A stretch of 64,000 bases of DNA from Bryoerythrophyllum caledonicum (Eukaryota; Streptophyta; Bryopsida; Pottiales; Pottiaceae), in assembly GCA_963971425.1 (NCBI GenBank), contig OZ020525.1, positions 18,544,187 through 18,608,186 on the forward strand. The letters are read 5' to 3'. This document shows, one piece after another, positions 1 through 64,000 of the stretch. A model generated the notes under the pieces. It did no database searches. It was not told where the DNA came from and saw only the letters and a list, made by a program, of their open reading frames with translations. Each line of letters starts with the position of its first letter. Positions within the stretch are counted from its first letter, which is position 1. The position numbers and the translations under genes are program-made.

Positions 1-3000
1 TAAACCCGCACCAATGGCGATAATCGTGATTCCAGCTAGCTCATAAATTCCACAACTCATAAATTCCGAAAGCACTCCCTGAAACACCACGAATAGCTCA
101 AACAATCCAAAATACCTCATCTCTGCTATCCAAACCTTCACAAAATTATTGCACCAAAAACAATCGATCAAAGCCGCACCGACTCGATGCCTGCCGCGCT
201 CTGATCCTCCATTTTTCACGCTCACGCCCATCGCATTCCTGTGCGAGGCCAGCTACCGAAAATGTTGTTATTTTCTGCTGGGGTAGCGGGAGTTATCTAA
301 TCTTCTGTTTTTAGGATTGTCTGGTATTGCTGTTCATCAGGTTGTGCGACTTAGAAATCCTGATGGAGGATCGCTCGGTCACATCCGACCCTCACCTCGC
401 CAATCTTGTAACAGAACACACACAAAATGAACCAAAATGCAACTGAACACACATAAACGTCACCACCCACCTGAGCGGCCGTTCGATGCCGTCTTCGTCC
501 ACATCGCGATCTTATCCTGCAACCTCCGAACGCTCACCACTGCTCCACAGATCAGCCGTCATCGCAAAACTAACGCCACTCCCGCTCCAACCGACTACCA
601 CAGTTTTTGCACATACTTCGCAGCCACGACCCAAAAATGTGAATCTTTAACCACTCCACAGATCAGCCGTCATCGCAAAACCAACGCCACTCCCGCTGCA
701 ACCGACTACCACAGTTTTTGCACATACTTCGCAGCCACGAAAATATTGCAAGAGCAATGCAGACATGAAAAAGTTGTAAACTCGTCACAACCCTCATTGC
801 AAGAATGAAGCACCCTCTTCCGTCCACGAATGCTGAATCCAAAGTCTAAGCAGGAAACCACGCATAAATCCTCATCCAAAGACGCTAATGTTGAGTCTCT
901 CCGACCTCCAAAACCTACACTGCAAGAATGGAGCACACCTGTGTAACTCCTTCGAGACTCCTCTTGACGCGTGGTTGAAGCGGTGTTTCCTGGTCTTCTT
1001 GGTTTGCTGGTGCAGGTTTTCTTGGTCTTCTTGGTCCAACAGGGAGCGGTGGTCAGACAGACTGTCGCCTGTTATAGTAGTAGACTAGGGTTGGTACCCA
1101 TCGTCACGACGGGGAGAGCGGAGGGTGGTGTGTTAAATTTACGTTTGTATGTTTTGTATTTTAAAACCTATAAGCTCAAATCGAATCTAAATCAAATCAA
1201 GTACATTCCCCGTTGTCATCAACTGATCGGGGCAATCCCAAGTTAAATAAACATATGTAAATGCAAAAATAAAATTTACCCATTATATATGTAATATGTA
1301 CCATATATACCTACTATTCACTTTAAATACCCATTATTTATTTCATATTCGTGTTATTGTCTTTAGATAACTATCATTTATTTTATGTACCCAAGGTAGT
1401 ATATTGTGTAGTTTCAATATGTTGGAAATTATGGTTTTATTTTCCTATTTTTGATACATAATACAATTTTAAAAATCAATAAGCCAAATTTGAATAAAAG
1501 GACACTACAAAGGATTCCTCCAAAGGGCACTATAAAGGATTCCTCCAAAGGGCACATATGGAGGATTCTTTCAAAGTTCACATTCAATTCAAAAGGCACA
1601 TTTGATTCAAATGGCAATTCCAAAGGTCACGTGACCGGGAACGGCGGACAGACTGCCGCCTATTATATATAGAGAAATTAGTTAAGAATGCATCAAAGTT
1701 CCAAAATTTTCACCTTAATCACATCTTTCACTTATGGTATTATTTGTTGATAAGGTCTAAAATGAGAAATTGCCTCTAAAAGACCAAATTTCCTCATTAA
1801 GAACATAGGCAGTCTCCTATGGTGTCACTTTTCAACAATTCTCTTCAATTTTTTTACTGTTGATGGGCACTTCCAATTGCTTGTGGAAGTACAATTGTTT
1901 TTCTTCTCATTCCAACATTTGATGAAAAATTTATGCTCCTCGAAGTAGTTTTTGTGGGAGGGCGGGCAATTTGATTAGCCTTTGTCAAGTTACTAAAAAA
2001 AACCTTGATATTTTCTATTACAACCAACCAATGTCACTTCCTTTGAGATTTTACAAAAACAAAAACTTTCTTTGTGTAAAATTTTTGGACCAAGAAGCGT
2101 GTAGACAAATTTCATTCTTCCACATTAATAAGCACAAAAGTTTAAGATTTTGCACTTTTCTTCTTCCTCTTAAATTTGTTTTTTCAAGTAATTTATGTTC
2201 ATTTTTTAGATAATGATTTTAAATGAAATTTTAGATTACAAAGAAAACGTATATTGTGTGATTTTGGACCCCTTCTTGTTGCAAGATTGTTTTAGATATG
2301 TTAAACACCTATAACATATTTAAATGTTTTGGACGAGTAGCTTGCATCATATAGAATGTGATGGAAAAGAGAGATATGGCTTCTCTAATGGCTCAGGATC
2401 TCCATACAATCTCTTTGCTGAATGGAAGGAGGCCCGTAAAGAAATAGTGGTAGCTTTGCATAGTGTAAAAATGACATTTTATCAAAGAAACGTTAGAGTG
2501 AGGACCTTGAAACTAAGACCATTGAACTTGTCTTCAATGCTATAATCTTCCAATTGGTGCAGTCAAAAATCATATAAAAAATCTAATATGCTCTTCTAGT
2601 ACATTATAAGATCCTATGGCTAAAAGTGGAATAAGATCATTATTTGTAAATTTGTTATGTTGGCACTACAAAGGATAGTTTCACAGTTATTTTTCAAGAA
2701 CATACTTGTGGTCCTTTGGGTTAGATTAGCCTTTCTTTGATTCGCTTCATTTTACTCCTTCCAAGAATTCAAACCTATTTTTGAAAACTTAAGTACTCAC
2801 ATTGATCATTGAAATCATGTTTTTATTATCAAAAGATTATTATAATTTTACTCTTATTTAAAGCATGATTTAAAATCATTCTTGATTGAAATTGATGTTA
2901 TCATAAAGATCAAGCTGCCTATAAAAATCCACTACATTGATTATGATGTTTGATGTAGCCACACTATATGATCTATACGGTAATGGGATATATTCAATCC

Positions 3001-3981
3001 ACTTCCACCCCATTACCACCCATTCAATTCCAAAATGGAGGTTTTTTTTTTGTCAAACCCCTTACCATAGATTGACACTTTTGAGGAGTACTGCGCCACC
3101 AGCTAAACATGGCAGGACATTTTGAAAATCCAAAACATGTTCATATTTCATCGGAAAAAATATGAAACCACATGGTTTGAAATTTTAATTCTATTGGTTA
3201 TCACTGAAAAATAAATGTACTATTATTTGTTCTCTCTATACATGCATATTGCTTAACCCCTTAAAAGAAAGAGGTCCATAGATGGTCACTCTTGGAGTAG
3301 TTTGCAAGTTTGGTGGATTGATGAGCAACGCTATCTTGTGAGCTGCGAGCAAAACAATTTCAGAAAATAGGAAAAATATGGCAGTTATTTATTTTTAAAT
3401 GTGGAATTTTGGCACAACTTCTGATTTTGGAGACAAAATTTGTAAAGATTACTAAATTAAAAACAATCCTATAATCATGGACACATAACATTTTCTGATA
3501 TTTTTCTACCTCTATTCTTGTGCTTCGGTTATAATTTTTTTTTAATTTAAAAGAAAAATCTACATTTGTATGGGGCAATATTTGGAGTCTAAGAAGAATT
3601 TATGATTTGCAAATGAGAATGTCGTGCTAATTTATTCCAGTATGTTGGTTTAGCATCGGTTGAATTTATTCTTTATTAACATTGCAGCCATTGGGACAAA
3701 ATGGGTACCAATGGTTTAGTGAAAGGTATTAGGGTGGTATTGTAGAGGAATCAAATGGATATCACCATAGTATTACTGTTTACATGGATATTTTTATGGA
3801 TATCACATGGGTATTCCATGGATATTACCTAGGTTCAATGTTGTCCATACGAATTGATTGGTTATACAAACTCAGTACATATATGAATTGTATTCATGTC
3901 TACGTCTATGACTTTGCAACTCTACATTGGAGCAATCTAAGATCGTAGATATTCGTGAAAAGTACAACAACATCGCCTATC
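1..3981. other. AT-rich non-coding stretch
   Basis: No gene is supported here. Open frames are short, have no recognisable motif and lie in low-complexity or AT-rich DNA. It contains a 111-bp tandem duplication (listed separately), small repeats of an AAAGGATTCCTCCAAAGGGC type near 1508-1560, and two similar GC-rich snippets around 1053 and 1644. Confidence 0.5.
545..741. repeat. Tandem duplication, period 111 bp
   Basis: A block beginning CCACAGATCAGCCGTC at 545 recurs at 656 with only a few substitutions over about 86 bp. The frame across it would encode a repeated His/Thr-rich peptide, but I see no reason to call it a gene. Confidence 0.8.
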
Positions 3982-5672
3982 TCACTCTTTGGTAGCAATT
4001 TTGGGAAGCTCTAGAGTCCGCATGACTTCGTTGAAGCTGTAGCTCCAAGCATGCATGAATAAATCCGCCTTGTAATCCATTTTACAAAGATAACGTAAGA
4101 TGTAATACACATGCTTGCAATACTTCCATTGTCCCTTCTTTCCCAATGCCTCCAATTGCATTTTCAGAAAGTTAGGGCAAGAACACCCTGGAAGGTCCGT
4201 GAAGGTGATGCAATAGGACTTGTCCTTCCATGTGTCAAGAGTGATAACGCATCCCCATTCTGGATATGGTATGGCATAGAGGTTGGAGACGTAACGATTA
4301 TTCAGAATCTAGTGGCGCTTGACCACTTGTTGCGTTGCCCAATCGTTGAAACATCTGTTGTTCTACGAATTGCATAGCCGTTTTGGAAGGTGTGGTAATC
4401 ATTCGGATTTGCCGGAATGGGGAAGTGCGATCAAGGAAGGGGCATGTCCATTGACACTTGGAATTGTCTTTGTGGTGAAAGAACTCCACGCTGTTGCAAC
4501 TAAAAACGTGCTTCTTCCAGCGCTAGTACTTCCTGCACTATTAAATTAGTCTCAAGCTTTACAGGCCACGTCATTGGAACTCCTGGCCAATCAACCACAA
4601 ACGATTTCTTCGATCCCTTTACACAGCGACTAATGTCATTGAAACAAAACCAAAATTCAGCTGAGACATTTCGTGGCGATCTGTAATTTTTCTTCAGTTT
4701 GACATATTTGGGGGCTGGAGTTCCATGACTCCCACGTCCAATCTTAGTGTTGCATTACTCACTAGTGTGAGCTTGCAAGGCTTGGCATTTTCAAGCAGAC
4801 TTTTTTGAGAGGCGGGCAATGTGCCACTTCAATGGATCACAATCCAATTCCAAAACGGATGTTGTATGCTGGACACCGGACTCTTATCCATTGACGGCCT
4901 CTTCAATACGCGCTCGAGTTATCCTTTGGCCATCACAAGGGATACAATAGTTCACTGTATCTGATATGTGGGAATCGTGGGCGGACCCTGGTGGCATGTC
5001 AAGCTTGCGTTTTGTGGACCCAAAATTTTTTGCACCTTCTAAGCTGCTCGTCTTGATTAGTAGATCATCAGTCCCAGGAAAATTTCTAACAACCTCAGCT
5101 ATGAGTTTGGGGTCACCTGAGCGTTGAGCAGAGCGCACACAAAGCGTAGCTTTGTTAAGACCTTTATCAAACGTGCCACCTTCAACCATGCACGATACAA
5201 TATAATTTGAATGAAAGCACGAATGAGGTCATTCATAGCCGCTGTGTACAAACACGCCACCATATTGCTAAATCGTTGTAGCCAACAATTGTGGACAGTT
5301 TCTGTGAGGTTGCATAATGGCATGTCGGATATTTCGTCAGGTGTGAGATCCTGAATACAAACAACAACTGTCATCAATATGATCTACACTCCTTTCGTTT
5401 GAGTAAGCACTAGAGATTACGTATAACAAAGTAAAAAAGAGTACTCACGAGCTGCATAGCACCGCTCTATTGTTGATAACGGAAGTGCCAGAAAGTCATC
5501 CAATCCTTCAAAGCTCAACGCCCAATATCGGTGGTTGTTGTCGTAGTCTAGTGGTTTGTAATTCTCAAAGTTAACCAAAATTAACCTTAAGCGAGTCCAC
5601 CTAACCAGATCGTTTCCAGGGATTTTTATCGTGCATCAAACTCTTTAAATCTTAACAACACTTCACACTTAA
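3982..5672 (-). pseudogene. SWIM zinc-finger transposase-like pseudogene, C-terminal half
   Basis: Read on the minus strand, this stretch gives a decayed protein. From right to left it contains NDLVRWTRLRLILVNFENY, then YWALSFEGLDDFLALPL, then a likely intron (donor GTGAGT near 5447, acceptor TTCAG near 5354). Next come DLTPDEISDMPLCNLTETVH and FGSTKRKLDMPPG, then a SWIM-type finger: Cys-x-Cys around 4174-4186 and Cys-x-His around 4108-4122, in the context CSCPNF and YCKHVYYILRYL. The frame ends at a TGA at 3982-3984. Several frameshifts separate the pieces. CxC...CxH SWIM fingers are typical of MULE/FAR1-type transposases, so that origin is inferred. The front half lies at 9107-10154, beyond an insertion. 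Confidence 0.6.
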
Positions 5673-8419
5673 TATCTCAGCACATCTTGGAGGATGGCTT
5701 CCCCGGTACCTTAGTAACCGGTAACAAGTAACCACAAGTGTTTAAGTTAAACTCTGTTGAGCGTCAGAGTAGATTACCGGTAAGTTTTTACAATGCCCAA
5801 AAAGTCATTGCCCTTTGTTCTTGAAGTCCAGAGGCCACAATATCCACAATCTAATCCTACACCTTGAAAGAGTTAAAAAGGTTGTAGCCAGTTTATTAGT
5901 CTCCACAATCTACCGGAAACTTGTCCCGGTAAACCAGTCACGCAAGCTCGGGTTCCAACTGCAACCACACCCAATGAATCAAACCAAGAAGATACAAGAC
6001 TCACAACAAGTTAGTGCTAAGCAAATCATATGAGTAAGACAACCTTCCACGGGGATCGTTGGAACTAGTCTACTGCAAGGGTAGAAACCTCGGAATTCTC
6101 CGGACTCAGGCTTAGCCGGGATCTCTCTCGGTGTACCAAGAGGGGGATATCACCCCTCCTCCCCACCAATCCAAACACTTCCCACTTAAGAGAGGCTATC
6201 ATGAATAGCCGCGGGCTTCCTAGATCCCATCCGGTAAAGCAACTCTTCTCGGTCCCACCGGTGAAGGGTCTGGAGCATAGACCCGAATCTCACTCCACCT
6301 ATCTAACCTGGATATCCTACACCGTCTTACCGCGGCTGCTGGCATGGAGCCAATGATATTGAGCACCTGCCACCCAAAATACCTTTATTAGCTCGCAATG
6401 GGAATTCCCCGGAGGCTATTGAAATCATAAATTATAAACATCAAGTTATCATAAATTATAAACATCAATTTATCAAAAATTATGCGGGTAATTGGCAACG
6501 GTTTTTCCTTGATTTCAAAAATGAAAATGTCCAAAAACGTTAAAAAACCAACTCATTGGGAATCCGAAAGATCATATCATAGTGTATCAAAAACAATACA
6601 TATGACTCTTATGACTCTCGAAGGCCGCAATTCCTTAAATGTCTTCCGTCTCGCACGGGGGGTTACGGCACTCAAGGAAATCGAAAAGACCTTGTACGGT
6701 AATCTCGTGGTTATTGAAATTGAAATTAGAAAGTGTTATGACACAATCGACCGGCACCCACTGTTTAGTCTTGATTCCTTTGTAAGAAACCCGGTTTATT
6801 GAATGGATATTGAAGTTATTTCAAGGCAAACAACTTTAAGGCCAGCAGCGCAGCACACTAATGGTTGAGTTTTCGACTTCAGAAGTATTTTTGCTTTTGG
6901 ATGTTAAAGCGATAACCTGGATATGTCTCTACTCACACTCAATCACATAACACACAATAGGTCACAACCCTGTATACCTAGCAAAGACACACTAGGAGGA
7001 CTCAACTCTCTCCCGGTCTACTCACACAAGCTCAACAAAGACTCTAGATACAAGCAATGAAGGCAAGACACGAGCAAATCAATAAAGAGAAGAGTACTTA
7101 ACACTAGAGCCCAAGGCCCTTAAGTACACAAAGGCTACTAGCTACCCTCCAAAACTAGATCCCCAAAAGGTGGAAATGGCATCTAGAGCATGCACTAAAG
7201 TCAATAGCTACCCTCCAAAAGTAGATCCACTAAAGAAAAACAGACATCTAGATCCTAAAATCAAGGGTAGCCTAGTCACCGGCGGATTACTCGTAGACCG
7301 GTAAATCGGAAGACTTCCGGTCCGAGACAGGTGAACCATTTCCTAACAAAAGTAAGTAGCTAGAGACACTACTCAAGTAGTAGAGACCGGCTGCACAATG
7401 GGGCCCCATCGACATCACTACTCTCACCCTAGTGTTTATATCTAGCAACTTTAACAACATCCCATCAACCGGTGGAATAAATCAACAATAACACATAACA
7501 TGTAACAAATGTTCAACCAGAAGATCCATCTGGAAGAGTGGAATTATCTCCCGGTAGATCCATAGAAGGATTAACCGGAAGATTGAGTTTAAAAACTCAA
7601 CCACCTCCTTCAAAGTATTATCCTTTCGCAATCTCTTCCCACTTGTATGGGTCAATCTTGGAAAGTGTCCGTGTTATCGGTGGAGTCATGTTGTCCAGGA
7701 TGGACTTACTCCCGGATGTGCCTTGTATTTACAACAATCACCTATCTTAAATTATTACAACCTCTGGCCCGACCCGTAAAACATAAGTATACCAGAAAAC
7801 CGGTGTATTTTCTCCGGAAAACTTTAATAGACTAATGTGGATGTAAATATCGCACGTTAGTAATACAAAAAATAAAACAACATCACAATTGACCATTTCA
7901 AGGAGAGAACTTGGGAGAACAAGACTTAGAGAGATTTCCTGGTTGACGGGGGAGACCGCGAAAATCATAGAAAAATTGGGTAAGACCTAGAGACGATAGG
8001 AGGATGGAGAAAACCTAAAGGAAAGACTTGCCACAAGGCTAAGACAATAGAAAATAAATGATAGGATACCAACGTAGACTCACACATATAAGAAGACACA
8101 ATCTAAGACATATATAGTCTAGATAGAGTCTACCGGGGGACTTTTTCTCTAGACCAGAAGAAAGTAACCTGAATCATCCCGGGAAGAGAAAAATGAGAGG
8201 AGACTCAACAAGGAAGTTGTGCAATCAAGAAAAAGATATTACTTGGCAAGAATCACCTCAATGTCTTGTCACTTCCTTGTTGCACCACCTCCTCTTCAAA
8301 ACCCTAGATTCTTCTTCTCTCTCCTTGGAGTTGCACCACCTCTTCTTCTTCTTTCTTGCACTAAACCTTGTTGCACCTCCTCTTCTTCTTCAAAACCCCA
8401 ACTCCAAAAAAGATCCAAA

Positions 8420-8560
8420 TAGAGAGAGAGGGAGGAACTATGAGAGAGAGAGAACTAGAGAGGGAGATACACGGGAAAATTTGAGGGAGGAGGGAAATTG
8501 GAGAAGGAGAGAGGAGGTTGCTAGAGAGGGAGAGAGGGTTGCAGGAGAGAGAGAGAGTTC
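8420..8560. repeat. GA-rich purine tract
   Basis: The plus strand is dominated by GAGAGAGAGGGAG-type runs, directly after a CT-rich tract at about 8270-8400. The frame through it encodes a low-complexity Arg/Glu peptide that I do not regard as a gene. Confidence 0.7.
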
Positions 8561-8624
8561 TGGAAAGAGGGGGGTCGGCCTAGAAGGGCTGCTGGGAGGG
8601 GATGTCGGCTGTTGCTGCTCGGGT

Positions 8625-8646
8625 GATACCCGGGTACCCGGGTATC
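8625..8646. repeat. Perfect 22-bp palindrome
   Basis: The half site GATACCCGGGT is followed at once by its exact reverse complement. Further TACCCG words follow within 30 bp. It sits in the non-coding inserted block. Confidence 0.85.
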
Positions 8647-9106
8647 AGCCATACCCGAGTTGATACCCGGATATGTATGTATATATATATTTTTAAATTA
8701 ATTTTTTAATTTTAATTTTTTTTTCCTCATATAAAATTTAGTGGCCATAAATGGAGACTTAAACCTCTACAACAACAATTCTAAAAACCTAACAACTATT
8801 ACTAACACTACTAAGTATACTATCTAGTTGATGAAGACTTTGACTAGTTAGTTTAGTCTTTAACTGGTGATTTGGAATTTTGTTCCGGAGATCTTTCCCG
8901 GTCATTCTTTCTAGGTCTTTCCGGGCACAACTTTGGTAGTTTTATGGCCCAATTTTGTCACCACTTTAACACTAATTAACTAGTTAAGGATTCACCGTCT
9001 TTCACTAATTATTATACAACCTACTTCTACGTAATACTAACTACTTTCCCGGTTATCTAAGACTAAAATTCACAAATTAACTAATTTTTTTGGTAGGGGC
9101 AACCAA

Positions 9107-10154
9107 GTGGGAGTTTCAGACTCCCACAGTTGCACCGGAAGACACCCACCACCCACGAATTACATTGTACTGAGCTTCAGCCTCCTCTTGAGTCTTTGCG
9201 TTTTTCGAGATCTTATAGAGGACAATGTGCTGCTTTTGGAAACGGGGAAGGATGCTTCTGGCAGTGGCTTGCTAAAGACACTTAGTCCAATGGAATAAGA
9301 AAGTCCGTTCTATATTCTCCATGGGCTTGTCCTTGTCCCCGTTCCCATAAACTCGCCAAACAACATGCCAGTTTGCTCTAGCACTGTCTGCCATGAGTCC
9401 TATGAAGTTTGTCTCCTCTAGCCTATGGTTCTTCATTGTATCATTTGAGTTTACCTAGAACAGTTCCTAGGCTTTAGCAACCTCCGATTGCATGTCGCAC
9501 ATGGCAATTTTCATGACTCTACAATACTTATTGTCGTACACATGACATGCCATGGTAGTCCAATCGTTGACCTGCTTTACATGATCAAATATAAGCCAAC
9601 AATCTCAAAGGTCCTCTCCAATTTGCATACGTTTAATAAGGTCAACACCACAGCCTGGTTGATCAACGGAAATATTAAATACAAAAACTTTACCTCTAGA
9701 TTGACATGAGAACTTGTACTCGTGGATGAATTCAAACATCAACGACTCCTTCAGGTCCATTACTCACTTCCATTGTAGAAGCACGTGCATGTTGATACAA
9801 GATTTCTAATGTTTGGAGATGTCAGAGTCTCGAATTGGTTGGAGACAACATCCATTGGCCTCCTTCAAGGTTGGACAATCCACAGCCCGGATGGATCAAG
9901 TAATTGGAGAAGAAAGTCTTGCTTGCAGCCATGACTATTGCTCAGTTGGTAGCCTTTGGTGTTTGTTGGACTTCCTTCGCGACGCAGTTGTGCATGACGT
10001 CCATTGTGATTTGATCAACGCCTTTTGAGATGTGATGATAATGATGTCCAAGTTGAATGGCCACACGAGTGCGCTCTGGATCGATCGAAGTCACGTAATA
10101 AAGTAGAGGCACCCAATTTTGATCACTTAAGCTAATTTGGTGCTCAAATGACAT
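9107..10154 (-). pseudogene. SWIM zinc-finger transposase-like pseudogene, N-terminal half
   Basis: Minus-strand reading gives SDQNWVPLLYYVTSIDPERT, ISKGVDQITMDVMHNCVAKE, then KVFVFNISVDQPGCGVDLI, FDHVKQVNDWTTMACHVYD, YCRVMKIAMCDMQSEV, FIGLMADSARANWHVVWRVY and ENIERTFLFHWTKCL, ending near GWWVSSGATV. The order and spacing look like one transposase catalytic region (conserved acidic residues in FDHV, CDMQSE and MADS). At least three in-frame stops and a frameshift break it. Homology stops at a GTGGGAGT hairpin near 9108-9128, where foreign DNA begins, and the missing C-terminal half reappears at 3982-5672. A MULE-like origin is inferred from memory of related sequences, not from a search. Confidence 0.6.
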
Positions 10155-10950
10155 TGTATGTCAAAAACATTTATGTAGAAAGATGAAGAATTAGGAATGA
10201 AACTTAACAAAAAAAATTTCAAGTTTACTCACAAAGATTTGAAATTGATATAGAATTTAAAAGCCCAAAAACCACTGGAGCCCGTAATCAAATTGTAGAG
10301 TAGGTGAGATTTGGTGCCCTTCTTTGCCCAATGCCAATAAGTGAGAGTGAGTAAAAAAAGATAAGACATGCCATGGATAACCAACTCATGGACGGTAACC
10401 AATGCCGATCGGCCTTGTTCGACTTTTGAAGCAAGGCCACCAATGAGAGCTCAATTGAAATGGACCACCCCAAAATTGCACACTTTATGACCCAATGCCA
10501 ATAATGACTGGTGTTTTCAGACTTTGAGTTATCAGTTTTGGGTCACTTTATGCACCATTTCATCCATTTGCCATTTTCATGCACCATGCCATACATATTC
10601 TATTGATTGGAATTGAATGGCTGATCAGAATTGGGTGCCTCTACCTTAGATACGAGCATCACAAAGAGCTAGACAGATTCGGGGAGTTTGGCATAGCTTA
10701 CATGCCAAGGTCGACTTCTCGGAAGGTGCACCATTGGCTGGAAACGGACTGAAGGCGGACCCGCTCCACTTGGTTTGATTTGTTCAACCTTTGTTCCTCC
10801 CCATATAGTTACAAGTCGGATTTGGGCATTGAAGATGCCTCGTACAGGATAACCGCTAGTACGTGAAGCCGAGAGCACCAGTACGTCAGGCCGAGATTGT
10901 TCTTGATGTTTGTAGTCATTGTCCTTGACCACGTATGGCTCTCGGGCCTC
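10155..10950 (-). other. Upstream stretch with an unrecognised open frame
   Basis: This lies upstream of the SWIM pseudogene on the minus strand. About 10155-10660 is non-coding. A minus frame from about 10950 to 10669 reads MEAREPYVVKDNDYKHQEQS, then FNAQIRLVTIWGGTKVEQ and PLPRSRPWHVSYAKLPES before a stop. It could be an earlier exon of the same pseudogene, but I recognise no domain and the reading is weak. Its upstream end runs into the MITE at 10951. Confidence 0.3.
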
Positions 10951-11107
10951 CATTAGTACAAAAGTGGGAAAATAAAATTGCACTTGAATTGGAGTTGTGG
11001 TTCTTTTAACCACGCTGTCGGAATAGCCATCACTATTCCAACATCATGGTCAAAAGAACCGCAACTCCAAGTCAAGTGCGGTTTTTTTTCCCAGTTTTGT
11101 ACTAGTG
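10951..11107. mobile_element. CACTA-like fold-back MITE
   Basis: The element is almost entirely one inverted repeat: arms of about 76 bp with roughly 10-12 mismatches and a few central bases. The right end reads inward CACTAGTACAAAACTGGG and the left end CATTAGTACAAAAGTGGG. CACTA is the hallmark terminus of the En/Spm superfamily. No matching 3-bp target duplication is visible. It has no coding capacity, and a transcript would fold into a long hairpin. Confidence 0.75.
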
Positions 11108-12715
11108 GTTTGTTGCAGCTTGTAGAGACAGTATTCCTCCGGAATGCATCTAATCGTCACCAAATGCTTCCAAAGTAACCGCTCCGGTTTCGTTCCCATA
11201 GAGACCTAATGTTCTTTTTCAAATACTCCCAATTACTAAACTTACCACAATAATTGTATCAAGGGTTAGCTAGGCTCTTTGCTTATGTATTATGGATCCG
11301 GATCCTTCCGGAGTCTGGATTTTGTACAACGGCTTCCGGAAATATTTTCCGGAAATGCGGAGGGTAGTTTGATTTGTTTCTATTCCTCCTTAGAGAGTCT
11401 CCTGGAGTTTTTAAGCAAGTGGCCGAAGTCCGCTGATCCTATTTTGTGTAAGTGGCTGGATTTTCCACTGCCTTGTGACTTTAAGTGGCTAGACACCCAC
11501 TGCCCGGAACTTATAGTGACCGAACACCACTCTCCCTACTCTGCTAACCGGTGATTGGATTGCTGCTCGTAGACTTAGACTCTCACAACATCTGGATGGC
11601 CTTCCGGACGCGGTTGCATAGAGACAAGTCCGGACTACAACGACATTCCGGTAAGTACGATTGTAATTCTCCAGAGCGGAGGTTGCCACTCATCAAGGGT
11701 ATTCCGTCTAGACCTATGCATCAGGCTTTTTCCTATCTTGGGGGAGAACTCCGGCCTTGATCGGAATCCAGGTTAACACAAATTCTTCCGTTTCCAAGAG
11801 ATTACCAGGAACACCTCTGCAGTTCATCTCTTCCCCTCCTGGCTACTTCCGGACCCTGGAGACTACCAGACACACCTCTGCAATAGCCTTCCAACTCTCC
11901 TAGGTGATCTCCTGACACGGATCCAGACCGGTTTCTCTCTTGATGAAGTAGTTATCACCCCACTCCGGAAAGATACTCACACAACCGCTCTCACAGGAAT
12001 GGATCTACTACTCACAAAGTCTACACTTCACCCCAAAAGCACAAGGTAGCCAGTCTAGTACGAAGAAGCGATGTATATTTCAAAGTGAGAAAGACAAGAT
12101 AAAAGGTTTTTCCCAAAACCTCACTACTAAGTACTAACTAAGTCCCTACTAAACTTAGCCTTCCTCTCAGCTACCCCTACTAGAAATCCGCTAGATCTTA
12201 TCTAAAAGATCCGAGAAATCCAGAAAAGTCCCAGATCGGATCTCAGATCCTATAATCTCGGAACAGTTTCCGGTTCCGGCATTCCTATTCTAACTACAAA
12301 ACTGGCAGTCGACTCCGTCAGCAGCCGGGTGCACTTGGAGCCCCATCGTTCATCGCTGCTGATCCGACATCTAAGCCCAAAATTACTACTTCTAAACACT
12401 AACCTAAGTTGGGGCACCCGGTCCCTGGTTTCTCCCACTTCTGCGAGAGGGGGAGATCTCCACTGGAGCTCGCTGCTTGCCCTTCGTCTTCTTTGCTATT
12501 GCCGGCGAAATGTTGGTCTTCTGAGTCGACGGCCCGGCCGTTGGAGCTCTGGAATCTGGAGGTGGAGGTGGCTATTCCGGTGATCCTTCCGGAACTGGAA
12601 GCGCTGGTTGTTTTGGCTCGGAAGCTGACCTGGTCTCCTGGACCAGGTCCCTGTAGTTTCGGAAGGGACTCCTTGGCCAGGGCGTCAATCTCCGAGATAC
12701 GGACTTTGATGGTGC
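11108..12715. other. Non-coding flank rich in TTCCGGA words
   Basis: This stretch is dense in TTCCGG and CCGGAA words (for example near 11299, 11330-11350, 11602 and 12575). It lies immediately downstream of the minus-strand frames at 12716-14300, and it probably belongs to the same repetitive unit. No gene is supported. Confidence 0.4.
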
Positions 12716-14300
12716 CTAGAGGTCGTCTTCTGCCGGAGGATCTGACATGCGCATGTTTGGTGGCGACACCTGATCCGGCAGCTTCTTCAGTATCTCACCC
12801 GTACTAGGATTGGGAGATATGATGCCCTCCGCCGGTGTTCGGGGTGACGGCGTATCCAGAGACTTCGGATTCGGTGAGGTACCCGGAGCTGGGGTTGACT
12901 TGAGATGTAGTGGTTTTGGTGGGGCCGTAGTCCGTTCTGGAGTCATGAAGTCGTCCGATACCTGAGCTGATTGGTGCTCCGGGTCCGCCGGAGTGATATT
13001 GCTCACTAACAGATGCATCTGCTCCCAGGTCCGATCCATCTTCTCTGCTTGATCAAGGAGAAACCGGATGATGTTGGCCCTCGTCACCTTCTTCTCCTTC
13101 TCCACCAATTTGGTGAAGAGTTGGCTCCGGTTGACCACGTCTACCGGAAACTCCAGGGCCTTCCGGACCTCCATCAGGGCAGCCGTGGATGCATTAGCCT
13201 TTGCCTCCACCTGTTTCCGGGCCACCACCGCCAGTGATGTTTCATGGCAAAGGTGCACTACCTTCTTCTCCAGCTCCGTGGTAGACTTGTACATGGTGGT
13301 GACCTGAAGGTGCAAAGCCTTCACATCAGCCTCCCTTCTCCGGAGATCTTCCACCCGGTTGATGGCGTCTTCCAGCCGGCTGACTCCCAGGCTCCGGAAG
13401 ACCTGTTCTACGCCGATGGTGACTATGAAGTTGGTCTCCTTGAGGACGGCCACTCTCCAGTCGACCTCGCATAGGAGATCATCCATCTCTTTCAGCTGAC
13501 CCTTGGAGTCCTCCAAATCAATCTTCCTCTTCTTCCGGCTGGCTTTTGCTGAAGGCCCAAATTTGTCTTCTCCGGACAATGCGGAGGAGCTGCGGATGTC
13601 CGGACTCTCCGGCACTGGTTACTTTCCTCGAGGCCTCTTTTGAGTCCTCTTGCCTTCCACCGGAGTGTCCGCGGTGGTAGCTTCCGGCACAGGTTCCGTT
13701 GCCCCTCCGGATTCTTCCTCTGACTCCTCACCTCCGTACGTCTGGAGGTTGAGGACTTTGTCGTACTGCCTCTGCTCCGTCTGGATGAGCTGTTGATGGT
13801 GGCAGTAGAGGTGTACAACGTAGGAAGCAATGGGGGTTGCCGATCTCTTCACCTTCTGGAGGTTGGCCATCAGTTGTAGCCTTCCTTCGGATGTTGTAGC
13901 CTTCCTTCGGATCGGCTTGTCCCTCGAATTCCTCCGCCAGGAACTCGTCCCGCTGTTCCACCACCTTGGTACGGCCGGCCCGGAAGTCGTACGTTTGTGA
14001 CCATTCCGGAACTCCCCAGAGTTCCGGATAGGCCCTCATCAACCCTTTGTACTTCTCGTCCGGAGTGCCCATTAGCTCCTGGACGTATACCTCCTCCCGG
14101 ATGCCCCATGCAACTTCGAGCAAACCGGCGTAGCCCATGGTCTTCAAGCTCTCCCTTAACAGGTTGTACTCGTCCGGGTGTGTAGGGATCTCCGGAAGAA
14201 CCCGTGTCAAGGGTGGAAGTGCCGCAGCCGGCTCTTCGTCCCTCTGTCCACGCCCATCTCTATCCGTCCTCTTCTTCTTCGCCATAGGGACCGTCTTCAT
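12716..14300 (-). pseudogene. Unrecognised coiled-coil protein, broken
   Basis: Consecutive minus-strand frames (14300-13728, 13870-13619, 13615-12716) read as parts of one broken protein with about two breaks. The front part is basic (MAKKKRTDRDGRG) and then has an ordered segment, YAGLLEVAWGIREEVYVQEL and MRAYPELWGVPEWSQTYDFR. The middle is Glu-rich with a basic KRTQKRPRGK end. The last part has a long coiled coil (VFRSLGVSRLEDAINRVEDL onward) and a Pro/Ser-rich acidic tail. I recognise no catalytic domain. The setting (repeat-rich flanks, CCGGA-rich composition) suggests a protein carried by a repetitive element, possibly structural, but this is inference. It is treated as a fossil. Confidence 0.45.
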
Positions 14301-16801
14301 GAGGCCTGCCTACTTCTTCACGTTCTTTCAAGGTTGTCCCTGCACGCACTGACCTCACAAAAACCCTCCCTAACGGACACACGTCCGTTCTAACCGTCTA
14401 TCTACAAACTCTGACGGGCGGCGGTTAGGAAAACGCGAGAGTGGAAGAGAGAGTGAGAGCGCTGGAGCGGAACCGCAACACGCGAAGAAGAAATGAAAAG
14501 AAAGGGTTTCCCCTCGCGCAACAGCCATTTGTAGTCTGGCTGTTAGTACGGCTCATGATGACAGCTGATGGTGATAATTCCGGATGACAGTTCCGGAGGA
14601 CAGACTATCCCGAAATTCTGTTAACTACTTCGGCCTTGCATTTTGCAATTTTAGGCTCAATTAGGGTTTGTAGCCAGGTCCATCCGTCTTTATTCTTACA
14701 AACTGACTATAGGTTTTATTCTAGCGATCACGAAAAATGATGAGAGAGTGAGCTCCGCATTTCGTGGTGAGGGAAGGCACAAGGACTTAGTCTAGAACCC
14801 GAATGTATGTGCAGTAAGAGGTTGCTGGCCTTACTAGGAGCCCACATTATTCAGATCTAGACGTTGGTGAGGCTAGGGAAGCAGATCGTACTTGTTGGAA
14901 GGGCTCGAGACACTAGATCTAGAATTTCTGAGAGGTGATGGATAAGCTGTTGAGAGAGATCTTTGCAAGTTGAATCTGAAGCGTGGGAAACTAGTGTTGT
15001 GCATAGATCTAAACTCACAGACTCTCCTCAAACTCCAGATCTGTCTAGATCAAGTGTAGTTGGATCAAGATCTGTATGCCCACCACTTAGCCTTGTACCT
15101 CCTTGATCCACGATCCCAGCATACGCAAGATTGAGCAACATCAGGAGCCAACACTGCTACTAGGACGCAAGCTCTCATCAACTCTGCGAAAGCCAGATCC
15201 GCGTCACCTCTTACAGGCTATCTCTTACCTTCTCTTTACCTTGTTGTTCCTTCCTTTCTTTGTTGTTATTATTTCCATACCATCACCATGTTCTTATAGA
15301 AAATCACACACTTTACAAAAAAGAGCTAACAACATTTGTTCAAAGACTGTATGCACTAGATCTAAAGGACAACACCGCAGAACAACCTCTTGAGTGAAGC
15401 CCAACACAATACACCGCACAGATCTGCTCCAAGACTACGACGACACACCAAAACAGGCCATCTCTACCCATCTCCATTTATTTTCTGCAATAGACACTAT
15501 CATTGCTAGTAACATCTCGTATCTCACCACATGCACACACACCAGTAGTAGTACACCAAAACATAACCATTACACCACTCAGATCTACACTAAAACCCTA
15601 ATAGACACATACACTAAATTTGTAGACCTAACTCGCACGCGGAAGCGTTGGCAAAAAAATTCAGATCTGGGTCCACCTACGCAGAACCAGTAAGAAAACA
15701 CATCACCAAGAGCAAAACAAACAAGACCAAGACAGGAGTGTACAAAAACACAACGTAGCTGCCAACAAATCTACACCAACGACACCCACACAAAGATAAC
15801 AAGATCTTACAACAAAGACACAACATCACAAGGTGCTACTTGTATCAAGATTGCTGCAAACAAATACGACTTAGGAGAGAGCAACCCACAACAACACCAC
15901 ACCAAAGAGCAACTCACATCACCTGTAAATATCCCACGTCCATGTCTTTGCTTTCCATCCCCACAATCTCTGGTGTCACCTTCTTACCTCCCCTCACAGA
16001 TCCCCTCATACTTCTCCCACGCCACACACCCTTCTCCCACCCTCCATCCACCTCCCTCTACAACCCACTCTAACTCCCCCCCTACCCTCCCACCCCGCCC
16101 CTCTCTAAATCCTCACCTTCCTCTCGTATACCCCCTCCCTGCCCACCTGCTATCTCCTCTCACCCCACTCCGGAATCACCTCCCTCCCCCTCCCCTCGAA
16201 TCGTCCCTCCCTGCCCACCTAACCCCCCCTCTCGCCCCCTCCCCGATCTGATCCCTTCCCTGTCTACAGAACACACCCTCTCGCTTCAATCCTACTCACC
16301 TTCCCTCCCCTCCCGACATCCCCTACTGTCCCGATCCCGATCTGTCTCCCTTTCCCGAGTAGACGTCACCCCCCCCGCGACCGACACCTCCCCTCTCAGA
16401 CCTAGAGCCTTCCCTCCCCAACCTCGAACACTCTCTCCCCAAACTCTCAACTCCCCGCCCCAGAACCTTGAAAACTCCCCCCCTCCCCGGAATTCCAGAA
16501 TCACAAACCCCTGCCTCTAGTACAGAACTCCCCCTCCCCGAACCCCAAAGCGTACGCTTCAGCTCCCTACGCCGTTTGCATCAACACCCTGCGCCTTAGC
16601 ACCCTGCTCCCCCCTACTCGAATCCTTCCGAAACCCTCTCCTTATCGTAAATCCTACAGCCTCTCTTCCTGGAACCCCTACTATGCGCACTCACCAACGC
16701 GCACTGGTAAACCCCGCCTCTATCTGCGAAAAGAAACCCAGACTACACCCAATGGCCATAGCAACCTCCCCTCCTCCGACCTTCACCCTCCTAGCGACCC
16801 T
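14301..16801. other. Leader region, AC-rich then C-rich
   Basis: From 14301 to about 14650 this is the upstream flank of the minus-strand coiled-coil frames. Several AGATCT and TCTAGA words lie between 14,830 and 15,080. From about 15,100 the plus strand becomes A/C-rich, and 15,950-16,650 is a strongly C-rich pyrimidine tract (runs of CTCCCC). This is probably the 5' part of the LINE whose first frame starts near 16802, but I found no precise LINE start. Confidence 0.4.
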
Positions 16802-18645
16802 GTGAGTGGAAGTTGCGACCTACCGAGCCCCCATAGAAACCCACGAAAACCCATTAGCGACCTACGTAATCCCTATTTCGATCCTCCCACAGCCAATAAC
16901 AACCCCCCAATTAATCCCAGCGATCCACCCAACACTAGTAACGACCTACCCTTCCTCAAACTAACTACACCAGTAGCATTAGAACGAAACAGAGCTAACA
17001 TGGCAGGTACCGCAAGGAAAAATTTATCCTTGGATTTAGAGATGGTGGATCAAACGGACGAAAGCCCCAACCTCCCCACAAAATCAAAGACACCAAAAGG
17101 CAAGGAAAACACAACCAGCACTAGCAAGAGGAGCAAAAGGTCCAACACCAATGAAGGTAAGCTTACTAAACCCGCCTTTTTTACTTACAAATTTTGGATG
17201 GGATTTCAGGCCATGGAAGCACTTGCAATGGAAGAAGGGGCTGAAGAACTCTTTAGCGGAGAAACGGTGATGGATATGGTAACTAGAGGACTCAAAGAAG
17301 AAGAAGCCAAAGAGGCCTATGGCGTGAGGGTGGCCTTCCCTCGAATCCCACAAATCTTGTACCCCATGGAGGTAAGGAAAGGTGTTGGTAAGCAACACTA
17401 CAACATTACACAACTCCCTTGCGAAGTCAAGACAAACGAATCCACAGGTTTGTCTCTAGACTTCCACATTGCCATCCACTACGAAATTCCTAACACCCCT
17501 ATCATGTATGACACGGCTAAGAACATGATTATAAAAAGGTTGGAAAAAATGAACATATTGCTTGGCACCGGAGTCTATGACCCTTTATACATACCATGTC
17601 TTAGCATCAAACAAGGGAAAATAAAAGGTGTATGGGCGGGAAACTTTAAGGTACATCTTCTCAAACCCGAATATGATGGTCTTGCATTGCTCAAAGGTCT
17701 TAGAGTGTTTATCTAAACATTGATGGTCAAGATGTGGTTGGCAAAGTTTGCAAAACCTTTAACAATCTTTCTAAAGGTTCTAACATTTCTTTAAAAGTGA
17801 AAAGTGAGTGTCTAGAGGCGGTTTCCGCCCAAGCGATGTTCAAAGAAGTACTTGGGCATAGTTTTGCACAAGGGCATGACTACGAAATCACCAATGTACA
17901 AAAGGTGTATGGTGAATCATGGGCATTCATCATAGCCTCAACTCCAACACAAGTGAAGAACATGATCACCAACCGCATTGTGGTGCAAAACGAAGTCTTG
18001 CTCCCAAGGCAAGTGGTTGACACCAAAGGATCAAATGGTGTCATCGAAACAAAGGCAAGAAAAGAAGCTCTAACCCTTACTCTTTCTTCCCTCCTTATCA
18101 CCTTGAATACTATGAACACCTCACAAGAGATTTACAAGATCATGGGAGCCCTTAACGTGAGAGAAATTTGGTATCATAGAGAGAGGGACAATTACCACAA
18201 TGGAAGTTGCAATGTACTTTGTGCTAACCCTATTGTATATAGAACTTTTGTGAAAAAGACCCATGTGATAGATGGAAATTATGTGGATTTCTTGCCCCAC
18301 CCAAGGAGTTTGGAAGGACTACACCCACCCACCGCCGATGCCATCAAGGACTTTGGCTTTGACGACATCAACACCGCCCTTATCAACACAATCACCACAT
18401 TCAATGTCCAAGCCTCCTCATCATCACCCCCTTATTGCACCTCGAAGGAAGTAGAAAAAATGATTGAAGACAACAACAAGAAGGTGATTCAAGCAAACAA
18501 AGACTACACCGACATGAAGCACGAAGAACTCAAGCTCCACATGGAGGACATCCAAGCAACAATGTTTTCACTAGTGCAAAAGATGTCCGCCGTGACCGGT
18601 AAATCCAACTTACCACTCCTCCAAGACAAACCGCTAAACATGTAA
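16802..18645 (+). pseudogene. LINE ORF1 protein, one frameshift
   Basis: Two frames, 16802-17716 and 17734-18645, are one protein of about 610 residues interrupted by a single-base shift near 17,705. The end of the first (LKGLRV) and the bases just before the second (YLNIDGQDVVGKVCKTFNN) read continuously. The N-terminus is Pro/Asn-rich and then basic (KTPKGKENTTSTSKRSKRSN). The middle is well ordered, and the C-terminus has a charged helical segment (KEVEKMIEDNNKKVIQANKD). LINE ORF1 proteins usually bind RNA and chaperone the ribonucleoprotein. An RRM-like fold in the middle is possible but I cannot demonstrate it. Base composition is ordinary, unlike the G-poor ORF2, so membership of the same element rests on position. 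Confidence 0.5.
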
Positions 18646-18889
18646 TGACCAAAGACAACACGGTAAAACCTATTTACCACCTCTACACTTCTTATACAAT
18701 ACTATGTAGTAGAAAGTATAGTATAGCACAAATTTCTACATACCCTAGCTACATACAAACATCAATACTTGTATTGAACAAATACATACACTGTATTAGA
18801 CACTATCTTAAATACAAAATACAATACTATACCAAACTTCTCAAATACTTACACTATATTAAAGAAAAAACAAAACTACACATACTATG

Positions 18890-20560
18890 TATAAAAATCC
18901 TATACTACACATAGGAACTAATACTGGTACATATACCGGAACATATACCGATACGTATACTGATTTAAATACTGGGACAAATACTGGTACGAACACTCAT
19001 ACAAATACTGGTATATATACTAATACTGATATTGATATTTATACTAATACAAATACGACTGGAAATACCAATACGAACACTAATACATGTACTAATTCTA
19101 ACACAAATACTAACATGGATACCGATACAAATACCAAGACAAATACTGAAACATACACTAACACAAACATACGAATGAATACTAAACCAAATAAAACTAC
19201 AAAGACAATCACACACCATAAACAAAACACATACATACATATACATACATACAAAGACGAATACATGCAATCAAAAAAATACAAAATAATTTAAATAAAA
19301 TACCGAAAGCTTATTTCACCTCAAATTATAAATACAAAACCACTTTCATTTCAAAAAATAAAAATTGTGAAATCACCACTAGAAAATACTAATGAAACAT
19401 CCCTCTTACTATTATGTGGTGACAGAAAAAAAATAAAGGGTACGGTAGAAAACCATTATCATAAGAAAACATATAACATGAACATAGCAAGAAACAAAAG
19501 TACTGAAAATAGAATATGCTTCCTAAGAAAATAAAAAATAAGGGATGGAAAAATAACCAAATTAGCAATGAGAATTAATTATAATAAGAATACAAATATT
19601 AAGAAAATAGCTATAAACAACAGTACCAAAAATAGAATATGCATTCTAAGAAAATAAAAAATAAGGGATGGAAAATTAACCAAATTAGCAATGAGAATTA
19701 ATTATAATAAGAATAGAAATATTTTAAAAATAGCTATAAACAAAAGTACTAAAAATAGAATATGCTTCCTAAGAGAATAAAAAATAAGGGATGGAAAATT
19801 AACCAAACTTGTAACGAGAAACAAAATTTTCAGAGTAAAAATAAGCAGAGAAGATAGTAATAATAAAATAGTACAGACTAAAAATAAAATTCGGAATATA
19901 AATTATAGGAATAAAAGGAAATTTGATAGTAACATTAAAATTGATATATATAAAGATGAGAAGAGTTTGGGATTAAAGAGTAGAAATTTGTTGAGAGTAG
20001 GTAGAATTATAAAAATAGAAGGGGCCATTTTTGTCTCGCCGGCACTTTGGGCTCCGAAGGTGTCAAAAATAGAATTACTAAAAATAGAAATTCTAATGAC
20101 AGTAAGAATATATACGAATCTGATTGAAATAAATATCAATATATTATTTCTGTATATTGGTACGTATTTGTATAAATATCTGTACATTGGTACGTATACA
20201 GATACATATACTGTTGCGTATACTAATACAAATACTGATACTTACACTAATACAAATACCAACATGAATATTGGTACGCATACTAGTACGAATTATAACA
20301 CAAATACTAACAAGGATACTGATAAAAACACCGAGACAAAAACCAAGGTACATACTAATACGAACATACGAATAAATAATAATATGAAAAGAAATAAAAA
20401 AACATATACACACACAAAGACAACAACACACCATCGACGCAACACATATAGAGAAGAACGCCGGTCTCCGAAGAAGGCCGGCGTGAATCGTAACACATAC
20501 ATATACATACACACATACAAAAACAAATACATACAATCAAAAAAACACCAAAGTCACATA
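18890..20560 (+). repeat. Duplicated leader modules between LINE ORF1 and ORF2
   Basis: Two similar modules, about 18890-19300 and 20155-20560, consist of a drifting 6-bp rhythm (AATACTGGTACATATACC style) encoding runs of Asn/Thr/Tyr. Each is followed by CACACCAT..., then a CATACATACATA stretch and a CAATCAAAAAAA end. They lie about 1.26 kb apart. The second module has an extra palindromic segment at 20455-20488 that the first lacks. They look like a duplicated promoter or leader of the LINE, though this is inference. Confidence 0.6.
19490..19825 (+). repeat. 123-bp tandem repeat, about 2.6 copies
   Basis: The word AGAATATGC recurs at 511, 634 and 757 (offset 19,000), each time followed by the same A-rich text (AAATAAGGGATGGAAAA). 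It lies between the two leader modules of the LINE. Confidence 0.85.
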
Positions 20561-22300
20561 CAAAAAAAAAAAAAAAACTTTAAACAAAACAAAAAACCCA
20601 TCTATTACAAACTACTAATATTAACCGGAGGAGACATAGAGTCTAATCCAGGACCTATGCCGAACGTATTAAAAAGACACCCCACTTCACACAAAAAGAA
20701 TGCCAAAACATATTTCATACCAAATACCATAAAGCTACAACCCGAATACGAACACATCGCCCAAAAATTTGCCCCCCTTTTCAATACCACACATATATTA
20801 CATCAACAACATAATAACGCATACCCACATATCGCCACATATATAAACCAACACAACAAATATCCTCCTGCCCACATTCTATATGCCCTAGTCATCACTA
20901 TACACCCCAACATAGACCTCTGCAATCAACTCATAAACACACAAAATCAAACCATAACCCAATGGACCAATACACTCCTTCACACTCTACATAATCTACA
21001 AAACCCCCCCGAAAGACACATTAGTACCCCACATCCTCAGACAACATTTCTTGAATCCAACTTAAACATCATAACCCGCAAGACATCGATAAACAAAGAA
21101 CTATATGACTTTATACACAACCAAAATACACCCCCAACAAATGACATGGTAAAACAAAGATTTCCCTACCTCCCTAACACTGTCATAAACGAGGCACTAA
21201 AATGCCTAAACCCTCTCCCAGAATACACGCATCCACCCCCACCACCAAACTACATCCCACCACAAAACCATAATCCACATACGAACAACAACAACATAAG
21301 CATAATAACATGGAATGCCTCATCCCTAAACACTGCGCTCCCAAACCTACAAAACATAATTATACACACTAACACACCACCGGCACTCATAGTCATACAA
21401 GAAACAAAGATATCGACCACAAAATCCACAAAATACATACAAAGACTATTTCCCGACTACAAACTTATTTTCAATAATACACATGCCCTAACACGATGCA
21501 TACAACAAAGAAGATCATATACACCAGGCCGAGGGGGCCTCCTCACCCTCATACACAAAAATTACGCCTTTCCAGGCAATGTTAAAAAAATCCCCACCCC
21601 AATGAACATATTCCCATACCTCCAAATTATGGAAATCTCCAATCACCCATTACAATCATGGCTAATCCATCACATATACATGCCATCCCACCCCGAAGAC
21701 ATCAAACTCACCGAGGACATCAAAACTAACATCACCATCCATATCACCAACAATCCCAACCACAACCACATCTTATGTGGTGACTTCAATAGAGACGTTG
21801 CCCTCATAGGTAGACAAAACAGAAACCAACACACACCACCACAAATAATAGACCTACAATGGAAACAATTTACTGAAAATCTAAACTTCAATTATATTCC
21901 CACAAACACTACATACTCTAGACAATGAGGATACAACTATAACAACTGGAGCCTAATTAATGGATTCTATATACGTGCAACTAACCATACCACATTTAAT
22001 TCCACAAGAGACAATAACATTCAATTGAACTCTGATCACTCACCTATACAACTCCATATTCCAAACAACACATTTATAAACCGTACACCAACCAACACAA
22101 ACAATGACCACATATGTATCCTCAACCCCATCCTACAAAAAAACATAGAATTATTCAACACAAAATTCTTTGAGGAAAATTCACTACGCATTGACTCCCT
22201 AATAAACGAATTGGAATCTAACAACCATCTTTCCCAAACACAATGGCAAGAAGCCTGTCACACCCTAGATACTCATCAACAATATATCCAATATAATTGA
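19967..22300 (+). pseudogene. LINE ORF2, N-terminal part: 2A peptide and AP-type endonuclease
   Basis: An open frame from 19967 with no clear first ATG. Residue numbers count from 19967. Residues 1-215 are low-complexity Thr/Asn/Tyr and Lys. Residues 216-230 are LLILTGGDIESNPGP, a 2A-like signal. An exonuclease-endonuclease-phosphatase domain follows: N450 in ITWNASSLN, E479 in VIQETKI, D606 and N608 in CGDFNRD, and SDHSPI near 22,030 supplying the catalytic Asp-His. This domain nicks target DNA in APE-type LINEs. One TGA (21926-21928) interrupts it inside the domain (SRQ-stop-GYNYNNW), where a CGA codon would read Arg. Near 22,280 the frame shifts. Confidence 0.75.
20612..20656 (+). promoter_or_regulatory. 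2A-like ribosome-skipping peptide
   Basis: The encoded LLILTGGDIESNPGP matches the 2A consensus D(V/I)ExNPGP with its usual Leu-rich, Gly-containing approach. The known 2A mechanism skips the last Gly-Pro bond, here at GGA 20651-20653 and CCT 20654-20656. It would release the low-complexity leader peptide and start the endonuclease-RT polyprotein at Pro. 2A signals at the front of ORF2 are known in several non-LTR elements of trypanosomes and animals. Confidence 0.8.
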
Positions 22301-22331
22301 ACAAACTCGCAAAGCCCAACCCATACCACAA

Positions 22332-24640
22332 ATGACAAATCGAACATCACAACAAGGTGGATATTTATCCTGGAAACTATCTAAAACATGGAAACAACAT
22401 CTAACCATTTACCACACCATATGGAAAACCATAAGAATCGTAAATAATAACCCCCAATGGCGAAACCACCCTATTCTCAATGAACTCCAAAACCTTCAAC
22501 ACACACAAATCCCTAATCCACCCCCCATACACCTACCTCACGACACATGGATAAATGACATAGCATTAATTGCAAAAATGCCAACATACAAGCCCGAAAA
22601 ATCACCACCAAACATACCCAAGAAAACATTCGAAAAGCCATCTCCAAATACAGACAACTATATGAAACTAGCCCCAAGAAAATAAACAGAAGAATATTCA
22701 AAAATATGGAGTCCCCACCATTAGACTACATCATTGACCAATATAACAATATACTAACTAGCCCAGAAGACATTGCAAACGAAATATTTAACCAACAAAC
22801 AAAAAACAACACACCTACGATAAACACATGCAACTATCAACTGGACCACCGCACTACATGCACATACACAGTACGACAATATCCATGGCATGACTTAAAT
22901 GGATTCACATTAGAAACAAGAGGAGACCCGGAAATCCCACTACACACATACTTTAAACAAGCTACATATGACACATGCCTACGTAACCTAGGAAATAACA
23001 AAACCCCCGGACCGGACCGCAAACCGAACTCTATCCTAAAAAATATGCCCCCAAGGTTCCACAAACTACTCAACCTCTTCTTCTCCCACTGCTACAAACA
23101 AAGACAAATCCCCGCTTCATGGAAAACAAGTGCAACAATCCTACTATACAAAAAAGGAGATCCATCCATGCTACCGAACCATAGACCCATCGCACTAGCC
23201 AATACCATCTATAAACTATTTACGAGCACATTCACATCAATACTATCATCATATGGCGAAAAACATAAAATACTGCATGATAGTCAAGAAGGATTCCGCG
23301 CAGAAAGAAGCACCTCTAGACAAATCCAAACAGTAATAGCCGCATTAGAAGATGCACGATTTACAAACCAAGACATATTTATACTGTATGTCGACTTTAA
23401 AAATGCCTTCGGCTCTATTGACCACGCTAGACTTTTAGCCATAATGACGGACCTTGGATACCCCAAAGACGCCACCGCACTAGTGGGAAATATATACTCC
23501 GAATCCTCAACTTCCTACATAGGAGAACACTTTGGTAAAACTAAACCCATAGCCATCCAAAGGGGAACAATACAAGGAGATACCCTAAGCCCATACTTAT
23601 TCATTATATTCCTAGAACCACTACTTAGATGGCTAGATAGAGGTAACAATGGATACACATTTGGGACATCACAAACCACCATCAACTCCACAGCATACGC
23701 GGACGACCTTGCGGCCATAACCAACAAAATCAACGCCATAAAAATACAACTTAACAAAATAGACATGTACTGCAAATGGACAGGTATGGATGTAGGGGTC
23801 CCAAAATGTGCCATCACTGGATGCCCAAATAAATCAAAAACAAACCCCACCGCATTCAAAGCCCTAATACAAACCTCTAACATTAATTACCGAAACCAAC
23901 CAATACCCGTTCTACACCAAAACGAACCATACACATATCTAGGAATAAGTCTCGTCCCCTCCCTAAAATGGAAAACCCAAATTCATGCCACCACCACAAA
24001 ATCAATCAAACAATGCAAAGAACTAGTAGCTTGTTCGGCCACTATGAAACAAAAAATAAAAATGATCGACACAGTTTTAAGACCGGGCATGGCATACAGC
24101 TTCTACGCGGTACCATACTCAATGCCCGCCATCAAAAAACTGGACCAAAAAATAACTACCACACAAAAAACCGTATGCGGCATGCCAAAATGTAGGTCTA
24201 ACATAATTACCCAACTACCACACAACCTCTTTGGACTAGAAGCCTTCTGACTAAAAAACGCATACCTTAGATGCATAAGAGAACAACTCCAGAACGCTCT
24301 AAATGACAGTGGCAGACTTGGGAAAATATACAAAGGCCTAACACATCACATCCTCGTACAATATGGGGGGGCAGAAAACATACCTAGAATAAAAAATACA
24401 AATTGTACAAGATCACCAATAACACGTACCTTCTTCTTACTAAAACACGTAGCAAAAGTCCATCTAAAAAGCACTCTCCCCAACTTTCTTACAGAACCAA
24501 CAACACTAGAAAAAGCCTGGACTCTTGAAACACAAAACCATAATACACTCAACACACAATTATCTCAAAAGCTATTACAAAAACTCCTAACAAAAAATAT
24601 CTACGAACTAAAACAAATCTCCCTACCCAACGGAACACAC
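22332..24640 (+). pseudogene. LINE ORF2, middle part: reverse transcriptase
   Basis: After the shift near 22,280 the protein continues in another frame (IIEQTRKAQPIPQ) to about 22,575 and then returns to the original frame (NIQARKITTKHTQENIRKAI). From 22706 a complete RT follows, numbered from there: GNNKTPGPDRKPNSIL, KGDPSMLPNHRPIAL, FRAERSTSRQIQ, motif A with D230 in YVDFKNAFGSIDH, QRGTIQGDTLSPYLF, and the catalytic YADD with D333 and D334. A TGA at 24248-24250 interrupts the thumb region (GLEAF-stop-LKNAYLRCIR), again where CGA would fit. The RT copies RNA at the nicked target. Confidence 0.85.
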
Positions 24641-27600
24641 ATCATGAACAATGAAGAATTTAAAACCTACCACTTCACCCCATCAAAACTAATTAAAAGT
24701 GCCCTAAAAATTGCACGACAACTCTTTTGTCACCCAATATATCCCCCCCCACCCAATACACATACCAATACACATACATACTCTCATACAATTAGAGATC
24801 CATTCATCACTATAAACAATGACATCACTCCAAGAAATATCACCACACAATCGATCCACCCTCCCCACTCCCACCGACACCACCCCCACCCCCCAAACCA
24901 CATCCTCAAAAACCCCACCACCTATCCCATTAACAACATCATACACCACAAATACAAGGAAAAAATAGATAAAAACCAAATAGAAAATAATTACACTAGA
25001 TATCTATGCCAATGGATTCACAACAACCACACTTACAACAAATGGCTCCCCCAAAGAAACCTCTTCCCAAGGCACAACCAAAACACCATTTCACATAACA
25101 CAAATAAATTGACACAATATTATCAAAGAACTCAACACAAATTCTACACCAAAATTATCCAAGCTCACCACCCACAAAACCAACCCCAAGACACAAGGTC
25201 CGTCACCCCACCCACAATAATCCCCCTACTAAACATCTACACAACGGAATGCAACCCCAAAAAAGACACTCTTACCTCATCTAACACAATGAAAATTGAC
25301 AAAGACCAAGCACACTTATACGAAAAAGATAGAAGGCACCTCTTTATCATCCCAATCACTAGGCTCACATGGTTGTGGAACCAATACAATACTAAACTAC
25401 AAACCCCTACAAACATTGAACCAACAACCCAACCATTTGAAACCGAAGTCATTTGGCTATACCAAAGATACAAATATAGATTACCAAAAAATAACCCCCT
25501 TAATCTTACACAATATACACTACCCATACCTATACTAAATTCACTAATCTCCACATTCAACATCCAACATTCATACTTCTCCTCCCCCGTCACATGCCCC
25601 ACCAAACTCAACAAATTTTACTCCCCCTTTGAAAGAGATAAAATATTTGGATCACTAGGCAAAGCTTTTGACCACAAATGGATAGGTAATGGTATGGCCG
25701 ACCCACACAATGAAGAGGAAACACAACAAGCTCTACATTGGGCCCGCCTTGCCGCCAAACATGACCCAAACCACACCTCCACCCTAATCATAACCCCAGA
25801 CAAAAACTGGTACCAAAATCATAATCCACACTCGGGCCCCTTTCCCGATTCACACATCATCACAATATTTGAAGCGGATTCAATAACATATGAAGAACCC
25901 ACCATCCCACTAGATCTTAAAAAACCCAGAATTGAACCATCCACTCTACAAATAATATGCATCCACCACCAAAATCATACTCTAGGCACACAAGAACAAC
26001 TAGAAGAACTCTCCTCCATAGCAAAGACTCTAAACGTACACCGGATACTCACAAAATTGGCCCTACCAACGCCAATGCAAACTCCCGTCAACAGAAGCAA
26101 AAAATGGTCAAAACTACACTACAATAACAATACACTAAACTACACCTTAACACCCCCACCCCTCCCGGAGTATCAAACTAATACCCCACTTAAATTTAAC
26201 CCCGAATATAGCTACTATACAGATGGCTCCTTTAAACCGCCAGAACAAATTAGCTCGGGATCTTGGCGCAGAGAAAAAGTTGGTTATGGAATATACAACA
26301 CTACGAAAGAAATCAAACTAGCCAAAAGACTACATGGACTGCAGAATATCCTCAGAGCAGAACTAATGGCCATCCACAAAACACTAGAAATCGTCTCAAC
26401 AAAATACAACAATGAACCGGTGCACATATTTACAGATTGCATTAACGCACTATATTTATTAAACACCCAAATAACACATCCTACCCTCCATAATAGTCAC
26501 CCCGACCGAATCATACTAGAATCAATGGTTCAAATGATACTAAAAAGAGAACAAATCACAACCCTCCACAAAGTCCGAGCCCATGCTAATATTGATGGCA
26601 ATGAACAAGTGGATAAACTTGCAAAAGAAGGAAGAGAAAAATCACATAAAAATGCCAAAGACCCACATGAACACGCCCATGCCACCCCTTACTATTTCCA
26701 AAAAGAAGATTGGCCCTCCAAAGAAGACACCCCCGATAAAGGCCCGGTCAGATTCCTAAGCAAATACCTCAAAAAACAAGACCTACATAACAATCTTGAC
26801 ACAATCACAGACAACTTTCCTAACATAAAAAAGTGGACTAACAACAATGACATAGACAATGAACTCTCTACAAATTTTTGGAAAAACCCCATCATCACCG
26901 ATTCACAAATAACATGCCTTATCAAATTCCGTACCGGTCAATACATGGGAAACGCCCGTAAACAACTCTTCTTTGGAATAGAAAGATTTCCATCCATAAC
27001 GTGCCCCATATGCCCCTCAACGAACCCCGACACATGGCTACATGTTCTACTCAAATGCCAAAACCACCACATACACTCCCTAATTGTTAAAAGACATAAC
27101 AAAGCGGTATGGGAAGTCCAAAAACTAATCACCTCCTACAATAAATCGAGATGTTTTATACTAATGAACGCCGACACTTTCAATAATAATCCACAAGAAA
27201 ATACGGTCCCCCCGTGGCTACTCCCATGCTCATGTACGACCCAAAGATGTCATTGCAACACTAGGCTCAAACGGGACATCCTTTGTGTCAAAGGTTTACT
27301 ATACAATGACCCACCACCCGATAACGTCAACCAAGACTATACCATTCAATTCATTGAATTCACATATTGCAACGATAGATTTTCCCCGGAAACAATCCAA
27401 AACAAAATAGACAAATACCAACCCCTTATTGACGACATCATCGCCCTCGGATGGAATGTCGACCCCCTTATGGTAATCACATCTGGCGCTCGGGCCACCA
27501 CCTTTATCCCATCTATGAAAACTCTAGAAGACACCTTCAAGATACCCATTGAAACAATTAAAACATCCTTTAAAAACATTAACACCATAGCTATCCAACA

Positions 27601-27676
27601 TGCCATGTCCATTCTTCTACATAAACGCAAAATCGAAAACAACCAAGCCTTCCCCGATACACAGGACTCCCCCTAA
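24641..27676 (+). CDS. LINE ORF2, C-terminal part: RNase H and RLE-like endonuclease
   Basis: An uninterrupted frame of about 1010 residues continuing the RT frame (numbering from 24644). RNase H: D527 in YYTDGS, E573 in RAELMAIH, D598 in FTDC, then KVRAHANIDGNEQVDKLA. A finger follows: CPIC at 787-790, then His and Cys (C-x2-C-x9-H-x4-C), then RHN at 817-819. The tail has KRDILCVKG (D878), FIEFTYCND (E905) and NKIDKYQPL (K921, Y925). A CCHC finger followed by RHN and an acidic...acidic...K/Y pattern is the layout of the restriction-like endonuclease of R2-type LINEs. The spacing D-x26-E is longer than the usual PD-x12-14-D, so that call is moderate. It ends at TAA 27674-27676. Confidence 0.7.
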   Translation: MMNNEEFKTYHFTPSKLIKSALKIARQLFCHPIYPPPPNTHTNTHTYSHTIRDPFITINNDITPRNITTQSIHPPHSHRHHPHPPNHILKNPTTYPINNIIHHKYKEKIDKNQIENNYTRYLCQWIHNNHTYNKWLPQRNLFPRHNQNTISHNTNKLTQYYQRTQHKFYTKIIQAHHPQNQPQDTRSVTPPTIIPLLNIYTTECNPKKDTLTSSNTMKIDKDQAHLYEKDRRHLFIIPITRLTWLWNQYNTKLQTPTNIEPTTQPFETEVIWLYQRYKYRLPKNNPLNLTQYTLPIPILNSLISTFNIQHSYFSSPVTCPTKLNKFYSPFERDKIFGSLGKAFDHKWIGNGMADPHNEEETQQALHWARLAAKHDPNHTSTLIITPDKNWYQNHNPHSGPFPDSHIITIFEADSITYEEPTIPLDLKKPRIEPSTLQIICIHHQNHTLGTQEQLEELSSIAKTLNVHRILTKLALPTPMQTPVNRSKKWSKLHYNNNTLNYTLTPPPLPEYQTNTPLKFNPEYSYYTDGSFKPPEQISSGSWRREKVGYGIYNTTKEIKLAKRLHGLQNILRAELMAIHKTLEIVSTKYNNEPVHIFTDCINALYLLNTQITHPTLHNSHPDRIILESMVQMILKREQITTLHKVRAHANIDGNEQVDKLAKEGREKSHKNAKDPHEHAHATPYYFQKEDWPSKEDTPDKGPVRFLSKYLKKQDLHNNLDTITDNFPNIKKWTNNNDIDNELSTNFWKNPIITDSQITCLIKFRTGQYMGNARKQLFFGIERFPSITCPICPSTNPDTWLHVLLKCQNHHIHSLIVKRHNKAVWEVQKLITSYNKSRCFILMNADTFNNNPQENTVPPWLLPCSCTTQRCHCNTRLKRDILCVKGLLYNDPPPDNVNQDYTIQFIEFTYCNDRFSPETIQNKIDKYQPLIDDIIALGWNVDPLMVITSGARATTFIPSMKTLEDTFKIPIETIKTSFKNINTIAIQHAMSILLHKRKIENNQAFPDTQDSP

Positions 27677-28060
27677 ATTCTCCCCCCGCCTTGATTTTCA
27701 TGATGAGTTGGTTTTAAGGTTTTGGACTACTAGCCTGGTTTGTGGTTAATTCGTTGGCTAGTTGCTTGGTTTGTGATTTGTTGGTTGGTTGGTTGACTTG
27801 TGGTTGTTTGGTTTCTTGTTACATAGTGTCTACCCTCGAGAGAGGGAAGTAGTTCCAGCTCACTAATTCCTTGTCCAGTGGGCATGGTCTTAGTAGTGGA
27901 ACGAACAAACACTTTATTCACGCCGGCCTCCTTCGGAGACCGACGTTCTTCATTCATTTTATTCTAGCACAAACTACCGTAACTACTTAACTAATTTTTT
28001 GTATTTGCCGGATTTTTAGGTTAACTTCCAGTACCATGTGGGAATGGAGTCCCACATTAC
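27677..28060. other. LINE 3' region with palindromic motif
   Basis: Non-coding. It contains Thr/Asn-poor GGTTGGTT repeats near 27,730-27,810 and a near-palindrome at about 27,920-27,952 (core GCCGGCCTCCTTCGGAGACC). That motif matches a 34-bp segment at 20455-20488 with about two differences. Confidence 0.5.
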
Positions 28061-28064
28061 CCCT

Positions 28065-28400
28065 TTTTCACCCGTGAGCGCCCTTGCTCATGCTTCCGGT
28101 ATGACCTTCGGGATTATAGAGCTTGACTCTAGAGCCGTTAGTTCTAGTGTCCAGCGGTCTCCCTTCTAAATCTTCTAGTTGAAGAGATCTGTTGGCATAA
28201 ATTCGAACAACTCTAAAGGGCCCCATCCAGCGTGTATGTAATTTACGTGGAAAATCCTTATGCCGACTGTCATAGAAGGTACCAGACTGTCCTCCTGAAT
28301 TCCGTTGTTCGTTGGTAATTTCCGGTCATACGCCTCCTTTTGGCTTTCTTGGATTTCCTTTGTCCTCTCCTAGGCAAATTGGGGAGGGACGTCATCAGGA
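28065..28400 (-). mobile_element. Ty3/gypsy pol fragment (end of integrase), fossil
   Basis: Minus-strand translation in pieces recalls the C-terminal end of a plant Ty3/gypsy polyprotein: a KEIQESQKEA-type helix, a TNNGIQE-like segment, and the conserved stretch before the polyprotein end. Only this short part remains, with no LTRs next to it. It is old and broken in several places. It is not part of the intact element at 32.3-45.3 kb, whose polyprotein end is different. Confidence 0.5.
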
Positions 28401-28685
28401 GTTGTATTTTAATGTTTTTTGGCCACATCTGTCCCCGCCTCGCATACTCCTCTCCATCCATCCCTTCGTTGAGCTGGATGTTGGCGTCGTGCGGGCTCTT
28501 CATTCATCCATTCACACCAAATGTTTGCGAGAACACGTGCAAACCATGTCTTCATCCGGATAATTGGCCAAGGAGGAGCAAGACAAGACCCGCGCACGAG
28601 CGGGGAACGCCCATCGGAAGCGGTTGCACGTTCTTCGCAGTCCCGAAAAATTGGCCTTTTGAGGTTGGAAAGACGTACAGGAGCC

Positions 28686-29202
28686 ATGGAGTTTTGATGA
28701 TTGCGCAAACTTCATCGAGTCGTGCCACATCGACAAAGCTTTCCGAGAGGAGCGACACAACTATCACTGATGCTTCCACAAGGCAAACCTGAAACACTGC
28801 GTCGACGACGCATTTAAAAATCGGTGCATTGAAGTTTACCAGGTGTTGTACAATGTCCCATTCGTCAAACGCAACGAAGTAAATCTCTTCATTGCGCGGG
28901 GTGTTCATGCGGAGGTGAAGTTGAACAAGAGAGTGGATTGGTCCACTTTGAAGTCGATGGCCAAGAAGATAAAAATTCCTCGCCCAGAATATGGAATAAT
29001 TCTAATGGAATGGCGCAAGTACCCAGAAAGTGGATTGGGCAAATTCATGACTCTGATGGACGACACACCTAGCTATGATACCGACACGTCGAGTTCAGAT
29101 GCAGACCCCGACGGAACCCACCTCGAAGTCGCAAGCGAAAAGGCACAAGCACGTGGTAGGCTAGGGAGGACGGAACGAGCCCTTCACCAACGTTACTACT
29201 GA
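28686..29202 (+). pseudogene. Unrecognised coding relic
   Basis: One plus frame reads EPWSFDDCANFIESCHIDKA, then LKHCVDDAFKNRCIEVYQVL, FVKRNEVNLFIARGVHAEVK and KKIKIPRPEYGIILMEWRKY, ending with an acidic Ser/Asp stretch and a stop at 29200-29202. At least one in-frame stop (near 28,768) precedes the longest open part (28843-29202). The helical, charged text looks like former protein rather than noise, but I do not recognise the family. Position among transposon debris suggests a mobile-element protein. Confidence 0.35.
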
Positions 29203-29314
29203 CTAGGAGTATTTAAAGGTTTAGGACGTAGCAATTTTTTTTGAACAATACCTTTGCTCTAAACATGATATGATTTTAAAATATCCTTTTTGTTTGTGAT
29301 GGTACGTTTTATTT

Positions 29315-29745
29315 AGAGAACTTGCACATTACATTCTACTAGAAGCTTATACTATCCCTTATGGATGGGGACTTGCATAGCTCCTATGCTATTCACTACT
29401 TGATTTATTATTTTCTTTAATGGTATGTGGTACATTCCTAATCTTTTGTGGGCCACTTGTGTTTAAAGTTTTTAATTAGAGAACTTGCACATTACATTCT
29501 ACTAGAAGCTTATACTACCCCTTATGGATGGGGACTTGCATAGCTTCCATGCTATTCACTACTTGATTTATTATTTTCTTTAATGGTATGTAGTACATTC
29601 CTAATCTTTTGTGGGACACTTGTGTTTAAAGTTTTTAATTAGAGAACTTGCACATTACATTCTACTAGAAGCTTATACTACCCCTTATGGATGGGGACTT
29701 GCATACCTCACTTGCTATTCAACACTTGATTTATTAAATTCTTAC
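29315..29745. repeat. 163-bp tandem repeat, about 2.6 copies
   Basis: AGAGAACTTGCACATTACAT begins at 29315, 29478 and 29641. Copies are nearly identical and the last is partial. A/T-rich and non-coding. Confidence 0.9.
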
Positions 29746-30086
29746 GAAACTTGAAAAGTCTCTTATTTTTATCTCCTTAATCTTTTCAATATTTTTCCAA
29801 TTCCCTATGTCAAGTGGTGCATTCATTTCTAGTCTCTTATGTCCGCCCCCAAACTAATAGGGAGCTAATAAAGGTGTTCCTTATTGGAGAGCATGCCGTT
29901 AAAGGACAAAAGTTGTACTTTCCATTTAGCCTTCCTTCCTAGACATAATCTGCTTGTTATTTTAAGTGCGTCCCAATCTTGTCAGAACCAAAAATAAGGC
30001 ATCCTATATTTAAACCTCCACCCGTCCCATGGAGAGGAAGAGTGCCTAAGCACCCAAAATACCCCAAAGGCTTCCTTCTCCTGGTT
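29746..30086. other. Non-coding gap
   Basis: AT-rich DNA between the 163-bp repeat and the GC-rich left edge of the hAT relic. Nothing recognisable. Confidence 0.4.
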
Positions 30087-30194
30087 TGGGGGGACGTCGT
30101 CGCCCCTACCCGGGCAGGGGCGGGGACATCTCCGCCCCTTCACGGGGATGTCCCCGCCCTTGGCGCGTCCGGTCCCACCCATTTTTGATTCGTG

Positions 30195-30202
30195 TATAAA
30201 AG
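30195..30202 (+). promoter_or_regulatory. TATA box upstream of hAT transposase frame
   Basis: TATAAAAG in the context CGTGTATAAAAGGATCG, directly after the GC-rich terminal block and about 250 bp before the transposase ATG. The placement is typical for a transposon promoter. No other element could be confirmed. Confidence 0.45.
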
Positions 30203-30449
30203 GATCGAAGAGGGTCGTTTGTCCTCACGCTCGTCACCTTGGCCTCTATCCCTTAGACCTCAATTCAGTTTGAGCTCCTTACGAGTCTACTTCGGTGGCA
30301 GGCGGCAGTGGTGTGCGGTTGAGGTGATGTAAAAATTGGTTCAAGCAGTGCACCAACGCTATCAGACCTTATATTTTCACCTAATTCTATACTATAACTA
30401 GCCCCGTATTTTGGCTCAGACGGGACTTGCACATTATTTGGCATAAGCC

Positions 30450-31840
30450 GTGAATGCAATGGAAAGTCAAAGGATGCAAACAAAAGAATGGGAACCTTGG
30501 TACAGTTTTGGTGACAACAGGGGCAAAGTGAGTTGTGTTTTCTGCAACTATACTTTTAGCTACAAACGTGAGCATGCATTCGCTCACTTTGGATATGGCG
30601 CCAAGTCAGAAAGGTCGATTTGTTGTAGCCTACCTCCCCATGTGCGACATCGATTTGCCAACTGTGGAAATATTGTTCCGCAAAGAATGATGGGCGGGGA
30701 CATGTATGGCGGAGATTCAGGTCCAAGTGGTCCATCAAGGGCACCAACTATTGATACTTCAAGCCAATCCGACGCTCAAAATAATGTGGCGGGTGGAGTA
30801 ACAAGTGGGCCTCGGGAAGGAGTGCCTAATCTCTCTGAAGGAAACGACCGCGACCATGTGTCGAGCGGTCTTACCGCCTCGAATTCCACTAGATCTGGGC
30901 AACTACATCAACAATGGATGCTTGATGCTTTTAACATTGCAAAGAGGAAGGAACTTGATGAGAAGTGGACGACTTTTTTCTATCAAGCGAATGTGCCTTT
31001 TAATGTGGCACGAAATGAGGCGTTCATCGATGCAGTGAGGGCAACATCCATGGCAAAGTTTGAGTACACTCTTCCTTCATATCACCAGTTGAGGACTAAA
31101 TTGATTGAACCTAAGAGGTTGCAAATTGAGAAAGAGATTGAAGCCAAAGTTGGTTTTGCAATCAAGAATTATGGGGTGTCGATATGCACGGATGGTTGGG
31201 ATGATGTCCAACGAAGGCCCCTCATGAATTTAATGATGTCGTGTCCCACTGGTGACGTATTCTTGGGGAGCATAGATACCAGTGGTCAAAAGAAGTCCAT
31301 GCGATACACAGCGGACCAAGTGAAAGTTTACATTCAGAAGGTGGGTTCCATCCATGTGACACAGATTTGTACAAACAATGCTGCCAACATGCTTGGAGCG
31401 ATGGATGATATTATCACCACATACCCGCACATTCACAAGTAGGGGTGCATGGCACATGCATTGGATCTCATGTTGGAAGATTGGGCGAAGGTCCAAGAAT
31501 TTAAAGATTTAATAGAGAGGGCAAAGAAATTGTGCCAATATATTAGAAACCATCATGTGACAATGGGGACACTTCGTGAGTTGAGTCCAAACCTGCATAT
31601 TGTAGTGCTAAGTGAAACCCACTTTGCTTGTAATTCCTTTATGTAAGATCGATTGGTGAGACTTAAAGGAGTGTTGGAGCAGTTGAAAGATAACCCCCGT
31701 GTTGTAAACTACTTTGCAACCCTACGGAATAGACAGAATGGAGAGCAAGCCGCAACCGCTTCGTGTAATGTGGTACAATCCATCGAAGATGTGGCCTTTT
31801 GGCAACGATGTCAGAATTACGTGCAGATGACTTGGCAGGG
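30450..31840 (+). pseudogene. hAT transposase, N-terminal part (BED-like finger, DUF659)
   Basis: The frame starts at ATG 30450. Residues about 8-65 form a BED-like zinc finger (WYSFGDNRGKVSCVFCNYTF, followed by His/Cys residues). A Ser/Gly-rich linker follows, and residues about 190-330 match the DUF659 part of plant hAT transposases (AIKNYGVSICTDGWDDVQRR, then VTQICTNNAANMLGA). A TAG at 31440-31442 and a TAA at 31644-31646 interrupt one continuous frame that goes on as MAHALDLMLEDWAKVQEFKD and VRLKGVLEQLKDNPRV to FWQRCQNYVQM near 31,830. There homology ends and the dimerisation region is absent. Hence truncated and inactive. hAT transposases cut and paste DNA with 8-bp target duplications. 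Confidence 0.75.
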
Positions 31841-32311
31841 TTGTCATAACGGACGGGTTGAGGTGATCGGACGGGACAACCGGACGCGCGGTCTGGACGG
31901 TACAAACGGGCGGTACGGACGGATTGCCCGAAGGGCGCCCAATAATTTTTTGCAAGTAAGAAATTTTTACTATGATCGCCACGTCACATTTGTACGTGTC
32001 ACGCCACCGTGGCACTAGGGCGGGGACGTCTCCATGAGGGGCGGGGACGTCCCCGCCCTGGGGTGGAGACGTCCATGCCCCTCATGTAGGCATCCCCGCC
32101 CCTACATCATTGAGCAGAGAGACCTTAATGCCTGGGAGCAAAATATGTTTATTACATTAAAAAGTTTCACGATAAAACAATAATTCCCTAATCTCATACT
32201 TCCAAACGAAGTAATATCTTGTAGATATCTAAGAAACCTTTTTCTCTCCTAGCTTCTTCTATGAATTATCACAACTCTCTTAATTTCGCATACATATATG
32301 TAGTTACTTTT

Positions 32312-32316
32312 CTTGT
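32312..32316. repeat. Target-site duplication CTTGT, left
   Basis: CTTGT directly precedes the left LTR (which begins TGTAAGCCC) and is repeated directly after the right LTR at 45304-45308. Confidence 0.9.
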
Positions 32317-34983
32317 TGTAAGCCCAAAAATAGACCCCCTAAGAGAATCAATTTTTTAACCCACAAGGTCCTATTATTACACCACTTAACCATTCCTTAA
32401 GCTTAACCATTCCTTAAGCTTAACCATACATTCTACTTTTACTGAATTTGGATCTTTAGCATATCCATTTATATATTTAGAATTTAATAACACTATTATC
32501 TTAACCCAGCTAAGTGAACTCAATTAACCTTCCCTTGTAATCAATTACTTAACTCTGGATAAATTAATTAGGTATAAGTAATTATTTAATTATTTGTTAT
32601 CTAATTACTACGGTTATCATTATTTGTTTATTATTTATTATTATTACTTTTTGATTTTATTATTTATTTATTTAATTATTATTTTATATATTTTAATTAA
32701 TTAATTAATTAATTATTTTTTAATTTGTTAATTTTTGGTTTAAGTCGGCTGATTAGGCCTGATCCAGATCCTGTTTTGCAGCAGCAACTTCAACAGCCCT
32801 TATCTTTTGATTCGGTACTCCGAATCCAAAAAAATTTCCTCTTACACTAATCAGCAGCTCATTTCCAACTTGAATAGACCACTTAGAACCCAAATCAGCA
32901 GGCCGAGGACATAGAAACCACCATCACAAGCAATTTTCATGCACCAACAATCTCAACACATCATTATGATCTCAAAGACGAACTCATGCATACCAAAATA
33001 GAAACCATGGGCTGTGTACCGGTTCAACTTTGATGGAACTTGTGGCCAAATACCTAATTCTGGTAAAAATTTACCAGCGCTTCCGCATGAGATTCGGCCA
33101 CCGAAATTTTAACACCTAGACATCTCGTACAGACACCTCCAGCTCCACAGTCCTCGCACGCAGCTCCGCGACAAGCCGGTGACGTCCTCCAACAATTCGC
33201 ACAAGACTCACACTCCAACATACCACCTGTGGTCAGAGGCGTTTACAAACGCCGGCACCCCTTCCGCAGTCCACCGTGATCGCCAACTGCCGCGCACTCT
33301 TCAGCTCCCACAGCTCGCGCGCTCCACACTCGCGCACACAGATGCGCACCACCAAAACGGAGTCTCCAAAAAAAAGAAAAAAAACCAGCAGACCTCGCGA
33401 GAGCTCCGCACCCAGGTGCGCACTCTACACACAGCAATCGCGGTGCATACACACACACACGAACCAACAAACACAGCCCAAAGAAAGAAAAAAAAAAAAA
33501 ACGAGAGCTACAGCTTGCACACTCACAGGTGCCTCTTGCACTCCGGCGCTCCCCTCCACACGCCGGCACTTCTCCACCGGAGCCGCACCGGGCTCCCTGC
33601 CTCCGAATCTCCCTCGCGCACACAGGTGCGCACCTTTTCAACAAAACAGCACCACGAAAACCCGGAGAGCTCCAGCCTCCGATCCTCCGGCTCTCGCACC
33701 CTCGCTGGAGCTACTCTCCCACACAGGTGCCCTAAAACGGAGCCAACACATGGAAACAGCGAGCTCCAACTTGCTTGCTCGCAGGAGCTCCTCTTCCACC
33801 AAAAAAAAAAACCACCCTCTCCGGAAACCGGAGACCTCCAGCTCTCCTTGCTCGCAGGAGCTCCTCCCACGCAGCCGCGAGCTACACTCACTCACAGGTG
33901 CCTCTCGCACACCCGGTGCTATCTCTCCAAAAACAACAGTCTTCCTTAAAAAAAAAAACAGGGTCTCCTAGCCCCCTTGCTCGCAGGAGCTCCTCCCACG
34001 CAGCCGCGAGCTACACCCCCGCGATCCTCCTTCACGCGCCCAGATGCGCGCCTCTCTCCACAGAGCTCCCAAAAAAAAAGTACACACCGCTCTCCAGCTC
34101 CTTCGCTCCCAGGAATTCCGCCTGGCCCGGTCCTTTTTTTCTTCCTTTCTCTTTTTTTTTCCTTTTTTTTCCCTGACCAGACTGGCTTACCTTAATGAGG
34201 CAGCCCATAACCTCTCACCGAATTGCAGAATTGGCTTCTTACAGCCGTCTTTGCATGTTTTTAGTTTATCACGCATTAATTCGCCGCTTTGCTCCTGACA
34301 AGCTTCCCTAAAATTAAATCCATGGTGGCAAGAATGATCATGTGGCATGTGCATGGAGAAGCACATCCAACTACTTCCCCTTCTTTTTCTTTTTTCCTTT
34401 TTCTTTTTCTTTTGATCTTTTAAAGACTATTACACTAGATCTAGTACTATCTACTGCTGATTTGCAATTTACTTATAACTTCAAAAACTAACCACATAGC
34501 TGGACTCCCAGAACCCTAATTAGTCTGCCTAAATTTTCTTAGCATTTTTGAAGGTTCCTAAGTATTTTTCCCGAACGGTCAACCCGTCGATCCACTAGTC
34601 AAACCCCAGAATAAAGTAGCAATTCAACTCGGAAAATTCTAGAAATTTTACCACTACTTCTACCTGCTAGGAGACACTCTCCCAATTTTTCCCATAATTT
34701 TTGTCCCATTTCTCAATTTTTAGTCATTTTCCAAGGACCTTTCTTCCCCTTTTTTATCTTTCTCTTCATTTCCATTCCACTTCCGCTACACTTTCAAGCA
34801 TCTTAGTCGGAAAGAGGAAAAAATAGGAAACTTAGTGTCACATCATGGCACTAGGCCTATTACTCTAGGAATTTTGACTTTAATAGACGGTTTGACCACT
34901 ACTTTAACTAAAATTGGGTTAATACAATCAAGAACTCGAAGAAATGAAGGAAAAAGAGTGAGGGCCCACTTTGGCCACTCACA
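32317..34983 (-). repeat. Left LTR (3' LTR of the element)
   Basis: It begins TGTAAGCCC and ends CACTCACA on the plus strand. It is nearly identical to 42654-45303 and carries one extra 17-bp copy of a CTTAACCATTCCTTAAG unit. The long open frames inside (about 33.2-34.2 kb) occur equally in both LTRs and are not genes. Confidence 0.95.
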
Positions 34984-35624
34984 CATGGCGACCATCTAGG
35001 CCGACTCGTAAGAGGAGAGTGGACCTAGACCTCTTGCTCACCACGGCATACGGTGAGGAGAACAAAGTAAAAAGATGTGGAAAGACAATTAAGGAATATG
35101 GAAGAAAAGACTAGGAAGTTAAAAATATGTGATGGTTTTGAAGAAAAGCTAGGAAAACACAATCGGGAAGCGGGAAAAAATGAGAGAAAAAAATAGATGA
35201 TTTGGAGACAGCATTCGACTAGGAAGAATTGGAAGATTAGTAGAATGGATGCGTGTCCCATTTTTTTGAGTTAAACCCATTCGCCCTCGACGGACCCAGG
35301 TTGAATCTACAGCCAAAAAAGATTTCAAAACCGCCTTCCGCCTTCATCGGAGTGAACTTGGACTACAGAGAGATAGAAGTTCCAATCTCTTTGGAAGGTA
35401 AGGAAAGCAAGGAGAAAAATATATTTTTGATAGGAAATTGGGAGAAAAGAAAACACTTGTCTCTAGTGTAGTGATGAGACTAGTATGGTTGACCCATGGA
35501 GAAGACATGACCGGCTGCAACTAGTGGTCTAAAGGCACTAGTTGAATCGGAAGAGTCATGTCCTCCCCGTTGTGAGGCCAATTGTCACGAAGTGAGGTGG
35601 GCTAGTGATAATGAATCCACTCTA
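34984..35624 (-). other. 3' untranslated part of the gypsy element
   Basis: Lies between the end of the polyprotein frame and the left LTR. It contains no recognisable protein. An envelope-like frame is absent, and a clean polypurine tract next to the LTR is not obvious. Confidence 0.6.
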
Positions 35625-38600
35625 TCATGTCCGGTATTCCTTGCAACGACTCCCAGCTGTGCGTGTAGGAAATGATTCACCATTCAGGGTTTCGAGTTGG
35701 ACCGAGTTGTTGGGAAATACCTTGGTAACGAGATAGGGGCCCAACCACAACACATCAAACTTCCCAGGGAATTCTAGCCTTCTCGTATCTTGAAGCAAAA
35801 CCAACATCCCTGGCAACAATGTCCGCTTCTTGTGGCGTTTATCAAACGTAATTTTCCGGCGCCTCTGGACAACCTCAATAAGTTGTGCGCTCAGTCCACG
35901 ATCCTCATCCAATTTCTCCAACCGTTCCAATCGATGGATCAAGGACTGCTTGGTGGTCAATCGAGTGTCTATCGCTATTCGAAGTGATGGCACTTCAAAC
36001 TCTATGGGAAGTACAGCCTCTACACCATAGACTAATGAAAACGGAGTGGCTTGGGTGGTCACTTTGTACGTTGTTCGATAAGCCCACAACGCAGCGGGGA
36101 GTTTAACATCCCAATCTCTCTTCGAGTCTATGACCGTTTTCCTCAGGATCGTAGCCAAGGTTTGATTGACCCTCTCAGTGTGCCCGTTTATCTGAGGGTG
36201 ATAGGGTGTAGTTTTACGGTGGTCAATTTGAAACCGATCGGTCAAGTCCTCAATCACCTCATTGAGGAAATGTTTGCCTCGATCACTAATGAGGATTTTA
36301 GGGCATCCAAACCGGGTTATCACTTGCTCAAACAAAAACGTAGCAGCACTCTTGGCATCATTTGATTTTACCGCTTTGGCTTCTGCCCATTTGGTGAGAT
36401 ACTCTGTCGCCACCACTATGTGCTTCATCCCTCTACTCGAATGGGGATGAATCTCTCCGATGTAATCTACTTCCCATTTCTCGAATGGGACAAGGGGAAG
36501 AGAGACATGAAGTGGCAGCTCTATGCATAGATCATTTCTAGCATAACGTTGACAAGCATCACAACGTCGAGTGTAACCGCGGGCATCCCGAAACATGGAA
36601 GGCCAATAGTAACCAGCGCGTAAGGCCTTCCAGCCTGTTAAGGTACCAGAAAAATGCCCCCCGCATGCACTATCATGACAAGAAGCCAAAATAGCTGGAA
36701 TCTCCGTGGCTTCTATACACCTCCGCAAAATGCCATCAATGCCTCGGCGATAGAGACGGCCACCTACAAGGGCGAAGTGGCGGCTATTAATGCGCACCTT
36801 CCGACGATCGTTTTTCCCCAAGTTGTCCGACATTTGTTGGATTTTGAGGAACTCCGCAATGTTTTGGTACCAAATAGGAGAAGAAGAGACCAGGAAGAGG
36901 TTCTCATCTACCAAGCTATCATCGATGGGCGTGGTAATTGGATCTCCAGATAGTCTAGATAGGTGATCCGCTTGCAAGTGTTTCCTACCTGGTTTGTATT
37001 GCACGGTATAATCAAACTCCTCCAAGAGTAGTACCCATCGAGCAATCCTACCGCTAAGGTCGGCTTTGTTCACCAAGTATTTGATGGCCATGTGGTCTAC
37101 GAAGAAGACCACCCGATTTAGTAATAGATAGTAGCGAAATTTCTTCAAAGAAAACACCATGGCTAGACATTCTCGTTCCGTGGTGGTGTAATTTTTTTCT
37201 GCCGGGTTTAACTGGCAACTAGCAAGGGCCACGGGGTAGTCCTTCTCCTTCTCGCCAGTTGGTTGGCATAATGCACTCTCTACTACTATAGAGGAGGCAT
37301 CGCAATAAACATAGAAGGGCAAGTTCCAGTTTGGAGGTTTTAACACTGGAAAGGTGCTAAGCTTGGTCTTAAGGATATCAAATGCCCCTTGGCACTCTGG
37401 AGTCCATTCAAACTTTACTGCCTTTTGTTGCAACCGATTAATGGGTAATGAAATTGTCGCATAGTCGGGAATTAATTCCCGATACCATCCCATGTGACCA
37501 AGAGTCCTTTGGACTCCTTTAACATCTGTGGGTGGAGGCAGTTCAGCTATCACCTTGACCTTCTCCGGATCTGGTTCCCTACCATCTTTGGAGACCACAT
37601 AGCCCAACAAGACACCCCTCTCAACGGCTAAAAAGATCTTGTCTGGATTAAGGGCGATGCTCGTCCTTCTACACCGCTCGAAGCTTCCTCGAACACATGC
37701 CAAATGTTCCTCAATTGATGATTGGGTACTAAAATCATCTATAAACACTGTCATAGATGTGTGTAGGAGATCAGAGAAGGCATGGGTCATAGCCCGCTGG
37801 AAGGCGGATGGTGCATTACACAATCCAAATGACATGACTACATAGATAAAGGTGCCCCAAGGAGTGGTAAAGGTTGTTTTGTGGTAGTCATCGGGGTGTA
37901 TGGATATTTGGTTATAACCATAATAACCATCCATGAAGGTGTAAAGTTCATGACCAGCCACTTCTTCCAAAATGGTGTTAATGAAAGGAAGAGGGAAGTG
38001 GTCCTTTTGCGTGGCTTGGTTAAGTTTGCGATAGTCTATGCAAACTCTCAACTTCCCATTTTTCTTCTTGACTATCACCATGGGGGAAACCCAGTCGGTA
38101 ATCTCTACTAGGCGAATAAATCCAGCTTGAAGGAGTTTCTCCAACTCCATCTTAACTATAAGTTGGAGTTGTGGATTTATTCGTCGCTCCTTTTGGCGAA
38201 TAGCCAATGAGCCTGGAATTAAAGGGATTTGATGTTGCACTACTTCTGGAGGGATGCCCTTGAGTTCTCTATAAGACCATGCGAACACATCGCGATACTC
38301 CATGACTAGGGCTCTATAGGGCTCTAATTCTTCCTTTGAGAGTTGGCTCCCAACCTTTATCATTCGCGGTTCTTCTCTCTCAAACGATACATCTATCTCT
38401 TGCCAATCTTTTGGACTCGCATGTGGTTGTTCCGTTGGCCCCTTGTACAAGTCATGGGAAATTGGTGGATAGATGGGTAGATCACTCCCCACTTGTATTC
38501 CCGACGAAGTGGATTTGAAATGCAATGGAGAAACGAGGACTTCTTCATCCAAGATAGGGTCTACATTGGAGAATTGTGTGCCATCTAAGGTGACACCACA

Positions 38601-40541
38601 AACATCCTCGTAACGTAGGTCATCTACGAGAATGGCTAAATCAATGTCCTGGAGAGGATCACCACTAAGTTCTTCCATGAAAAACGTATCCATGGATCGG
38701 TCAGACTCAGTGTGCGGGTGCTCAGCCAACCAAGTAGAGAATTCTCCATCATCCTCCCATTCGTATAGACTAGGCCCCATGCAACTCAATGAAGAAGGAG
38801 TGGTGGTTTTTGTTACCTCTGGAAGCGCGAACTTGACCCCTTTGATTGTCTTTCTAGCTCCGCGTGGCACGTGGTCTTCATCCTCTGAGGATGAGCTAGA
38901 AGATCCTAAGGTTTTAGGGAAGCTAGGTTGAATATAAACCTTGGTTAGATTCGACCCGACACCATAGGTGATGTGAGGTTTTTCACCACTCCAATCTACC
39001 TTAGCGTTGGCTGCCCTCAACCACGGTCTCCCTAGAAGCAAGGGGAAGGAATTTTTGTTCGAGTGCATTCGAAGCACTTGGAAGGTGACCGTGTAGTCCT
39101 CCCCTCCTGTGTTCATCTTGCACCCAGAAATTTGGCCTATTGGTGCTTCTGGAATCTGGTTGTCCATGTTGATCACATAAGGTGAGGGCTCTGTGATATC
39201 TAGCCCTAACTGTTCCATGGTGTGAAGAGGCATGATGTTTACACCACTACCACCATCCACCAACACCTTGGGCAACACTTTATCCATGATAGTGGCTTCA
39301 ATTTCTACCGCACGAACCTCAAATGCCTTTTTGGAAGGCTTCCTAGAAGAGCTCACTCTAGCAACTAGATTGGGCTTGACCTTTACCGTCTTGGCTAGTG
39401 GAATCTTCTTCTTCAACTCTTTCCGTACCAAGGGAGCCAAGTGGATGAGCTGGGCAATGGTAATGTTGGCGTTCAACCTATTCAAGTCCTCCCAAAGATC
39501 ATACGGTCTAAACGTGGAGGTGGATGAAGGGTTTTTAATTCCTATCTCTTGAGTGGGAATTGTTGGACCCTCCCAGGTTGGCTCGGGTGCGTGGGGATTC
39601 AGGGGTTCTTCACCGCCTTTGGAAGGGGTGGAATCTAACATCAACGGATTCACTGGAGGCACCTTCTGGTTGGCCTTCCTTGTAGACTTCAAGGCTTCAT
39701 GAACTACATCATTGAGTTCTGATAAGTGTGGTGAATCCTCGAAGCTAACCTCCGATTCCTGAGCTACGTAGGGTCGGTTGGCCTTTTGGGCTCGTGTCAA
39801 TACCGCATTTACGGGAAGTGAAAGGTGAGCCACTTGATGTGGAATGACAGGTTCATGCGATACAAAATGGGATTGAGAAGAGGTAGAACTTTGAGGAGCT
39901 CCTAGAGACCCGAGTTCTGTCAATGTGACGGTGGTAGAGGGAGATGAAGAAGAAGGAGATGCAAATCGGGCATCTTGATTAGGCGCCTGGTTTTGGCCAA
40001 AAGGCACAAAACCTTGTTGGGTTTGCAAGCCCTGAGGAGGTTGGTGGTTTTGACGATGATTATTATAATCATAGTACATGTTGGGAGGATGGAGACTATT
40101 GTCATTCGAAGGGTTTCGAGCCCCTCTCTGGTTATCCATGGCTTGTTGGGCAAAATTCCCTCTCATTGGCCTCATAGGAATGACCTTGTCCTTCTCCCTA
40201 CATCTAATTGTGGGATGATTACCACCGCAGTTCCCACACACTACCCCATTCTCCAACCAACAACTCCCAGGTGGATGTCTTCTTCCACAAGACTGACAGA
40301 TCTCCCAACAAGGTTGGGGCCTCGGACCTTGACCACGATTAAGTTGTTGATTCCGGTGTGGGGGTTGGTAGACGTTTGAATGGTGTCGGAAGGTGGTACA
40401 AAACTGCATGGTGTGACCATTCTCGCCGCACGAAGTGCACCACATACCAGAAGAATGTCTACCTGACTCTATCTGAGGAGGTGGGGCATTAGGGTTCTGG
40501 TTCCTGAGTAGAAGAGCCATCTGATCTGTCATTGCCCTCAA
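35625..40541 (-). CDS. Gypsy polyprotein: protease, RT, RNase H, integrase
   Basis: A 1638-residue frame. It starts with Cys-rich knuckles (CTSCGENGH, CQSCGRRHPPG, CGNCGGNHPTIRC). The aspartic protease has VLVDGGSGVNIM. RT has LRVCIDYRKLNQ and a VFIDDF active site. RNase H has FYVYCDASS, TTERECLAMV and FFVDHMA. Integrase has an HHCC finger (HDSACGGH, CDACQRY) and a DDE core (WEVDYIGEI, ISDRGKHF, HTERVNQTL). The order RT, RNase H, integrase is that of Ty3/gypsy. It lies directly downstream of gag on the same strand. Elements of this group are known to use read-through or frameshifting to express pol. Confidence 0.93.
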   Translation of the reverse strand: MRAMTDQMALLLRNQNPNAPPPQIESGRHSSGMWCTSCGENGHTMQFCTTFRHHSNVYQPPHRNQQLNRGQGPRPQPCWEICQSCGRRHPPGSCWLENGVVCGNCGGNHPTIRCREKDKVIPMRPMRGNFAQQAMDNQRGARNPSNDNSLHPPNMYYDYNNHRQNHQPPQGLQTQQGFVPFGQNQAPNQDARFASPSSSSPSTTVTLTELGSLGAPQSSTSSQSHFVSHEPVIPHQVAHLSLPVNAVLTRAQKANRPYVAQESEVSFEDSPHLSELNDVVHEALKSTRKANQKVPPVNPLMLDSTPSKGGEEPLNPHAPEPTWEGPTIPTQEIGIKNPSSTSTFRPYDLWEDLNRLNANITIAQLIHLAPLVRKELKKKIPLAKTVKVKPNLVARVSSSRKPSKKAFEVRAVEIEATIMDKVLPKVLVDGGSGVNIMPLHTMEQLGLDITEPSPYVINMDNQIPEAPIGQISGCKMNTGGEDYTVTFQVLRMHSNKNSFPLLLGRPWLRAANAKVDWSGEKPHITYGVGSNLTKVYIQPSFPKTLGSSSSSSEDEDHVPRGARKTIKGVKFALPEVTKTTTPSSLSCMGPSLYEWEDDGEFSTWLAEHPHTESDRSMDTFFMEELSGDPLQDIDLAILVDDLRYEDVCGVTLDGTQFSNVDPILDEEVLVSPLHFKSTSSGIQVGSDLPIYPPISHDLYKGPTEQPHASPKDWQEIDVSFEREEPRMIKVGSQLSKEELEPYRALVMEYRDVFAWSYRELKGIPPEVVQHQIPLIPGSLAIRQKERRINPQLQLIVKMELEKLLQAGFIRLVEITDWVSPMVIVKKKNGKLRVCIDYRKLNQATQKDHFPLPFINTILEEVAGHELYTFMDGYYGYNQISIHPDDYHKTTFTTPWGTFIYVVMSFGLCNAPSAFQRAMTHAFSDLLHTSMTVFIDDFSTQSSIEEHLACVRGSFERCRRTSIALNPDKIFLAVERGVLLGYVVSKDGREPDPEKVKVIAELPPPTDVKGVQRTLGHMGWYRELIPDYATISLPINRLQQKAVKFEWTPECQGAFDILKTKLSTFPVLKPPNWNLPFYVYCDASSIVVESALCQPTGEKEKDYPVALASCQLNPAEKNYTTTERECLAMVFSLKKFRYYLLLNRVVFFVDHMAIKYLVNKADLSGRIARWVLLLEEFDYTVQYKPGRKHLQADHLSRLSGDPITTPIDDSLVDENLFLVSSSPIWYQNIAEFLKIQQMSDNLGKNDRRKVRINSRHFALVGGRLYRRGIDGILRRCIEATEIPAILASCHDSACGGHFSGTLTGWKALRAGYYWPSMFRDARGYTRRCDACQRYARNDLCIELPLHVSLPLVPFEKWEVDYIGEIHPHSSRGMKHIVVATEYLTKWAEAKAVKSNDAKSAATFLFEQVITRFGCPKILISDRGKHFLNEVIEDLTDRFQIDHRKTTPYHPQINGHTERVNQTLATILRKTVIDSKRDWDVKLPAALWAYRTTYKVTTQATPFSLVYGVEAVLPIEFEVPSLRIAIDTRLTTKQSLIHRLERLEKLDEDRGLSAQLIEVVQRRRKITFDKRHKKRTLLPGMLVLLQDTRRLEFPGKFDVLWLGPYLVTKVFPNNSVQLETLNGESFPTRTAGSRCKEYRT

Positions 40542-40559
40542 TTGTTGTTGGAGTTGGTC

Positions 40560-41600
40560 TTAGAACCCCTGCTGAGCGTCGTGGATCTCCTTCTTCATCT
40601 CGTGACGCCAAGTAGGTCCATATGTAAGAGCGGGTAGAGGAACGGGGGGCCTGACATTAAGAGGAATGGTATTCACCACAGGTGGAGAATACACTGTTGG
40701 GCCAGGTGGAGATTCAACTAAGTCTGACTTCTCCCGGGCATGGATGGGAATAAAGCTAGGAATGCTCTCATTCTCCTTCCTCCATAGTTTCTCGTGTTCT
40801 GTTGCCACTGCTGCCACGGTCCTAGCTGCCTCCTTAGCTTCCTCTAAGGTGGTGGGCCTTGTCTGGAGAATTTCCCGTATCGTTTTCTCTAGATAAAACC
40901 CTTGAAGGAAAAAGTGTCTCAAGGTATCATCTGTGAGCAAATCACCCATGAACCGGGTGACAACTTGCTCAAACCTACGGATGTAGGATGAAATATCCTC
41001 ATCCTTCCCTTGCCTATAGCTTGCCAAGGCCGTCAAGGCTGCACTCTCGCCTACTTCGGGTCTGTATTGTTCCAAGAATGACCTCATGAGGCCATCCCAA
41101 TCACGAAAGGTGGATGCCGCATGATTGCGGTACCATTCGTAAGCCAATTCCTTGAGTGTGGTTGGAAACCACACCAAGTAGTAACGGTTGTCGGTTATCA
41201 AACACGTAGTCAATAACTCTATAAACCGCTCCACATGCATCGAGGGATCCTCATCCCTAGTTCCCTTGAAACTAGGAAGATTTGGGGGCATAGGGGCAGC
41301 TTGAAGCCCTTCAGGAACTACAATAGGCAAACCCCTTGGTTGAACCAAGGGGTTTAGGGGTGGGTTGACAATTGGATCTTCCATGTTACCAGGACTAGGA
41401 GGAGGGGAAGAGTGAGAAGAGGAGGAAGACCTAAAGCTCGATTCCTCAACGGTTGTACGGTCTTTTGGGCTTCCCAAGTTGATTCTTGTACTAGGACCTC
41501 CTTCTAATGTCTCAGGATTGGGAAATAAAGTTGGAGTAGTAGAGATTAGGGGAAGGGGAAGCGGTCTATAACATCTTCCAGACCGAGTCACAGGGCTCAT
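40560..41600 (-). CDS. Gypsy gag capsid-like protein
   Basis: A 346-residue frame beginning MSPVTRSGRCYRPLPLPLIS. Residues about 100-260 match the plant retrotransposon gag domain: FKGTRDEDPSMHVERFIELL, then FPTTLKELAYEWYRN, FRDWDGLMRSFLEQYRPEVG and a conserved LRHFFLQGF-type helix. The zinc knuckles that usually end gag are at the start of the next frame. It forms the virus-like particle of the element. Confidence 0.88.
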   Translation of the reverse strand: MSPVTRSGRCYRPLPLPLISTTPTLFPNPETLEGGPSTRINLGSPKDRTTVEESSFRSSSSSHSSPPPSPGNMEDPIVNPPLNPLVQPRGLPIVVPEGLQAAPMPPNLPSFKGTRDEDPSMHVERFIELLTTCLITDNRYYLVWFPTTLKELAYEWYRNHAASTFRDWDGLMRSFLEQYRPEVGESAALTALASYRQGKDEDISSYIRRFEQVVTRFMGDLLTDDTLRHFFLQGFYLEKTIREILQTRPTTLEEAKEAARTVAAVATEHEKLWRKENESIPSFIPIHAREKSDLVESPPGPTVYSPPVVNTIPLNVRPPVPLPALTYGPTWRHEMKKEIHDAQQGF

Positions 41601-42631
41601 CTAACGATTAAGTTGCCGTTCTTAGTTTTCTAGACCTATGTGAAGACATTTCGTAAACACAAATAATTGACTTAAAATGATCCCAAGTTTCTCCCAAACT
41701 CCCCCATGCTGGGAAGTAAAAAAAATAGAAGGTTACATGTGGGGCTAACCTCCGGACGAGGTACACCCACTATGCCCCATACGATATAGACTCTTAGTTG
41801 GGCTGACCACCTACTTGGAGGTTTCTCCTCGGTATCAAGGTATCCCCAATTTCTCTCCAAGGGACGGCATCACCAACTCAAGAAAAACGACACCAACATG
41901 TACAAAAAATCCTTCATTGGTTCATCATAATTCATTCATTAAGAAGGGGAGAACGTACCTGGCTGCAAATTCACCTTCCCTGTTTGATCCCTAACCGAAT
42001 CTAAGTGCCTAGTGTAGGATTTGGTGTAGTGAGGAAGGTTCGTATACTCACCTTATGCCGTGCTCCTTCCTCACGACCCCTTCAACATGTATACCATTCC
42101 ATGTATGCAACATTCATCCCATTTAATATACAAAGCTATCGATGACACCCAAGATGCTCTTACCTTGGTGGTAGATCAAGTTCGGGGGGGAAGGGAAGGG
42201 CGCCCTTGTCCCATGCCCGGGCACATGCACCTTCCCTCTTTGGCTTAGAAGCTCACTGATTACTTTCAAGCAATCGTGGGAGGGCCTCAACCTTTCACCC
42301 CTAAGCCCCCTTACTCAACCAAAGCACAAGAGTTAGAAGGTGGTCCGCCTAACACAATGTGCTTGTGTTAGGAGGTCGGGAATTCCACACACCCTTCTAA
42401 CTCCCCACCTCCCTTACAACTTGGACAACACACCTCATACAAGAATACATGCACAAAAGTAGGTTTAGCAACTTACCTCAAGCAATCGCGCACTCCACCT
42501 CCCACATGAGACCAAATACCACTCAACTCACGGTTTAGGTCAGAAATAGACAATTCAGAACCGCAAACACCCTAAATTTAGCAATCCAGCAGCAAGACAA
42601 ATACCTTCCAAGCAACAAACCAAACAATTGC
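41601..42631 (-). other. 5' leader of the gypsy element
   Basis: About 1 kb between the primer-binding site and gag, without a credible protein. Such leaders are usual in plant gypsy elements. Confidence 0.6.
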
Positions 42632-42651
42632 TCCTCCCGGCGGACGCACCA
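42632..42651 (-). promoter_or_regulatory. Primer-binding-site-like sequence
   Basis: Read on the minus strand just inside the right LTR, TGGTGCGTCCGCCGGGAGG begins two bases after the LTR end. A TGG start and this position fit a tRNA primer-binding site. I could not assign the tRNA with confidence. Confidence 0.6.
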
Positions 42652-42653
42652 AA

Positions 42654-45303
42654 TGTAAGCCCAAAAATAGACCCCCTAAGAGAATCAATTTTTTAACCCA
42701 CAAGGTCCTATTATTACACCACTTAACCATTCCTTAAGCTTAACCATACATTCTACTTTTACTGAATTTGGATCTTTAGCATATCCATTTATATATTTAG
42801 AATTTAATAACACTATTATCTTAACCCAGCTAAGTGAACTCAATTAACCTTCCCTTGTAATCAATTACTTAACTCTGGATAAATTAATTAGGTATAAGTA
42901 ATTATTTAATTATTTGTTATCTAATTACTACGGTTATCATTATTTGTTTATTATTTATTATTATTACTTTTTGATTTTATTATTTATTTATTTAATTATT
43001 ATTTTATATATTTTAATTAATTAATTAATTAATTATTTTTTAATTTGTTAATTTTTGGTTTAAGTCGGCTGATTAGGCCTGATCCAGATCCTGTTTTGCA
43101 GCAGCAACTTCAACAGCCCTTATCTTTTGATTCGGTACTCCGAATCCAAAAAAATTTCCTCTTACACTAATCAGCAGCTCATTTCCAACTTGAATAGACC
43201 ACTTAGAACCCAAATCAGCAGGCCGAGGACATAGAAACCACCATCACAAGCAATTTTCATGCACCAACAATCTCAACACATCATTATGATCTCAAAGACG
43301 AACTCATGCATACCAAAATAGAAACCATGGGCTGTGTACCGGTTCAACTTTGATGGAACTTGTGGCCAAATACCTAATTCTGGTAAAAATTTACCAGCGC
43401 TTCCGCATGAGATTCGGCCACCGAAATTTTAACACCTAGACATCTCGTACAGACACCTCCAGCTCCACAGTCCTCGCACGCAGCTCCGCGACAAGCCGGT
43501 GACGTCCTCCAACAATTCGCACAAGACTCACACTCCAACATACCACCTGTGGTCAGAGGCGTTTACAAACGCCGGCACCCCTTCCGCAGTCCACCGTGAT
43601 CGCCAACTGCCGCGCACTCTTCAGCTCCCACAGCTCGCGCGCTCCACACTCGCGCACACAGATGCGCACCACCAAAACGGAGTCTCCAAAAAAAAGAAAA
43701 AAAACCAGCAGACCTCGCGAGAGCTCCGCACCCAGGTGCGCACTCTACACACAGCAATCGCGGTGCATACACACACACACGAACCAACAAACACAGCCCA
43801 AAGAAAGAAAAAAAAAAAAAACGAGAGCTACAGCTTGCACACTCACAGGTGCCTCTTGCACTCCGGCGCTCCCCTCCACACGCCGGCACTTCTCCACCGG
43901 AGCCGCACCGGGCTCCCTGCCTCCGAATCTCCCTCGCGCACACAGGTGCGCACCTTTTCAACAAAACAGCACCACGAAAACCCGGAGAGCTCCAGCCTCC
44001 GATCCTCCGGCTCTCGCACCCTCGCTGGAGCTACTCTCCCACACAGGTGCCCTAAAACGGAGCCAACACATGGAAACAGCGAGCTCCAGCTTGCTTGCTC
44101 GCAGGAGCTCCTCTTCCACCAAAAAAAAAAACCACCCTCTCCGGAAACCGGAGACCTCCAGCTCTCCTTGCTCGCAGGAGCTCCTCCCACGCAGCCGCGA
44201 GCTACACTCACTCACAGGTGCCTCTCGCACACCCGGTGCTATCTCTCCAAAAACAACAGTCTTCCTTAAAAAAAAAAACAGGGTCTCCTAGCCCCCTTGC
44301 TCGCAGGAGCTCCTCCCATGCAGCCGCGAGCTACACCCCCGCGATCCTCCTTCACGCGCCCAGATGCGCGCCTCTCTCCACAGAGCTCCCAAAAAAAAAG
44401 TACACACCGCTCTCCAGCTCCTTCGCTCCCAGGAATTCCGCCTGGCCCGGTCCTTTTTTTCTTCCTTTCTCTTTTTTTTTCCTTTTTTTTCCCTGACCAG
44501 ACTGGCTTACCTTAATGAGGCAGCCCATAACCTCTCACCGAATTGCAGAATTGGCTTCTTACAGCCGTCTTTGCATGTTTTTAGTTTATCACGCATTAAT
44601 TCGCCGCTTTGCTCCTGACAAGCTTCCCTAAAATTAAATCCATGGTGGCAAGAATGATCATGTGGCATGTGCATGGAGAAGCACATCCAACTACTTCCCC
44701 TTCTTTTTCTTTTTTCCTTTTTCTTTTTCTTTTGATCTTTTAAAGACTATTACACTAGATCTAGTACTATCTACTGCTGATTTGCAATTTACTTATAACT
44801 TCAAAAACTAACCACATAGCTGGACTCCCAGAACCCTAATTAGTCTGCCTAAATTTTCTTAGCATTTTTGAAGGTTCCTAAGTATTTTTCCCGAACGGTC
44901 AACCCGTCGATCCACTAGTCAAACCCCAGAATAAAGTAGCAATTCAACTCGGAAAATTCTAGAAATTTTACCACTACTTCTACCTGCTAGGAGACACTCT
45001 CCCAATTTTTCCCATAATTTTTGTCCCATTTCTCAATTTTTAGTCATTTTCCAAGGACCTTTCTTCCCCTTTTTTATCTTTCTCTTCATTTCCATTCCAC
45101 TTCCGCTACACTTTCAAGCATCTTAGTCGGAAAGAGGAAAAAATAGGAAACTTAGTGTCACATCATGGCACTAGGCCTATTACTCTAGGAATTTTGACTT
45201 TAATAGACGGTTTGACCACTACTTTAACTAAAATTGGGTTAATACAATCAAGAACTCGAAGAAATGAAGGAAAAAGAGTGAAGGCCCACTTTGGCCACTC
45301 ACA
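42654..45303 (-). repeat. Right LTR (5' LTR of the element)
   Basis: 2650 bp, TGTAAGCCC...CACTCACA on the plus strand, matching the left LTR except for about three substitutions and one 17-bp repeat copy. As the 5' LTR it should hold the element's promoter, but I could not pinpoint it. Confidence 0.95.
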
Positions 45304-45308
45304 CTTGT
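45304..45308. repeat. Target-site duplication CTTGT, right
   Basis: Exact copy of 32312-32316, immediately after the right LTR. Confidence 0.9.
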
Positions 45309-45374
45309 CCTTTAATTATTCAAACAGCCCGATCTGCGCACTCCTTCGGTGGACGGGCTACCTGTAACCGCATC

Positions 45375-47039
45375 TCAAAGGACGATATCATCATCATCTG
45401 GTGCCTCATTGCAATCTGGACGGTTGTCATCATCAGCTCCTTCATCGCTCTCATCTGAGAATTCTCCATTGCTACCATTCGTAGTCCAAAAGCCCTCTAT
45501 TTTAGAGTTGTCATTGCGAAGCTCTACGACTGTTTCACCATCGCAACGCGAGCGTCTAAATCTCTTTTGTCGATGTGCGTGAGGATCATCGCCGTCGGAA
45601 TTTATGGTTGGGCCGCTAGCAGGACGAACTACTCGATTCGGAACAACAAACGCCGTAGTTGTTGAAGAGCGTCCTGGAACATACGTGTCCAAAAACGGTT
45701 GTACAACCACGTTCGGATCTCGTGCCCCTATTCCAAGGAGGGGACGTCTACGATGCCTTGAGGAGGATGCTTCGCCGTTGTTTCTTCCTTCACGGCCTCT
45801 AGCCGCTCCACGGCCTCTAGACCCTCCACGAGCATTAGTCCTTCCACTCGGTTCTATATATTGACCCATTGGATGAAGAGGCGTCCTTGTAGCGGCCAAG
45901 GGGGGTCTGCCATTTCTGGTAGTAGTAGCGGAAGTGTTTAGACCCATCCCCTCAACACCTACACTTCGTTGGAAAGGTCCATACATGGCATTCGCCGTTC
46001 TAGGAGAAGAGGAATTCCGGGAAGGCGGCATTGGTACATTCTGGTCATTGATAACCGAAGGAAACACCACAACCGGAGATGGTTGTGGCTCAAGGTCCTC
46101 TGTGAATGCAAAAGCATCATCGGGGTCTACATATTCCGGGTCAAAACGCTTTCGCTGATTAACAACCCTTTCATTTCTTTGAGTCGTCCGTACAATTGTT
46201 GTGTTTACAACATTTGCGTTAGAGTCTCCTTGAACGACTCCAGTGCTATGAAATGATGCACCCATTCCAATAGGGCTCTCTTGGCCATACCGATTTTCAA
46301 CCGATGCTTGGTTGTTTCGAGTCGCAGTATTTACTGCGTTCTCTCCCGCTCTGTTGTTGTCACCATCTCCATTTCCACCTCCATAGTCTGATGGGGAATT
46401 GTCATCGTCGCGAACATTCCCGACATTGCCCCCCCCCGTTTCAGGCTCTTCAAGGTTAGTCACATTTGGGATGTCGCTCTCTGAGGAAGTAGACAAAGGT
46501 TGCACTTCATGAATGCCCTCATTTTGAGGAAGAGGAGGCAAAGGACTGCAACGAGGACTTTGATTCCAAGGTCCCCAACGACCTTGAGCCAATTCTTCTT
46601 CCACATCGTCATCATCTCCGTAATAGTTTCTCGTTTCCTCAAGATGATCGACGCCTTCCGCCCAAAGATTAGGGTGACCTCGATACTCTAGCGGAGAACG
46701 GGGAGCTGCGGAATTGTGCTCATCCTCTTCCTCGGCTATCAACACATCAAATTCACGATTAGATTCACCCACCAGGACCGGCCCCAGGGCATCTGGGTCG
46801 GAATCCTCCGAGTGAATATTCGCATCGAACCATCGAACGGGATCGACCCGTGGTCTTTGTTGAAGGCATCGGCTATTGGTATAAATATACACCAATGACG
46901 TAGCCTTTTCTGCCGCTAATCGATTTCGGCTCTTGTTGTGGACAAACGAGTACATACTCCAGTTTTGTTCGCAAGAGCTAGCTGAACACGTAAGGGCTAG
47001 AATACGAAAAACTATTTTAGACAATGGGTGAACGCACAC
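45375..47039 (-). pseudogene. hAT transposase C-terminal part with long acidic tail
   Basis: A 554-residue open frame without a convincing ATG. Residues about 4-58 are the hAT dimerisation region: HPLSKIVFRILALTCSASSC, then EQNWSMYSFVHNKSRNRL and LVYIYTNSR. The rest is a long low-complexity tail rich in Asp/Glu/Asn with Arg/Gly-rich patches (NARGGSRGRGAARGREGRNN) and an acidic end (DDDDIVL). BED, DUF659 and the catalytic core are missing, so this is a truncated relic or a last exon. The young gypsy element sits about 70 bp past its stop codon. The frame is open over its whole length, which leaves room for a retained or co-opted gene, but nothing shows that. Confidence 0.65.
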
Positions 47040-47850
47040 TACGGTTGTACGAATTTGTAGTCACGGCACAATTTCAGGGCCAGGTACAAGTTTGGACTCA
47101 ATTTTAGACTAGATTTTTTTATATTTTGGAGAAATTTTTTAGTAGGCATAGTTCAACGTCTTGCATTCATTGAAGAATAGAAATCAAAATAGTCATTGCA
47201 TAAAACTAAACCCTTAAAATGAGTACAAACATAAAACGTTGGTACTGTCACGGTTTCAGGTTTCACATGTTTGTACTCATTATGATGGTTTTTAGTTATC
47301 ATTTTTACATTTTAAATAGCTATATATGATCCCCTATTCTTTGGCTATCACGCCTTGCTATTTGTATAGATAAAATGATAGCCAGTAAATAATAAATGTA
47401 ACAAATGTGGCTTTTTTTTCGGGGATCCAAAACATGAGTTTAAAGTCTTTTTTTTCCATTTTTTTAAAAAAATTGGCGTTTAGGGACTATATTTCTAAGG
47501 CGGCCATCAAACGAATTTTGAAAATAAAAAAATCTTCCTCTTCATTTTCGGTATCGGAGATGTAGGTCTCCATATTGCCTTAGTTTTTCTAGAATTCTCA
47601 TATATTCCTCTCTATAACGCTTTGTACTCAGTTTGTACAGTGCGTACTTGTTGTACTGTATGGACTAATCAGGGGAGCCCCTTTTGTCTTCCAATTTTGG
47701 ATTTATCTGACATCTCCACGTTGTCAGCTGTTGCCTTTTCAGCAGGAATCTCACTTGAATTACCAAAATTTGAAAGGCGGCAAAATTCTTTTGTCGCTTG
47801 CAAGTTATCCACACACAATGACGATGTCATCCTTCTCTGAGTACCTTCTC
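47040..47850. other. Non-coding gap upstream of gene A
   Basis: AT-rich DNA between the hAT relic and gene A. Many TGTAC words occur after 47,240. The part 47,620-47,850 may contain a first non-coding exon of gene A, but I cannot define one. Confidence 0.35.
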
Positions 47851-47854
47851 GAAA

Positions 47855-48495
47855 TTTTGAAGCAACCTTCTTGGAGTTGCTCCGCTTTGGAGCTTGAATT
47901 GGGCGTCTCACAACAACCTTTGCAAGTGAGTTGGATTTAGGGTTTTGTTGTATTCTCTTTGAACAGTTCTTTATATGTGTTCATGTATATTTACTTGACA
48001 AAGCACATGATTCTGTTTCTAACTTATAGAGGTTTAGGTTTAGGTAGCTAGAGTCTTTTAAAACCCTTTGCTAGTTGTACATGATGTACCAAAGTCTAGT
48101 ACAGAACGTAGTATTCAAGACAAACTGTACTATTTGCGAAGTCCCTGATAAATTTGCGACGTGCAGAATTGCCCATCTTTTCTAATTTTGAAGCAAACTT
48201 CGTGCATTTGGAGCTTTAATTTGGAGTGTCAATACAACCTTCGCAGGTGAGTTGGATTTAGGGTATATTGTATGTTTCTTTTATGTGGTTTTTGGATGTT
48301 TTTTGTGTATGTTTACTTGACCAAGCATACTGTTTTATTTCAAACTTATTGAAATTTAGGGTTTAGGTAGATAGAGTTTAATAAACCTAGATTGCTAATT
48401 GTACTCGACAAAATAAAGTCTAGTACAAAAAGTACTGTCTAATACAAAGTGTACTATCTGCGACGTGCTAAAGTACCCATCATCCCTTATTATCC
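47855..48495 (+). repeat. Tandem duplication of gene A leader, period 321 bp
   Basis: Two diverged copies, about 47855-48175 and 48180-48495, align throughout. They share TTTTGAAGCAA, GGAGCTT..., ACAACCTT.GCA and then a donor-like GTGAGTTGGATTTAGGGT (47926 and 48247), and later GTTTAGGTAG, GTCTAGTACA and GCGACGTGC. Each copy has the look of a 5' UTR exon end plus intron start. They lie directly before the acceptor TGTATTGCAG of gene A. Confidence 0.75.
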
Positions 48496-48528
48496 ATAAT
48501 TTTTTGTCATTGTATTGCAGCCTCAACC

Positions 48529-51172
48529 ATGGATTTTGCATATGGGTCCGAATTTGAAGCAGACGATTGGTTGATTCAGAGCAGGACCTTCTCCAGAGAA
48601 GATGACCCTGCAAGGACTTTCTCTAGAGAAGATGACCCTTCCAGTTTCTTCTCTAGAGAAGATGAGCCTGTAAGTGACTATGACTACGATGACGATCTCC
48701 CTGGATCTCCGCTTGCTAGATCACACGAAGAAGGCCTTGCTAATCACAAGGTGAAGAAGAGTGCTTTGGAAAAGGAAGTTGAGAAGTTGACGTCTCTAAA
48801 GACCCATCTTCCTCCATGTGCGGTCACCGAAGAAGATTTTGAGACAAAATACGGGCTCCCCAATAAAGGAAAAAATCCACACAAGTTGCGACCTCCAGTT
48901 GACATCCAGGACAAAGAGGTAACTGATGTTTTTGGGCCACCTAAGGGAAGGAAGGGGAGAGCTGGTTATAGTTACGGAGATTGTAAGGACCAAAAAGTCT
49001 TAACCCGCATTAATGAGGTTTTTCCCTTGGTTTATTTGAGAGATCTGCCTAAGTCCAAGGTTATAGCTAAACAATTTGCTAGGGGGATTGTCATGGAGGT
49101 GAAAAAGAAGAAACTTGTGAGTTGGGCGGAGTTTGCTGCGGCCTCTAACAAAAACCAAAGAAGCAAATGGTTAAAGAAGGTGAAGATATCTTTGAGGGTT
49201 CTAGGACAACTCACAGGCAAAACGGAGGATGAACTCTTTCTGCATGAAAGGATTGATGAGTTGTTTCATGATCCTACTGTTAGGGCTTTTGTAGTTCCAA
49301 AAGTTCTGAACGTAGTGAAGGAAGAGGAGGTTCCTATCCAACAGTGTAGCCCAGAAACTGATAAGAATTTACAAGACCTCTTGAAGTTGATCAAGTTCGT
49401 GGGATTGCAACTTCACGTTGTGACGATGGACTACATCTCTATCAACAAAAAGAAAGCTGATTTGTTGAATAATGTGTCCCATGAAGAAGGGGTCCTCCGC
49501 CGAACTGAGGAAAAAATTGTCAGGATGCAAAAGATTCATTGTGTACGCAATGTACATGGTGTGCATGATGTACAAATTGGAGCAGATGAACAAAACCTAT
49601 CTAAGAAGGAAGAGGCGTACCAAGAGATGCTCAATGATGCCAGAATGGATTACGAAGGTGCTGTGTTAGAGCTGAAGGGATGTAATGTACGGTACGAAGA
49701 GCTTCTAGCTAGACAAACTTGTTTGAGGAGGCAATTTGATGCTTTGTTGCTCCAACTTACTCATACGAAGAGAGGAGAAGATGGTATTGCAATGAGACCT
49801 ACTCCCCATTGCTCCGTATTTGATTTGAAGGCAACATCAAAGTCTAACTCAATATTGATGCAGCCTTGTGCGCTTTGCTTCAACCATTTCCCTTTAAACG
49901 ACATTGTAGTTAGTACTTGTGGGCATTTATATCATCCCTGGTGCGCAGCTGTTTGGTTTAGGATGGCTAGCACATGTGCAGATGTAAGTTGTGGCACATC
50001 AGTGCATCCGTCTTGGTTTCGTAGTTTCGGATTTGGACAACTGCCTACACCTCTTCAACAACTTACAGAAACTTTAGATTTGGAGAAGGAACAACACAGT
50101 CTCCTAGCCAGCTTGACATTGAATATATTGAACTCACATCCAGACATCGGTATGTTCTTTATCCTACTGCTCTTTACTTGTTTGAGATAGTTGAATGTTT
50201 ACACATGTTTTCTTTACATGATTTATATAAAGAGTACAAATTGTACTAATATGGTATTTAACGTATGTTCCGTGTACATCATTTTTACAAAAGAATTAAA
50301 ATGAGTCTACTGTGATGTGTATATTGTATATATTTATATGCAATTGTCTATTTTTGAGGCATAGAGAACTAATTGTCTTGTCTTACGTTAGTGCAGATCC
50401 TGAAAAGATTTATCAAGATCAAATGGCCCAATCCACAGTATGCACATGGACTCAAAGCGCAAATGAAACAGCTATTATGGACAATGCTGGTTTTGAGATT
50501 AGTTGTAGTGGGAGCCGTGGAACACAGAGCCTAGGAAATAATAGCACTGTTGGGAGTCAAGAACCCAAGGTTCAAGTTTCAAGGCACCCATTGCGAACAC
50601 AATCACATTTGGGTCTTCCATCTATAGACGAAGTAGACTCCCCTGACAAAATAAAGGAGGATCTTTACGAAAGGACAAAAGTGGATGTTGGCAACAAAAC
50701 AGAGGTGGATGTTGGCAACAAAACAGACCTGGATGTTGGCATGTTCAAGACAAATGCGGGTGTTGGCAATGATGGGATACCAACTACTGTCGTAGAGGCT
50801 ACTGAGGTTGACCCTGAGGAACCATCCATGAATCGTACTGTAGAAATGGAGCTTGAAGAACGTATACAGAAGTTAAGAGAAGAAGCTGCGGAGTTTGAAA
50901 GACTTCGGAAGTTGAGGCAAGAAGCTGCGGTATTAGAGCGCCTCAAAAAATTGAGAGAAGAAGCTGTTGAGTTGGAATTCAAAACTGAGGCATCAAAACA
51001 AATAGAGTTGTCCAAGGCAGTGATGAAGGTGCCACCCCCACCTCTTCTACCTCTGAATGATGCTAAATATCCACCAAAACGAAAGACTAGAAGTGAGATT
51101 GCCGCTGAAGCTAAGGAGGCAGAGGAAGCTAAGAAGAAAAACAAAAGATCCAAGAAGAATCGGCGTGGATAG
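48529..51172 (+). CDS. Gene A: RING-H2 and coiled-coil protein (paralog of gene B)
   Basis: Predicted as join(48529..50149, 50397..51172), 798 residues. The ATG at 48529 (CAACCATGG) follows an acceptor TGTATTGCAG. The intron has donor GTATGT and acceptor GTGCAG, phase 1. Residues about 17-45 hold three FSRED(D/E)P repeats. Residues about 95-230 are a conserved domain shared with gene B (EEDFETKYGLPNKGKNP, VFGPPKGRKGRAGYSYGD, VSWAEFAAASNKNQRSKW). A charged helical stretch follows, then a C3H2C3 RING-H2-like finger: C447, C450, C464, H466, H469, C472, C483, C488, ending HPSWFRSFGFG. The exon-2 part has DVGNKT repeats, a coiled coil (LREEAAEFERLRKLRQEAAV) and a basic tail (KKKNKRSKKNRRG) suggesting nuclear location. 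RING-H2 fingers usually act in ubiquitin ligases, and that role here is inferred. No SET region follows. Confidence 0.75.
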
Positions 51173-51785
51173 GATACTTTTTGTGGTGCATGGAGTTTAG
51201 ATGGTACGAAGTGGAATACTTTGTGTTGTTTGTCACATCTGTTGTGTAGATGGGGACATAGTGTTTCATAATTCATGAACTTTCTATTTACTTAACTGCC
51301 GAGGCTTGCATATATTGATTTTATCACCTATATTGTGTCGCATGTATTGCCAGAAACATCCCATGTATTGCCGGAAACGTCCCATGTATTGCCAAGAAAA
51401 ATTTGTCTTCGGTACAATTTGTACTGTAGGTATAGTTTGTATCGCTCAAAGTCAACTTGAAAGATGTCGTGGGAGTCTTTGCGGCGCTGGTGCCGAGACC
51501 CGGGCTTTATGCTACCCTTTTGAACCGGTCGTCGAATACTATTTTATTTTCTTTGGGTAATATTATTTCATTTTTTTATTGTGAGCATTTATATATTTAT
51601 TATATAATTAAAACTGCTATACCCTATTTTACCATTTTTTCTACTCCACTTTGTAATAAATAATATTTTCCTATGATTTTTTCTTTGAACTAATAAGACG
51701 ACATTGATTTAAACACAAATTTGAGTTTATATATATAAAAATTAGATTAAACTAAAATACTTTACAATAACTATAATTACGTGGA

Positions 51786-51870
<85 letters not shown>

Positions 51871-52500
51871 GAATGAATAATTAACACTTTAAATTTTTGT
51901 ATTTACAAAAAACAAATATTATACTATACTATTACATGCATATATATTCTAGAAATATGAAAAAAATGAATCATCAAGTATACAATTGTCGAAGACCATA
52001 GATTAGCCTAACCACATTAACACCAATCCAACATTTAATTATTTTAATGAAAGATTACCATTCGTCCTCCCATCAATCCGATATAGATTCTCCATATTTA
52101 GAAGATTCACATCTTTTATTTTCAAACTTTATTTTCGAAACAAGTTGATTTAAGTAACAATTATAGACATAATCATAGTAATGACATAGTAAATCCTTGA
52201 ACGTCACAAGGGAACCGTATACACATGACCGTATTTCACTTTATATAATGCAAAAATTGTACTATAACTTAACAAGATTTACACCTTATTATTGAAATTT
52301 CTTAAACTAGCATCTTTTATTGGAGGTAAATTCCAACTTTGAATTTTATCAGGTTTGAATATTGTATTGTGTATGTAAGAAATTGTGCTTGTCGCATTAT
52401 AGTGGTAGCTCTTGATGTTTAGCGATTAAGGCAAAGTTGCCATGTACCCCTTTTGAAACAAAGAGTCCGCTGAAAAAGAAATCGGGCACTAAAAACACAC
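51173..52500. other. Gene A downstream region, AT-rich
   Basis: It contains three near copies of a CATGTATTGCCGGAAACGTCC-like unit around 51,340-51,400 and then AT-rich non-coding DNA. Nothing coding is supported. Confidence 0.45.
51788..51871. repeat. (AT)n microsatellite
   Basis: About 80 bp of nearly pure AT dinucleotides, interrupted once by TGTATA. Confidence 0.95.
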
Positions 52501-53560
52501 ACACATAAATATATATATTTATATGTGTGTCTACACATATATATCTATATATATAAATAAACATATATGTATATACAAATATATATACATATATATGAAT
52601 ATATGTATTTATACATATATGTCTATAAGTATTTATACATATATGTCTATAGGTATTTATACATATATGTCTATATGTATTTATACATATAAATCTATCA
52701 GCATTTATACATATATGCCTCTATGTATTTATACATATATGCCTCTATGTAATTATACATATATGCCTCTATGTATTTAAACATATATGCCTCTATGTAT
52801 TAATACATATATGCCTCTATGTATTTATACATATATGCCTCTATGTATTTATACATATATGCCTCTATGTATTTATACATATATGTTTAATATGTCTATA
52901 TGTATTTATACATATATGTCTATTTGTATAGATACATATATGTCTATTTGTATAGATACATATATGTCTATTTGTATAGATACATATATGTCTATTTGTA
53001 TAGATACATATATGTCTATTTGTATAGATACATATATGTCTATTTGTATAGATACATATATGTCTATTTGTATAGATACATATATGTCTATCTGTATTTA
53101 TACATATATGTCTATCTGTATTTATACATATATGTCTATCTGTAATTATATATATTTGTCTTTGTGTATCTATATATATATGTCTTCGTGTATTTATACA
53201 TATATCTCTATGTGAATTTATACATTTATGAATATATGTATATATACATATATATAAGTATATATATATATATATATATATGATATCTATACAATCCAAA
53301 CTTATATATATATATACATATAAGTATGATATATATATACATATATATACATATACATATATAAATATACAGATATAAATATACAGATATATACATATAT
53401 ACATATATATACATATATATATATATATATGTATATGTATATACATATATGTATGTTATATATCATACTTGTATGCATACATGCATATATATATACTCTA
53501 TAATAGTTATATATACATGTGATATGTGTATATGTATATACATATTTATATCATATATAT
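52500..53560. repeat. AT-rich minisatellite field, 24-bp units
   Basis: Two related 24-bp families follow each other: TATTTATACATATATGCCTC-type units at about 52,590-52,900 and TATAGATACATATATGTCTA-type units at about 52,920-53,100. The stretch then degrades into TATATA runs to about 53,560. Open frames through it encode Tyr/Ile/Met repeats and are artefacts. Confidence 0.9.
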
Positions 53561-53784
53561 ATCTACTTTCCACTCCTAGTACTTTTAATAAGGCATTTGC
53601 ACTATTCTACATATCACTTTTAGTGGTGTAGACTAAAAGCGAACCTGTATACTATTGGTGAACTAGGCAATTAGTGTCGTGACAAAAAATTACACTATAT
53701 GCTAATTGCTATAGTATTTGCATATTCTCGTTAAGATTGTATGAAAAAAGAAAACACTCGTGCGCATTTAGCCTGTCAAGAGTA

Positions 53785-54150
53785 CCGTAGGTGAACCTCT
53801 AGTTCGGCACCTTAATGCCGAATAATTAATTAAGTGAAAAAATGACATTCGGCATTCAAAATTACAATAATGTTATTTTCGGCAAGAAATCAAATATTAC
53901 TATATTTGGCCTGTTTTGGCACCCATGAGAATTGAACTCAAGACCTTGGGATTCCGAACTCAAGTGCTTATGTATGATTGTCATGGATGAAGACTTTTCC
54001 AAGCCTTAATCCCCTTTGATGTCTCTACACGTGCCAAAATCTGTAAATATTCATTTTTTGCAATTTCGGCATTTTCAAAAAAACATTTTCCACTTAATTC
54101 GGCATGGGCTTTTCTAATTAATTTATGCCGGACTAGAGGTTCACCTACGG
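53785..54150. mobile_element. MITE with 25-bp terminal inverted repeats and TA duplication
   Basis: The left end CCGTAGGTGAACCTCTAGTT is mirrored by the right end (inverted CCGTAGGTGAACCTCTAGTC), one mismatch over 25 bp. TA flanks both sides (53783-53784, 54151-54152). It is 366 bp with no coding capacity. TA duplication suggests a Tc1/mariner-type or related transposase source. Inside, around 53,930-53,980, the reverse strand carries GAGTTCAATTCTC, reminiscent of a tRNA B box. Confidence 0.8.
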
Positions 54151-54639
54151 TAGTTCTAGAATATTGTGAGTAGATTTTGAGTATGAAAAGCGACTGAGAT
54201 TTCTAGTACATTCAGGAATATCAACCATTTGGAAGAATTTTTTTGGAAAAATGAAGGTGTGGATATGGAATGAAGGTGAAATTGGAAAATTAGATTAAAA
54301 AATCAAATGGAGAAGAAAATATTGAGAAAAAATAGAACTTAGATATGGAAAAAAAATAGAATTGCATTATAAGGTCCAAACACTTGAAAAAGTAAACATT
54401 TGAAGAAGCCAACATTAGAAGAAAAGAAGACTTGAAAAAAATAAAAATTAGAAAGATATACATTAGAAGAAAAATCAAATGAAAAGAAAATACCTGTAAA
54501 ATGAACATTTGAAGATAAAAAACAGATGAAAGTTTAATGTATAGAAAAATGAAAATTTGAAGAAGTATATCTTTGAAGAATGAAACTTACGAAGATGTAT
54601 ATATTTGAAAAATAAACAGTTGACTTGGAAAGTAAAGGT

Positions 54640-55195
54640 AAAGAAAGGAAGGCTTTAGAAAAGTAAGGGTTCCAAAAAGTAAGGGTTAAAAAAAAAGGAT
54701 TTGAAAAAGTAAGGATTTCAAAAAGTAAGGGTTCAAAAGTAAGGGATCTAATAAGAAACGGTTTAAAAGAGAGGGATTGTAAAATTATGGGATAATAAAA
54801 AGTAAGGGTACCAAAAAGTAAGGGGTTGAAAAAGTAAGGATTTGGAAAGTAAAAGATTGCAAATCTAAAGGTTCAAGAAACTATTGAAAAGTAATGCTTT
54901 AGAAAAGTAAAGGTTCCAAAAAATAAGGGTTAAGAAAAGGAAGGATTTGAGGAAGTAAGGTTCCAAAAAGTAAGGGTTCAAAAGTAAGGGATCCAATAAG
55001 AAACGATTTAAAAGTGAGGGATTGAAAATTTATGGGATAATAAAAAGTAAGGGTTCCAAAAAGTAAGGGGTTGAAAAAGTAAGGTTTTGAAAAGTAAGAG
55101 ATTGCAAATGTAAAGGTTCAAGAAACTATTGATTTGAAAAGAAAGGCTTTGAAAAAGTAAGGGTCCAAAGAAAGAAGGGTTTTTAAAAAGTAGGG
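54640..55195. repeat. Nested A/G-rich repeat (AAAGTAAGGGTT units, 244-bp higher order)
   Basis: Short units such as AAAAAGTAAGGGTTCC recur dozens of times. A block starting GCTTTAGAAAAGTAA at 54652 is repeated at 54896 with the same order of variants (including GGGATAATAAAAAGTAAGG), so a 244-bp higher-order tandem duplication is present. Confidence 0.85.
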
Positions 55196-57528
55196 GTTTG
55201 AAAAAAACTAGAAGTCAACAAGACTTCATTATGGCATGGCATCAATTAGGTGGTTTATTGGGGGTATCATTAATGGTGTTGGCGGCAACACTAATCTTCA
55301 ACTTATTCACGAATAGAGTGCAAAGGTTAGTACAATATTGTGTCACTACACCAAAAGTGATATTTAGTGTACTAGCAAACTCTATTATTAGTATAAATAA
55401 TTTACAAACTATAGATGAATTAATTTTTAAATGATGTAATTTAAAAACTGCAATAAAATGGTTTGACTAATGCGTTGCTAAGCAAGCGCCATCCGCTATC
55501 ATAATACTAAAATCAGAAGCAAAGTCATAAAGTCAGAAAATTGATGATGTCTCTAATTCAATATAAAGGCATGCATAAAAAATGTAATCAAGTATTTAAA
55601 CCTTAACCCCTAAAGGACCAAGTGTAAATAATGGGCATTTAAAAAGTTTGGTCAGGTTCCTATGGTGTCAATTCCCAACATTCCTTTTTCAAAGCTTTCC
55701 TACAGAAAGGCATTACAGATATTTTAGTGGAAAAACATTTTTTTGCTAAATTGGACATTTGAAGAAAAAGTTATACTAGGGATTAGAATTTCAAATGGGA
55801 AGAGCGGGCACCTTGGGCACCTCCAAAAACTTTTGCTAGGACACTATATTGTTCAAATGTGAAATTTTGAGTACTCTATTGAATGCATAGTACAAAATGA
55901 ACCATTTGCTTGACTTCAAAAACTATAATCTTTCAATCCGAGTGGCCAAAATTTATGAAAATTTGAGAGTATATTACTCAATAAGTCTTAATTGCTCAGA
56001 TCCTACGGTCTGAACTAAAAATCAAAGTTTTTGTTTCCTTCTTTGTTCATTGCACTAGAAACCAACAATTTTGAAGTGTTTTTGGTGTAAAATTTTCACG
56101 GTACTTTAGGGGTTAAATAGAGGTGTACAAATTATTGATTAAATGAACACTTAAACTGACCATTCATTTCATCAGTCCATCATATGATTCAGTGAATAAG
56201 TACTCCATGACTAATTGATGTACGGCCTATTTAATTAAATATTGGACATGCTTGTGTTTACCAATGATATGCCTAGTTCTTGAATGAGCCATTTAATTCG
56301 CTTAACTTTTCTTCCTTACATGACATTTCTTCTTCATTATATTGGTATAAGACGTCATTTCCTAAATAAATTGATTACTACCCATGGCACCGGTTCACAA
56401 AATAAAGGATGTCACATTACACAAATGGATGACCGGTGGTACCCCGTTAACATTCAAAAGTGACCGGTGATAGGCTGTGGAAGGGAGATAACCGGTGATG
56501 GGAGGTCATGTGACCGGTGATAGGCGGTTGTGGAGACTTCTTCAAAGGGCGGGAAACTGTTTGAGCCGGTTGCCATTGTCTCGCACCTTGTGGATGATGA
56601 GAAGGTGGCGCCAACCACAGTTTGAGAGGTGTAGGAGGAGCGCATGCTTGTGCGGAAGGGGAGATCTGGAGTGCTAGATCAAGGAGAATTTGGAGGCAAC
56701 AAGTGTGGTAAGAATTGCAAACAAGATTGTCTCACCCAACATTTTGTTTTTTGTTAGGTAGAACTGTGGTGCTTTCTAGCATAGTGTGTTAGAAACGTGA
56801 GTTGTTTTGAGGTGGAGCGCCGTGTGAGTGAGCACTAGTTTTGGTGCTTTCTAAAGTAGCCCTTCATTTTCAACTAGTTGCTTGTGCATCTAAGTCTGAG
56901 AGGGTATTGTTTGTTTGTAGTGCACATGATAGAGAACTGTTGACCCATTTGAAGCAAGTACCCGAACCTAGTGAATCTGATGCTTACTAAATTGTAATGT
57001 GAGTGGGATTTTTGGATTTAGGTTTGAAAATTTCTTGTCGATGTTGTGTCGTTCTCTTCTGTGCTCCTAACTTGCACCATCTTAGAAGTATGTGAAGCTG
57101 TAATTTGTTGATTACGATCATTTTTGGGTTTGGATGACCATTTTATTGTATTCGTAATGTGTACTGTTTGTACTAGTTTGTACAATATGTACCATTTGTA
57201 GTGATGTAACTGTTTAGTAGTTATTTTGAAATGCTCAACCTTGGCGGACATTGATATTTTGTGGTTCTTGATGTTGTCTGGTATACAATGTTGATCTTGT
57301 GTTGTAGTTGCACGAGTCAAAAATCAGGAGGTGGGAAATGGGCTGAAGAGGTGGAAAATGGGTTGAAGAGAAGACGTTGCCAGAGTTTTTGGCTTGATCC
57401 AACCACAAACAGGTTTTTTGGCTTGATCCAACCTTCTCCAATTTTGTACTTTGTGTATTGTTTTATATTTTTCTACCATTTTCTACACTAATGTCTTGCA
57501 AGGGCAGTTTGTCATTTCCAAGGTTGAA
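55196..57528. other. Intergenic region upstream of gene B
   Basis: Mostly AT-rich without supported genes. Around 56,455-56,530 GTGACCGGTGAT(A)GG occurs three times. Around 57,320-57,440 there are short tandem duplications (GGTGGGAAATGGGCTGAAGA and a TTGGCTTGATCCAACC unit). The last part probably contains the gene B promoter and 5' UTR. An acceptor-like GTCTTGCAAG lies about 35 bp before the ATG. Confidence 0.4.
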
Positions 57529-60500
57529 ATGGTTCGCTTCAGAGGAAGGGGCTCTAAGATGCTTTCGGGTAGGGGACGTACGTTGGAAGGAAGTGGCAGT
57601 GGGAGATTGATTACAACGCGAGGGATCACCCGAAATGTGATAGCTGCAAGGGAGGAATTGCAGCTCTTGGAAAAGACTGTGGATACTGAAGATGAGGAGC
57701 TGGACGATGAAGACGAGGAGCAAGATGGTGAAGACGAGGAACAAGATGATGAAGACGAGGAGCAAGATGATGAAGACGAGGAGCAAGATGATGAAGACGA
57801 GGGGCATGATGATGAAGACGAGGAGCAAGATGAGGCAGACGAGGAGCAAGACGAGGGGCAAGATGATGAAGAGGAGGAGCAAGATGAGGCAGACGAGGAG
57901 CAAGACGATGGGCCCGAGGAGCAAGACGATGGGCCCGAGGAGCAAGACCATGAAGACGAGGAGGAAGGAGAACCCATGGGGATAGAGGAAGTTGATGTGG
58001 AGTTGGGAAGGCTACCAGAACCACCTCCATGTCTCACGACGGACTTCTTCACCAAGCACTATGGATTCAAAGATGAGGGTGCGAATCCTAGTAAGCTAAC
58101 TAAATGGAAGGGCCAACCATTTGACGATAGCAAGTGCGTAGCTTTGTTTGGTGAGCCGGTTGGAAGAGAAGGACGGAATGGATACAATTGGAAGGCAATG
58201 AAGCAGAGGAAGATCCGGCAGAGACTTGAAGAACTTCTTTCAGCTCTATACCAGAGGGTTGTAGTGCCACACCTCCTTCCTCACAAGATGGCCCGAGCAA
58301 TCGTTTTGGAGGAAGATGGAGAAGCGGTCAACTGGGCGGCGTATGGGGCTGCCACCAACAAGACACAACGGGAGGCGCATAAGAGAAATCTTGTGCGGCT
58401 TCAGAAGTTGAAGGAAACTTCGACAGCGGTGGCCCGTACAGAGTGGAGAAAGATCCACGTGGATCCAAAGGAGCTCCACTCAGAGGTGTGCGAAGGTGGA
58501 GGGAGCTCCTTTGGTGGACGAATTATAGATGGGGAGGAGTGCCACAACAGGTTATCCATTAACTTACCATCTACTTAAGTGTCTAGCCTATTTGTTAAGT
58601 GTTGAGCCTCACATGTAGATTTTGATGTTATTTATTTTATTGCATGTTTTAGATTGCACAATGCGTACTATGAATGGTAATTTTTATATGGTTGCCCAAC
58701 TAGCTAGTATTTGAGTTGGGTCAATGTGCAGCTGCTAGTTTGTTTTGTTTTTAAATACTTCAAAATGGATTATTGTATTGATCTGAACAAAATTGTGGTA
58801 AATGTACAGTTTCCTCCATGACTGTACTCATAGGTATGTGGATTGCCACAGGTATGAATACATTGGGAAAGTTCTTGAGATGGAGAAATTGGAGTTGGAG
58901 GCTACGGTGGATCTTGAGCGCCAAGTTGCATCAGCAAAAGACTCACAGAGGACCGAATGTAAGTATGAAACGGGAGTTTTATCTTGCATGAAGTCAAAAC
59001 AAAAGGATTATGAAAAGAAGGCACAAGAGCTACAGAGTCCTTCAGATGTGGCAGCAAAGAAGAATGCTTTGGAGGAATTAATGGAGGGCACAAGTGTGGC
59101 ATTGGAACGGTTGCAAAGAGATGGAGTCATCTTACAAAAGGATCTAGAGCATCACAGCGACCAAGTTGCAAGGAAGCAGTTGGAAGTTGGAGCTCTTGAA
59201 GTTGAGCATGCCCAACTTGGGCGTGCTCGAAGTGGCTTTCACTTGAGGCCTATGCCCATGGTATACACACCGTCAAACGAACCGTGTACTTCACAGGGTT
59301 CCCTTGATATTACAGATTGCGTGCTTTGTGGCTTTCCATTCCCCAACTATGAGATTGTAATCTCTAGTTGCAAGCATCTATACCATCCATGGTGTTCGAT
59401 GGTGAACTTTTCACAGTCGAACAAGTGTTGTGCTCGTGGTTGCTCCATGGTTCAACCAACTGCTTGGACCGCAAGTTTTGGATGGAGGGGTGCGCCGGGT
59501 TGGGGGCAAGGACAAAGTGGAGGCAAGGATTTTCTGAGTATGATGTTGGAAATGGCTCCATCTATCGCTGCATGTGTAGCATCACGCAGTGACGCTGCTC
59601 GAGCTCCAAAGCTCTATTCACCCACACCAGGTGATGTGTTCTTCCCTATTTGTACAAATTGCTTGAAGTTGTACTACGGTGAATGTATCTATACATTGTT
59701 TTACAACAATTTCTTTCAAGCTGGATTTGTTTGTACTTGTATTCGAGTGGATTTGTATATTATGTATTTGGTTTGGACTTGTGGTATTGAGACGTCTAAC
59801 CTTTTGTACTGTTTTGTGCTTGTTTGTACTTGTATGCTTTTAGATCTTAGTTTTGTAGGACTTACAACTGAAGTTGGACATTGGTTCGATTTGTTTGTAC
59901 TTATATTTAACTGGATATGTATGTTTGTTATTGGGTTTGGACTTGTGGTACTGACAGCATATACTATTTTTATATCACCGTTAAAGTTTGTACATGTATA
60001 CTTATATCGATGTGTTTTTAGGACTTAGAATTTTGATTGTACATAGGTTTGTGTTTAGTTGCACTTTACTGTACTGTTTGGTACTACTAATTATCACTGA
60101 CTTCACCTTTTTGTACTGGTGTGTACAAATGTGTACTAAGGTGTATTGTTTTGTACTAAGGTGTATTGTTTTGTACTAATGTTTATTGTTTTGTACTAAT
60201 GTGTATTATTTTGTACTAATGTGTACTGTTTTGTACTAATGTGTACTGTTTTGTACCAATGTGTACTGTTTTGTACTAATGTGTATTGTTTGTACAAATT
60301 TGTTTGTAGTCTGTAATTGTATTTGTATTGTTAATGTATTTTGGTTTCGACTTATGATACCAGAAGCTCTAACATTGTTGTGCATTATTGTAGTAACCAA
60401 TATTGGCGAATTGAACATGGGGGTAGAAGAAGAGTCTCAACCTCTACTCAGAACTGCAAATGAAGGTCCCACAATTGGTAATGAAGATCCTACACAAGTC

Positions 60501-62454
60501 ACTATATCAACGTTGTAAGTACATCCGTGCTCCGATAATCATATAGCTTGTTATGTTTTATTTTCTTAGTTCATTCTCATTCATGCATGTTTTGTACATT
60601 ACCACAAGGTTTATACATTATGTATTCGATTAAACCATTATTTTATATAGGCCTATGCTTGTACAATATATGCTTGTAGAGCCTGAGCATGTGGACCTAG
60701 GTAGCAATGTAGACCCCATTTGCCTGAGTGTATTGAGTTAATGAAGTATTACTCATATGATATTGGGTTTAGGTTGCCTTTGGAGCCAGCAATGCCGGTG
60801 GAGTCAGTGGCTCCGGTGGAGTCGGTGGCGCTTGTGGAGATAGTGGAAGTTGTGGAGCAGGTGCAGAATCAAGGCAATTCAGACACTCCGGCTGGATCAA
60901 GTCACCAGAGGAGATCAAAAAGACCAAGGCTAGAGAAAAACATAGAAGCCACGGCAAGTGAAGAAGACCAAGAGAAGAAACATGGGAAGAAAAAGACAAA
61001 GAAGAAGACCCATCCACGACCCAAAGTGAGAACTTAATTTTTTTTAATTCACTTTGTGGGATTACAATCGGCAACTAGTTCAAGTTTGCAATGGCTTTCT
61101 ATTTCCTTGGAAAAGTCTATGCCACCATTATATATCTTTGAATTGATAAAGAGACTTTTTTACTAATATAGATTTTTTCTATGATCTACAAAGCTAACAT
61201 GTTTATGAGGTTGTATTTCTAATTCATTTTTGTCCATAGGCACAACTATGGTTTGATACAATGGACTTATCCAAGGGACTCGAAGTTGTTCCAGTGTCCG
61301 TGTGCCTGGATAGCTTGAAGGTCCATGAATTACAAGAATTTACTTACATTAACCGCTCCAGGATGTCTGATTTTGCATCCCACCTATCTAAAGTCACAGT
61401 GGATTCTCCACAGTTTTGCCGTGATTGCCAAAGCAATTGTCTTGGACAAGGCTGCAATTGTGGAGTACGCACAATCAAACAATCACCTTATACTACCCAA
61501 GGTCGACTCCGAAGTATCCTTCACCAAACTGTAAGTGTGAAATATATTTTCCGTCTTGTACCTTCTTGTACAATTTGTATTGCGCTTACCACTATGTACA
61601 ATGTTGGTACATCCTATACGATTTTTTCAATTTCATCATGGTTTTGGCAGGAATTGATGGAGGAGGTTTTGTTTTGCGATGGAGAGTGGTGCATGGAGCA
61701 AGACGTTGGTGGTTGTCCTGGTCACATGAACAGAATTTTTTTGCAGGAATGCAATGACGCATGCAAGTGTTTGCTCTCTTGTGGAAATCGGGTGGTCCAA
61801 AGTGGAGGGCGTATCCCCATACAAGTGTATTGGTCCGGAGTGAAGGGATGGGGACTTAGATCTAAGAAATTTATCAATAAGGGGACTTTTGTGTTTGAGT
61901 ATGTGGGGGAGATTGTGACTGATGCAGAGTTGCAGCATCGTAGGGCCTTGGGGAGACTTGGGAAGTCAGAGGCGTACACTATGGCGCTCAATGCCACTTG
62001 GAAACCAGAGGAGGACTATTCGAACAATGTTGGATTTTGCATTGACGCCACAAATTTCTCCAATGTTACAAGGTTTTTGAATCATAGGTATTTCCTTCCA
62101 ACATCAAAATGTATGAAGACAATTTTACTTTGAGATTTATTTGGAAAATTGTGATTTGTATTAATCAAAATTGTGTGTGCATGTATTTTTTACAGATGTG
62201 AAGATGCAAACCTTATAGATGTTCCAGTGACGATTGACAACAGTGACATACGATTGTTCCACGTAGCCTTTTTTGCATGAGTCAATATTCCGGCTTGGGA
62301 GGAATTGACCTGGGATTATGGCTGTTGCTTTGATAGATCACAAGTTAACGAGGTAGATGCAATATTTCCTTTCCATTGTCAATGTGGTAGCACTCGCTGC
62401 CGGGACAGTAAAATTGACGATTCAGCCATTCAACTCACACTTGACATTTTTTGA
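57529..62454 (+). CDS. Gene B: RING-H2 plus SET-domain histone methyltransferase
   Basis: Predicted join(57529..58550, 58852..59630, 60394..60514, 60713..61025, 61240..61530, 61651..62087, 62196..62454), 1074 codons, all phases consistent. Order: Arg/Gly-rich start, an acidic DEEQDDE repeat (about 55-150), the domain shared with gene A (FTKHYGFKDEGANPSKL, VNWAAYGAATNKTQREAHK), a coiled coil (LEMEKLELEATVDLERQVAS) and a RING-H2-like finger from C497 (CVLCGFPFPNYEIVISSCKH). A basic tail (KKKTKKKTHPRPK) follows, then pre-SET Cys cluster (from about 805, FCRDCQSNCLGQGCNCG), SET (GWGLRS at 908, YVGEIVTD, NHRCEDANL at 986, ELTWDYG) and post-SET (CQCGSTRCRD). The join 61025/61240 uses donor AAA|GTGAGA just before a TAA and acceptor CCATAG, phase 0. 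SUVH/SUVR-type SET proteins methylate histone H3 Lys9. A TGA at codon 1016 interrupts SET. If the 61025 splice is not used, there are two adjacent genes. Confidence 0.65.
57685..57965 (+). repeat. Acidic 21-bp coding repeat in gene B
   Basis: Units like GACGAGGAGCAAGATGATGA encode about a dozen variants of DEEQDDE within the first exon, giving a strongly acidic low-complexity segment. The opposite strand's open frames here are shadows. Confidence 0.9.
60117..60300 (+). repeat. 20-bp intron satellite built on TTTTGTACTAATGTGTACTG
   Basis: About nine copies of a 20-bp unit lie in the third-exon-flanking intron of gene B (59631-60393). Each contains one or two GTAC cores. Confidence 0.9.
62278..62280 (+). 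other. In-frame TGA inside the SET domain of gene B
   Basis: The reading HVAFFA-stop-VNIPAWEELTWDYG breaks between two conserved SET motifs. CGA (Arg) at this position would give FFARVNIPAW, close to what the family has, and CGA to TGA is the change expected from deamination of a methylated CpG. It would remove the ELTWDYG and post-SET parts. Confidence 0.75.
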
Positions 62455-62461
62455 TCTTGAG

Positions 62462-62507
62462 TGAAATGATTCTACATGTTCTATTTTCTACATGTAGAAT
62501 CATTTCA
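62462..62507. terminator. Perfect 17-bp inverted repeat after gene B
   Basis: Arms TGAAATGATTCTACATG (62462-62478) and its exact complement (62491-62507) with a 12-nt loop, starting 8 bp after the TGA stop. It could fold in the 3' UTR. Calling it a 3'-end or stability hairpin is inference. Confidence 0.6.
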
Positions 62508-63173
62508 ACCGGAACTCTAAAACATTGAACAACTTCCATAATTATATCACATTCTTATTATGTTATTGTTATATTGTTTTAATTCAAAATCAAGGTATTA
62601 TATGTATGACATTTGTATCCAGTATAATGCTTGTACCAAATTATAAAAATTACATAGAAGGTAGGATATTTCTAAACTAATGAATATACATAAAACGGGA
62701 TACTCAGAAACCATCAATGTTTCATGACCTTTAGGATGACCACTAAATGCAATCTAAAAAATGAAATAATTAGCAAATAAACATGTGCAAAAAAAATACT
62801 TAACTGTTACAATCTAAACCATCAAAACGTCATGACTGTTGTGGTGACCGCCAACTGCAAAGAAAATAAACTAATCAGCAAAAAAAATGTGTAAAAGATG
62901 TACTCACAAGATTTGGTGATGATTATATCTAATGCTTTAAACAATATAGAATTTAGTACCTCATAGGATTTGAGTTTCTTTAGATGTACTAACCTAGCAA
63001 CAATTAATCAAAACACTCCCAATAGTTTGAGTATGGCTGTAGACATTCTCTTTAGTCACTAGCAAAATCCAGAAAATGCTCATCCTAAACCCAGTCCAAT
63101 GCAAGAGAAACTATAATATCATAGAAGAAACAACAAGATTTGTGTACAATCATCGCAATTAATACAAACTAGC
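62508..63173. other. Non-coding region between gene B and the satellite
   Basis: AT-rich. It contains two loosely similar stretches around 62,705-62,765 and 62,815-62,870 (AAACCATCAA...TGACC...) and scattered GTAC words. No gene seen. Confidence 0.4.
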
Positions 63174-63813
63174 TAGTACAACTAGTACAACTTGTACAAC
63201 TAGTACAACTAGTACAACTAGTACAACTAGTACAACTAGTACAACTAGTACAACTAGTACAACTAGTACAACTAGTACAACTAGTACAACTAGTACAACT
63301 AGTACAACTAGTACAACTAGTACAACTAGTACAACTAGTACAACTAGTACAACTAGTACAACTAGTACAACTAGTACAACTAGTACAACTAGTACAACTA
63401 GTACAACTAGTACAACTAGTACAACTAGTACAACTAGTACAACTAGTACAACTAGTACAACTAGTACAACTAGTACAACTAGTACAACTAGTACAACTAG
63501 TACAACTAGTACAACTAGTACAACTAGTACAACTAGTACAACTAGTACAACTAGTACAACTAGTACAACTAGTACAACTAGTACAACTAGTACAACTAGT
63601 ACAACTAGTACAACTAGTACAACTAGTACAACTAGTACAACTAGTACAACTAGTACAACTAGTACAACTAGTACAACTAGTACAACTAGTACAACTAGTA
63701 CAACTAGTACAACTAGTACAACTAGTACAACTAGTACAACTAGTACAACTAGTACAACTAGTACAACTAGTACAACTAGTACAACTAGTACAACTAGTAC
63801 AACTAGTACAACT
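63174..63813. repeat. 9-bp satellite (ACTAGTACA)n, about 71 copies
   Basis: A nearly perfect array of about 640 bp. Every unit contains the palindromes ACTAGT and GTAC. A few edge units differ (CTTGTACAA near 63190, CTAAAACAA at the end). Confidence 0.97.
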
Positions 63814-64000
63814 AAAACAATAGTACTATCTCGTACAAATAAAAAATGCTAAAAATAAAAGTCCAAGAGTAAATATAATACGCAATTGTTTCCAACATGT
63901 ACAACCACAGTACACTAAGTACAAATTGGTACAAACGGTACAAATAATGAAGTTGATGCCTAGTACAAACATATCATCATTCCACAAAGACAAGTATAAC
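63814..64000. other. GTAC-rich flank of the satellite
   Basis: Non-satellite DNA that still has many GTAC words (GTACAACC, GTACACTAAGTACAAATTGG, GTACAAACGGTACAAA). It looks like the seed text from which such arrays expand. Confidence 0.4.

Follow-up and report, generated by a model that had tools for sequence, protein, structure and literature searches.

Transposons are usually encountered as targets of H3K9 methylation, and VIM/ORTH, RING finger proteins of plant chromatin, contain an SRA domain and are not known to have a SET domain. Histone methyltransferase genes of the SET type are already on record as cargo of DNA transposons, namely in HarbingerS and in MuDR families of Phytophthora (accessible part of PMC12730594), and SETMAR arose where a transposon inserted on the downstream side of a host SET gene (accessible part of PMC6326780). 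Links between ubiquitin and H3K9 methyltransferases are described in the accessible parts of three further papers: in fission yeast CLRC an E3, the Cul4 ubiquitin ligase, works with the H3K9 SET enzyme Clr4 (PMC12407891), Clr4 is stimulated >250-fold by H3K14ub (PMC8443253), and SUVR4 binds ubiquitin in vitro via its WIYLD domain (PMC7218100). What is new here is a lineage of transposons with a gene predicted to join RING and SET. Among the open-licence papers listed in the literature searches no plant transposon with such a gene was found, a result of little weight with subscription papers and Repbase Reports mostly outside its scope.

The window analyzed here is a stretch of 64,000 nt from Bryoerythrophyllum caledonicum (GCA_963971425.1, contig OZ020525.1, 18,544,187–18,608,186, forward strand). 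It holds a predicted gene at 57529–62454 with seven GT/AG exons (Table 1), and this RING-SET gene is cargo of a multi-copy TIR DNA transposon, not a single-copy host gene. The element is 23,982 bp long and runs from 47026 to 71007 in window coordinates, its right end lying past the window; homology begins at 47026 in two other copies and stops at 71007, the terminal inverted repeats of the two ends are identical (20/20 bp), and all three copies read at both ends share these limits and the 20-bp inverted repeats and are bordered by 4-bp target-site duplications (CAAT, AGGA and CACG). A hAT domain was found in the left flank, and once the two flanks are joined a hAT-transposase frame reads through the site, with one stop ~90 codons upstream of the joint. 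The preliminary description had taken the locus for a host gene of new RING-SET architecture, in keeping with its good exon chain and recognizable SET; this is contradicted by the inverted repeats, the target duplications, the many near-identical copies and a stop inside SET, and is refuted at the window locus by the empty site, leaving it a negligible probability. The element contains a RING gene without SET, the RING-plus-SET gene and, convergent downstream, a transposase-like gene. The first RING gene shares 25% identity with the RING-SET gene over 420 columns, and no further match of the latter was detected in 45001–57400 at E up to 1.

Table 1. Features of the transposon and of its RING-SET gene, in window coordinates.
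Feature	Coordinates	Strand	Evidence
Left target-site duplication CAAT, 4 bp; right copy directly after 71007	47022–47025		AGGA, CACG at two other copies
Transposon, part inside window; runs on to 71007	47026–64000		Homology limits, empty site
Left terminal inverted repeat (20 bp), same sequence as right repeat	47026–47045	+	End comparison
First RING gene, paralogue of N-domain and RING of RING-SET gene; no SET after it	48472–50187	+	PF13639 28.5 bits, cut-off 27.3
Open frame with lysine-rich tail at end; probably next exon of first RING gene, putative join	50300–51169	+	Open frame
Exon 1: acidic tandem-repeat tract (57687–57967) and N-domain	57529–58550	+	N-domain relatives in families 2, 3 and three metagenome proteins
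Exon 2: coiled coil; RING-like finger at ~59312–59443	58852–59630	+	Pfam matches, ligand alignment
Exon 3: linker	60394–60514	+	Exon chain
Exon 4: linker and lysine-rich tail, ends at disputed donor	60773–61025	+	Equivalent tails in families 2, 3
Intron 4, phase 0; retention would end translation at TAA 61035–61037	61026–61239	+	Same layout in families 2, 3
Exon 5: pre-SET	61240–61530	+	PF05033 29.9 bits, cut-off 29.1
Exon 6: remainder of pre-SET and start of SET	61651–62087	+	PF00856 41.3 bits, cut-off 22.4
Exon 7: remaining SET and post-SET cysteines	62196–62454	+	Exon chain, structure matches of SET
In-frame TGA within SET	62278–62280	+	Absent in 18/18 other copies
Array of 9-bp unit, ~74 copies, within element	63173–63838	+	9-bp repeats

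The transposase-like gene, for which 75 relatives were found in the protein database using a piece of the protein as query, matched no Pfam family. As to a DDE-type transposase, the acidic motifs D.AENY, SDG and GKGE.DG are conserved among 24 aligned relatives where covered, and a structural model of the relative P0025 (pLDDT 83.5) weakly resembles RNase-H-fold nucleases, NurA (probability 0.23) being the single hit at E up to 0.001, besides weak ones to Piwi/RNase H. Academ elements have a 3–4-bp duplication and a Cys-rich transposase, and the present element fits both traits in a comparison by general description rather than by sequence. A Harbinger-type Pfam match was absent at E up to 5, and the duplication given for HarbingerS is 3 bp (0–3 bp in relatives; accessible part of PMC12730594) against 4 bp here. 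The element resembles HarbingerS, known by description only, and the Phytophthora MuDR families in having a SET gene on a DNA transposon but, as far as the accessible part of that paper describes them, differs in its transposase without a Pfam match, its 4-bp duplication, its length of ~24 kb and a SET predicted to be joined to a RING-like finger.

In a Pfam search of the read-through model, with X at the stop, pre-SET scored 35.0 bits against a cut-off of 29.1 and SET 66.2 bits against one of 22.4, with no match to WIYLD or SRA at E up to 1. The best solved-structure matches of SET were EHMT2, EHMT1, SUVH6, Clr4 and DIM-5, with 3bo5 also among the matches, and by these similarities the domain is of the H3K9 class; the label SUVR-like is putative and goes back to the text NHRC.DANL. 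A piece of this part retrieved 18 relatives from the protein database. The pre-SET, SET and post-SET are shared with the SUVR/SUVH and EHMT/SUV39 H3K9 methyltransferases, unlike which the present protein would have an acidic tract, a coiled coil and a RING-like finger in front and is encoded by a mobile, multi-copy gene. With VIM/ORTH it has a RING-like finger in common, but it has a SET and lacks an SRA match. As in SETMAR, a SET methyltransferase is linked to a DNA transposon, and the SET here has 3bo5 among its matches, although it is cargo next to a separate transposase gene.

The eight RING ligands occur in C3H2C3 order and are invariant in 5/5 sequences. The last ligand pair of RING-H2 fingers is Cx2C; here it is Cx4C in 5/5, with an extra Cys beside the first in two sequences including the window gene. 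The RING of the RING-SET gene scored 15–23 bits in Pfam (15–19 bits within the read-through model; cut-offs 27.3–27.4), and its profile gave 22 matches among solved structures with E no higher than 1, the best at 0.0065, mostly RING ligases along with two unrelated proteins. Because of the sub-cut-off Pfam score, the best structure E value and the Cx4C pair, the finger may be structural and not an E3. Three metagenome proteins were the relatives of the N-domain found in the protein database with a piece of the protein as query. N-domain plus RING of one metagenome relative, P0096, was modelled from 6 sequences (mean pLDDT 58.4), and Foldseek returned 0 matches to this model at E up to 0.001, the hits being mostly coiled coils with the RNF146 RING at rank 35 (E 1.1).

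The exon chain of the preliminary description was reproduced in consistent phase, as were the donor AAA/GTGAGA at 61026, the acceptor CCATAG/G at 61240 and the TAA just past that donor. Its length was not: 1053 codons were obtained instead of the 1073 residues reported, a gap of 20 without explanation. GC content is 0.40–0.52 in exons and 0.26–0.34 in introns (0.29 in the critical intron 4). A candidate additional exon near 60650–60710 was rejected as incompatible in phase with the next exon, as judged by eye.

Whether RING and SET form one chain was assessed across three divergent element families of the genome, i.e. the window family (family 1) and families 2 and 3. All share the order N-domain, RING, lysine-rich tail, phase-0 junction, pre-SET/SET and convergent transposase-like gene. 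The join claimed in the preliminary description is supported, not proved, by this order and junction, and it is the accompanying host-gene claim that falls. Alternatively, the element may hold two genes head to tail, a RING gene ending at the TAA, followed by a SET gene that has a promoter and start of its own, near 61261 in the window copy. The element's first RING gene, with a lysine-rich tail at its end and no SET, would fit such a layout, as would the Met at 61261 ahead of DLSKG in the window copy, the in-frame Met codons upstream of SET in family 2 if nothing is spliced, and the metagenome relative P0011, called as a SET-only frame. In family 3, however, 2/2 copies lack a Met from the upstream in-frame stop to DLSDG; families 1 and 2 have coding-level similarity ahead of DLSKG as well (W.D..DLSKG), all three families have their donor and acceptor in phase 0, and the gap from tail to SET exon is only 214 bases in family 1, all of which makes two separate genes unlikely. 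The start called in P0011 lies six residues before DISGG, and starts of this kind are mechanical.

We consider it reasonably probable that the RING-SET gene is an accessory gene of the ~24 kb TIR transposon, most likely encoding a single chain that acts on element or target chromatin. This chain would start with the acidic tract and N-domain, continue with the coiled coil and RING-like finger and, after the lysine-rich linker, end in pre-SET, SET and post-SET of H3K9 type. Through its coiled coil and linker the protein would be tethered to chromatin or to a partner at the element, the RING would bring in an E2 or organize a complex, and the SET would methylate H3K9 or a silencing protein, altering the chromatin state of the element or its targets. 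What the sequence shows is the transposon, the arrangement of its parts, the SET class, the eight RING ligands, the broken window copy and open frames elsewhere; a spliced fusion, enzyme activities, targeting and a benefit for the element are predictions. By analogy we infer ubiquitin-linked H3K9 methylation serving the element as the favored mechanism, and hypothesize that ubiquitin ligation and methylation may be coupled; the RING is diverged. A stricter analogue of CLRC, in which one E3-plus-H3K9-methyltransferase chain would control the chromatin of its own element by ubiquitin and then H3K9 methylation, with intron 4 retention yielding a RING-only form, is doubtful; fission yeast CLRC has separate subunits and a cullin ligase, as against one predicted chain with a putative RING-like finger here. 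If the accessory role is true, elements that retain a methyltransferase of H3K9 type, joined to a ubiquitin-ligase-like finger, throughout their lineage would be a case for how mobile DNA exploits host silencing, and would allow one to ask whether ligase and methyltransferase benefit from being in a single chain.

The SET search of the assembly gave 149 matches kept from the best 150 of 327 candidates, of which at least 19, including the window copy, span the same 477 bp; in a DNA search with one SET exon the best 40 of 72 candidates were scored. A group of 341-bp SET matches was rejected as a fourth family, with no RING match in the single stretch examined. The frame of the window gene had been described as open to its end, overlooking a TGA at codon 996, inside SET. 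Because this stop is absent from all 18 other copies that share the SET span, the window copy is dead, with a SET domain that cannot be completed; the stop cuts off the last part of SET together with the post-SET cysteines, so that this copy should lack methyltransferase activity. The GT and AG of intron 4 are conserved in all 18 other copies, and the seven-exon frame is open in 2/18 and in frame with one internal stop in 6/18. The N/S ratio among copies is 0.70 for all changes and 0.88 for shared changes, counted without the acidic tract (57680–57974 left out); shared changes over all exons (16 synonymous, 50 other) are too few to decide selection on the linker. By these counts, changes among copies are nearly relaxed, with no selection on the fused frame evident within the family.

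Captured genes are known to be carried by TIR transposons, and SET and RING could be passengers without function for the element, consistent with the near-neutral changes and with a fused frame broken in 16/18 copies examined. A passenger should decay, whereas the order, transposase included, persists in three families that have diverged at about half or more of their SET residues (family 2 SET is 53% identical to that of the window family over 165 residues) and still show recognizable pre-SET and SET motifs, so that the passenger explanation is distinctly improbable. For the accessory gene proposed here a caution applies to annotation: a single copy alone resembles a new host gene, and it takes the copy number, the inverted repeats and the empty site to reveal the transposon; an unmasked annotation would list many broken RING-SET genes.

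The seven coding stretches of the RING-SET gene could be joined through GT/AG junctions in consistent phase, as claimed in the preliminary description, whose positions for the donor (61026), TAA (61035-61037) and acceptor (61240) were likewise correct. The product, previously given as 1073 residues, came to 1053 codons ahead of the last stop in the present model, and the frame, taken to be unbroken, contained a TGA as codon 996 (62278-62280), inside SET. With X placed at this codon, SET and pre-SET scored 66.2 and 35.0 bits, both above the Pfam cut-offs, and the RING fell below its cut-off. Intron 2 carried a 20-bp-unit repeat (60109-60307) and varied in length among copies by -105 to +61 bases; the five other introns varied by -1 to +5.

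When the 437-Mb assembly containing the window was searched with a SET profile (150 of 327 candidates scored, 149 kept), at least 19 matches had an identical 477-bp span, the window copy among them; SET exon 6, used as a DNA query, gave identities of 82-100% (40 of 72 candidates scored), all copy numbers being lower bounds. The other 18 copies with the 477-bp span were compared with the window as 10-kb stretches; 16 aligned over most of their length, with long pieces 95-99% identical, and two (L019 and L025) over part of it. None of the 18 had a stop at the TGA position, which is therefore private to the window copy within this set. The seven-exon frame was open in two copies and kept with one internal stop in six, one of which also lacked a donor GT; the remaining ten were disrupted by frameshifts, by more than one stop or by absence of the first exon. 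Changes among copies were near neutral. A separate repeat family, comprising L037:5174-5779 and the SET matches of 341-bp span, had a distinct type of SET-like frame, with upstream text that we take to resemble an EnSpm-type transposase; no RING match was found in the one stretch searched, L037. A tandem array near the start of contig 1 (G000:C1:50600-57034) contained four SET matches at 2,031-bp spacing.

Homology with the window began at 47026 in both copies compared further out (n=2) and ended at 71007, 7 kb past the window, in one of them, the other having the inverted repeat at the matching place. The ends carried a 20-bp inverted repeat (20/20 bases identical), with 4-bp flank duplications of CAAT in the window copy and AGGA and CACG in these two others. 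Taking out the 23,982-bp element together with one copy of CAAT left a frame that ran through the joined flanks, unbroken back to one stop about 90 codons upstream. The left-flank part of this frame scored 22.5 bits against the hAT dimerisation domain (cut-off 21.4). Insertion of the element is thereby shown directly. Given the multiple copies, terminal inverted repeats, target duplications and joined-flank frame, the earlier reading as a single host gene gives way to that of a transposon gene.

Features of the window and of the adjoining part of the element
Feature	Position	Strand	Remarks
Endonuclease-like frame	19781-21925	+	non-LTR retroelement (frames 19781-27673); slightly below cut-off
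Reverse transcriptase	22559-24247	+	non-LTR retroelement
RNase H	within 24251-27673	+	non-LTR retroelement
Ty3-type element	32317-45307	-	gag 40563-41600, pol 35628-40559
hAT-type transposase gene	45378-47021 and L034 (right end of element) from 1008		interrupted by the 24-kb element
First RING gene	48472-50187, probably continued 50300-51169		RING above Pfam cut-off; lysine-rich tail
RING-SET gene	57529-62454	+	seven exons
Transposase-like gene	about 70.46 kb down to 67344	opposite to RING-SET gene	

Within the element, the first RING gene precedes the RING-SET gene, the two sharing 25% identity over the RING and the domain ahead of it. The transposase-like gene had 75 relatives at E <=1e-5 among 1880 candidates, with the motifs D.AENY, SDG and GKGE.DG conserved where covered in 24 aligned relatives; it matched no Pfam family, and a model of one relative weakly resembled RNase-H-fold nucleases. 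The duplication length and the Cys-rich front of the transposase are reminiscent of Academ, to which the element may belong. A transposase of the same kind followed the SET gene convergently in all three families (the window element's and two divergent ones), so that, judged from gene arrangement, the association predates the family split. Metagenomic relatives of the SET protein (P0011) and the transposase (P0050) had identical sources and a longest contig of 12,253 bases each, and possibly represent one element in another organism.

The claim of a single RING-SET gene was supported by an order of parts and a phase-0 junction common to the three families. Families 2 (L036, L007; SET 53% identical over 165 residues) and 3 (L026, L027) likewise carried, on one strand, the N-terminal domain, RING, lysine-rich tail and pre-SET/SET. 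In all three, a phase-0 GT lay in the tail a few codons ahead of a stop (AAA|GTGAGA, GGG|GTAAAA and AAG|GTAAAA) and the pre-SET exon started in phase 0 behind an AG, family 2 having a second possible donor. The junction GT and AG were kept in 18/18 copies, weak evidence given their similarity. The SET frame could instead be separate from the RING gene, as suggested by in-frame Met codons upstream of the family 2 SET, if unspliced, by the first RING gene of the same element, after which no SET was matched up to 57400, and by P0011, called as a SET-only frame; however, both family 3 copies lacked a Met between the in-frame stop and the DLSDG motif near the pre-SET start, so that this SET exon needs an upstream coding exon. 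Families 1 and 2 were also alike upstream of the corresponding DLSKG (W.D..DLSKG). Fusion of the RING and SET parts is thus considered likely, perhaps alongside a RING-only form produced by intron retention.

Against solved structures, SET gave 112 matches at E <=0.001, the best being EHMT2 (8.7e-32), with SUVH6, Clr4, DIM-5, SETMAR and SUV39H2 among those that followed within the best 60 of the 112; these relatives assign it to a predicted H3K9 class. The RING kept its eight ligands, the last pair as Cx4C, and matched zf-RING_2 at E <=0.1 in 5/5 sequences, with a best profile match of E 0.0065 in the PDB, and may be a predicted E3 or a structural finger only. Coupling has precedents: Clr4 is stimulated over 250-fold by H3K14ub (PMC8443253), and SUVR4 binds ubiquitin (PMC7218100). 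Other transposons carrying SET genes are on record (PMC12730594); what appears to be new in this case is the presence of a RING, the group to which the transposase belongs and the conservation across three families.

Among the other repeats, the retroelement frame containing RNase H also matched PCIF1_WW, a domain related to cap methyltransferases, at 41.4 bits (cut-off 31.1). The Ty3-type element was flanked by direct repeats of about 2.65 kb that were 99.2% identical, and is therefore probably young.
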